Shown: positions 1 to 38,843 of the stretch, piece after piece
Position numbering within the stretch: position 1 is the stretch's first letter
How the letters are laid out: every line of letters starts with the position of its first letter
Assembly: GCA_947585795.1 (NCBI GenBank)
Contig: CANPXG010000021.1
Span: 1 to 38,843 of the forward strand
DNA: 38,843 bases
Reading direction: 5' to 3'
From: an uncultured Clostridia bacterium
Lineage (GTDB): Bacteria; Bacillota; Clostridia; UBA1381
The notes under the pieces: model-generated
Databases searched by the model: none
What the model was told of the DNA's origin: nothing
What the model saw: the letters and a program-made list of their open reading frames with translations, nothing else
Made by a program: the position numbers and the translations under genes

Positions 1-43
1 ATTTCACCCATTCCGAGCTTGAATGTTCAAAAATATTATTCAT
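1..43 (-). CDS. Partial gene, product unknown (cut by left edge)
   Basis: Only the first 14 codons are visible: an ATG read leftward from 43, preceded by a clean GAGGTG ribosome site at 51-56 with 7-nt spacing. The visible residues are MNNIFEHSSSEWVK. This is too short to assign a family. It lies 52 bp downstream of the sigma-like gene on the same strand, so it probably shares that transcript and belongs to the mobile element. Confidence 0.55.
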   Translation of the reverse strand, partial: MNNIFEHSSSEWVK

Positions 44-95
44 AACAAAACACCTCATTTTGTAATCTGTTATCTTTGTTTATATATTACCACTA

Positions 96-785
96 TTATT
101 CGTCATTGTCAATCTCTTTTCGATAATTTTCCGTAAATCTTCGCTCCCACGCCGTCATACTGTGCTGTTTATCCGATGTCAGATATTCATAGACCTTCTT
201 CCGTATCTTTTTCAGCATTGTGGTTTTAACCTTGCGGATATTTCTATCCGTCTGTCCTCTTATGCAGGCGATTTGAGCGGTTGTATAACCCTTCATTGTG
301 TAATAAAGAATTTCCTTGTGTTCGTCCGATAATTCCGAAAGGATTTCATACATATACGGTTCAGTTGCAAGCTCCTGTATTTCAAGCGGACAGTCATATA
401 TTGCTTCTGTAAAGTCGCCCTCTCTGACCTGCCGCCGTATTGACTTGCCAAGCGTTTTGGGGAAGCAGACTCCATTCTTATCGGCGTTATAGTCAAGCGG
501 TATGTTATCGCCTCGGCAGACTTCGTGATACCGCTCCTTTCGCTCGCGATTTTCATCACGCTTGTCCCATAATTCAATGACCTTTTCAAAATCCTCTTTT
601 GTTCGTGCGGCTTCCTCCAGACGTTCTAACGCCGCCGCTTTTATATCGCGTACTAATTGTTTTTTCTGCGGCACATCGGTAACGTCGTCTTCGATTTTCT
701 CAACCTCTGATATAGCGGCGTTTTCTTCCGCTATCGCCAGTTCAAACTCCGCCTGTTCCCTCTTGTCAATATCGTTTTCAAACAC
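96..785 (-). CDS. Sigma-70 region 4-like HTH protein of a mobile element
   Basis: 229 residues from a GTG start with GGAGGTGAGA upstream (791-800). Residues about 1-110 are highly charged and helical (probable coiled coil). Residues about 148-200 form a sigma region 4-like helix-turn-helix, with LSDEHKEILYYTMKGYTTAQIA followed by a basic recognition-helix stretch, RNIRKVKTTMLKKIRKK. There is no region 2, so it is not a complete sigma factor. Proteins of this shape are common in conjugative and mobilisable elements of Clostridia, where they probably act as transcription activators. It is divergent from tnpW/parM, and a 10-bp inverted repeat lies between them. The fold is well supported and the role is inferred. 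Confidence 0.75.
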   Translation of the reverse strand: MFENDIDKREQAEFELAIAEENAAISEVEKIEDDVTDVPQKKQLVRDIKAAALERLEEAARTKEDFEKVIELWDKRDENRERKERYHEVCRGDNIPLDYNADKNGVCFPKTLGKSIRRQVREGDFTEAIYDCPLEIQELATEPYMYEILSELSDEHKEILYYTMKGYTTAQIACIRGQTDRNIRKVKTTMLKKIRKKVYEYLTSDKQHSMTAWERRFTENYRKEIDNDE

Positions 786-875
786 CGCCGTCTCACCTCC
801 GAAAAATATTTTTTCTGAAAAAGTTTCAAAAACAGTTCCGTTTGACCCCTTGATTTTCTCCTATTTATAGAGGAA

Positions 876-904
876 GTAATATATTTAATAGAATAATATA
901 TTAC
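876..904. promoter_or_regulatory. 10-bp inverted repeat in divergent promoter region
   Basis: GTAATATATT (876-885) and AATATATTAC (895-904) form a perfect 10-bp inverted repeat with a 9-bp spacer. It lies between the sigma-like gene (minus) and tnpW (plus). The position and symmetry suit a dimeric regulator's operator controlling both directions. No regulator is identified. Confidence 0.45.
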
Positions 905-960
905 ATATCTCAATTATACAGCATCATCGTATTGATGTCAAGAGAGAGGAGAGATATATT

Positions 961-1107
961 TTGAAAGACACCAATTATTTTTTTATGACAAGACGTATCG
1001 GCTCGACATTGTACAGAGTAAAGATATATCTTGCCGAAAAGGGAACGGAAACAATGGAAAACAAGCTTTTCCGAATAATTCAAAATCACCCCCTAACAAA
1101 TGAATGA
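961..1107 (+). CDS. tnpW: TnpW-like small transposon protein
   Basis: 48 residues from a TTG start with AGGAGAG at 947-953 (7-nt spacing). The sequence MTRRIGSTLYRVKIYL followed by ETMENKLFRIIQN matches the pattern of the TnpW family: short proteins in Tn4451-like and related clostridial elements, with a beta-rich start and a closing helix ending in a KxxRxI pattern. TnpW has no established biochemical function. It ends 15 bp before parM, so the two are probably cotranscribed. The TTG start could be replaced by the in-frame ATG at 985, but that codon has no ribosome site. Confidence 0.7.
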   Translation: MKDTNYFFMTRRIGSTLYRVKIYLAEKGTETMENKLFRIIQNHPLTNE

Positions 1108-1122
1108 GAAAGGACGGATTTT

Positions 1123-2043
1123 ATGGCAAACAACACAACAATTATTGGCATAGACCACGGTTACGGCAACATTAAAACGGCTCATTTCTGTTTCAAATCG
1201 GGCGTTACCGCTTACGACAAAGAGCCGACATTCAAGAACAATATGCTGATTTACAAAAACAAGTATTACATCATCGGCGAGGAACATAAGGAATTTATTT
1301 CCGATAAAATGACCGATAACGATTATTACATTCTGACACTTGCTGCGGTCGCCAAAGAAATGGCTTTCAGACGATTTACCTCGGCGAACGTGCATATCGC
1401 GGCAGGCTTGCCGCTTACTTGGGTAAGTGAACAGAAGGACAGTTTTAAGGCGTATCTGTTGCAGAACGAAAGCGCAGATTTCACATTTAAAGATGTAAAC
1501 TATCACATCAATTTTGTCGGCGCGGATATATTCCCGCAGGGCTTTTCGGCTGTCGCGGACAGGCTTCGCGATTTCGCAGGAATAAATATGCTTGCTGACA
1601 TCGGAAACGGCACTATGAACGTAATGTATATCAACGAGCGAAAGCCGCTGCAGGCTAAATGCTTCACCGAAAAATACGGCACAAATCAATGTATGCTCGC
1701 TGTTCGTGAAAATCTTATGCGGCTGTACGGAGTATCGGTTGATGAGAGCGTAATAGACCGAGTTATACGGACGGGAACTGCCGACATCAGCGAGCGGTAT
1801 CTGACCGCAATCGTGAATACCGCGACGGAGTATGTAAAAGGTATTTTCCGAATACTCCGCGAACACGAATATGACGAGGAACTTATGCGGCTGTATATCG
1901 TAGGCGGTGGCGGCTGTATGGTAAAGAACTTCGGGGAATACAACTCGGAGCGGGTTATCATCAACGGCGATATTTGCGCAACGGCAAAAGGCTATGAAAT
2001 GCTTGCGGAGAGAAAGCTCCGCAGAAACGGCGGCATAGTATGA
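1123..2043 (+). CDS. parM: ParM/Alp-type actin-like segregation ATPase
   Basis: 306 residues, ATG with AAAGGACG upstream. It has the actin-fold signatures in order: phosphate 1 loop near residues 7-16 (GIDHGYGNIK), phosphate 2 loop near 164-176 (LADIGNGTMNVMYI) and an adenosine-binding glycine cluster near 258-264 (VGGGGCM). Length is normal for plasmid ParM/StbA proteins, which polymerise with ATP to push replicons apart. The stop overlaps the start of the next gene (ATGA at 2040), as usual for parM-parR. An active segregation pair on an apparently integrated element suggests that the element also has a circular or plasmid-like phase, which is an inference. Confidence 0.85.
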   Translation: MANNTTIIGIDHGYGNIKTAHFCFKSGVTAYDKEPTFKNNMLIYKNKYYIIGEEHKEFISDKMTDNDYYILTLAAVAKEMAFRRFTSANVHIAAGLPLTWVSEQKDSFKAYLLQNESADFTFKDVNYHINFVGADIFPQGFSAVADRLRDFAGINMLADIGNGTMNVMYINERKPLQAKCFTEKYGTNQCMLAVRENLMRLYGVSVDESVIDRVIRTGTADISERYLTAIVNTATEYVKGIFRILREHEYDEELMRLYIVGGGGCMVKNFGEYNSERVIINGDICATAKGYEMLAERKLRRNGGIV

Positions 2044-2426
2044 GAAAGATTATAAACACAAATATTCGTTTCAACCTTGAAAACGAAGCTGACCGTAAAG
2101 CATGGGAACACTTGCGTAATATGGATAGAAGAAAATATAAGTCATACACGAAAGCTGTTGTTGCCGCGTTAAACGACTACTTTGACCGACAGGAACGGCT
2201 TGATGCTGACGCATACCTCGAAACACGCGAGAAAGAGGACGCTTTTCTAAAAAGAATATTAGATACAATAGAGCAGGGCTTAAAAGCGTCCTCGGCTAAT
2301 AGTGGAATAGCAAATTTGTTACAGCTTCTTGCCGTCAATACTCCGAAAGAAAAAACAACGTATGAACCAAATGCGGCAGACGATACGGATATGGACGCTG
2401 CGCTTGATTTTGCGGAAAGTTTTTAA
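2040..2426 (+). CDS. parR: ParR-like centromere-binding protein
   Basis: 128 residues, start overlapping parM by 4 bp. The N-terminus (NTNIRFNLENEADRKAWE, then SYTKAVVAALNDYFDRQ) has a short strand followed by two helices, compatible with the ribbon-helix-helix fold of ParR. The tail is acidic and variable. ParR proteins bind direct repeats (parC) and cap ParM filaments. The repeated ACTGTTAC motifs just downstream (2428-2552) are candidate sites. Assignment rests mainly on gene order plus the RHH-like N-terminus. Confidence 0.7.
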   Translation: MRKIINTNIRFNLENEADRKAWEHLRNMDRRKYKSYTKAVVAALNDYFDRQERLDADAYLETREKEDAFLKRILDTIEQGLKASSANSGIANLLQLLAVNTPKEKTTYEPNAADDTDMDAALDFAESF

Positions 2427-2427
2427 G

Positions 2428-2552
2428 TACAGTAAATTATGTGGATTTACTGTTACAAAATTCAACATTAACAGTAAAAATGCAGTTTTTTCTGTTACTT
2501 TCGCAAGGCAGTAACGGACACTGTTATTTTTATGTGTTTTTACTGTTACTTT
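2428..2552. repeat. Seven-copy ACTGTTA iteron-like array (candidate parC)
   Basis: Seven copies of a TTTACTGTTAC-like motif lie in 125 bp. Forward copies: 2446-2456, 2491-2502, 2520-2530 and 2537-2552. Reverse copies: 2428-2436, 2468-2478 and 2509-2515. The two best forward copies share CTGTTACTTTC. The array fills the whole gap between parR and the DUF3847 gene, and I see no gene in it. It could be the ParR-binding centromere or a regulator array. Confidence 0.6.
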
Positions 2553-2582
2553 CAAAAAATTTAGCAGAAAGGATTGATAATT

Positions 2583-2783
2583 TTGACAGAAAACGAGAAA
2601 AAGTTGATACAGGCAAGGCACAGGCTTGAAGAAGCCGAAGCGCGGGACAGAGTTAAAGAGCGTAAAGCGAGAACTCGCAGGCTAATTCAAGAAGGTGCTG
2701 TCTTGGAAAAGGTTTTACCGAGTATCACAGTGATTGAGATTGACAATTTAGAGAATTACTTACGAAGTAATTTACGGCAGTAA
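2583..2783 (+). CDS. DUF3847 family protein (putative mobilisation accessory)
   Basis: 66 residues. I chose the TTG at 2583, starting LTENEKKL, because AAAGGA at 2568-2573 is 9 nt upstream. The in-frame TTG at 2574 directly abuts that ribosome site. The protein is a charged helix (EKKLIQARHRLEEAEARDR), then RKARTRRLIQEGAVLEKV, the pattern of the DUF3847 family found next to MobA/MobL relaxases in clostridial elements. The TRRLIxxGAxLE segment is the conserved core. It probably helps form the relaxosome at the adjacent oriT, inferred from context. Confidence 0.75.
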   Translation: MTENEKKLIQARHRLEEAEARDRVKERKARTRRLIQEGAVLEKVLPSITVIEIDNLENYLRSNLRQ

Positions 2784-3135
2784 TGTCAATGGGGCGTTCC
2801 GATCAATCGGAACGTCCTTATTTTTATCCCCGAAGGGCGCACTTACTCACCACTTGCCGTAGGCAAGCGGTGGTACTGCCGCCGTGAGACGGCAGTCGTG
2901 CGCTCCTGCGGAGAGCTCGTCAAATTCGCTAACGCTTATTTGCCGTACAGCCGAACACGCAATCGACTGCGATTGCAAAGCGTTGACTGCTTCAACGTAG
3001 GACGCGGCGCGTCCGTTCGGCTGTTAGCAAAAACCTGTCACCGACAGCTTTTTGCGTTATAGGCTTACGCCTATCTTCTTTTAGAAAAAGAAGCAAAACT
3101 TGTCTGCTTGACAGACGGAAAGGAGAAAAATCGTC
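2784..3135. other. Non-coding, hairpin-rich region upstream of the relaxase
   Basis: No credible gene. It contains oriT (2831-2872) and then a chain of inverted repeats: ACTGCCG/CGGCAGT (2874-2895), GCAATCG/CGATTGC, CGTTGA/TCAACG, GACGC/GCGTC, the long-range pair ACAGCCGAAC/GTTCGGCTGT enclosing those, and ATAGGC/GCCTAT just before the relaxase ribosome site. The outer arms GCGCAC (2838-2843) and GTGCGC (near 2898) also pair. Such density suits relaxosome binding, single-strand initiation or a structured leader. Confidence 0.6.
2831..2872 (-). other. oriT: Origin of transfer with RSF1010-type nic sequence
   Basis: On the minus strand the sequence contains TAAGTGCGCCCT (complement of 2834-2845), which equals the core nic region of the RSF1010/R1162 MobQ oriT as I know it. 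Directly 5' of it on the same strand is an inverted repeat, CTTGCC-TAC-GGCAAG, extended by ACCAC/GTGGT. This is the arrangement of RSF1010: inverted repeat, a few bases, then nic. A MobQ-class relaxase gene follows 260 bp away, which supports the call strongly. Confidence 0.85.
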
Positions 3136-4836
3136 GTGGCAATTTATCACTTTGAAGCGAAGGTAATCACTCGCGGGACAGGACGTTCCGTTGTCGCCGC
3201 ATCCGCATATGCGTCGTGCAGTCAGATTTACAATGACTACGACGGAATTATGCACGACTATACAAGAAAACAAGGTTGCGTTTACAGCGAAATATTCTTA
3301 CCGCCGAACGCTCCCATTGAATGGAAAGACCGCGCCGAATTATGGAACGCAGTCGAAGCCGCCGAGAAATCCAAAGACAGCAGACTGGCGCGGGAATTGA
3401 TAGTTGCGTTACCTATCGAAGTCGGTCTTGACGAATGGAAATCCATTTTAAAAAATTTCATATCTGAGCAGTGCATTTCAAATGGAATGTGCGCCGATTT
3501 GAGTATTCACGATACAGATGGACATAATCCCCACGCACATATTCTGCTGACTGTCCGCCCGCTCGATGAAAACGGCAAGTGGCAAGCTAAGACGCAGAAA
3601 GAATATCTTTGCAAGCGCGGTGATGAAGAACGCGGATTTACCGCAGCCGAGTTTAAGACAGCGCAAGCTGACGACTGGGAGAAGCAGTATCAATACAAAG
3701 TCGGTAAGAAGAAGGTCTATCTGACACCTTCTGAAGCCGAACGGAGTGGGTATGAGCGAGTCTCTAAAAATCCGAAAAGTACACGTTTTGGCAGACAAAA
3801 CCCGATATGCGCCGAATGGAACAGCGAGGAACAAATTTTGACTTTCCGTAAAGCGTGGGAGGAAGCAGTCAACAAATCTTTAGAGCAGAAAAATATTGGC
3901 GCTCGTGTTGACTGCCGCAGTTTTGCGGACAGAGGAATTGACGAACAGCCAACCATCCACGAGGGTGTGACCGCCCGCGTTATGGAAAAGTGCGGTTTTG
4001 TTTCCGACCGCTGCGAGTTAAATCGGCAAATCCGGAAGGATAACATATTGCTGCGGCAGCTAAAAGCGTTAGTTAAGTCGCTTACGGAAGCGGCAAAAGA
4101 GGCTGTTTCCGTAATAGCCGAAAAATTAGAAAAGTGCCGTGAAAGGGCAATTTTTTCGCTGTATGAGTTCAAACATAACGAAAAATTGTCAGCCGATATT
4201 CAGCGTAACAACACGGTAACAGACTTATTATTGTCGAGATTCAATAATGTCAAGAAACAAATTTCACAGAAAAACTCTAAGGCAAAGAAACTGCAAGTGG
4301 AAAAGAACGGACTGAACGTAGTAAATGTATTCAAGCGCAGACAATTATCCGCACAGATTGAAAACTTACAAACCGAAGTTGCCGAATTGAAAACTGAAAA
4401 GGCGGTGCTTCTTTCGGATATGAAATGCGAAAACGAAAAAGATGTGCAAAACATCAAGAAACAGCGCAAGCAAAATGACGTGTCTCTTAAAAATATATCA
4501 GCGCGAAATGCGCAGCTTGCCGAGCAGATGAAAGCAGATATATCCGATTTCAAAGTGACCATTGCCGATATTTCACCCGAAGATATGCCTGCCGTTCAAG
4601 AAGAACGGAGCAATTTCCGCAATACGATGAAATCGCTATGGACGAAAATCCAACAAAAGTACGACTACCGCAGCAACTATGATTTACTGAAAGCCGCCAA
4701 AGATGAAATTGATATGGAACTCGGCGAATACCATCCGCATATACGAAAATCCATCCGCAAGGATTTAGAACAAAAACGGCAGCAAGCAACCGAGCGGCAA
4801 ACTCAACGTAAGCGGCGTGATGAGTGGGAGCGGTAA
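3136..4836 (+). CDS. mobA: MobA/MobL family (MobQ) relaxase
   Basis: 566 residues from a GTG start with AAAGGAG at 3118-3124. The N-terminal ~230 residues form the relaxase domain. Y25 in SAYAS is in the place expected for the nicking tyrosine. The metal-binding histidine motif is H130-N-P-H133-A-H135 (IHDTDGHNPHAHILL). Residues about 330-470 are strongly charged and heptad-like (coiled coil), and the basic C-terminus (KRRDEWER) could bind DNA. It nicks oriT and pilots the strand into a conjugation channel, which must be supplied by another element because no type IV secretion genes are seen here. The primase module of RSF1010 MobA is absent. Confidence 0.92.
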   Translation: MAIYHFEAKVITRGTGRSVVAASAYASCSQIYNDYDGIMHDYTRKQGCVYSEIFLPPNAPIEWKDRAELWNAVEAAEKSKDSRLARELIVALPIEVGLDEWKSILKNFISEQCISNGMCADLSIHDTDGHNPHAHILLTVRPLDENGKWQAKTQKEYLCKRGDEERGFTAAEFKTAQADDWEKQYQYKVGKKKVYLTPSEAERSGYERVSKNPKSTRFGRQNPICAEWNSEEQILTFRKAWEEAVNKSLEQKNIGARVDCRSFADRGIDEQPTIHEGVTARVMEKCGFVSDRCELNRQIRKDNILLRQLKALVKSLTEAAKEAVSVIAEKLEKCRERAIFSLYEFKHNEKLSADIQRNNTVTDLLLSRFNNVKKQISQKNSKAKKLQVEKNGLNVVNVFKRRQLSAQIENLQTEVAELKTEKAVLLSDMKCENEKDVQNIKKQRKQNDVSLKNISARNAQLAEQMKADISDFKVTIADISPEDMPAVQEERSNFRNTMKSLWTKIQQKYDYRSNYDLLKAAKDEIDMELGEYHPHIRKSIRKDLEQKRQQATERQTQRKRRDEWER

Positions 4837-4932
4837 TTGATTTTATCACATTACAGCACTCGTGACCGGAATTGTAGTAATGACCGCTATCACTTTATAG
4901 GGAAAGATAATATTATTGTTTGAAAAATATTA

Positions 4933-4974
4933 AAAAAGTCCTTTGCGGCAAAATCTCACCGCAAAGGACTTTTT
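4933..4974. terminator. Bidirectional terminator between relaxase and TCS operon
   Basis: AAAAAGTCCTTTGCGG (4933-4948) pairs perfectly with CCGCAAAGGACTTTTT (4959-4974) around a 10-nt loop. The A and T runs on the two sides make it function in both directions, ending the mobilisation genes and the leftward operon that finishes at 4983. Confidence 0.88.
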
Positions 4975-4982
4975 GCTTCCTT

Positions 4983-5363
4983 TTATTTCATCAATTCATC
5001 AGTAATCCGCATTATCTCCGGCGCAATTTTCTCTCGCTGCTTTTTTGTAAGCGCGTTGTAAATGGGATAAGAAGCGATCACGCAGGCTATGCCTATCACT
5101 CCGATAATAATTCCCGGAATAAACAGATTTTCGCTCCATACCATTGTACAGCACATTCCCACGCCGAGAAGCAGCGTGCCTATTATGCCGACAATTAACG
5201 AAACGATTGTACCCGGCTTTGCCGCGCTCGCGTCAAGACGGCGCAGCTTTTCCATATTGTCCTCCTCGCGCGTCGGCGGCGCGTACTTTTCTCGTATTTT
5301 TTTTATTTCTTGCTGCTGCGAAGCCGAATAGGTATAGTTAAAGCTGTTTTTGTTTTCGCTCAT
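4983..5363 (-). CDS. Small two-TM membrane protein, GVGMC family
   Basis: 126 residues, ATG with GAAGGGAG upstream. A charged cytoplasmic N-terminus (about 1-48) precedes two hydrophobic segments (about 52-73 and 80-102) joined by a short turn, then a basic tail. Key motif: LLLGVGMCCTMVW, then PGIIIGVIGI, then SYPIYNALTKKQREKIAPEIMRI. The C-terminal half matches the protein at 11122-11469 (NYPIYNRI, YAGDIIRLASEI) and shares the GVGMC core with the protein at 8524-8892, so the window holds three family members. Function unknown. It follows the kinase operon on the same strand and may be its last gene. Confidence 0.8.
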   Translation of the reverse strand: MSENKNSFNYTYSASQQQEIKKIREKYAPPTREEDNMEKLRRLDASAAKPGTIVSLIVGIIGTLLLGVGMCCTMVWSENLFIPGIIIGVIGIACVIASYPIYNALTKKQREKIAPEIMRITDELMK

Positions 5364-5427
5364 GGTAATTATCTCCCTTCGTTTTGTGACTACAATGTAA
5401 TCCCGGATTGTTTTAGAATTGCTTATA

Positions 5428-6354
5428 TTATGTTTGAGAATTGTTAATTTTCAATTTTTTAAGATTTTTATTTGCTTTAACAATCATATAGACCGCCATA
5501 CAAATAACAATCGTGCATACGCCTCCGCCTGTTGCGCCTGTCATAATTGCTCGAAACTGCGGCGTGTCGTTACTGCCGAACCGCGACAGCATTGCCGTTT
5601 CCAGCGACAGCATTGAAACCATAGCGGCGATGAGGGTTATTGTCTTTGACGCGGATAAAACAGGACTTCCGTGTTTTCTGAATTTGACAAGATTAACAAC
5701 AGCGGAAATTACCGCATAGAATGAATACATCGCCATCGCGTAAATCAACAGCCCCGGATAATCAAATCCACGGTTTTGGTACACCATAAATATTACAATA
5801 CCCGCAAGCGCTTCATTCATAATCAGCAGCGTTATTCCGCAAGCACGATAGCGGTGAAGCTCAATCTCAATTTCCGACGTTCCCGTATATCGTTTTTCCC
5901 TTCTTATCAGCATAAACCGCATGACCGCCAGTAAAATATAGTATATCGCCAATGCCGCAAACCAAACGGAGCGGTAATATATACCCGAAAACATTTTAAC
6001 CGCTATGTAAAGAATATTTATGAAAAGTCCGCAATACAGAGAAACTTTAGCGCGAAAACGAATGTCGTCAAAATATTTTCCGCCGTATTTTGTTTCTTTT
6101 ATACGTTTTACCGCCGACAGGTCAAATAATCGTTTCTTTACTGATTTTATATATGCGCGCATACGCGGTAATCCGGTAATTGTGACGATCAACGCATACG
6201 CCGACGCGAGATATGACAAATATTCCACAGCCGGAATATTTATACCAAACACCGCAACCGCAATAACAAACGCATAGCCGAATAACGCAATAACCACTGT
6301 CGGCACGGGAGGCAGGACAAAGATTTTTTTGAGTATCCGCTTAAATCTATCCAT
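5428..6354 (-). CDS. Multi-pass membrane protein cotranscribed with a two-component system
   Basis: 308 residues with about eight hydrophobic segments (near residues 15-35, 40-60, 98-118, 128-148, 170-190, 200-222, 240-260 and 270-292) and short basic loops. No catalytic motif or transporter signature is recognised. It overlaps the kinase stop by 8 bp (ATGGATAG), so translation is coupled and it belongs to the regulator-kinase operon. It could be an accessory sensor or an immunity-type membrane protein. Function unknown. Confidence 0.8.
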   Translation of the reverse strand: MDRFKRILKKIFVLPPVPTVVIALFGYAFVIAVAVFGINIPAVEYLSYLASAYALIVTITGLPRMRAYIKSVKKRLFDLSAVKRIKETKYGGKYFDDIRFRAKVSLYCGLFINILYIAVKMFSGIYYRSVWFAALAIYYILLAVMRFMLIRREKRYTGTSEIEIELHRYRACGITLLIMNEALAGIVIFMVYQNRGFDYPGLLIYAMAMYSFYAVISAVVNLVKFRKHGSPVLSASKTITLIAAMVSMLSLETAMLSRFGSNDTPQFRAIMTGATGGGVCTIVICMAVYMIVKANKNLKKLKINNSQT

Positions 6355-7411
6355 CTGTTATTCTCCCGATCCTCACTGTAAAGACACTGCCTTTGCCGAT
6401 TTCGCTTTCAACCGATATATCGCCGCCGACAATATCAATCACGCGCTTAACAAGCGCAAGTCCCAGACCGTTGCCCTGCGCGGCGTGAGAGGTGTCGCCC
6501 TGATAGAATTTTTCAAATATGTGCCTGCCTGTTTCGGGGGATATGCCGCAGCCTGTGTCGCTAACTTTGACAACGGCAAATTCTCCGTCCGTTTTAAGGG
6601 ACAGCGACACGGTTCCTTTCGGCTCCGTAAATTTCAAAGCATTGGAAAACAGATTGTTCCATACAAGCGTTAAAAGCTCCGCATCGGATTTGATAAATAC
6701 TTCCTCCTCAATATCCGTCTCGATTTCAATATCCTTCTTTTCCCATGTGCTTTCAAAATTCAAAAGACACTCGCATAGCTGCTCGCCGAGGTTATATGTT
6801 TGCTTATCGGGATATATCCGCTGATTTTCCAGTCTGTTTAATTTAAGTATGTTTGTAATAAGATCGGCAAGTCTGCGAGAGGAATCCGTTATTGCTTTTG
6901 CATACTCTATTCGATTTTCCTCACTAAGTCCCGGCTGCTGAAGCATTGTGCCGTAATTCTGCATAACAGCAAGCGGCGTTTTAAGCTCGTGCGATACATT
7001 GGCGATAAAGTCCGTTCGGAGCGTTTCCACTCCCGATAATTCCTCCGCCATTTTATTGAAGCACCTGATTATTTCGTCAAAATCTCCCGCGGCTTCAAAT
7101 ATGTCGGGTTCTTCGATCCGCGCGATAAAGTCGCCCTCCGTTATCCGCCGCGCCGCCTCGGTTATACGCTTTACAGGACGCTCGACCATAAATTTCCGTC
7201 TTACAATGTCTATCACCGTACATACCGCGCTTAATAATATTACGTTCAGAAGCGTCAGTATTGCCGCCTGCCGCGTGTTTTCCTCGGTAAGCACGAATCC
7301 CGCCGAATTGCGCAGCATTTCCGTAAACAGCATTATACAGCAGGTTATTATAAACGCCATAAGCAGGAAAAACATTATATATGTCCTTATCGACAGCAGT
7401 ACCCGTTTCAT
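6347..7411 (-). CDS. Sensor histidine kinase
   Basis: 354 residues. Two transmembrane helices (about 9-30 and 48-70) enclose only a very short external loop, so it probably senses within or near the membrane. HAMP-like linker about 75-128; HisKA phosphoacceptor H141 in NVSHELKTPLAVM; N box NNLFSNALKF; G1 DTGCGI; F box FEKFYQG; G2 GNGLGLALVK. All motifs needed for activity are present. It overlaps the response regulator gene by 4 bp. The short-loop organisation resembles kinases of cell-envelope stress systems in Firmicutes. Confidence 0.93.
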   Translation of the reverse strand: MKRVLLSIRTYIMFFLLMAFIITCCIMLFTEMLRNSAGFVLTEENTRQAAILTLLNVILLSAVCTVIDIVRRKFMVERPVKRITEAARRITEGDFIARIEEPDIFEAAGDFDEIIRCFNKMAEELSGVETLRTDFIANVSHELKTPLAVMQNYGTMLQQPGLSEENRIEYAKAITDSSRRLADLITNILKLNRLENQRIYPDKQTYNLGEQLCECLLNFESTWEKKDIEIETDIEEEVFIKSDAELLTLVWNNLFSNALKFTEPKGTVSLSLKTDGEFAVVKVSDTGCGISPETGRHIFEKFYQGDTSHAAQGNGLGLALVKRVIDIVGGDISVESEIGKGSVFTVRIGRITDG

Positions 7412-8079
7412 TTTAACACCGCCTTATAGCCCAGCCCATGAACCGTGACGATCTGAAATTCGTCACATCCGGAAAACTTATCTCTTAGCTTTGTCATATA
7501 CACGTCAACCGCTCTCGGCAGCGTTCCCGATTCCGCGTCCCAAAATTCGTCCATAAGCTGCGTTCGGGTAAACGTCTTTTTCGGGTATGACAGCAGCTTG
7601 TATAAAATATTAAATTCGCGCTTTGTCAGGGATATTTCTTCTCCGTCAAGCGTTACCGAATGTTCATCGGCATCCATTATCAGCTTTCCTATCTCAAGGC
7701 GGTGACTGCTTGCGATTTTAGAGCGGCGCAAAAGCGCGCCTATCCGAAGAAAAAGCTCATCGAGGTCGATCGGCTTTACCATGTAATCGTCAATGCCTAT
7801 TCTGTAACCGCGCTGTTTAGAGGCGAAATCATCACGCGCCGTCATAAACAGAATCGGAATATCCTCGTTCAGCTCGCGAACGGTTTTCGCAAATTCAAAG
7901 CCGTCAGTCCCGCTCATCATAATGTCTGACACGATTAAATCAAACGCATTTCCGTACATAGCGTCGTATGCCTCGTTAGCGCCCGGACACCCTACGGCTT
8001 CATAGCCGTTTCCGTCCAAGAACGTACAGACCGTTTTATTTAAGTCCGCATCGTCCTCGACAACCAAAATTTTAAACAT
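7408..8079 (-). CDS. OmpR/PhoB-family response regulator
   Basis: 223 residues. I start at the ATG at 8079 (MFKILVVEDDADL) because AGGAGGTGCGCC stands directly before it. The longer reading frame has no such site. Receiver domain 1-118 with acidic pocket E8-D9-D10, phosphoacceptor D52 (LIVSDIMMSG), T/K switch residues (FMTARDD, YMVKPID). The winged-helix DNA-binding domain covers about 130-223 (LTKREFNILYKLL, RAVDVYMTKLRDK, TVHGLGYKA). Its own promoter region carries TTTAACAAAAC direct repeats also seen upstream of two nearby operons, suggesting autoregulation. Confidence 0.95.
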   Translation of the reverse strand: MFKILVVEDDADLNKTVCTFLDGNGYEAVGCPGANEAYDAMYGNAFDLIVSDIMMSGTDGFEFAKTVRELNEDIPILFMTARDDFASKQRGYRIGIDDYMVKPIDLDELFLRIGALLRRSKIASSHRLEIGKLIMDADEHSVTLDGEEISLTKREFNILYKLLSYPKKTFTRTQLMDEFWDAESGTLPRAVDVYMTKLRDKFSGCDEFQIVTVHGLGYKAVLK

Positions 8080-8094
8080 GGCGCACCTCCTTTT

Positions 8095-8143
8095 TGTTTT
8101 ATTGTAGCATACAAATGTTAAAGTTTTGTTAAAGTTTTGGTGC
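8095..8143 (-). promoter_or_regulatory. Promoter and direct-repeat operator of the regulator-kinase operon
   Basis: Minus strand: two back-to-back copies of AAAACTTTAAC (11-bp period), then about 10 bp, then TACAAT preceded by TATGC (extended -10). There is no good -35 hexamer: the position 17 bp upstream of TACAAT reads ACAAAA inside the repeats. This is the layout of a promoter activated by an OmpR-family regulator bound over the -35. Confidence 0.6.
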
Positions 8144-8160
8144 AATTTGAAAAAATTTTT

Positions 8161-8193
8161 AACGCCCCGCAATTATGAATCTTGCGGGGCGTT
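8161..8193 (-). terminator. Rho-independent terminator
   Basis: AACGCCCCGC (8161-8170) pairs with GCGGGGCGTT (8184-8193). On the minus strand the stem is followed by an AT-rich run with six T residues. It ends the leftward two-gene operon 8892-8199 just before the regulator promoter. Confidence 0.85.
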
Positions 8194-8198
8194 ATGTA

Positions 8199-8513
8199 TT
8201 ATTCCGCGTTATTTCCGTATTGCTGATTTTTCAGCCGCTCTTTTGCTTCAGAAACAGTCTCGCCGTCATGTTTGAGAAATGTGTCTACAAATTTATCCTC
8301 AACGGCTTTATATGCGCCGACAACGCTGTCCTCCACTTTTTTATATCCTCCGACAACATTATCTTCGATTTTTTTGTATCCTTTTACAACTTCGTCCTCA
8401 ATCTTACCGTTTACCTTTTTTATGTCTATCGCTTTGTTTTTGCTTTTTGCAAATATCGCCGCCGCTCCCGCAAGAGCCGCCATTACCGCCGGTATAACAA
8501 ATTTTTTCATCAT
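8199..8513 (-). CDS. Membrane-anchored protein with 11-residue amphipathic repeats
   Basis: 104 residues. The N-terminus has one hydrophobic segment (about 4-21). Residues about 33-76 are four 11-residue repeats with consensus GYKKVEDxVVG: VNGKIEDEVVK, GYKKIEDNVVG, GYKKVEDSVVG, AYKAVEDKFVD. The repeats are visible in DNA as 33-bp units. The 11-residue spacing suits a long amphipathic helix lying on a membrane or packing as a coiled coil. Start uncertain: AGGAGG at 8518-8523 gives 4-nt spacing to the ATG at 8513 and 7-nt to the ATG at 8510. It follows the membrane protein 8892-8524. Function unknown. Confidence 0.8.
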   Translation of the reverse strand: MMKKFVIPAVMAALAGAAAIFAKSKNKAIDIKKVNGKIEDEVVKGYKKIEDNVVGGYKKVEDSVVGAYKAVEDKFVDTFLKHDGETVSEAKERLKNQQYGNNAE

Positions 8514-8523
8514 TGCGCCTCCT

Positions 8524-8892
8524 TTACTTCAAACCCTTTATAATCGGTATCAGGCAAATCAGCAGGATTATTCCGATCATACCGACTATAATTCCCGGAA
8601 CCATCATTTCAAACGCCGTTACCATGCACATACCCACTCCGAAAACCGCAGTCGCGAATATGCCGTAGAGCGTTGTCGCGATTGCTTTCGCGTTAAAGAC
8701 AATCATCGGTTTACCGCTCATTTTGCGGCGCACAAGAGCCATAGCAAGTAAAATGACGATTCCGACCGCTCCGATAACAATTCCCTCCTTGAGCAAATTC
8801 CACTCCGGCAGCAGCGCCATGCACATACCGAGCGCAAACGGTATTCCGCCAACCACGCTCATAATGAGCGTTACAAAATCTTTCTTTTTCAT
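8524..8892 (-). CDS. Four-TM membrane protein, GVGMC family
   Basis: 122 residues with four hydrophobic segments arranged as an internal duplication. The first half has FALGMCMALLPEWNLLKEG then GAVGIVILLAMAL. The second half has FGVGMCMVTAFEMMVPG then GMIGIILLICLI. Each half repeats the two-helix G-GMC hairpin seen singly in the proteins at 4983 and 11122. First gene of a two-gene operon behind a promoter with the shared direct repeats. RBS AGGAGG-like (CGGAGG) with 9-nt spacing. Function unknown. Confidence 0.82.
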   Translation of the reverse strand: MKKKDFVTLIMSVVGGIPFALGMCMALLPEWNLLKEGIVIGAVGIVILLAMALVRRKMSGKPMIVFNAKAIATTLYGIFATAVFGVGMCMVTAFEMMVPGIIVGMIGIILLICLIPIIKGLK

Positions 8893-8920
8893 AATAAAAA
8901 CCTCCGTTTTTAATTTTTTA

Positions 8921-8989
8921 TTGACTATATTTTACTTCACGATTGTTTGAAAAGTTTTTGAGTTTTGTTTAAGTTTTATTAAAAAAACG
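8921..8989 (-). promoter_or_regulatory. Promoter with regulon-type direct repeats (operator B)
   Basis: Minus strand: tandem 11-bp units AAAACTTAAAC, AAAACTCAAAA, ACTTTTCAAAC, then CAATCGT and a -10 candidate TAAAAT or TATAGT. The block complementary to 8939-8978 is nearly identical to the one upstream of the gene at 10090-10911 and related to the response-regulator promoter. Probable binding site of the adjacent OmpR-type regulator. Confidence 0.6.
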
Positions 8990-9032
8990 GTTTTCTTAAA
9001 TTTATTTTTCTTATACACGATTTTAATTGTTG

Positions 9033-10064
9033 CTATTTCCTTGCGGTGACAAAGCCGTTATCAATAAGCCAACGCGCCTCATCATTCAAGGTTTCCTCAT
9101 ACGGACGGGTATGGTAGCCAAGCTCTCGTTCCGCTTTGGAATAGTCAAAGTGGTTATTCCGGTCGAGATTATAAACCGAAAAATTTGTCATAAGCGGTTT
9201 TGTTCCCTTCTTCTTTGACTTTTTCTCCATATATGAAGCCAGTATATATGACATACCGATGGGCATATAGAAATACGGAGTTTTGCACCCGCTCGCCTTA
9301 TGAAGTATATGGCACATCTCCTTAAGAGTTACCTCTTTATTGGCAAGAATATAACATTCTCCGATTCTGCCTTTGTCTGCCGCGGCAATACAGCCGTGAG
9401 CCAAATCACGCACATCGGCAAGATTAAATGAACCGCTCATACCAACAGGCATTTCACCGCTCATAATTTTAATAACCGTACCGGTTGTTTCGCCGACAGC
9501 ATAGTCCTTAGGTCCCATAATACCGCTGGGATGAACCACGCAGGCTTTCAATCCGCGCTTTTTGCAGGCGTCCAAAACCGCCTGTGTTGCCATTGCCTTA
9601 GACTGACTGTAACAACCAATCTGAGTAGTTTCGTTTATAGGCGTGAAGCAATCTGTCTCCCTGATAGCATTTTCCTTTGGCAGTTCCGGGATAGCGCCTG
9701 TGGAACTGACATAAACCATTTTGCGGCACTCTTTATGCTCCAAGCATTTATTTATCATATTTTTTGTGCCGCCGACATTGATGTCAATAAGCTTCTGACT
9801 GAACTCCGCATTTGTAGTTACCATGCTTGCACAATGAATAACTATGCTTTCTTTTCCCTTCGGCACTGCAAAAAATTTCTCCAACGAGACCATATCGCAG
9901 ATGTCGCCCTCGACAATTTCTACCTTCGGCGAAATATATTTTACCGATTTATCTCCCGGCAGTACCAATGCGCGCACGCTTTCATGCCGTTCCAAAAGCT
10001 CGTCGCACACATGACTTCCCAAAAAACCGGATGCTCCGGTCACCAAATAAATTACCTTACTCAT
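9033..10064 (-). CDS. NAD(P)-dependent epimerase/dehydratase (extended SDR)
   Basis: 343 residues from the ATG at 10064 (MSKVIYLVTGASGF), chosen because AAAGGAACG lies 8-9 nt upstream. The longer frame starts inside that site. Rossmann motif TGASGFLGSH near residues 8-17; active-site serine in VYVSSTGAIP; catalytic YxxxK in CYSQSKAMATQ. Extended SDRs of this kind act on nucleotide sugars, flavonoid-like or steroid-like substrates. The substrate cannot be read here. It is the second gene of an operon with the SDR at 10090 (25 bp apart), and both are placed under operator C. Confidence 0.85.
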   Translation of the reverse strand: MSKVIYLVTGASGFLGSHVCDELLERHESVRALVLPGDKSVKYISPKVEIVEGDICDMVSLEKFFAVPKGKESIVIHCASMVTTNAEFSQKLIDINVGGTKNMINKCLEHKECRKMVYVSSTGAIPELPKENAIRETDCFTPINETTQIGCYSQSKAMATQAVLDACKKRGLKACVVHPSGIMGPKDYAVGETTGTVIKIMSGEMPVGMSGSFNLADVRDLAHGCIAAADKGRIGECYILANKEVTLKEMCHILHKASGCKTPYFYMPIGMSYILASYMEKKSKKKGTKPLMTNFSVYNLDRNNHFDYSKAERELGYHTRPYEETLNDEARWLIDNGFVTARK

Positions 10065-10089
10065 AGTATCCGTTCCTTTCAATAATTTG

Positions 10090-10911
10090 TTATCTGATTT
10101 TAAACTTTTTTCCGTTTATGCTGCCGCCATCGCATAGAATATCCACTCCGGTCAAATAACCGTTTCGTTCATCCGCTGCCGAAGCCAGAGCAAATCCCAG
10201 TTCTTCCGGCGTTCCCATTCGTTTCTCCGCCGTATATTCAATCATTTTGCCGCCTTCCTTTGCTTCCAGTTTCCCCATATCGGTAGCAACAAGACCGGGG
10301 CTGAGTGACACCACACGAATACCTTGTTTACCGTAGTCAAACGCGCATTTTGCCGCGTACCATACAACAAAATTTTTAGATAAACTATATGCGAACCCTG
10401 ACTTTTCATAGTCATTTCTCGGCAGATTACTCTTTTTAATCATCTTTTTTAAGAAAAGCGCTTCGTCTGTTTCCGCCAAAGCATATGTTTTTCGGCTGAT
10501 AAGGAATGCCGGCAAAGCATACGCGGAATTGGAAGATACGTCCACAATCACGCTGCCTCGGCGCATTAGTTTTGAAAACTCCCGATTGACATATACCGTC
10601 CCCAAAGCATTTACTCTTATCAACTGTTCAGGAGAAGCCATTGACGGTGATAATCCCGCCGCGTGAATGACATTTTTAATTTCTCCTATGGATGCGGCAT
10701 ATTCAGCCAACGCCCTGACACTTGATTTATCAGATGTATCGCAAGTATGCGCGTATGCTTCATATCCCAACTCCGTTAATTCCGATACCGCCTTTTCCAA
10801 CTTCTGCATCCGCCGACCGGAAAGAATAATTGTTTTATCCTTAGGCATATACTTAGCGGCAGCAAGCCCCATTCCGCTTCCTCCGCCTGTAATTACACAT
10901 ACATTTTTCAT
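10090..10911 (-). CDS. Short-chain dehydrogenase/reductase
   Basis: 273 residues from the ATG at 10911 (MKNVCVITGGGSGMGL), because AAGGAAGTG precedes it with normal spacing. The upstream ATG at 10932 lacks a site. Classical SDR features: TGGGSGMG cofactor loop; GRR after the second strand, suggesting NADP preference; HAAGLSPS (NNAG-like); catalytic YSLSK; and SPGLVATDMG after it. An insertion of about 35 residues between the SNS serine region and YSLSK makes it slightly longer than typical. It is the leading gene of a two-gene operon behind operator C. Substrate unknown. Confidence 0.88.
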   Translation of the reverse strand: MKNVCVITGGGSGMGLAAAKYMPKDKTIILSGRRMQKLEKAVSELTELGYEAYAHTCDTSDKSSVRALAEYAASIGEIKNVIHAAGLSPSMASPEQLIRVNALGTVYVNREFSKLMRRGSVIVDVSSNSAYALPAFLISRKTYALAETDEALFLKKMIKKSNLPRNDYEKSGFAYSLSKNFVVWYAAKCAFDYGKQGIRVVSLSPGLVATDMGKLEAKEGGKMIEYTAEKRMGTPEELGFALASAADERNGYLTGVDILCDGGSINGKKFKIR

Positions 10912-10941
10912 TTTAAACACTTCCTTGTTCATTTGTTGATG

Positions 10942-11000
10942 GTATTTTAATATACGATTGTTTGAAAAGTTTTTGAGTTTTGTTTAAGTTTTGTTAAAAT
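10942..11000 (-). promoter_or_regulatory. Promoter with regulon-type direct repeats (operator C)
   Basis: Minus strand: TTTTAAC, AAAACTTAAAC, AAAACTCAAAA, ACTTTTCAAAC, CAATCGT, then TATATTAAAAT as -10 region. The 39-bp block (10954-10992) matches operator B at 8939-8977 essentially base for base. It drives the SDR-epimerase operon. Confidence 0.6.
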
Positions 11001-11121
11001 ATTATAAGAAAAGATATTTGTTAGCCTCCCAATCAAATTGATATACGAAAATCTTTGAAAGGTATATTGATTTTTGAATAATATGTTTTAACAAAATAAA
11101 AAATATGAATTTACCCCTTGA

Positions 11122-11469
11122 CAAGTCTCGTCTGAAGCAATCGTAAACGAGTATTCAAAAAAGAGCGCGTCGAAGGTGGTGGCGCTCAAAAAACTTGACA
11201 AAGCAGCAAAAAGACCGGCACAGATTTTCACCTATACCTTTGGAATTATCGCCGCGCTGGTCGCGGGCGTGGGAATGTGTCTGTCGATGAAGGTTATCGG
11301 CGACGGCAGCACAGCCATGATGATTTTGGGTATCACGGTTGGAATTATCGGATTTATCGGCGCGGGAGTTAATTACCCGATCTACAACCGTATTCTCCAA
11401 AAGAGCAAGGAAAAATACGCCGGTGATATTATTCGTCTTGCCTCGGAAATCGCAAACGAAAACGATTAA
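11122..11469 (+). pseudogene. GVGMC-family two-TM membrane protein, apparently 5'-damaged
   Basis: The frame is open from 11122 and reads SSEAIVNEYSKKSASKVV, then ALKKLDKAAKRPAQIFTYT. There are two hydrophobic segments with ALVAGVGMCLSM, and the end NYPIYNRILQKSKEKYAGDIIRLASEI matches the protein at 4983-5363. No start codon precedes the family-like N-terminal part. The first possible start is GTG at 11176, with no usable ribosome site. An ATG at 11105 with no clear ribosome site opens a frame shifted by one base (MNLPLDKS) that would join after a single-base indel. So either the gene is frameshifted or truncated, or translation starts at 11176 giving 97 residues. The TetR gene follows after 23 bp. 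Confidence 0.55.
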
Positions 11470-11492
11470 AGCAGAGAAGGGAGGCGGAACGA

Positions 11493-12110
11493 TTGAACAA
11501 GTCTGAAAGCAAGTATTTTAACACGGCGGTTCGCATGGACGAGGCGTTGATCGAATTACTTGAAAAGAAGGAATTTGAATACATCACCGTAAAAGAAATT
11601 TGCGAGAAAGCGGGCGTCAATCGCTCCACCTTTTACCTGCACTACGAAACGATCGGCGACTTGCTCGACGAGTGTGTCACATATAAGCATGACGAATGTA
11701 CCCGAAGATATACCAAGCACCTTACTGACATAAAGAAGCGGCTGCAGTCGGAAAATTTGGAGGATTTGATTTTCATTTCACCCGAATATCTGCAGCCGTA
11801 CCTTGAATTTGTAAAGGACAACAAACGCTTGTTTAAGGCTGTACTTTCACAGCCAGCCGTATTTAACGCGGAAGAAACGTTTAGAAGAATGTTCACGGAA
11901 ATATTTTCACCGATATTGGACCGCTTTCGCTTGCCCGACACTGACAAAACCTATATTATTTCATTTTACATCTCGGGAATTATGGCGATAATTTCCGAAT
12001 GGATAAAAGGTGACTGCACCGATACCGTCGAACGTGTGACGGATATTTGTATGCGCTGTGTCATTCATTTTGATGAAAAGCGATACTTGCGCCGGTACAA
12101 ATCAACGTGA
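11493..12110 (+). CDS. TetR/AcrR-family transcriptional regulator
   Basis: 205 residues from a TTG start with AGAAGGGAGGCGG upstream. Helix-turn-helix at about 20-55: EYITVKEICEKAGVNRSTFYLHYETIGDLLDE, the standard TetR pattern with FYxHY. The remaining all-helical domain binds an unknown ligand. It resembles the many clostridial TetR proteins with a C-terminal domain ending in FYISGIMAIISEWIKG. It may regulate itself and the small membrane-protein gene before it. Confidence 0.88.
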   Translation: MNKSESKYFNTAVRMDEALIELLEKKEFEYITVKEICEKAGVNRSTFYLHYETIGDLLDECVTYKHDECTRRYTKHLTDIKKRLQSENLEDLIFISPEYLQPYLEFVKDNKRLFKAVLSQPAVFNAEETFRRMFTEIFSPILDRFRLPDTDKTYIISFYISGIMAIISEWIKGDCTDTVERVTDICMRCVIHFDEKRYLRRYKST

Positions 12111-12150
12111 ACAACTTTGCGCATACGCCGCACCCCAAACCATCCCCCCC

Positions 12151-12179
12151 AAAGCGATAACCACGGTTATCGCTTTTTT
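12151..12179 (+). terminator. Rho-independent terminator after tetR
   Basis: AAAGCGATAACC pairs with GGTTATCGCTTT around a CA-AC turn and runs into TTTTTT. Confidence 0.85.
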
Positions 12180-12252
12180 ACTTACAAAACAAAAACACGA
12201 CCGCACCGCTGATAATTTTTTCACAAAATGTAAAAAAAATTAAATATAATTG

Positions 12253-12280
12253 TAGACATTTCCACGATTTATGGTATAAT
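12253..12280 (+). promoter_or_regulatory. Promoter of ppdK
   Basis: TAGACA (12253-12258), 16 bp, TATAAT (12275-12280) preceded by ATGG (extended -10). The leader is about 63 nt and ends in AGGAGG at 12336-12341. Confidence 0.65.
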
Positions 12281-12349
12281 GGATATAAGGCACTTTTGGC
12301 GGAAAAATCCGCCGCTATTAATAAAAATATAACTTAGGAGGATGTTTTA

Positions 12350-14977
12350 ATGGCACACAAGTATGTATACCTTTTCTCTGAGGGTAACGCAAACATGAGA
12401 GAGCTGCTTGGCGGTAAGGGCGCAAACCTCGCCGAAATGACGAATCTCGGACTGCCCGTTCCGCAGGGCTTCACGATTTCAACCGAAGCCTGCACCCAGT
12501 ACTACGAGGACGACAGACAGATCAACGACGAAATTCAGTCACAGATCAACGAGTACATCGTAAAGATGGAGGGTATCACCGGCAAGAAGTTCGGCGATCC
12601 CGAAAATCCGCTGCTCGTTTCCGTTCGCTCGGGCGCGAGAGCGTCGATGCCGGGCATGATGGACACGATTTTGAACCTCGGTATCAACGAAACTGTTGTT
12701 GACTACATGGCTAAGGCTTCGCAGAACCCCCGCTGGGCTTGGGACTGCTACAGAAGATTTATCCAGATGTACAGCGACGTTGTTATGGAGGTCGGCAAGA
12801 AGTATTTTGAAGAGCTTATCGACAAGATGAAGGCTGAAAGAGGCGTTACGCAGGACGTAGAGCTTACGGCTGACGACCTCAAGGAACTTGCTTCACAGTT
12901 CAAGGCGGAGTACAAGAAGGTTCTCGGCGAGGACTTTCCGACAGACCCGAAGGAGCAGCTTATGGGCGCTATCAAGGCTGTATTCCGTTCGTGGGACAAC
13001 CCCAGAGCGAACGTTTACAGACGCGATAACGATATCCCCTATTCGTGGGGTACTGCCGTAAACGTACAGATGATGGCGTTCGGTAACATGGGCGACGACT
13101 GCGGTACGGGTGTTGCGTTCACGCGTGATCCGGCTACGGGCGAAAAGCACCTCATGGGCGAGTTTTTGACAAACGCTCAGGGCGAGGACGTTGTTGCGGG
13201 CGTTCGTACGCCGATGCCTATCGCGGAGATGGAGCAGAAGTTCCCCGAGGCATTCTCGCAGTTTAAGACTGTCTGCAAGACGCTTGAAGATCATTACAGA
13301 GATATGCAGGATATGGAGTTCACCGTTGAGCACGGCAAGCTCTATATGCTCCAGACAAGAAACGGTAAGAGAACGGCGCAGGCTGCTCTTAAGATAGCGT
13401 GCGACCTCGTTGACGAGGGAATGAGAACAGAGGAAGAAGCGGTTGCCATGATCGATCCGCGTAACCTCGACACACTGCTCCACCCGCAGTTTGACGCTGC
13501 CGCCTTGAAGGCTGCCACACCGATGGGCAAGGCTCTGGGCGCGTCGCCGGGCGCTGCGGCGGGTAAGATAGTATTCACAGCCGACGACGCTAAGGAGTGG
13601 GCTGCGAGAGGCGAAAAGGTCGTACTCGTTCGTCTCGAAACATCTCCGGAGGACATCGAGGGCATGAAGGCTGCGCAGGGTATACTGACCGTCCGCGGCG
13701 GTATGACTTCTCACGCTGCCGTTGTTGCGCGCGGTATGGGTACGTGCTGCGTATCGGGCTGCGGCGACATCGCCATGGACGAGGCTAACAAGAAGTTTAC
13801 GCTTAACGGCAAGGAATATCACGAGGGCGATACGCTGTCGCTCGACGGTTCGACAGGTAATATTTACGACGGAATTATCCCGACAGTCGACGCTTCGATC
13901 GCGGGCGAGTTCGGCAGAATTATGGGCTGGGCTGACAAGTTCAGAACTCTTAAAGTTCGCACGAACGCCGACACGCCGGCTGACGCCAAGAAGGCGAGAG
14001 AGCTTGGCGCCGAGGGTATCGGTCTTTGCCGTACGGAGCATATGTTCTTCGAGGGCAACAGAATCGACGCGTTCAGAGAGATGATCTGTGCCGACACAGT
14101 CGAGGAGAGAGAGGCTGCTCTCGATAAGATTTTACCGATGCAGCAGGGCGACTTTGAAAAGCTTTACGAGGCACTTGAGGGTAACCCCGTAACAATCCGT
14201 TTCCTCGATCCCCCGCTTCACGAGTTCGTACCGACCGAAGAAGCCGATATTGAGATCCTTGCAAAATCACAGGGCAAGAGCGTTCAGACTATCAAGGACA
14301 TTATCGCTTCGCTCCACGAGGCTAACCCGATGATGGGACACAGAGGCTGCCGTCTTGACGTAACGTATCCGGAAATCGCGAAGATGCAGACAAAGGCTGT
14401 TATCCGCGCGGCGATAAACGTACAGAAGGCTCACCCCGACTGGACGATAGTTCCCGAAATCATGATTCCGCTTGTATGCGAGGTCAAGGAATTGAAGTAC
14501 GTTAAGAAGATCGTCGTTGAAACAGCCGATGCAGAAATCGCGGCTGCGGGCGCTGACCTCAAATACGAGGTAGGTACTATGATCGAGATCCCGCGTGCGG
14601 CCCTTACGGCTGATGAAATCGCGACCGAGGCTGACTTCTTCTGCTTCGGCACAAACGACCTCACGCAGATGACGTTCGGTTTCTCGCGTGACGACGCGGG
14701 CAAGTTCCTCGACGCGTACTATGACGCGAAAATCTTCGAGAACGACCCGTTCGCTAAGCTCGACCAGACAGGCGTTGGCAAGCTGATGGAAACAGCTATC
14801 AAGCTTGGTAAGCCGGTCAACCCGAACCTCCACGTAGGTATCTGCGGCGAGCACGGCGGCGATCCCTCGTCTGTTGAGTTCTGCCACAAGATCGGTCTTG
14901 ACTACGTATCCTGCTCACCGTTCAGAGTTCCTATCGCAAGACTCGCAGCGGCACAGGCTAAAATCAACGAGAAATAA
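12350..14977 (+). CDS. ppdK: Pyruvate, phosphate dikinase
   Basis: 875 residues, full length for the family. It interconverts pyruvate + ATP + Pi and phosphoenolpyruvate + AMP + PPi; in anaerobes it often serves PPi-dependent glycolysis. N-terminal nucleotide-binding domain (GGKGANLAEM near 22-31; VSVRSGARASMPGMMDT near 90); central phosphohistidine domain with H455 in GGMTSHAAVVARGMG, the same number as the catalytic histidine of the Clostridium symbiosum enzyme; C-terminal TIM barrel with catalytic C832 in HVGICGEHGGDP. AGGAGG ribosome site and strongly biased codons (AAG for Lys, CTC/CTT for Leu) indicate high expression. Monocistronic between its own promoter and terminator. Confidence 0.98.
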   Translation: MAHKYVYLFSEGNANMRELLGGKGANLAEMTNLGLPVPQGFTISTEACTQYYEDDRQINDEIQSQINEYIVKMEGITGKKFGDPENPLLVSVRSGARASMPGMMDTILNLGINETVVDYMAKASQNPRWAWDCYRRFIQMYSDVVMEVGKKYFEELIDKMKAERGVTQDVELTADDLKELASQFKAEYKKVLGEDFPTDPKEQLMGAIKAVFRSWDNPRANVYRRDNDIPYSWGTAVNVQMMAFGNMGDDCGTGVAFTRDPATGEKHLMGEFLTNAQGEDVVAGVRTPMPIAEMEQKFPEAFSQFKTVCKTLEDHYRDMQDMEFTVEHGKLYMLQTRNGKRTAQAALKIACDLVDEGMRTEEEAVAMIDPRNLDTLLHPQFDAAALKAATPMGKALGASPGAAAGKIVFTADDAKEWAARGEKVVLVRLETSPEDIEGMKAAQGILTVRGGMTSHAAVVARGMGTCCVSGCGDIAMDEANKKFTLNGKEYHEGDTLSLDGSTGNIYDGIIPTVDASIAGEFGRIMGWADKFRTLKVRTNADTPADAKKARELGAEGIGLCRTEHMFFEGNRIDAFREMICADTVEEREAALDKILPMQQGDFEKLYEALEGNPVTIRFLDPPLHEFVPTEEADIEILAKSQGKSVQTIKDIIASLHEANPMMGHRGCRLDVTYPEIAKMQTKAVIRAAINVQKAHPDWTIVPEIMIPLVCEVKELKYVKKIVVETADAEIAAAGADLKYEVGTMIEIPRAALTADEIATEADFFCFGTNDLTQMTFGFSRDDAGKFLDAYYDAKIFENDPFAKLDQTGVGKLMETAIKLGKPVNPNLHVGICGEHGGDPSSVEFCHKIGLDYVSCSPFRVPIARLAAAQAKINEK

Positions 14978-14994
14978 TTCAACATTATAACAAA

Positions 14995-15024
14995 AGAAGC
15001 CGTCCACCCGGACGGCTTCTTTTT
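14995..15024. terminator. Terminator after ppdK
   Basis: AGAAGCCGTCC (14995-15005) and GGACGGCTTCT (15010-15020) form a perfect 11-bp stem with an ACCC loop followed by TTTTT. The A-run on the other side lets it also stop the leftward DUF421 gene. Confidence 0.92.
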
Positions 15025-15037
15025 GCACACCGCCACA

Positions 15038-15745
15038 TCACAAAAACGGATCATTATCGGGATTTTTCTCCGTTTTTGTGAACACAAACAACACATTATC
15101 CCCGTCGCACTCCGCGACAAACACATCCTTTATATTGCCGACCTTGTTTTTGTACAGCGCCTTTTCGAGCCATTGCCTGTCCTTCCCCGCGCGTTTAAGA
15201 TTTTCCTCCATCACATGCCCGTCCAAAATGACGGCGTACATAAGCTTATCCTGCGCCGCCGCGACGGACATATCCTCGGTGGTGACGGGACGCGCGCCGA
15301 CCTTGGGCAGTATCGAGATCTTACCGTTTTCCTCAAGGATCGCGGTGTCCACATCGCTGAGCTTGAAATACCCGCTTATTCGGCACTGGGAGAGAAAATC
15401 GTTAATGTCGATATTCGCCTTCTTAAAATTTTTTTGGTATATCCTGCCGTTTTTCATAAGCAGCAGCGCCTTACCGGTAAGGAACCGACGGCACTTCACG
15501 CTTTTGCCGCTGATACGCGCTATGAGCCACATCACTGCGGTGTACACGCCTATGGCGGTAAGCGGCAGATAAAATTCCGTTTCCTTGGACAGCGCCATTT
15601 CCGCCGCGATATTACCTATGGTGATACTGTTGATGTAGTCGAACATACCAAGCTCCGACATTTGCTTTTTACCCGTTATTTTTGTGGAGAAAAACAGCGC
15701 GGTTATCGCGCCGAGCGACGTAAGTATTATTTTTAAAAACTGCAT
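15038..15745 (-). CDS. DUF421 (YetF/YdfR-type) membrane protein
   Basis: 235 residues. Three N-terminal hydrophobic segments (about 4-20, 38-52, 60-80) then a soluble alpha/beta domain of about 140 residues. Family hallmarks are GKKQMSELGMFDYINSITIGNIA at the second segment and SLRC-like CRISGYFKLSDVDTAILEENGKISILPK in the soluble part. DUF421 proteins are linked in Bacillus to spore and envelope functions, but their activity is unknown. Single leftward gene convergent with ppdK. Confidence 0.88.
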   Translation of the reverse strand: MQFLKIILTSLGAITALFFSTKITGKKQMSELGMFDYINSITIGNIAAEMALSKETEFYLPLTAIGVYTAVMWLIARISGKSVKCRRFLTGKALLLMKNGRIYQKNFKKANIDINDFLSQCRISGYFKLSDVDTAILEENGKISILPKVGARPVTTEDMSVAAAQDKLMYAVILDGHVMEENLKRAGKDRQWLEKALYKNKVGNIKDVFVAECDGDNVLFVFTKTEKNPDNDPFL

Positions 15746-15797
15746 ACTTTCACTTCCTTTTCCTTATTATACGCAAAAAAGAAAGGAAAAAACCACA

Positions 15798-17450
15798 TTA
15801 CATCTCACCGCGTATTTGCGCTCTTTTAATTTTACCGCCGATGGTTTTCGGCAGCTCCGCCACGAACTCGATCACCCTCGGGTACTTATACGGCGCGGTA
15901 TTTTTCTTAACATACGACTGCAATTCCTTTTTCAGCTCCTCCGTACCCTCATACCCTTTCGCGAGCACTATATCCGCCCTGACCACCTGACCGCGTATCG
16001 GATCGGGCGCGCCCGTAACGGCGCACTCCACGACCGACGGATGCTCCGTGAGCACGCTCTCAACCTCAAACGGACCGATCCTGTAACCCGAACATTTAAT
16101 AACGTCGTCTGCTCTGCCGACAAACCAATAATAACCGTCCTTGTTCCTCACCGCGAGGTCGCCGGTATCGTAGTAGTCGCCGTGAAGCCGTTCATACGTC
16201 ATTTCGTGGTTTTTGTAATAGCCCTTTAAAAGTCCCGTCGGCGGATTCGTCCTGACGTTTTTTATCACGATTTTTCCCTCCTCACCGTCCTGTACGGGAT
16301 CACCGTTTTCATCAACAAGCTCTATATTGTAAAGCGGCGACGGCTTACCCGTCGAGCCGGGAATGGGATCTATCCATTTAAAATTGGCTATCATGACGGT
16401 GGTTTCCGTCTGACCAAACCCCTCGCACATTTTTTTACCCGTGTGCTCATACCACTTATTAAAAACCTCGGGATTTAACGGCTCACCCGCCACGCACCAT
16501 TTTTCCACGCTCGACAAATCAAACTCCTCCATGTTTTCCTGAAGCATGAACCTATACATCGTGGGAGGCGCGCAGAACGTGTTTATTTTGTAATGCTCGA
16601 TTTTCTCCAAAAGCTTACGCGGCACAAATTTATCCATATCGTACGCGAACACGACCGCGCCGCACAGCCACTGACCGTAGATCTTGCCCCAGCCGAATTT
16701 GGCCCAGCCGGAATCCGTAACGGACAAATGCAGCGTGTCCTCACGCGTTTCCTGCCAGTACTTCGCGGTAACGATATGCCCCAACGGGTGGGCAAAATTA
16801 TGCTCGACCATTTTCGGCATACCCGTTGTACCGGACGTGAAAAATACAGCCATAGTATCGTTATAGTGCGTCGCGTCCTTGCCTTGGGGACGCTCAAACA
16901 CGTCGGACTGATTTTCAATGCACTTACCGAAATTTAACCAACCCTCCCGATCGTCTATCGTAATAAGATGCTTCACCGACGGCGCTTCCTTCGCCGCACC
17001 GCTTGCCTGAGCAAGCACGTACTCATCATTTACGCATATAAACGCCTCAATATCCGCCGCCTCCGCGCGGTAAACGAGATCCTTCTTCGTAAGCTGCACG
17101 GAGCCGGGTATTAACACCGCGCCTATCTTATGCAGCGCCACCGCACACACCCAATACTCCCACCTGCGCCGCATGATCATCATAACCACGCTGCCCTTTT
17201 TAATACCTATACCTTTTAAAAAGTTCGCCGCCTTGTTCGACATTTTCATAATATCGTAAAACGTAAACACCTTCTCGTCCCCGCGGTCGTCGCACCATAT
17301 GAGCGCCTTTTTATTCCTGTCGGCTTTCGCCCACTCATCAACCACGTCAAACCCGAAATTAAAATTTTCGGGGACATTCACCTTGTAATTCTCCTTAAAA
17401 TCCTCATATGAATCAAATTCCGTTCTCGGCAAAAATCTGTTTAAAAGCAT
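15798..17450 (-). CDS. Acyl-CoA synthetase, MACS/AcsA-like AMP-binding enzyme
   Basis: 550 residues from the ATG at 17450 (MLLNRFLPRTEFDS), which has AGGAGGCG before it. Adenylation motifs: AVFFTSGTTGMPKMVEHN (A3 P-loop), GFGQTETTV (A5), YYDTGDLA (A7), GRADDVIKCSGYRIGPFEVE (A8) and the C-terminal catalytic lysine in TIGGKIKRAQIR. The overall layout, with VSDSGWAKFGWGKIYGQW-like tryptophans, is that of medium-chain or acetyl-type acyl-CoA synthetases, forming acyl-CoA + AMP + PPi. It diverges from the Dlt-like operon, so it could supply acyl groups for it or simply salvage short-chain or aromatic acids. The substrate is unknown. Confidence 0.93.
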   Translation of the reverse strand: MLLNRFLPRTEFDSYEDFKENYKVNVPENFNFGFDVVDEWAKADRNKKALIWCDDRGDEKVFTFYDIMKMSNKAANFLKGIGIKKGSVVMMIMRRRWEYWVCAVALHKIGAVLIPGSVQLTKKDLVYRAEAADIEAFICVNDEYVLAQASGAAKEAPSVKHLITIDDREGWLNFGKCIENQSDVFERPQGKDATHYNDTMAVFFTSGTTGMPKMVEHNFAHPLGHIVTAKYWQETREDTLHLSVTDSGWAKFGWGKIYGQWLCGAVVFAYDMDKFVPRKLLEKIEHYKINTFCAPPTMYRFMLQENMEEFDLSSVEKWCVAGEPLNPEVFNKWYEHTGKKMCEGFGQTETTVMIANFKWIDPIPGSTGKPSPLYNIELVDENGDPVQDGEEGKIVIKNVRTNPPTGLLKGYYKNHEMTYERLHGDYYDTGDLAVRNKDGYYWFVGRADDVIKCSGYRIGPFEVESVLTEHPSVVECAVTGAPDPIRGQVVRADIVLAKGYEGTEELKKELQSYVKKNTAPYKYPRVIEFVAELPKTIGGKIKRAQIRGEM

Positions 17451-17500
17451 ACCGCGCCTCCTAAAAATTATTTTAACCACATAATATAGTTAACAATACA

Positions 17501-17529
17501 AGATTAACATATATTTATTATCATGTCAA
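17501..17529 (-). promoter_or_regulatory. Promoter of the acyl-CoA synthetase gene
   Basis: Minus strand TTGACA (complement of 17524-17529), 17 bp, TAATCT (complement of 17501-17506) with TG two bases before it. It lies back to back with the envelope operon promoter, 46 bp away. Confidence 0.6.
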
Positions 17530-17574
17530 GTAGATTTTGTTATTTTATTTTTCCTTTACACGCTTTCGCCGCCC

Positions 17575-17603
17575 TTGACACATACAGGCGTAAATGCTAT
17601 AAT
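17575..17603 (+). promoter_or_regulatory. Consensus sigma-A promoter of the Dlt-like operon
   Basis: TTGACA (17575-17580), exactly 17 bp, TATAAT (17598-17603) with TGC immediately before it (extended -10). All twelve consensus bases match, so strong housekeeping transcription of the eight-gene operon is expected unless repressed. Confidence 0.85.
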
Positions 17604-17646
17604 TGCAATGTATAGCTACGTAAAAATTTGCGGTATGGAGGAAATT

Positions 17647-19188
17647 ATGGTGCATTTAAATTCTGCGGTAAGGCTTTTGGACAGAGCCGCCCAAAAATAC
17701 GGCGACAAAACAGCCATAGCCGACGAGTGGGGAGAGATAAGCTTTAAGGAACTGCAAAAAAAGGGCAAGGCTGTCGGAACCGCGCTCATAAAAACATCGG
17801 CTGACGGATACATGCCGTCACCCGTTATGGTGTATCTTAAGAAAAGCATATCGTGTCTTGTTTGCTTTATGGGCGCGATGTACAGCGCCAACCCATACGT
17901 CCCCACCGCTTACGATATGCCGGTGAACAGAATAGGAAAAATCATAGACAGCTTGCAGGGCAGAGGACACATAATCACAGACGAAGCAGGTCTTAACAAC
18001 CTAAAATCGCTTGACATTCCGGAAACGATAAACATTCATATTTATAATGACGCGGTAAACGGCGAAACCGACGAAGCTCTTATCGAAAGCGCACTTCGCG
18101 GCGCGGTCGATACCGACCCGATATATATAATGTTCACCTCCGGCTCCACCGGCGCACCCAAGGGCGTAACGGTACCGCACAGAGGCGTAATAGATTACGC
18201 GATGTGGGTATGCGACACGTTTAACATAGACGAAAACTCCGTACTCGGCAACCAAGCGCCGTTTTACTTCGACAATTCCATATTTGACATATACAGCTGT
18301 CTTTTATCGGGCGCGAAAATGATCATAATACCCGAAAAACTGTTCATGTTCCCGTTAAAGCTTCCGGAATTTGTACGCGACAACTCTGTCACGACGATAT
18401 TTTGGGTACCGACGGTGATGATAAACGTGGCAAATTCGGGCATTTTAAGCGAAATCGACATGCCGAAACTGAAAAACGTGGTATTTTGCGGCGAAGTAAT
18501 GCCCAACACACAGCTCAACATTTGGCGCAAGGCGCAGCCGCACTGCACCTACGCCAACCTTTACGGACCTACCGAAATTTCCGACGTATGCACATATTAC
18601 ATCGTTGACCGCCCGTTCAAGGACAGCGATCCGCTGCCCATAGGCAAAGCGTGCCGCAACATGCGCGTCATAATACTCAACGACAAAAACGAAATAGCCA
18701 AAACAAACGAACAGGGCGAAATTTGCGTCATAGGCACGGGCGTGTCACTGGGCTACTGGAACAACGGCGAGATCACGGCGAAGGCGTTCGAGCAAAACCC
18801 CGTAAACCCGTACTACCACGAGCGCATTTACCGCACGGGCGACCTCGGGTACGTGAACGGGGAAGGTCTTATAATGTATATAGGACGCATGGACAATCAG
18901 GTAAAAGTAAAAGGCAACAGGATAGAGCTTGGAGAGATAGAAAACGCGGCGATGTGCGTCGCGGGCGTAAAGGGCGCGTGCGCCGTATTCGATGACAGGG
19001 AACAAAGGATAGTAATGTTCATCGAAAGCGACGAGGAATTTAAGCTCCGCAAATTCAATATGGAGCTGAAAAAATATATACCGAGCTACATGCTCCCCTC
19101 CGACCTTGTCGTTACGGACAAGTTCCCGCACACCGCGAACGACAAGATAGACAGGGTAACGCTTAAAAAAAGCATTTACGAAAATTGA
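17647..19188 (+). CDS. DltA-like adenylating ligase 1
   Basis: 513 residues from the ATG at 17647. GGAGG at 17637-17641 decides this start; the longer frame begins inside the promoter. It belongs to the adenylate-forming family close to DltA and NRPS adenylation domains: P-loop TSGSTGAPKG at 164-173, FYFDNSIFDIYS, FCGEVMPNTQLNIWRK, YGPTEISDV, YRTGDLGYV, GRMDNQVKVKGNRIELGEIE, and the C-terminal lysine K500 in NDKIDRV (usually SGKIDR or NGKIDR). It would activate an amino or other carboxylic acid as acyl-AMP and load the carrier protein encoded downstream. FWVPTVM replaces the residues usual around the DltA substrate pocket, so D-alanine should not be assumed. The stop overlaps the reading frame of ligase 2. 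Confidence 0.9.
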   Translation: MVHLNSAVRLLDRAAQKYGDKTAIADEWGEISFKELQKKGKAVGTALIKTSADGYMPSPVMVYLKKSISCLVCFMGAMYSANPYVPTAYDMPVNRIGKIIDSLQGRGHIITDEAGLNNLKSLDIPETINIHIYNDAVNGETDEALIESALRGAVDTDPIYIMFTSGSTGAPKGVTVPHRGVIDYAMWVCDTFNIDENSVLGNQAPFYFDNSIFDIYSCLLSGAKMIIIPEKLFMFPLKLPEFVRDNSVTTIFWVPTVMINVANSGILSEIDMPKLKNVVFCGEVMPNTQLNIWRKAQPHCTYANLYGPTEISDVCTYYIVDRPFKDSDPLPIGKACRNMRVIILNDKNEIAKTNEQGEICVIGTGVSLGYWNNGEITAKAFEQNPVNPYYHERIYRTGDLGYVNGEGLIMYIGRMDNQVKVKGNRIELGEIENAAMCVAGVKGACAVFDDREQRIVMFIESDEEFKLRKFNMELKKYIPSYMLPSDLVVTDKFPHTANDKIDRVTLKKSIYEN

Positions 19189-19202
19189 AAGGAATGAAAG
19201 CT

Positions 19203-20729
19203 ATGATGAACAGCGCCGTATGCCTGCTTGAACGGGCGGCGGAGAAATTTGGCGGACGCACCGCGTTCGAGGACGGGACTCTCTCCGTTTCGTTCGCGGA
19301 GCTAAGACGCTTATCAAGACAGCTGGCGGCGGGACTTGTTTCAAAAACGCGCACGGGAAATCTGTACCCCGTGATAGTCTACCTACCCAAAAGCGTCAAA
19401 TCGATAATCAGCTTCATGGGGATAATGTACGCCGCAAGCCCGTACGTACCGATAGATTACGCCATTCCTTTGTCACGACTGGAAAAAACGGTTGAAAACC
19501 TTGACCCGTCGGCAATTATAACCGACGCGGCGGGCGCGGAAAACCTGAAAAAAATCAACATCACGACCGACGTGCTTCTCTTTGACGACCTCGAAGCGCA
19601 CGGCGCGGACGGTAAAATGCTCGAGCATACGCTAAATTCCGTATGCGACCTCGATCCCGCGTATATAATGTACACATCGGGCTCGACCGGCACACCGAAG
19701 GGAGTTACCGTTTCACACCGAGGCGTTATCGACTACACGGAATGGGTCATTGACACCTTCCCCATAACCGGCGAAAGCATCATAGGCATGCAGTCGGCGT
19801 TCCACTTTGACAATTCCGTATTCGACATGTTCGCCGCCCTCTACATGGGCGCGAAAACGGTCATAATCCCCGAGGTACTGTTCATGTACCCCGAGAAACT
19901 GACCGAGTACCTTGCGGACGAAAAAATCTCTGTCATATTCTGGGTACCGACGGTCATGATAAGCGTCGCAAACAGCGGCGCACTTGAAAAAATTCCTCTG
20001 CCCGACCTAAAGCTGATACTTTTCGCGGGCGAGGTAATGCCGAACACACAGCTCAACATTTGGCGCAAATACCTGCCGCAATGCATGTACGTAAACATGT
20101 ACGGTCCCACCGAATCGACGGACATAGCGACGTATTACGTTGTTGACAGAGAGTACGGAAACCACGAAACATTGCCCATAGGTATTCCGTGCGCGAACAT
20201 GAAGGCGCTTATATTAAACGACAACGACGAGCTTTGCAAGGTGGGCGAGCAGGGCGAGCTGTGCATTTGCGGCAGCGGTATAGCGATGGGTTACTGGAAC
20301 GCGCCGGACATTTCCGACAAGGTTTTTGTGCAAAACCCCTTAAACAAGTATTACCATGAGCGCATATACCGCACGGGCGACCTCGTGTATAAGAACGGGG
20401 AGGGTAACATTATATTCATCGGACGCGCGGACAGTCAGATAAAGCTTCGCGGCAACAGAATAGAGCTTGGCGACATAGAAGCGGCTGCTGCGGCGGTGGA
20501 CGGAGTAAAAAGCGTATGCGCCTTGTTTGACGAGGCAAAGCAGGAAATAGTGCTGTTTACGGAAACGGAACAAGAGATAAACGCGCGCAAATTCAAAATG
20601 ACGCTTCAAAGCTATATACCGAAATACATGGTACCTTCTCGGATAATCACGATGGAAAAATTTCCGCATACGCCGAGTGGCAAGATAGACAGAGTAGGCT
20701 TAAGAAAGACATATATAGAAGGAGAATAA
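19203..20729 (+). CDS. DltA-like adenylating ligase 2
   Basis: 508 residues. The ATG at 19203 follows AAAGGA (19188-19193) by 9 nt. It is a tandem paralogue of ligase 1 with the same block order: P-loop TSGSTGTPKG from residue 158, FHFDNSVFDMFA, IFWVPTVMISVANSG, FAGEVMPNTQLNIWRK, MYGPTESTD, YRTGDLVY, GRADSQIKLRGNRIELGDIE, and K494 in SGKIDRVGL. The two share nearly identical active-site strings yet differ through the rest, so this is an old duplication rather than a recent copy. Either the two load different acids on one carrier or they work as a pair. The stop is 2 bp before the carrier gene. Confidence 0.9.
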   Translation: MMNSAVCLLERAAEKFGGRTAFEDGTLSVSFAELRRLSRQLAAGLVSKTRTGNLYPVIVYLPKSVKSIISFMGIMYAASPYVPIDYAIPLSRLEKTVENLDPSAIITDAAGAENLKKINITTDVLLFDDLEAHGADGKMLEHTLNSVCDLDPAYIMYTSGSTGTPKGVTVSHRGVIDYTEWVIDTFPITGESIIGMQSAFHFDNSVFDMFAALYMGAKTVIIPEVLFMYPEKLTEYLADEKISVIFWVPTVMISVANSGALEKIPLPDLKLILFAGEVMPNTQLNIWRKYLPQCMYVNMYGPTESTDIATYYVVDREYGNHETLPIGIPCANMKALILNDNDELCKVGEQGELCICGSGIAMGYWNAPDISDKVFVQNPLNKYYHERIYRTGDLVYKNGEGNIIFIGRADSQIKLRGNRIELGDIEAAAAAVDGVKSVCALFDEAKQEIVLFTETEQEINARKFKMTLQSYIPKYMVPSRIITMEKFPHTPSGKIDRVGLRKTYIEGE

Positions 20730-20731
20730 AA

Positions 20732-20977
20732 ATGGAAGAGATCAAGGACACATTAAGAGCGTTTATAAGCGAAAAATTTGAAATAGGCGACGATCCCGAC
20801 TTTACGGACGACGTTCACCTGTTTAACGAGGGCTTTGTCGATTCGTTCGGCGCGGTGGAAATTATCCACTTTATCGAGCAGACGTACAACATTCAGATCA
20901 CGCAGAAGGATATTACGCTTTATCCGATGAACACGGTTGAGGAAATAGCCGAGGTAGTTGACAGCAAGCTTTCATAA
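20732..20977 (+). CDS. Acyl/D-alanyl carrier protein (DltC-like)
   Basis: 81 residues, acidic and four-helix in pattern. The phosphopantetheine site is S38 in GFVDSFGAVEIIHFIE (DSF in place of the common DSL). It would carry the acid activated by the two ligases as a thioester and hand it to the MBOAT protein encoded next. Start ATG at 20732 with AGAAGGAG upstream. Size and motif match DltC-type carriers rather than the fatty-acid ACP, and no fatty acid synthesis genes are nearby. Confidence 0.92.
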   Translation: MEEIKDTLRAFISEKFEIGDDPDFTDDVHLFNEGFVDSFGAVEIIHFIEQTYNIQITQKDITLYPMNTVEEIAEVVDSKLS

Positions 20978-20991
20978 CGAGGAGTAATAAA

Positions 20992-22140
20992 ATGTGGTAT
21001 TTACAAGCCGACGTACTCTTACGGCTGCTTATTGCCTGCGCTTCGATAATGTTGATTTCGGGACTGACGCGCCTCGTCTTTAAAAAGGACTTGGCGCCGA
21101 AGGTTCTGATTTTCGCGGACATAGCCGTTATAGCTTACGTTTCGTGGCAGCTCGCGCTTTGGAGCGTGGGCTACGCGCTTATTACCTTTATACTGGCACG
21201 GATTTTAAGACCGCTGAAAAAAACGAGGCGGTTTTTCTTCGTGTTTTTCGCTGTTTTATGCACGGTACCGTTTTTCTACGGCAGAATGACGGAGTTTTTT
21301 CCGCAGCTGCCCGTTATAATAACGTTTGTCGGTATCGCGTACCACATGCTCAAAGCCGTGGACGTGATGTACTTCGTGTACTACGCCGACATGAAAATAC
21401 CGTTTTTGACGTACATGAATTATATGCTGTTTTTCCCGACATTCACCTCGGGACCTATTTTCCGTTACAGAGATTTCCAAAAGGTTTTCAATAAACCCGT
21501 ACCGCTTACGCCCGACAGATTTATTACGTGCGTGAAGCGCTTTATAAAGGGCATGTTCAAAAAAATGGTCGTGCTGTACTTCGTTTCGACATTTTTCAAT
21601 TTCCTTTTGGGAAGCGACAAACATTGGTACGTAAGCCTTTTGACAGTCGTGACGAGCTACTTTCTGCTGTACTTCGACCTGTCGGGCTACAGCGACATAG
21701 CCATCGCCACCGGCTCCGTCATGGGCTATACCGTGCCGGAAAACTTTCGCAAGCCGTGGGCGGCAGCGTCGTTTACGCAGTTTTGGCGCAACTGGCACAT
21801 AACTCTTTCGGACTGGGTAAGAGAGCATATTTTCGTTGTGCTGAACGGTAAAAAGCTGAACCGCCTCGCGTCGGCGGGCGTGGGCTTCGCGGTCATGTTC
21901 GTCATGGAAATGTGGCACGGCTTCACGCCTCCGTACCTTGTCGGCGGCGTGTACAACGGTCTTTGCCTCGGCATGGAAAATCTGCTGGGACTTACGACTG
22001 CGGACAAGCGCAAAATGAACAAGGCTGTATACGTTATACGCTGTGTTATCGTGAATATGCTCTTCGCGCTCAACACTCTGCTTATGACGGTAACGACAGA
22101 GCAGCTTGCGGAAATATTAAAGGGATTTTTGATACTCTGA
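20992..22140 (+). CDS. MBOAT-family O-acyltransferase (DltB-like)
   Basis: 382 residues with about ten hydrophobic segments. MBOAT landmarks: YFVYYADMK and LFFPTFTSGPIFRYRDF near 128-163; LYFDLSGYSDIAIATGSVMGY near 226-246; FRKPWAAASFTQFWRNWH (H269) followed by TLSDWVREHIF; and MEMWHGFTPPYL with the predicted catalytic H309. These are the signatures of DltB, which takes the acyl group from its carrier protein and passes it across the membrane to an extracytoplasmic polymer. At 382 residues it is of normal DltB size. RBS GAGGAG at 20979-20984. Confidence 0.93.
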   Translation: MWYLQADVLLRLLIACASIMLISGLTRLVFKKDLAPKVLIFADIAVIAYVSWQLALWSVGYALITFILARILRPLKKTRRFFFVFFAVLCTVPFFYGRMTEFFPQLPVIITFVGIAYHMLKAVDVMYFVYYADMKIPFLTYMNYMLFFPTFTSGPIFRYRDFQKVFNKPVPLTPDRFITCVKRFIKGMFKKMVVLYFVSTFFNFLLGSDKHWYVSLLTVVTSYFLLYFDLSGYSDIAIATGSVMGYTVPENFRKPWAAASFTQFWRNWHITLSDWVREHIFVVLNGKKLNRLASAGVGFAVMFVMEMWHGFTPPYLVGGVYNGLCLGMENLLGLTTADKRKMNKAVYVIRCVIVNMLFALNTLLMTVTTEQLAEILKGFLIL

Positions 22141-22159
22141 TTTACGGAAAGGAACGGCA

Positions 22160-23023
22160 ATGAAAAAGGTCATATCAATTATAGCGGTCGTGCTTGCCGC
22201 GCTCGTATGCGACTTGGCGCTGACGTATAACAATTTTATCGTGCGAAGCGACCGTTTCGTAAAAAACGACTTCGAGATCACGCAGTGCAAGCACCCCGAA
22301 AAAGTATGGGACAAGGTGTTTTTCGGCAACAGCGTCGTAATTTCCGCGTACGATGAGGACAACAGCACAAGCGGCTACGTAAACCTCGGTCTTGACTACG
22401 GAGTTGTGACCGACCTGTGGGAAATGATAAAAAAACACCATATAAATATCGGCTCCGATTTGGTAATAGGACTTAACTACCTGACGCTCTACGACGAGTT
22501 CGACACGAACCCGACGTATATATGGCATAAGGACATATATGTGCCGTACGCGTACTTTGAGCGCGACCGTTTTTATCCGATCATTACGGACGGCTTTGAC
22601 AAAATACTCAAAGGCGAAAGCCCATGGCCCATGAGCTATCTGCCGCAGGAGAAACACGTTTACCACGGCGCGATGTCCGAGCGCGCCCTTGCGGACAGCA
22701 TGGCAAAGTACGCTGAGCTGTACTTTAACCAACCCTTGGAAAAATTTCAAAAAAACATGGACGCGCTTGACAAGGTGATTTGTTACTGCAGCGAAAACAA
22801 CATACGCGTAAGAGTGGTGTGGATGCCGTGGAACACGGGTATCGAGCAGCCTCAGCTGCTTCGCGCCGTGCGCGCGGAGGCTGAAAACGTGCTGAAAAAG
22901 CATAACGTGGAAACGCTTGACTTGGAAACGCAGCTGCCGCCCGAATGCTTTTACGACACCGGACACCTTAACTACGACACCGGAACCCCGAAATTTATGG
23001 AAATAATAGATAATTGGTTATAA
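22160..23023 (+). CDS. Membrane-anchored SGNH-like protein (DltD-like role)
   Basis: 287 residues with one N-terminal anchor (about 4-22) and an extracellular domain. Block I, FFGNSVVISAY, places S58 after G56-N57 as nucleophile. Block V, YDTGHLNYDTGTPKFM, supplies D266 and H269. VIGLNYLTLYDEF may be the GxN block. This is the SGNH hydrolase or O-acyltransferase architecture also used by DltD, AlgX-like and OafA-tail proteins. It is much shorter than classical DltD (about 400 residues) and only weakly like it by eye. Its place after the MBOAT gene suggests it moves acyl groups onto, or off, the envelope polymer. Confidence 0.8.
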   Translation: MKKVISIIAVVLAALVCDLALTYNNFIVRSDRFVKNDFEITQCKHPEKVWDKVFFGNSVVISAYDEDNSTSGYVNLGLDYGVVTDLWEMIKKHHINIGSDLVIGLNYLTLYDEFDTNPTYIWHKDIYVPYAYFERDRFYPIITDGFDKILKGESPWPMSYLPQEKHVYHGAMSERALADSMAKYAELYFNQPLEKFQKNMDALDKVICYCSENNIRVRVVWMPWNTGIEQPQLLRAVRAEAENVLKKHNVETLDLETQLPPECFYDTGHLNYDTGTPKFMEIIDNWL

Positions 23024-23043
23024 AAGTATGCGGAGGTAGAAAA

Positions 23044-23151
23044 ATGAAACCACTCAAAAAAATTCTGACATTCGCGCTTTACGTTTTAATGTTCGCTCTT
23101 GTCTGCATATTCTTCACAGGCAACGGCACTTTCATATATGAAGCGTTTTAA
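23044..23151 (+). CDS. dltX: DltX-like single-TM microprotein ending in FxYxxF
   Basis: 35 residues, ATG at 23044 with GGAGG at 23032-23036 (7-nt spacing). Basic start MKPLKK, one transmembrane helix (about 7-25), then GNGTFIYEAF at the very C-terminus. F30-I-Y32-E-A-F35 fits the FxYxxF motif conserved at the end of DltX, whose tyrosine is reported to relay the acyl group from DltB to the polymer acyltransferase. In classical operons dltX is first (dltXABCD); here it follows the SGNH gene. The short length hides it from ordinary gene calling. Start, anchor, motif position and context all agree. Confidence 0.85.
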   Translation: MKPLKKILTFALYVLMFALVCIFFTGNGTFIYEAF

Positions 23152-23163
23152 AAGGAGATAACA

Positions 23164-26064
23164 ATGAAAAAACTTATACCCTTGCTTTTTCTCGCGCTCT
23201 GCCTCACGTCGTGCGCCGCAAAGCCGGAAATCGAAAACCCCGACACGCTCCGCGCCGCCGTACTCGGCGCATCCGACAGCGTAAGCGCCGTGAACGCGTA
23301 CAAATTCCTAAACGAATCCACCGCCGCGACGCTTACCGCCGACATGACGGACATGACGGACGCGTCCGCGCTGGCGGAGTACGACATTATTTATATTGAC
23401 AAAAGCGCACCGACCCTCCCGTCGTTCGACGCGAACGCAATAGAAACGTGCGTGTTTGACAGCGGCGCAAGCGTCGTACTCGACAACGAGCTTTACACTT
23501 ATTTCGACAACGACTTTATCGGTGCGGCGGAATTTGTTCCGGTAAACGGCTGCCCCGTCGACATGGAATACCCCGCCGCCGACCGTGACATACAGAAAAT
23601 ACAGGAACTCATCTCCGATTTTTGCTCACTGTACAGAAACTACGCAAACTTCGACATTCTCTCACAGCAAAACTACGGCGCGGCTGTCGTCCCATCCACC
23701 GCACAATGTATAGCCACAAAGGACGGCGCGGGAATTTACACGGTAAACCGATACGGAAACGGGTACGTATTCTTCACGAACCCGCTTTTGCCCAACATTT
23801 TTTCTGTCAACGACCTTTCCCCCGAAAACACGGGCGAGTACCTTGCCGCCGCCACCGTGGGCGCGAACAAGCTTTTCCGCGACTACATGGCGGAATACGT
23901 TTCCATGAAAAAATACGGCTACAGCATCGAGCTTGTACTCGGCGGCTACGCGTCACCCGCCGCGTCATGGGAATGTCACTACGAGGACATTACCGGCATA
24001 GAAAACGGCTCGGCGGAAATATTTGAGGAAATGTGCGAAAATTACGGACAAGTACCGTCGTTTACGCTGGTACGAAACCCCTACGTGTGGTTTCGCCGCG
24101 CCGAAAGCGTCACCTACGCGCTTAACCAAAACGGACAATTCTCGATGGATCCCTACGAAAACGCCTACTCGTCCGGCACGCATTTTGCGGCGGCGGGCAA
24201 ATGGCTCTCCATGGACTACGACGACAACACGATAAGCTATTTCGAGGAAAGCGCGGACTACACAAAGCGCGCCTACCCGTGCCCGACCGACTTAAACGGC
24301 GACGGAACGATGGACTTGATTTGCGGCAGCGCCGACGGCAGACTGTACTACTTTGAAGGCATCGGCATGAAAACGAACTACGAGCTCGGCGTTGAAACGA
24401 TGTTTACCGACGCAAACGGCGCACCGATCTCCGTGGGTGCTTACTCGTCGCCCGACCTAATGGACATAAACGTTGACGGAATAGACGAAATAATATGCGG
24501 CAGCGAGGACGGCACCGTACACTGCTTCGCCCGCGCGGACGGAATGGTACTTGAGGACTTGGGCGTCATCATAAACACGGGACTTACAGACGCGATGGTC
24601 GCTTCGGGCGACTTAAACAATGACGGCATAACCGACATAGCCGTAGGCTCACGCGGCGGCGAGCTCAGGATATACTACGGAACTCTCGGTCAATTCGGCT
24701 TTGAATACTCCGACTACGAGGCAGTTGAAGGCGGACAGCTTTTTTACGCGCCCTGCATCGCCGACTTAAACGGCGACGGTGCGGACGAGCTTTTTGCTGG
24801 TACGTTCGACGGCTACATCGCGGGCTATGACGAAAACCGCCTTTTCGCCGGCTACCTTGAGGGCAGCGAGCGCAATTACAAGGGCAACACCCACTTAAAA
24901 TTCGGCACAAACTGCGTCCCGAGATTTTACGACTTAAACGGCGACGGCGCGCTCGACCTTATCGCCGGCTCCTTGGAGTACGGAATGGCTGTACCGATAG
25001 ACAGCGAATACTTTCCGCAGCGCGAAAAGCTGCAAAAGCAGATAGACGGATTTAAGGAGCGCGATATTTACGTCGGCGTTCACTCACTTTCGCACGAGTA
25101 CGCGGACATGTCCCACGACGAGCGCGAGCTTGCGTATCAGAAGGCGGCGTTCGAGGAATACGGTCTTGGCTTTGAGGGCAGCGGCGCGAACCAGCACACA
25201 TGGCGCACGAGCAAAATAGGCTACGACGCAAATTACGACAACATGTGCGGCTACGACGGCACATACCGCGCGCAAATGAACGCGGGACTTTACTGGAACA
25301 GCGGCTCACAGCCTCCAAACAGCATCGCGGTACCCGAGGTCAGCGCGGAAAACTCGATACTCCTCCCGTTTTACCTGAGCAACGGTCAGCTCATGCTCCA
25401 GCCCTGCAACACCCCGAACGGAAACAGCGCCTACTCGTACATCAGCGCGAAGTACGAAACGCCGCTTCTATTCTATAACCACTGCGACTACGTGTACGCG
25501 GACATGGCGGGCGAGGAGGAAAAAATAAAGAAAGCGGACGAGATAGTAAACGACTGCGGCTACAGCTTCGTGGAGGAAGACCAGCTTGCGAAACTTGTCG
25601 CCGCGGCGTACAACACGCACGTAAGCGCGGTTTGGGAGAACGACGGTCTGTCGCTCACCGCGTCGGAGAAACGAACAGACATACCGCTTTACGACGAAAA
25701 TTACCAAAACGCTGTGGGCGTGAAGGTGACCCTTGCTGACGGAGTGGCGGCGGACGAGTTCAACGTTGACGCGGACGTTTATTATAAGAAAAACAACTGT
25801 ATATACACGTCGCTGTCGGGCGGCGCGCGCATATCGAAGATGGGCGGCAATAACGACATAAACATAACGTCGGTAAATCTCCCCGCGTCGATACGCCGCG
25901 ATAAGGACGGCGCGAGCGTGAAATTCCTTGACGGCGGAATGATGTGCGTCAGCGTAAAGGGCGCGGCAAAAACCTCGTCAAAGGGCTGGACAACGACGCA
26001 CCAAAACGACACCACCACCTTCCGCAAATACGGTCCCCCCTCCACGATCAAAATAGAACGATAA
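23164..26064 (+). CDS. Lipoprotein with CE4-like deacetylase split by a VCBS/FG-GAP beta-propeller
   Basis: 966 residues. Signal peptide with lipobox LTSC (C17), so it is lipid-anchored outside the membrane. Residues about 30-235 look like a Rossmann-type GATase-like domain (IIYIDKSAPTLPSF, YGNGYVFFTNPLLPNIF). After it comes ELVLGGYASPAASWECHYEDIT, whose D275 could be the first CE4 metal or base residue. Five calcium-type repeats (DLNGDG at 376, DINVDG 434, DLNNDG 483, DLNGDG 534, DLNGDG 590) form a propeller. Then H640-S-L-S-H644 fits the CE4 HSxxH metal motif, and H773 in LLFYNHCDY fits the late catalytic histidine. Residues 790-966 are beta-rich. Probably a surface polysaccharide-binding deacetylase-like enzyme. 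Last gene of the Dlt-like operon, 12 bp after dltX. Confidence 0.75.
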   Translation: MKKLIPLLFLALCLTSCAAKPEIENPDTLRAAVLGASDSVSAVNAYKFLNESTAATLTADMTDMTDASALAEYDIIYIDKSAPTLPSFDANAIETCVFDSGASVVLDNELYTYFDNDFIGAAEFVPVNGCPVDMEYPAADRDIQKIQELISDFCSLYRNYANFDILSQQNYGAAVVPSTAQCIATKDGAGIYTVNRYGNGYVFFTNPLLPNIFSVNDLSPENTGEYLAAATVGANKLFRDYMAEYVSMKKYGYSIELVLGGYASPAASWECHYEDITGIENGSAEIFEEMCENYGQVPSFTLVRNPYVWFRRAESVTYALNQNGQFSMDPYENAYSSGTHFAAAGKWLSMDYDDNTISYFEESADYTKRAYPCPTDLNGDGTMDLICGSADGRLYYFEGIGMKTNYELGVETMFTDANGAPISVGAYSSPDLMDINVDGIDEIICGSEDGTVHCFARADGMVLEDLGVIINTGLTDAMVASGDLNNDGITDIAVGSRGGELRIYYGTLGQFGFEYSDYEAVEGGQLFYAPCIADLNGDGADELFAGTFDGYIAGYDENRLFAGYLEGSERNYKGNTHLKFGTNCVPRFYDLNGDGALDLIAGSLEYGMAVPIDSEYFPQREKLQKQIDGFKERDIYVGVHSLSHEYADMSHDERELAYQKAAFEEYGLGFEGSGANQHTWRTSKIGYDANYDNMCGYDGTYRAQMNAGLYWNSGSQPPNSIAVPEVSAENSILLPFYLSNGQLMLQPCNTPNGNSAYSYISAKYETPLLFYNHCDYVYADMAGEEEKIKKADEIVNDCGYSFVEEDQLAKLVAAAYNTHVSAVWENDGLSLTASEKRTDIPLYDENYQNAVGVKVTLADGVAADEFNVDADVYYKKNNCIYTSLSGGARISKMGGNNDINITSVNLPASIRRDKDGASVKFLDGGMMCVSVKGAAKTSSKGWTTTHQNDTTTFRKYGPPSTIKIER

Positions 26065-26668
26065 CCCATCCCCTTCCCCCCCGCCGTTAGGCCCCCTTGC
26101 TGCAGCGTTTGTTCGCAAGCGAACACGCCTACAACACTTACGTGTTGTTCACCCCGACGTCCCTTCCCCCGTAGGGGCGACCTTCACAATCGCCTGCCTG
26201 CCTTCCCCTTTGCTACGGCGTTTGTTGCTTCGCCGTTAGCCTCCCCTAATAGGGGAGGTGTCGCCGTAGGCGACGGAGGGGTTTGTAGGGGCGGATATCA
26301 TCCGCCCGCCCACGGGGGTGTCCGGAGGGGGCGTAGCGCCCCTCCGGTCGTTTCAAGGGGGTGATTCCTAAGAGGGGGGAAATCGAAATCCCCCCTCTTA
26401 GGGTTTTTGGTTCTTTTTTTAAAAAGAACACCCTTTGCACATCTCCGATGTGCCAACAACAACAATTGTACAGACGAATATTCCCCCGTAGGGGCGAACC
26501 GCGTTCGCCCGCCGCAAGGCTCCCCTAATAGGTGAACGACGCTTTAGCGTCGTAGGCATAGAGCTATGCTCGTATGCCGTAGCAAAGGAGCTGTCGCCGT
26601 AGGCGACTGAGGGGTTTATACTCGCCCTTCCCCCCTTACCATATCCACATTCAACAGGAGAAACCGAC
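26065..26668. repeat. Non-coding zone of palindromic intergenic repeats
   Basis: No gene. It consists of G/C-rich mosaic repeats: CTCCCCTAATAGGGGAG hairpins, GTCGCCGTAGGCGAC hairpins (twice), GTAGGGGCGA units and one copy of the 141-bp element. Chance reading frames cross it on both strands but have no ribosome sites and simply translate palindromes. The radical-SAM ribosome site (AGGAGA) closes the zone. Confidence 0.7.
26331..26470 (-). repeat. 141-bp four-hairpin element, copy 1 (inverted)
   Basis: Contains in order (read on the minus strand) GCACATC/GATGTGC, GTTCTTTTT/AAAAAGAAC, CCTAAGAGGGGGG/CCCCCCTCTTAGG and AGGGGCGC/GCGCCCCT palindromes. The reverse complement matches 31218-31358 with only a handful of differences. 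Confidence 0.8.
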
Positions 26669-27583
26669 ATGAAAAACCACTATTCCACTTACTATAGATC
26701 CTGCACGCTTTGCCCGCGCCGCTGCGGAACCGACAGAACCAAAAAAACGGGCTATTGCGGTATGAGCGCCACACTTACCGCCGCAAAGGCGTATTTGCAC
26801 ATGTGGGAGGAACCGTGCATCTCCGGCGAAAACGGAAGCGGCACGGTGTTTTTTTCGGGCTGCAGCCTGCGTTGCGTGTACTGCCAAAACAGGGAAATAG
26901 CCTTGGGACGCGTCGGCGCGGAAATAACGGCGGAAAGACTTGCTGAAATCTTTCTCGAACAAAAGGGGCGCGGCGCGGAAAACATCAACCTCGTCACGCC
27001 CACCCACTACGCGCCGCATATTATCGCGGCGCTCGACATCGTGCGCGGAAAGCTCAACATACCCGTCGTTTACAATTGCGGCGGTTACGAGAGCGTCGAC
27101 ACGCTCAAAATGCTCGAGGGATATGTGGACGTTTATCTTCCCGACTTCAAATACGCGGACAGCGCCATAGCGAAAAAATACTCCGCCGCGCCGGACTATC
27201 CGGAAACGGCGAAGGCGGCGATAGCCGAAATGGTGCGCCAAACGGGCGCGTGCGCTTTTAACGAAAACGGCGTAATGACGCGCGGCACGCTCGTGCGCCA
27301 CCTCGTGCTCCCGTCGTATACGGAAAATTCCAAAGCGGCACTGGAGTACCTGTACAAAACATACGGAGATGATATTTACATGAGCATCATGAACCAGTAC
27401 ACCCCTCTCCCTCACGTCAAAAAGTACCCCGAGATAAACAGGCGCGTCACGGACGAGGAGTACGCGGACGTAATATCCTTCGCCGAGGTATTGGGCGTGG
27501 AAAACGCGTATATACAGGAGGGCGGCACCGTTTCGGAGAGCTTTATACCCGCTTTCGACGGCGAAGGAATAATAGAAAAATAA
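26669..27583 (+). CDS. Radical SAM protein, PflA-like (COG1313 type)
   Basis: 304 residues. The radical SAM cluster motif CSLRCVYC (C65, C69, C72) uses the canonical CxxxCxxC spacing. The N-terminal extension has four more cysteines (C12, C15, C19, C30: CTLCPRRC...GYC) that could bind a second metal site. GENGSGTVFFSGC and VYNCGGYES are hallmarks of the PflX/COG1313 group, annotated as pyruvate formate-lyase activating-like, whose true substrates are unknown. ATG at 26669 with AGGAGA upstream. No glycyl-radical enzyme gene is near, so its target is elsewhere. Confidence 0.9.
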   Translation: MKNHYSTYYRSCTLCPRRCGTDRTKKTGYCGMSATLTAAKAYLHMWEEPCISGENGSGTVFFSGCSLRCVYCQNREIALGRVGAEITAERLAEIFLEQKGRGAENINLVTPTHYAPHIIAALDIVRGKLNIPVVYNCGGYESVDTLKMLEGYVDVYLPDFKYADSAIAKKYSAAPDYPETAKAAIAEMVRQTGACAFNENGVMTRGTLVRHLVLPSYTENSKAALEYLYKTYGDDIYMSIMNQYTPLPHVKKYPEINRRVTDEEYADVISFAEVLGVENAYIQEGGTVSESFIPAFDGEGIIEK

Positions 27584-27588
27584 ACATA

Positions 27589-27617
27589 TGGACAAAACGC
27601 TCGAAAAATGTTATACT
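27589..27617 (+). promoter_or_regulatory. Promoter of the HIRAN gene
   Basis: TGGACA (27589-27594), 17 bp, TATACT (27612-27617) with TG upstream. It starts just after the radical-SAM stop and would give a short leader. Confidence 0.6.
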
Positions 27618-27652
27618 TTATGTGTCGAAATATTAGCTTGGTGGTGGAAAAT

Positions 27653-28012
27653 ATGGAAGAAATATATGTTACCGTGACGGGTTTTGCACATTATTATCAG
27701 AAAAAACCGTTTGCCATAGGCAATCTGCTCGCGTGCGTAAAAACACCGTCCAATAAATATGATTCCGAAGCGATAGAGGTACGTCTTCCCGTTATCGGCA
27801 AGGTGGGTTTTATCGCCAACTCACCCGCGAGCGTCGCGGGCGGCACCACGAGCGCGGGACGGGTATACGACAAGGTTGAGGACGTGTTCTATATCCGTGT
27901 GATGTTCACGACGCAGAGCAAAATAATCTGCCGCGTGGAGGCGGGCGACGCAGAAGCGTTTGAAAACGAGATAAAGGCGCAGATGCTTTCCGGCGGAGAA
28001 TGGCTTGAGTAA
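27653..28012 (+). CDS. HIRAN-domain protein
   Basis: 119 residues from the ATG at 27653 (MEEIYVTVTGFAHYY) preceded by GGTGGTGG. The longer frame begins within the promoter. The whole protein is one HIRAN-like domain: YVTVTGF at the first strand, KTPSNKYDSEAIEVRLP (the conserved N-x-YD-x-x-A-I/V), KVGFIAN. HIRAN domains recognise 3' DNA ends in eukaryotic HLTF. Stand-alone bacterial versions are common but uncharacterised. It is 15 bp or more ahead of the membrane-anchored gene and likely cotranscribed. Confidence 0.8.
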   Translation: MEEIYVTVTGFAHYYQKKPFAIGNLLACVKTPSNKYDSEAIEVRLPVIGKVGFIANSPASVAGGTTSAGRVYDKVEDVFYIRVMFTTQSKIICRVEAGDAEAFENEIKAQMLSGGEWLE

Positions 28013-28072
28013 CGTATTGAATTTGAGGTGACTGATTTGCAGCAGACCGAATTGGAGCGCAAGGAATCAAAA

Positions 28073-29245
28073 ATGAGCGATATGCTGTCAAAAATAAAGA
28101 ATATTAAGGTAAAACCCGCCGACGTTACGGTCACGGCGGTCGTTTTGCTGCTCGTATGTCTTGTGATAGTACCGTCCGTGGTAAAATGCGTCGCGAACCG
28201 CAATAAGTCCGCGTGCGAGAGCCACATGAACAAGATAGTAAAAACGCTCGGCACCGAGCTTACCAAGGAAACGGAAAGCGGCGGCTCGTATCTGCACGAG
28301 CTTATTATGAACGGCAACTATCAGAAGCTCATGAACAATATAAACGTAAAGACCGGCGACAGCGGCAAATTCCCCTCGTCCGATTACTATATACGCCCGG
28401 GCGACGAGAAGCTGTCGGTCGTGTGCAAGAAGCATAACGACATAGTCGCCAAGGAGCTAAGCTTTTCCGTTATGCGCAACGTAAGCGTGGACATCGCTCC
28501 GCGCCCGACGTTCGCGGAAAGGATAGTGTACCTGTCGGTAAGCGGACCTGACACGTACTACCAAAACGACTCGCTCGATCCCTCCGATCCGTCAAGGATG
28601 GTATTTGTCGGCGAGGACGCGGACAAAGCCATACAGAATTTAAAGGTAAAAGCCGTGTATATAGGCGGCGCGGAAGAGGAGCTTCCGAGGGTGAAGTACA
28701 CTGTCACGTCGGACGGGCTGGACATGACAAAGCCCGGGCAGGCGCTCATTATCGTCAAATCAAACCCCACCTCTCTGTGGGACAACAGCGCGTACGCGCC
28801 GTTCCTCATTGACGTTATAGGCGAAGAAGACATTGCTCCGCTTATCGCCGACGGCGGCATAAACGGCAAGTACGAGCTTGCCGCGTGGGACTGGCGCGAC
28901 TTCGTGGAGGAAGCGTCCATGGAGGACGGCGGAAAGACGTTCGGCGCGTCGATCGTGCGTTCGGGCGGCGCGTACTACTATTACCCGAACGGTATGCGCA
29001 TTGTAAACAGTAATGAAAACAGCAACCCGTTCGACTACGCGCTCGATACGGACGACGAGAAAAAGAGCGCATACTGTATCAAATTCGATCCCGACTCGGT
29101 GATCCTTACCGACGCGGACAACGATAAAATACATAACGGAAGCATGAAAGTGGAGAACGAGCTTGTGTACATATGGCAGGATAAGCCCGCAAAGGAGCTG
29201 CCCGCCGGCTGGATACGGGTGTACTGTGAACTTAAGAAATACTAA
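28073..29245 (+). CDS. Membrane-anchored extracytoplasmic protein, function unknown
   Basis: 390 residues from the ATG at 28073 (MSDMLSKIKNI) with AAGGA 7 nt upstream. A TTG at 28037 behind GAGGTGA is an alternative giving 12 more residues. One TM helix (about 21-40: VTVTAVVLLLVCLVIVP) resembles the anchor of pilin-like or type II secretion-like proteins but no prepilin site is seen. It is followed by a helical segment (CESHMNKIVKTLGTEL) and a long beta-rich outer domain with an Ig-like stretch near residue 160-240 (VKYTVTSDGLDMTKPGQALIIVKS, as in bacterial Ig-like group 3 domains). No catalytic motif is recognised. Confidence 0.8.
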   Translation: MSDMLSKIKNIKVKPADVTVTAVVLLLVCLVIVPSVVKCVANRNKSACESHMNKIVKTLGTELTKETESGGSYLHELIMNGNYQKLMNNINVKTGDSGKFPSSDYYIRPGDEKLSVVCKKHNDIVAKELSFSVMRNVSVDIAPRPTFAERIVYLSVSGPDTYYQNDSLDPSDPSRMVFVGEDADKAIQNLKVKAVYIGGAEEELPRVKYTVTSDGLDMTKPGQALIIVKSNPTSLWDNSAYAPFLIDVIGEEDIAPLIADGGINGKYELAAWDWRDFVEEASMEDGGKTFGASIVRSGGAYYYYPNGMRIVNSNENSNPFDYALDTDDEKKSAYCIKFDPDSVILTDADNDKIHNGSMKVENELVYIWQDKPAKELPAGWIRVYCELKKY

Positions 29246-29261
29246 AAAATACCAAAAATAT

Positions 29262-29291
29262 ACGCGGTGGGCTAATCGATGCCCACCGCGT
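29262..29291. terminator. Terminator hairpin shared by convergent genes
   Basis: ACGCGGTGGGC (29262-29272) pairs with GCCCACCGCGT (29281-29291), a perfect 11-bp stem with an 8-nt loop. The stop codon of the RNase H gene lies inside the hairpin, so the element terminates the membrane-protein transcript and overlaps the last codons of rnhA. Confidence 0.7.
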
Positions 29292-30327
29292 CTTTCGCGA
29301 GTCTGTCCGCCATATCGTTGTATTTGTCGCCGCTGTGCCCCTTGACCTTGATGAAATTGATCTTCAAGCGGCGCTTTATGCTGTCGTAAAAACGCTTGTA
29401 AGCCGCGGTGCCCTGTTTGGTGGTTTTCCAAGCGCCGCTGCACCACTTCTCGATACCCTCGTAATCGTAGTAAATATCAAGCTTTTCTATGCCTCGGTCG
29501 AGGCAGAAGCGCATCGCGAGCATCGCGCCCTCGATCTCACCTGCGACGTTATGCATGAGCGCCATTTCGGGATCGCTGAAACAGCGTGAAAACGACGATT
29601 CCGCGCCGTTTAGGAAGATGACCACGCCGCAGCCGTACACGCCGGTTTCGGCATTGTAGCTGCCGTCAACATATGCCACAGCCCCTGCACCGGCGCTTGC
29701 TTTTTGGACATCAGACACCCCACAAACAGCATTATTGCTTGCTTTTTGGGCATCGGACGAGGGGATAAAAGACACTTGCGAACCCGCCGCCAACGCCTCA
29801 GAACCGGCTTCGGAACCCGCCGCAGATGGCTCGGAAACGGCTTCAGAGCTTGCCTTTTGGGTATCTGACGGGGGGATAAAAGACACTTGCGAACCCGCCT
29901 CAGATAGCTCAGCACCGGCATCGGGACTTGCTTTTGAAGCACCTGATACCCCACAAACGGCATTATTGCTTGCTTTTGGGACACCTGATACCCCACAAAC
30001 GGCTTCATTGCTTGCTTTTGGGGCATCGGACACCCCACAAACGGCATCAGAGCTTGTGTTTTGGGTGTCGGACGGGGGGATAAAAGACACTTGCGAACCC
30101 GCCGCCAACGCCTCAAAACCGGCATCGGAACCTGTCGCAGATGGCTCGGAAACGGCTTGGGAATGCGGGTTTGGGGCGGTTTCGGCAAGGTAGGCTTTCG
30201 CGTCCTCGAGGCGGGTAAAGCTCTTGTACTTGGAGCCGCTAAAGCCCAACACTTCTTTTTCACAGTCCTCCCAAGAGGTGTATATGCCTATATGATAACC
30301 GTTCTTTACGGCATAAAATTTTCCCAT
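29272..30327 (-). CDS. rnhA: Ribonuclease H type 1 with viroplasmin N-domain and repeat linker
   Basis: 351 residues from the ATG at 30327 (MGKFYAVKNGYHIGIY) with AAAGGACG upstream. Residues 1-50 are the RNase HI N-terminal/viroplasmin domain that binds RNA-DNA hybrids (GIYTSWEDCEKEVLGFSGSKYKSF). Residues about 205-351 are the catalytic domain, with D in YVDGSY, E in EIEGAM, D in YYDYEG and D in KYNDMADRLA as the metal-binding set, plus KGHSGD. The roughly 150-residue linker between them is made of degenerate repeats (SQVSFIPPSD, NAVCGVSxxxKAS) and is far longer than usual. It removes RNA from RNA-DNA hybrids. Confidence 0.93.
   Translation of the reverse strand: MGKFYAVKNGYHIGIYTSWEDCEKEVLGFSGSKYKSFTRLEDAKAYLAETAPNPHSQAVSEPSATGSDAGFEALAAGSQVSFIPPSDTQNTSSDAVCGVSDAPKASNEAVCGVSGVPKASNNAVCGVSGASKASPDAGAELSEAGSQVSFIPPSDTQKASSEAVSEPSAAGSEAGSEALAAGSQVSFIPSSDAQKASNNAVCGVSDVQKASAGAGAVAYVDGSYNAETGVYGCGVVIFLNGAESSFSRCFSDPEMALMHNVAGEIEGAMLAMRFCLDRGIEKLDIYYDYEGIEKWCSGAWKTTKQGTAAYKRFYDSIKRRLKINFIKVKGHSGDKYNDMADRLAKDAVGID
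29690..30165. repeat. Minisatellite inside rnhA linker
   Basis: Interleaved direct repeats, in frame. Three copies encode AGSQVSFIP(P/S)SD (around 29750, 29875 and 30080). Five near-identical 39-45 bp units encode AVCGVS followed by two residues and KAS (29700-30060). The units are nearly identical in DNA, implying recent slippage or recombination. Confidence 0.85.
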
Positions 30328-30370
30328 ATTATGATCGTCCTTTCTCGAAGTTTTTTTCATTAAAATGAAG

Positions 30371-30600
30371 GGTTTTGACTCAAAATGCACCCCTTTTTGA
30401 AGCAAAATCACCCTGTTTTGCTCCAAAATTACCGCTTATTGAAGCGAAAATCACCCTTTATTGCTTCAATATTACCGCCTATTGCGGCAAAATGTGCTCT
30501 GTTTGAGTTCAAAATCACCGCCTATTGAGGCAAAAAACACCCTACTTTGCCTCAAAAACAACCCTTTTTGCGGTCAAAATGAGGGTGTTTTGAAGGTTTT
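30371..30600 (-). repeat. Eleven-unit 21/22-bp array in the rnhA leader
   Basis: On the plus strand the core TTTTG-nnn-CAAAAT-nA-CCC recurs with its G at 30377, 30399, 30420, 30441, 30463, 30484, 30505, 30527, 30549, 30570 and 30592. The period alternates between 21 and 22 and averages 21.5. The three bases after the G vary between units. Because the period changes, the array is not a protein repeat. A promoter on the minus strand at 30609-30637 would transcribe it as the 5' leader of rnhA. Confidence 0.8.
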
Positions 30601-30608
30601 TGCCGTCA

Positions 30609-30637
30609 ATTATACGGAAAAAGCCCCATAATTGTAA
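30609..30637 (-). promoter_or_regulatory. Promoter upstream of the rnhA leader array
   Basis: Minus strand TTACAA (complement of 30632-30637), 17 bp, TATAAT (complement of 30609-30614). It would start transcription near 30602, giving a leader of about 275 nt. Confidence 0.6.
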
Positions 30638-31020
30638 TAAGAAGCGCAATTTTTGATTGCGGGGGCGGGGAACGAGCCGGTCGGATAGGCGGCGGGCGGC
30701 GTTCCGCATGGGCGGTGAACAGCATGCGGGGGGTTACGTACCATGTTCGGGCGAACGAGGTTCGCGCGTACTGCCACCTCTCAGTCAGCTACGCTGACAG
30801 CTCCCCTCAAGGGGAGCCTTGCGGCGGAGCAACAAGCGGCGGGGTGGGGTGAACAACACGCTCTGCGTGTTGTAGGCGTGTTCGCTTGCGAACAAACGGC
30901 GGGCTGAGGGCAGCCCGCCCTACGGGGATAGGGGGAGGCTAACAGCGGAGCAACAAGCACCGTAGCGAAGGTCGCCCGCCCTACGGGGATGTGGAAAAAT
31001 TGTGCGGCGGCGGGCGGAGG

Positions 31021-31080
31021 AATCCCCCAGTCACGCTGCGCGTGACAGCCCCCTTTGACAAGGGGGCCTAGCGGCGGGCG
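31021..31080 (+). repeat. 60-bp direct repeat, copy 1
   Basis: Contains GTCACGCTGCGCGTGAC and CCCCCTTTGACAAGGGGG hairpins. It is identical to 31426-31485 except for one base (A versus T near the end). Confidence 0.85.
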
Positions 31081-31217
31081 AACGAGGTTCGCCCCTACGA
31101 CGCCGCTGTGCGGCTACACCTCATCCGTCGGCTTTGCCGACACCTTCCCCTCCGAGGGGAAGGCTTAAAGCGGGCGACCGTAAAGGTCGCCCCTACGGGG
31201 ATGGTAACGGATGCGCA

Positions 31218-31358
31218 TACAATTGTTGATGTTGGCACATCGGGGATGTGCGAAGGGATGTTCTTTTTAAAAAAAGAACCAAAAACCCTAAGAGGGGGGA
31301 TTTCGATTTCCCCCCTCTTAGGAATCACCCCCTTGAAACGACCAGAGGGGCGCTGCGC
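31218..31358 (+). repeat. 141-bp four-hairpin element, copy 2
   Basis: Inverted relative to 26331-26470, about 93 percent identical by eye. It has the same four palindromes in the same order, with compensating GGG/GAG loop differences in GCACATC-GGG-GATGTGC. Confidence 0.8.
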
Positions 31359-31425
31359 CCCCTCATGGACACCCCTGTTTAGCAGAGCGTTGCCGGTGAT
31401 GTGGCGGAAGGAATGGGTGGGAAGG

Positions 31426-31485
31426 AATCCCCCAGTCACGCTGCGCGTGACAGCCCCCTTTGACAAGGGGGCCTTGCGGCGGGCG
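31426..31485 (+). repeat. 60-bp direct repeat, copy 2
   Basis: Second copy of the 31021-31080 sequence with the same two hairpins. It is followed by a GGGCGACCGTAAAGGTCGCCC hairpin. Confidence 0.85.
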
Positions 31486-31789
31486 ACCGTAAAGGTCGCC
31501 CCTACGGGATCGTATACCGTAGAAAACGCCGGCACGTATGGCGGAGGAATGAGTGGGGATGGGTGGTATATCATTAATTATACAAAAAAAAGATTCAAAT
31601 TCAATAAAAAAAATATAAAAATTTAAAAAAAGCGGAACTTTTGAGGGTGGATTTGCGTCTAACTATATGTAAAGCATAATGGACGTTGTCATTTTTAACA
31701 AAATTAACCAAAAAAATTTGTGCAAACATTCAGAATTTGTTCATTTGCATAAAATTTAAAAATTTGGCTGATTTGGTTCAAAAAAATTA

Positions 31790-31818
31790 TTGACAACCAC
31801 ATTGTGAAATAGTAAAAT
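31790..31818 (+). promoter_or_regulatory. Upstream promoter candidate for the SLH gene
   Basis: TTGACA (31790-31795), 17 bp, TAAAAT (31813-31818). It would add about 160 nt to the leader. The surrounding 31580-31950 is AT-rich and has no gene. Confidence 0.5.
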
Positions 31819-31955
31819 ATTCAGTAGCAGTTTTCGAATAATTGGGTAGAAGCGTTAGTTGAAAATTGTTACCGTAATATTGTCACCTTCGCGGCAAAGC
31901 AGGAATTGTCCGAATGTGACAGAATTTACAGTTTATTTACAACTGTAATACCGCA

Positions 31956-31985
31956 TTGACTTACACCGCCTTTGTATGGTATAAT
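31956..31985 (+). promoter_or_regulatory. Main promoter of the SLH-domain gene
   Basis: TTGACT (31956-31961), 18 bp, TATAAT (31980-31985) preceded by TATGG (extended -10). Predicted leader about 87 nt. Confidence 0.75.
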
Positions 31986-31999
31986 CAGTGTGGAAGAAT

Positions 32000-32049
32000 G
32001 CTTTACCGCGGAGTGAAGGGCGGCGGTAAAGCGTAAGGTAAACCCTTCA
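32000..32049 (+). promoter_or_regulatory. Predicted H-type pseudoknot in the SLH mRNA leader
   Basis: Stem 1: GCTTTACCGC (32000-32009) with GCGGTAAAGC (32023-32032), 10 perfect pairs. Stem 2: TGAAGGG (32014-32020), inside the first loop, with CCCTTCA (32043-32049), 7 perfect pairs. Loops are 4, 2 and 10 nt. The fold ends 15 nt before the GGGAGG ribosome site. It may stabilise the mRNA or regulate translation. Confidence 0.6.
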
Positions 32050-32078
32050 GAAGAAGATATAAAAGGGAGGATTTGAGA

Positions 32079-35012
32079 ATGATTAAGAATCTCAAAAAGG
32101 TAATTTCAGCGATTGCCGCTATTGCTTTATCCGCATCAAGCTTTGCAGCCTTCGCTATTGATTTCCCTGATGTCGAGGAAACAGCGTACTACTCTCAGGC
32201 AGTACAGGAGCTTTCCGCATTAGGCGTAATCAGTGGTGTTGAAGAGGGCGGCGACCTTGTGTTTAAGCCGGATGATCTCGTAACAAGGGCGGAAATCACA
32301 AAGATGATCGTTGACGCGAGAAACGAAGGCGCGGCTGCAGCAGCTTCCGCAGGCTCTTCAAAGTTTAACGACGTTAACAACGCAGGCGCAGACGGTCACT
32401 GGGCAAGAGGCTACATAAATCAGGGTGTTGCTGACGGTTGGATCAGCGGTTACAGCGACACAAGCTTCGGTCCGGACGACAACGTTACGTTTGTTCAGGC
32501 GCAGAGAATGCTCGTATCCGCGGCAGGCTATGACTCATTTGCGCAGAATCAGAACAAGACGAGCACCAGCTCGGATTGGTCTATAGGTTACCAGCAGTAT
32601 GCAGGTACGCTGGGTATCATCGACGGCGTACAGGGCGTTACAAGCACTGACCAGCAGCTCACAAGAGCTCAGGTTGCTCAGATGATCGACAACGCTATGA
32701 ACTGCCCGATCGCTCAGATCGAGAGATGGACATACGGCTACCCCGTATGGACGCCGATGGATAAGACATATAGAGGATATCAGACGATGTTCACTTACTA
32801 TCAGAAGGCGTACAAGGTATACGGTCGTGTAACAGCTACAAACAGAAGCTCGGAGAGCAATGTTGACACAGACAAGGTAATATACAGAGTCGAGATAGCA
32901 AACAACTTCGACGACGTAACATACAACTCGGCAAACCATGATCCTGAGGATTTCGAGATGTTCTATGGTGAAACAAACGCTCCCGATCTTTTAAAGACCT
33001 ATACACAGGCTCTTATCCAAAAGGATTCGAACGATGAGTTCACTATCCTTTCAATCGTACCGGCTGCTTCAGACAAGTCGGTCGTACTCAGCTCAGCTGA
33101 TCTTGATGTAGACAGATCAACAGCTGCAGGGGACACACTTTACTTCTATCCCGCAGGCACGTCAAGAGGTTCTGTAAGATACCAGCTTGATGACGAGGTT
33201 GAGCTTTATGTAAACGGCGTTGACGTAGGTAGCTTTAGCATGAACGACATCGGTCAAGGCAACTATATTGATCCTGACAACCCCTCGATCGTAGAGCTTC
33301 AGAAGGTTGGCGACGTAGGCGCTATAACTTCTTCGAAGTACAACGTTATTAAGGTTACGGCTTATGCTACGGCAGTAGTTGATCAGGTTATTGAAAAGAG
33401 TGATTCAGTAGTAATCAGCTTCAAGGAGAGATCAGAAGGCGTACCGGGTAAGATGACGATCCAGCTTGATGACGAAACTTTCACGTCCAGCTTCAAGCTC
33501 GGCGATGAGGAGATCGAGCCGACAGACGTTCAGGAGTACGACGTATTAAGTATCTCCTATAATACAGAGGACTTTGCTGACTCTGCGTTCTACGATGTAA
33601 TTGTTTCCAGAGATACAGTCGATGGCAAGTACACAGGTAAGAGCAGCAGTACGCCGGTAGAATACACATTCAGCGGCGAGAAGTATAAGGCTGCTTCGGG
33701 CATAAGTCCGAAATTTGATACTTCAACAGAATATACACTTTACCTCGATGCATTCGGCAGAATCGCATACAGCGATGAAATCGACAGCACGAAGAAGGTT
33801 GGTATTCTTAAGAACGTATATCAGAAGAACAACGGTGACTGGATAGCTGAGGTTATTACCAAGGACGGTACACCGACCGAGTATACGATTGACGATGCAA
33901 ACGGTCCTACTTATCAGAAGCTTGTATCGGGTGATACTCAGGCAGAAAAGGTAGCTCACTACGTTGAGCAGGTAATCGAGTATAAGACAACAACGGCAGG
34001 CAAGATGACGATCGTAACTGATAAGGATACTCCTAATCAGCTTACTCTGAGCCCGTGCGGCGATAGTGATGAAAATGATGCATACAAGGAGTCAACAGGC
34101 AGACTCGGAGGCATTAAGGTTTCAGACGCGGCTGTAATCCTTGACATCTCGGATGCAGCTAAGAAGAAGGACAGCATTAAGGTTCTTTCAAAGGATAACC
34201 TCAGAGATGGCGTAAGCTATGTAGCACAAGGTTTTGACCCGTCATCTTCAAACAAGGAAAGCAGATTCATCATTATCACTGACGGTATCGGCGGTATCGA
34301 TTCCACATCACAGCTTTCAGTATTCGTTGAGGCAGGCACAACAACAGATGAGGATGGCGTTGAGCTGCAGACAATGACAGTAATCAATAACGGTGAGGAA
34401 GTTACTCTTACAGTCGATGAGGATGTTACAAATGTTCTTAATGGTCCCACCGACCTCACAGACCTCTTTGAAGAGGGCGACGCTCTTATCTACTCATTGA
34501 ATGAGGCGGGTTATGTTGATGAAATCTTACCCGTATTGAAGAATAAGGGCTTAGTAGGCGGCAAGTATGATGACTTTGCGACTAAGATGTTGGCTACAAA
34601 GAGCAGCGATGTTCTCAACAATGTGGATTGGTATGACTACCTCACAGACTCTGATGAGGACGAAGTAAGCATTTCATTCGGTGCTGTAGTCAAAGATGGC
34701 AATGCATACATCCTTGCTCCGTTTGAGAATGGCACGGCTAAGCTTAGCAAGAGCGCAGGCGCTATTGACCTTTCAGTAGGAAATGCGAAGGTTTATACTT
34801 ACAACTTCGACGCAGGTAAGGAAGGCAACGGTTCAAGATTGAGCGCGGATGACGGTATGTATTCAACGGTTAGAGTAAACGAAGCATACAAGAATAACGA
34901 TACTGAGTACGACCTCGACAATGTAGATGTCAGAGATGATATAGTATTCGGTATAGTAAGAACGTTCAATGACGACGACGCTCAGGAGATTTACCTGATA
35001 GTTGCTGAATAA
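32079..35012 (+). CDS. SLH-domain surface (S-layer-like) protein
   Basis: 977 residues from the ATG at 32079, with GGGAGG at 32065-32070 (8-nt spacing). Signal peptide about 1-27 with predicted cut after SSFAAFA. Three S-layer homology domains: about 28-80 (FPDVEETAYYSQAVQELSAL, RAEITKMIVDA), 90-150 (HWARGYINQGVADGW, FVQAQRMLVSAAG) and 165-210 (YAGTLGIIDGV, TRAQVAQMIDNAMN). These bind pyruvylated cell-wall polymer. The rest (about 215-977) is acidic, low in cysteine, beta-rich and repeat-poor. Strong promoter, structured leader and biased codons (AAG, GTA, CTT) indicate an abundant surface protein. Monocistronic. Confidence 0.93.
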   Translation: MIKNLKKVISAIAAIALSASSFAAFAIDFPDVEETAYYSQAVQELSALGVISGVEEGGDLVFKPDDLVTRAEITKMIVDARNEGAAAAASAGSSKFNDVNNAGADGHWARGYINQGVADGWISGYSDTSFGPDDNVTFVQAQRMLVSAAGYDSFAQNQNKTSTSSDWSIGYQQYAGTLGIIDGVQGVTSTDQQLTRAQVAQMIDNAMNCPIAQIERWTYGYPVWTPMDKTYRGYQTMFTYYQKAYKVYGRVTATNRSSESNVDTDKVIYRVEIANNFDDVTYNSANHDPEDFEMFYGETNAPDLLKTYTQALIQKDSNDEFTILSIVPAASDKSVVLSSADLDVDRSTAAGDTLYFYPAGTSRGSVRYQLDDEVELYVNGVDVGSFSMNDIGQGNYIDPDNPSIVELQKVGDVGAITSSKYNVIKVTAYATAVVDQVIEKSDSVVISFKERSEGVPGKMTIQLDDETFTSSFKLGDEEIEPTDVQEYDVLSISYNTEDFADSAFYDVIVSRDTVDGKYTGKSSSTPVEYTFSGEKYKAASGISPKFDTSTEYTLYLDAFGRIAYSDEIDSTKKVGILKNVYQKNNGDWIAEVITKDGTPTEYTIDDANGPTYQKLVSGDTQAEKVAHYVEQVIEYKTTTAGKMTIVTDKDTPNQLTLSPCGDSDENDAYKESTGRLGGIKVSDAAVILDISDAAKKKDSIKVLSKDNLRDGVSYVAQGFDPSSSNKESRFIIITDGIGGIDSTSQLSVFVEAGTTTDEDGVELQTMTVINNGEEVTLTVDEDVTNVLNGPTDLTDLFEEGDALIYSLNEAGYVDEILPVLKNKGLVGGKYDDFATKMLATKSSDVLNNVDWYDYLTDSDEDEVSISFGAVVKDGNAYILAPFENGTAKLSKSAGAIDLSVGNAKVYTYNFDAGKEGNGSRLSADDGMYSTVRVNEAYKNNDTEYDLDNVDVRDDIVFGIVRTFNDDDAQEIYLIVAE

Positions 35013-35041
35013 TCCTAAACGGGATTGTTGAACTGAAAATT

Positions 35042-35072
35042 AAGAACCGGTCATTATGACCGGTTCTTTTTT
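35042..35072 (+). terminator. Terminator after the SLH gene
   Basis: AAGAACCGGTCA (35042-35053) pairs with TGACCGGTTCTT with a TTA loop and a run of T residues to 35072. Confidence 0.92.
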
Positions 35073-35097
35073 GCGGAAAATTTTTTCGTAAAGCGTA

Positions 35098-35126
35098 TTG
35101 ACAAATATTTCAGGGCGTGCTATAAT
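35098..35126 (+). promoter_or_regulatory. Consensus promoter of a possible small RNA
   Basis: TTGACA (35098-35103), 17 bp, TATAAT (35121-35126) with TGC directly before it. Full consensus, but no gene starts for 185 bp and a terminator intervenes. Confidence 0.75.
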
Positions 35127-35132
35127 AATAAA

Positions 35133-35246
35133 GTAGAAGATAACGTGTGAAAGACCAACACGTGAAAAAAGAAATTACTAAACATTCTACCCTTTTATCC
35201 TATACATAGCAAAACGAAAAAAGCGCCGCGCGGAGGCGCTTTTTTT
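35133..35246 (+). ncRNA. Candidate small RNA between promoter and terminator
   Basis: A transcript from the 35098 promoter would run about 114 nt to the AAAGCGCC/GGCGCTTT terminator. It contains a hairpin ACGTGT/ACACGT near 35143-35163 and an A/T-rich unpaired centre. The only frame inside (GTG at 35147, 20 codons) lacks a ribosome site. No known RNA family is recognised. It could instead be an attenuated leader of the transporter gene. Confidence 0.5.
35219..35246 (+). terminator. Terminator ending the small RNA
   Basis: AAAAGCGCC and GGCGCTTTT form the stem around a short GC-rich loop (GCGCGGA), followed by seven T residues. Confidence 0.88.
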
Positions 35247-35311
35247 GTTTTTTATATTTTCCGAAAAGTTGGGTATACTGTAAATAAATTCGAGTAAAGG
35301 GAGAGAGTGGT

Positions 35312-35740
35312 ATGTCGGGAGTGATTTTCAGTATAGTCGCGGGCGCGGCGATGAGCGCGCAGGGCGTTATGAATACGCGGCTCGGTGATAAGGTGGGATT
35401 GTACGAGGCGAACGCCATAGTGCAGGGCACGGCGTTTTTGCTGTCGGTCATCGCGGTGTGGCTGATGGGTAAGGGGAGCTTTCGGGGCGTGTGGGACGTA
35501 AATAAGTTCTATCTCCTGGGCGGCGTGCTCGGGCTCGTTATCACGGTGACGGTGATGCTCGGGATAGGGAAGCTGAGCCCGACGGTGGCTATTTCCGTAA
35601 TTCTTATTTCGCAGCTCGCTGTCGCGGCGCTTATAGACGCGTTCGGGCTTATGGGCAGCGAAAAGGTCGCGTTCGGGTGGAATAAATTTTTGGGTATGGC
35701 GCTTATGATAGGCGGGGTGCTGGTGTTTAAGCGGTGGTGA
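35312..35740 (+). CDS. YdcZ/DUF606-type DMT transporter-like membrane protein
   Basis: 142 residues with five hydrophobic segments (about 2-20, 32-52, 68-85, 88-112, 120-140). The motif AGAAMSAQGVMNTRLGDKVGLYEANAI at the N-terminus and SPTVAISVILISQLAVAALIDAFGL near the end are characteristic of the DUF606 (YdcZ) branch of the drug/metabolite transporter superfamily. Substrate unknown. Members often act as pairs, but only one gene is present here. RBS GGGAGAGAG at 35299-35307. A possible weak promoter (TATACT at 35274) lies downstream of the small-RNA terminator. Confidence 0.88.
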   Translation: MSGVIFSIVAGAAMSAQGVMNTRLGDKVGLYEANAIVQGTAFLLSVIAVWLMGKGSFRGVWDVNKFYLLGGVLGLVITVTVMLGIGKLSPTVAISVILISQLAVAALIDAFGLMGSEKVAFGWNKFLGMALMIGGVLVFKRW

Positions 35741-35757
35741 AAAATCGGATTTTTCTA

Positions 35758-35786
35758 TTGATTTAATTTGTATTACATGGTATAAT
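35758..35786 (+). promoter_or_regulatory. Promoter of the pot operon
   Basis: TTGATT (35758-35763), 17 bp, TATAAT (35781-35786) with ATGG before it. A small CCGCTTTAGCGG hairpin follows in the leader. Confidence 0.7.
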
Positions 35787-35834
35787 TTTTTTACCGCTTT
35801 AGCGGAATGAATTTTTGTGTCGGGAGGTAGAAAA

Positions 35835-36875
35835 TTGAGCAAAAATATTGTAAGTCTTGAAAATATCGCCGTGTCGTTTGACGGCGAGAAGGTTTTGAAC
35901 AATATCAGCCTTGACATTAAGGATAAGGAGTTTGTGACGCTGCTCGGTCCGTCGGGCTGCGGTAAAACGACGACGCTCCGCACTATCGGCGGTTTTATTA
36001 CGCCCGACAGCGGCAGCGTGAAATTTGACGGTAAGGATATAACGAGCCTTCCGCCGTATAAGCGTAACGTGAATACAGTGTTTCAGAGGTATGCGCTCTT
36101 CCCGCATTTGAATGTGTTTGAAAATATCGCGTTCGGGCTTAAGGTGAAAAAGTTTTCCGATAAGGAGATACAGAGGCGCGTCGGTGAGATGCTGGAGCTG
36201 GTAAATCTTAAAGGGTTTGAGAAACGGTCGACAGACCGTTTGTCGGGCGGTCAGCAGCAGCGTGTCGCGATAGCGCGTGCGCTCGTGAATGAGCCGAAGG
36301 TGCTTTTGCTGGACGAGCCCTTGGGTGCGCTCGATTTGAAGCTCAGGAAGGAAATGCAGATAGAGCTTAAGCGTATGCAGCAGCGTCTTGAGATTACGTT
36401 TGTGTACGTGACGCATGACCAGGAGGAGGCGCTTACGATGAGCGATACCGTCGTCGTGATGAAGGACGGGGATATATTGCAGGTGGGCTCTCCCGTTGAT
36501 ATATATAACGAGCCGAAAAACGCGTTCGTCGCGGATTTTATCGGTGAGAGTAATATTTTAAGCGGCTTGATGGTAAAAGATTTGCTTGTTGAGATAAGCG
36601 GTAAGCGGTTTGAGTGCGTTGACACGGGGTTCGGTGAGAACGTCGGTGTGGACGTGGTGATACGTCCGGAGGATATAAAGCTTACGGACGAAAAGGACGC
36701 GGAGCTCTCGGGCGTGGTGCAGTCGGTAACGTTTAAGGGCGTGCATTACGAGATGGTTATAGAAACGTATGACCATAACTGGCTTGTCCATTCGACGAAG
36801 GCGGCGGAGCCCGGAAGTACGGTGGGGATCACGTTTGATCCTTACGATATACATATAATGAATAAAATGAAATAA
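35835..36875 (+). CDS. potA: Spermidine/putrescine ABC transporter ATP-binding protein
   Basis: 346 residues from a TTG start ([11 protein letters not shown]), decided by GGGAGG at 35822-35827 with 7-nt spacing. Walker A GPSGCGKT 38-45; Q-loop [10 protein letters not shown] near 83-92; signature LSGGQQQR 136-143; Walker [12 protein letters not shown] from 157; switch H194. The C-terminal TOBE-type domain (from about 240) is typical of PotA. It powers polyamine uptake with PotB, PotC and PotD encoded next. Operon gaps of 40, 13 and -4 bp indicate a single transcript. Confidence 0.95.
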
Positions 36876-36915
36876 CGGCGGCGGAAAAAGCCGATTTTGG
36901 AAAGGATTGACTTAT

Positions 36916-37722
36916 ATGAAAAAATTGATTTCCACGCCGTACCTTTTATGGATGGCGGTATTTATAATAGTGCCGCTTATCATGGTGGCGTACTTCGCCG
37001 TGACAACGGCTGACGGCGCGTTCACGTTTGATAATCTTGCGGCTGTTTCGCAGTACGCGAATATTTTCGTGCGCTCCATATACCTTGCGGCTATCGCGAC
37101 GGTGATATGCCTCGTTATCGCGTACCCGCTTGTGATGATACTCGCGCGTATTGACGTGAGCTTTCAGAGCACGGTGCTTATGATAGTGATGCTGCCGATG
37201 TGGATGAATTTCCTTTTGAGAACGTACGCGTGGATGACGCTGCTCGGCAACAACGGTCTTATAAATATGCTTTTCGGTTTGTTCGGGCTCGGTCCGTTTC
37301 GGATGCTCAACACGCAGGGCGCGGTCGTGCTCGGTATGGTGTATAATTACCTGCCGTTTATGATACTGCCGCTGTACAACGTTATCGTGAAAATCGACAA
37401 GAGCGTTATTGACGCGGCACACGATTTGGGCTGCAACAACGCGGGAACGTTCGTTAAGGTCATACTGCCTTTGAGCGTCCCCGGCGTTATGTCGGGTATT
37501 ACGATGGTGTTCGTGCCGGCGATAAGCACGTTTATTATTTCGCGTATGCTTGGCGGCGGTTCAAATCTGCTTATCGGCGACCTTATCGAGATGCAGTTTC
37601 TCGGCAACTCCTACAACCCGAATCTCGGCGCGGCTATCTCGCTCGTGCTGATGGTTATCATCCTGCTCATCATGACGCTGCTTAACCAGTTCGACGATGA
37701 TGAGGACAGGGTTCTTATGTAA
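36916..37722 (+). CDS. potB: Spermidine/putrescine ABC transporter permease
   Basis: 268 residues, ATG at 36916 with AAAGGA 9 nt upstream. Six transmembrane segments. The EAA loop that docks on PotA reads DAAHDLGCNNAGTFVKVILPLSVPGV near 170-195. MWMNFLLRTYAWMTLLG is typical of PotB/PotH. Imports polyamines together with PotC. Confidence 0.94.
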   Translation: MKKLISTPYLLWMAVFIIVPLIMVAYFAVTTADGAFTFDNLAAVSQYANIFVRSIYLAAIATVICLVIAYPLVMILARIDVSFQSTVLMIVMLPMWMNFLLRTYAWMTLLGNNGLINMLFGLFGLGPFRMLNTQGAVVLGMVYNYLPFMILPLYNVIVKIDKSVIDAAHDLGCNNAGTFVKVILPLSVPGVMSGITMVFVPAISTFIISRMLGGGSNLLIGDLIEMQFLGNSYNPNLGAAISLVLMVIILLIMTLLNQFDDDEDRVLM

Positions 37723-37735
37723 GGGGGGTGCCGTG

Positions 37736-38533
37736 ATGAAAAAGTGTTTGTCAAAATTGTATCTCGCGCTTGTGATGCTGTTTTTGTACGCGCCGATTTT
37801 CGTGCTTATCGTGTTCTCCTTTAACACGACAAAAAGCCGTTCCGTAATGAGTGGCTTCACGTTTGACTGGTACGTTAAGCTGTTCCATAACGAGCTTATA
37901 TTAAGCTCGCTGTGGAACACGATAATCGTCGCGGTGATCGCGTCGCTCGGCGCGACGATACTCGGCGCGGCGGCGGCTGTCGGTATAAGCGGTATGAAAC
38001 GGCTGCCCAAGACGATAGTTATGCAGGGTACGAATATCCCGATAATGAATCCCGAAATCGTGACGGGCGTGTCGCTCATGCTGCTGTTCGTGTTCTTTAT
38101 GGCGCGTATGAACCTTGAAATGGGCTTTGTGACGCTTATAATAGCGCATATTACTTTTGATGTGCCGTATGTAATACTGAATGTAATACCTCGGTTTAGG
38201 CAGATGGATCCGAATTTGTACGAGGCGGCGCAGGATTTGGGCTGTAACGGTGTTTCGGCGTTTTTTAAGGTAGTGCTGCCGGAGATCATGCCCGGAATTA
38301 TATCGGGATTTCTTATGTCGTTCACGTTCTCGCTCGACGACTTCGTAGTCAGCTACTTTACAAGCGGCACGACGCAGACGCTTCCGATAACGATCTACTC
38401 CATGACGCGGCGTAAGGTAAGTCCCGAAATCAACGCGCTTTCGACGATCATTTTCCTTGTCGTTGTGGCGGTGCTTGTGATAAACAACGTGATCGAGCGC
38501 CGTAATTTGAGGAAGCGGGGTGTCGTAAGGTGA
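37736..38533 (+). CDS. potC: Spermidine/putrescine ABC transporter permease
   Basis: 265 residues. ATG at 37736 with AAGGGGGG upstream; the GTG at 37733 is a less likely start. YLALVMLFLYAPIFVLIVFSFN is the classic PotC N-terminus. The EAA loop EAAQDLGCNGVSAFFKVVLPEIMPGI matches its partner PotB. FTFSLDDFVVSYFTSG is conserved in PotC/PotI. The stop overlaps potD (GTGA). Confidence 0.94.
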   Translation: MKKCLSKLYLALVMLFLYAPIFVLIVFSFNTTKSRSVMSGFTFDWYVKLFHNELILSSLWNTIIVAVIASLGATILGAAAAVGISGMKRLPKTIVMQGTNIPIMNPEIVTGVSLMLLFVFFMARMNLEMGFVTLIIAHITFDVPYVILNVIPRFRQMDPNLYEAAQDLGCNGVSAFFKVVLPEIMPGIISGFLMSFTFSLDDFVVSYFTSGTTQTLPITIYSMTRRKVSPEINALSTIIFLVVVAVLVINNVIERRNLRKRGVVR

Positions 38534-38843
38534 AAAAGCTTTTAACGCTCATTGCCGCGCTCGCCGTTTGCTTTACGTGCGCGTGCTCTCATATAGAGGA
38601 CGAGGACGAGGCGGTAGAGGAGGAAGCGGTCGTATACGAGAAGGACGAGGCGTACTATTCGGCGCTTAAGGACGACAACGTAACGATAAACGTCTATAAC
38701 TGGGGCGAGTACATTCCCGACGGTGCGGACGGTGAAACGATTAACCTAAACGCCGAGTTTACGGAGCTTACGGGTATAAAGGTGAATTACACCACGTACG
38801 CGACGAACGAGGAATTGTACGCCAAGCTTAAAAGCGGCGGCGC
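38530..38843 (+). CDS. potD: Polyamine-binding lipoprotein PotD, N-terminal part (cut by right edge)
   Basis: 104 codons visible from a GTG overlapping the potC stop by 4 bp. Signal peptide with lipobox near C17-C19 (FTCAC), then an unusual acidic linker (HIEDEDEDEAVEEEAVV-like, residues about 20-38). The mature fold starts with VTINVYNWGEYIPDG, the PotD/PotF signature, and FTELTGIKVNYTTYATNEELYAKL. It binds spermidine or putrescine outside the cell and delivers it to PotBC. The rest lies beyond the window. Confidence 0.92.
   Translation, partial: MKKLLTLIAALAVCFTCACSHIEDEDEAVEEEAVVYEKDEAYYSALKDDNVTINVYNWGEYIPDGADGETINLNAEFTELTGIKVNYTTYATNEELYAKLKSGG

Follow-up and report, generated by a model that had tools for sequence, protein, structure and literature searches.

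Gene content and transcription signals

Seven close-packed genes lie on the forward strand of the window (the whole 38,843-nucleotide stretch analysed, from an uncultured Clostridia bacterium), encoding two ligases, a carrier, an MBOAT protein, an SGNH-type protein, a DltX-like shuttle and a lipoprotein, all present in the order originally predicted. No polysaccharide synthase is encoded among them. Intergenic gaps had been put at about 2 to 20 bp; the upper end agrees with the measured gaps (about 20 bases), but the lower end does not, as they extend down to -4.

A sigma-70-type promoter (TTGACA-17-TATAAT, 17575-17603, forward strand) is the perfect consensus match that had been claimed, and there are likewise no mismatches ahead of gene 1 in 13 of 16 operon copies examined, out of 21 copies. 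Three such perfect sites occur in the window, compared with 0 in 100 shuffles; promoter-like sites in the region (six, versus 8.9 in shuffles) are not in excess. Gene 1 had been assigned a TTG start at 17575, which is the -35 box itself. The ATG at 17647, downstream of a GGAGG, fits better and, judged from the sequence, is most likely the true start. An intrinsic-terminator-like hairpin with a T run (26366-26403, forward strand; 15 pairs, nine GC) probably forms the end of the transcription unit. Its stem is twice the length of the next longest in the region, where terminator-like sites number ten, compared with 14.4 in shuffles, and so show no excess.

Ligases and carrier

LIG1 (17647-19188) and its paralogue LIG2 (19185-20729, starting at TTG 19185 or ATG 19203) are forward-strand amino-acid adenylating ligases that match Pfam AMP-binding and have the pocket codes DNFFVCLDVK and DNFFLAMDIK, respectively. 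The carrier protein (20732-20977, forward strand; Pfam PP-binding) has an FVDSF phosphopantetheine site, kept in 21/21 aligned carriers. Its best NCBIfam model is an ornithine-lipid carrier, an identity rejected, with a score of 44 bits where the cut-off is 130.

The pockets were compared with the DltA residues given in the available text of PMC11253843 and PMC8972799. Mapped by motif, the LIG1 pocket replaces Leu with Asn and Val with Asp but keeps Cys; this D-Ala-selecting Cys of DltA is conserved in 18/18 LIG1 sequences. On the same motif-based mapping, Asn replaces the Leu lining the D-Ala methyl pocket in 50 of 54 ligases, and an extra Asp at position 330 or 331, absent from DltA, is found in 50 of 54.

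MBOAT, SGNH protein and shuttle

The DltB-like MBOAT protein (20992-22140, forward strand; Pfam MBOAT) has His269 and His309, both invariant in 20/20 aligned sequences. It is followed by the SGNH-type protein (22160-23023, forward strand), which has an N-terminal hydrophobic stretch and a Ser58/Asp266/His269 set invariant in 23/23 aligned sequences. Neither this protein nor the microprotein next to it has a Pfam match at E ≤ 0.001; against NCBIfam, the SGNH protein gives a weak GDSL match (E 0.0074), and it would take a DltD-like role.

The predicted DltX-like gene is present (23044-23151, forward strand), beginning at ATG 23044 after a gap of 20 bases and encoding a one-TM microprotein of 35 aa with the C-terminal hexapeptide FIYEAF, which conforms to the FXYXXF motif described in the available text of PMC12148441. 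The tail is FIYE[AG]F in 12/12 members of one aligned set. In distant operons FIYE is kept in 12/12 and the full FxYxxF in 6/12, the departing tails being FIYEL, FIYEAV, FIYEGV and FIYEMVI. Two of three canonical reference loci have FIYNDF and FIYNGF tails, with none seen in the third (L133). The MBOAT catalytic His, shuttle Tyr and SGNH Ser of MBOAT-SGNH acyl-shuttle pathways are thus all present, and the relay residues known from Dlt do not vary in any of the alignments made, in agreement with the claim that the parts for trans-membrane acylation are complete.

Lipoprotein

The last gene (23164-26064, forward strand) encodes a lipoprotein of 966 aa with a PelA-like fold, predicted by AlphaFold (pLDDT 89), into which an FG-GAP beta-propeller is inserted at about residues 315 to 610. 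Pfam recognizes the FG-GAP repeats, and the best structural match of the model is the Pel deacetylase PelA (rmsd 6.5). The model matches the domain arrangement and fold of PelA/Agd3-type enzymes (CE18, CE21 and CE26), although Agd3 is not among the best 50 fold matches listed, and the protein is predicted to be a PelA-like carbohydrate esterase carrying a beta-propeller. Of the earlier description as a CE4/propeller lipoprotein, the propeller therefore stands, together with a PelA-like predicted fold, but CE4 is without sequence support: a plain CE4 deacetylase was rejected because, of the 26 Pfam families that any of 19 members matched at E ≤ 1, the 25 listed include no CE4 or other deacetylase model. 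In profile searches against PDB sequences, the two halves of the protein matched weakly: one match was of GH42 type (E 0.008) and others were to oxidases (best E 0.028).

The Asp-His-His triad of PelA-type enzymes is altered. With positions assigned by motif, Glu274 stands where the catalytic Asp is expected in 19/19 members, the first His of HxxxH is present in 19/19 and the second in 6/19, and the MT5 His (H773) in 19/19. The polar barrel residues E274, H640, H678, H773 and D775 are invariant in 19/19. Compared with the polysaccharide de-N-acetylases PelA (CE21), Agd3 (CE18) and Bacillus cereus PelADA (CE26), the lipoprotein has no PelA-type hydrolase domain, carries the propeller of about 300 residues between its MT1-like and MT2-like motifs, does not conserve the triad and is linked to an aminoacylation operon.

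Conservation and distribution

The core gene order is kept in 20 other operon copies as far as the contigs extend, which excludes a chance grouping of genes. Operons contain one to three ligases, the family of the window having two. An MBOAT orthologue is found in 21 of 95 genomes of the order. The lipoprotein occurs in 20 of these 21, compared with 7 of the 74 without the orthologue, and is retained in 12 of 14 distant operons, so that its expected conservation beside the core was observed; the one core genome lacking it (G008) is 79% complete. In nine genomes the shuttle and lipoprotein genes adjoin on a separate contig. Only matches confirmed by alignment were counted from a pattern search, because the pattern also picked up unrelated motifs (L189 and sites in G000, G015 and G048, among others) and its reversed control likewise matched in several genomes. 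Remote relatives of the lipoprotein (26% identity) are found in three genomes of the phylum, with no core genes beside them in the fetched flanks (three genomes, two on short contigs).

Such operons occur in Clostridia, including Lachnospiraceae bacterium MD329 (L060), whose record does not carry a MAG label, and in LpxC-bearing Melainabacteria. LpxC is encoded in two operon-bearing genomes, those of diderms, and there LtaS-type sulfatase matches are partial only, none being full-length. Among the open-access PMC papers listed in literature searches, none was seen to describe an operon of this kind.

Relationship to canonical Dlt

Against curated NCBIfam models, the ligases score 286.6 and 274.4 (DltA cut-off 559.85) or 302.7 and 288.7 (cut-off 476), the carrier 25.8 (DltC cut-off 52.35) or 31.5 (cut-off 68), and the MBOAT protein 167 bits (DltB cut-off 375), that is, 44 to 64% of the cut-offs. 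The ligases and MBOAT proteins form their own clades apart from DltA and DltB (support 100/99 and 100/100, respectively), in trees with only three canonical reference operons and with long branches flagged in both. The predicted failure to nest with DltA and DltB is thus borne out, and sub-cut-off scores and separate clades together rule out a canonical dlt operon. A check for a separate canonical dlt operon found no DltA over the cut-off elsewhere in the genome, nor, in a survey with the DltA model, in 95 genomes of the order. The proposal of a distinct polymer-modification system is partly supported: clades and scores speak for it, but without a canonical DltA elsewhere in the genome the operon could simply be the Dlt of its lineage.

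A proposed aminoacylation pathway

We favour, with a probability of roughly 0.6, a Dlt-type trans-membrane O-aminoacylation pathway of its own clade, separate from LTA D-alanylation, with the lipoprotein acting on the same polymer. The observations behind it are gene content, the conserved operon and relay residues, the separate clades, the co-inheritance of lipoprotein and core and the predicted fold of the lipoprotein. LIG1, together with LIG2, would adenylate an alpha-amino acid and load it on the carrier; this would be not D-alanine but a small amino acid of polar or cationic character. MBOAT would move the aminoacyl group over the membrane to the Tyr of the FIYEAF tail, from which it would pass to Ser58 of the SGNH protein for esterification of an extracytoplasmic polymer, presumably a glycopolymer instead of or besides LTA. 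At the same surface the lipoprotein, tied to the shuttle, would bind, prepare or trim this polymer.

A more specific version is offered tentatively: a second class of carrier-dependent envelope aminoacylation, with non-D-alanine ligases and a DltX-type Tyr shuttle, in which a PelA/Agd3-type amino-sugar polysaccharide may be aminoacyl-esterified and also de-N-acetylated or edited by the lipoprotein. Being common to Clostridia and LpxC-bearing Melainabacteria, such a class would not be in essence a teichoic-acid system.

It is possible, if somewhat unlikely, that the lipoprotein is instead an editing aminoacyl-esterase that strips groups added by the relay, making the modification tunable, and does not act on sugar N-acetyl groups. 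Its gene is coupled to that of the shuttle, the changed metal triad leaves room for another substrate, and esterase activity towards a pseudo-substrate has been described for enzymes of the PelA type (available text of PMC12022489 and PMC13254593). A precedent is DltE of Lactiplantibacillus plantarum, an extracytoplasmic protein described in the available text of PMC10241514 as a dlt-encoded D-Ala esterase acting on LTA. However, the five invariant barrel residues are no more than candidates for an active site, and the propeller suggests binding of a polymer or protein.

Unlikely too is a divergent Dlt of this lineage, in which LTA is D-alanylated as usual, one ligase is spare and an accessory lipoprotein assists or, like DltE, removes D-Ala. 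The relay parts and their roles are the same, no DltA exceeds the cut-off in the genome or in the 95 genomes of the order, and LIG1 keeps the D-Ala-selecting Cys. LTA may also be available as acceptor in Clostridia, since 18 of the 21 core genomes in the order have a PF00884 sulfatase, mostly of LtaS length; however, so do 50 of 74 genomes without the core, and as a marker for LTA the sulfatase is thus not decisive. G497, a Clostridial operon-bearing genome of unstated completeness, has no sulfatase match, and the two LpxC-bearing genomes have no full-length one. The Asn and the extra Asp, each in 50 of 54 ligase pockets, also count against this reading.

Rather unlikely is a catalytically dead PelA-like scaffold presenting the acceptor polymer to the MBOAT-shuttle-SGNH complex. 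The propeller insertion, the Glu at the expected catalytic Asp and the frequent loss of the second HxxxH His would suit it, but conservation of all five barrel residues goes beyond the apparent needs of binding. That ligases and carrier are left from a secondary-metabolite (NRPS-like) pathway, as a fragment of it, and form no envelope system is highly improbable: in NCBIfam both ligases match a general amino-acid adenylation domain best, but the tree sets them apart from 14 NRPS domains taken from the order, and MBOAT, SGNH and shuttle co-occur wherever contigs permit, the shuttle sometimes elsewhere in the genome.

Comparison with known systems

Aminoacyl esters on surface polymers govern charge, resistance to cationic peptides and host signalling. 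To our knowledge, Dlt (DltA-DltB-DltC-DltD-DltX) is the characterized relay having both a carrier and a separate tyrosine shuttle. The operon resembles it in its ligase, carrier, MBOAT with catalytic His, SGNH-type protein with Ser-Asp-His and separate FxYxxF microprotein. It differs in its ligase and MBOAT clades, altered amino-acid pocket and low model scores, in having one to three ligases, in a shuttle gene that ends the core or is split off, in its regular PelA-like companion and in its presence in two LpxC-bearing genomes. DltE has a beta-lactamase/PBP-like fold, in contrast to the PelA-like predicted fold with propeller of the lipoprotein.

We know of no MBOAT-SGNH-shuttle relay in the AlmE pathway, which targets LPS. 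AlmE of Vibrio cholerae, described in the available text of PMC11253843 as a DltA-like glycine ligase for LPS modification, offers a parallel as a DltA-like ligase that uses an amino acid different from D-Ala for aminoacylation of the envelope. In PatA-PatB type pathways the acyl group passes from MBOAT to the Tyr of a hexapeptide and then to the SGNH serine (available text of PMC12148441); those use acetyl-CoA and have the hexapeptide on MBOAT, whereas the present operon encodes a carrier, ligases and a shuttle that is a protein of its own.

The operon, conserved in gut bacteria, looks like a distant relative of Dlt; with its own duplicated ligases and a lipoprotein that resembles an enzyme deacetylating exopolysaccharides, it may serve a different polymer or amino acid. 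A separate class in gut Clostridia, with its altered ligase pocket and a lipoprotein dedicated to the polymer, would, if confirmed, mean that the relay has been reused for other amino acids or polymers, and pocket residues, the FIYE tail, split shuttle-lipoprotein pairs and LpxC-bearing operon genomes offer a test set. In the two LpxC-bearing genomes the ligase pocket is EMLFMSIFIK, without the extra Asp, and the substrate of these operons may differ from that of the system in the window.

A distinct Dlt-type operon

The operon is real and conserved. It forms a distinct branch of Dlt-type envelope aminoacylation, in which a PelA-like propeller lipoprotein is the regular partner. It most likely works like Dlt and, by the tests run, lies outside canonical Dlt. 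Searches of the open-access literature, which miss most subscription journals, found no description of it.

Seven plus-strand genes lie between a sigma-70-type promoter and a terminator-like hairpin of 15 pairs (26366-26403, +). The perfect promoter reported earlier ahead of seven one-strand genes was found at 17575-17603 (+); base 17575, previously taken as the start, belongs to the -35 box, misread as a TTG codon, and gene 1 likely starts at ATG 17647. In the 16 of 21 operon copies for which a gene start was supplied (200 bases searched), the promoter had no mismatch in 13 and one in 3; its spacer is 16 in L046, and the L049 site falls at the border of the searched stretch. Promoter-like and terminator-like sites are no more numerous in this region than in shuffles.

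L038, the closest relative (MBOAT 93% identical), keeps flanking genes on both sides. Upstream and divergently transcribed are an acyl-CoA type AMP-ligase gene (15798-17480, -) and a DUF421/YetF gene (15038-15745, -), found also in L038 and in none of the remaining fetched copies. Radical-SAM, HIRAN and unnamed 405-aa genes follow the operon (26669-29245); this group is kept in L038 and also occurs in L203, adjoining a lipoprotein fragment. At the left end of the contig (1123-4836), actin-like and MobA/MobL relaxase genes in DNA of lower GC (0.42-0.45) suggest a mobile element. The window also encodes, at 32073-35012, a protein of 979 aa with S-layer homology domains; members of this class bind a polymer linked to peptidoglycan.

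Separation from canonical Dlt

NCBIfam scores reached 44 to 64% of the Dlt cut-offs. The phylogeny against DltA and DltB called for by the original prediction placed both protein families outside the canonical ones: one clade (100/100) unites the MBOATs from 32 operons, separate from three DltB, nine other microprotein-type and four fused-tail MBOATs, and the 54 ligases form another (100/99), apart from three DltA and 14 NRPS domains. Both trees drew a long-branch warning from the program, and the canonical reference comprised three operons only. A search for a separate dlt operon in the same genome (86.5% complete) found no DltA over the cut-off, nor was there one in any of the 95 genomes of the order.

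LIG1 and LIG2 each form a clade (100/99 and 100/98), so the ligase duplication predates the window's family. Single and first ligases of the distant operons fall nearer LIG1, not firmly (85/97). A separate clade (97/87), for which the tree shows no firm tie to LIG2, holds the second ligases from L082, L083, L087 and L089.

Probable relay

All adenylation motifs searched for were present in LIG1 and LIG2, and each of the system's 54 ligases has the catalytic lysine. The carrier keeps the serine of its FVDSF motif (21/21). By sequence, DltB was the sole match of the MBOAT among solved structures (E 9e-23). Two of its histidines are invariant, His269 and His309 (20/20); aligned by motif, they are the counterparts of DltB His289 and His336 (PMC11035591). 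Ser58, Asp266 and His269 of the SGNH protein were found in 23/23.

In the Dlt mechanism, as described in PMC12148441, the DltX tail FXYXXF takes D-Ala from DltB and hands it to the DltD serine. As the microprotein ends in FIYEAF, the relay chemistry is most likely the same as in Dlt. The tail end departs from FXYXXF in six of 12 distant operons (FIYEL, FIYEAV, FIYEGV, FIYEMVI); each of the 34 tails observed retains FIYE, nine of them having been picked up by a search for FIYE itself. PMC12148441 also states that a microprotein of this kind is missing from other MBOAT-SGNH pathways.

At nine further loci of the phylum (L135-L139, L142-L145), which belong to the comparison set, a DltB-sized MBOAT is followed by a DltX-like microprotein ending in FIYTDF, FIYTNF, FIYNQF or FIYGGF. 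Searches with the window's proteins found no nearby carrier or tandem ligase there; at L144, the opposite strand carries an AMP-ligase-like gene, and a GDSL-like gene precedes in L136 and L142, the two loci examined by Pfam. The window's own genome carries a second MBOAT (462 aa; L034:4034-6615, contig C72) with the fused end hexapeptide FLYFRF and a 438-aa frame behind it, which looks like an ordinary fused-tail acylation pair.

Substrate pocket

Ligase pocket residues were mapped onto DltA by motif. In DltA, the D-Ala methyl is bound by Leu198, Met200 and Cys268/269 and the amine by Asp197, Val301 and others, according to PMC8972799 and PMC11253843. The pocket positions of LIG1 are occupied by Asp, Asn, Phe, Cys and Asp (18/18 each); in LIG2, Asp330 is present and Ala replaces the Cys, each in 18/19. 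Second ligases of the distant operons carry Asp331 (4/4). Where the system's ligases have Asp at 330/331, DltA has Val and Ala (3/3). Asn236 occurs in 50 of 54 ligases, as does Asp at 330 or 331; the latter is missing from one LIG2, from the third L089 ligase and from the two ligases of LpxC-bearing genomes. Position 331 is presumably equivalent to D754 of EntF. D754 belongs to the EntF L-Ser pocket (PMC11253843). The pocket of the system's ligases suggests a small polar or cationic amino acid, and the conserved LIG1 Cys is a reason for caution.

Distribution and the lipoprotein

An MBOAT orthologue (at least 66% identity; next matches at most 38%) occurs in 21 of 95 genomes of the order. Besides the window, 20 copies were fetched, 18 with both ligases, whole or partial, and two cut by contig ends. 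A named-genome scan turned up 34 loci. Of these, 19 are close, 14 are distant operons (L077-L090, 42 to 53% identity) and one is an unrelated MBOAT (L091). The distant operons have one ligase in seven cases, two in three and three in one, the remaining three being cut; in the three-ligase operon (L089:3941-14045), the third ligase (pocket DAFFTVLVAK) lies between carrier and MBOAT.

The lipoprotein is part of the system. Its expected conservation beside the core held: it is present in 20 of 21 core genomes of the order versus 7 of 74 others (Fisher p 1e-13, kinship not corrected), and its gene is adjacent in 12 of 14 distant operons, in most cases on the upstream side; the remaining pair, L079 and L088, are truncated on the flank that normally carries it. 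The exception, G008 (79% complete), keeps the shuttle. Sequence distances of the lipoprotein track those of the MBOAT (r 0.95, 20 loci); SGNH, LIG1 and carrier distances behave likewise. Outside the order the lipoprotein is rare: among 398 genomes of the phylum, E ≤ 1e-30 was reached in four, the window's own genome and three with remote relatives.

Counting the window, 11 of 21 copies have the lipoprotein directly behind the core. Both shuttle and lipoprotein are missing behind the core in nine core genomes, for three of them because the contig stops at that point; all nine have both together on another contig. In eight, no SGNH gene lies in the DNA ahead of the shuttle, which makes the system truly split; the G043 contig begins at the shuttle and could therefore be the missing operon end.

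Seven genomes have the lipoprotein and no core MBOAT. Of these, G016 and G019 have only an SGNH-lipoprotein pair (L196:7085-10907 and L198:6209-10002) that has lost several conserved residues. The SGNH Ser, Asp and His are retained; the G019 lipoprotein has lost His272 and the G016 frame is broken. The two loci are either a stage on the way to losing the operon or a reduced form of it. G020 and G021 have shortened lipoprotein copies, and G018 has fragments where contigs end. In G031, ligases and carrier sit on a different, truncated contig; G044 combines shuttle and lipoprotein.

Acceptor polymer

A PF00884 sulfatase is encoded in 18 of 21 core genomes, in frames of about 650 to 730 codons (348 in G040), and also in 50 of 74 others. 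These are LtaS candidates, which makes LTA a possible acceptor in the Clostridia.

LpxC is present in the genomes of L086 (labelled Candidatus Gastranaerophilales) and L090 (unlabelled), where the sulfatase model matched in part only (101 of 301 positions). Contamination is unlikely in L086, since LpxC lies on the operon's own 163,602-base contig and a close neighbour is an outer-membrane efflux gene. The ligase pocket of these carriers differs (EMLFMSIFIK), so their substrate may differ as well. A Mu-type transposase gene just downstream in L086 fits horizontal transfer.
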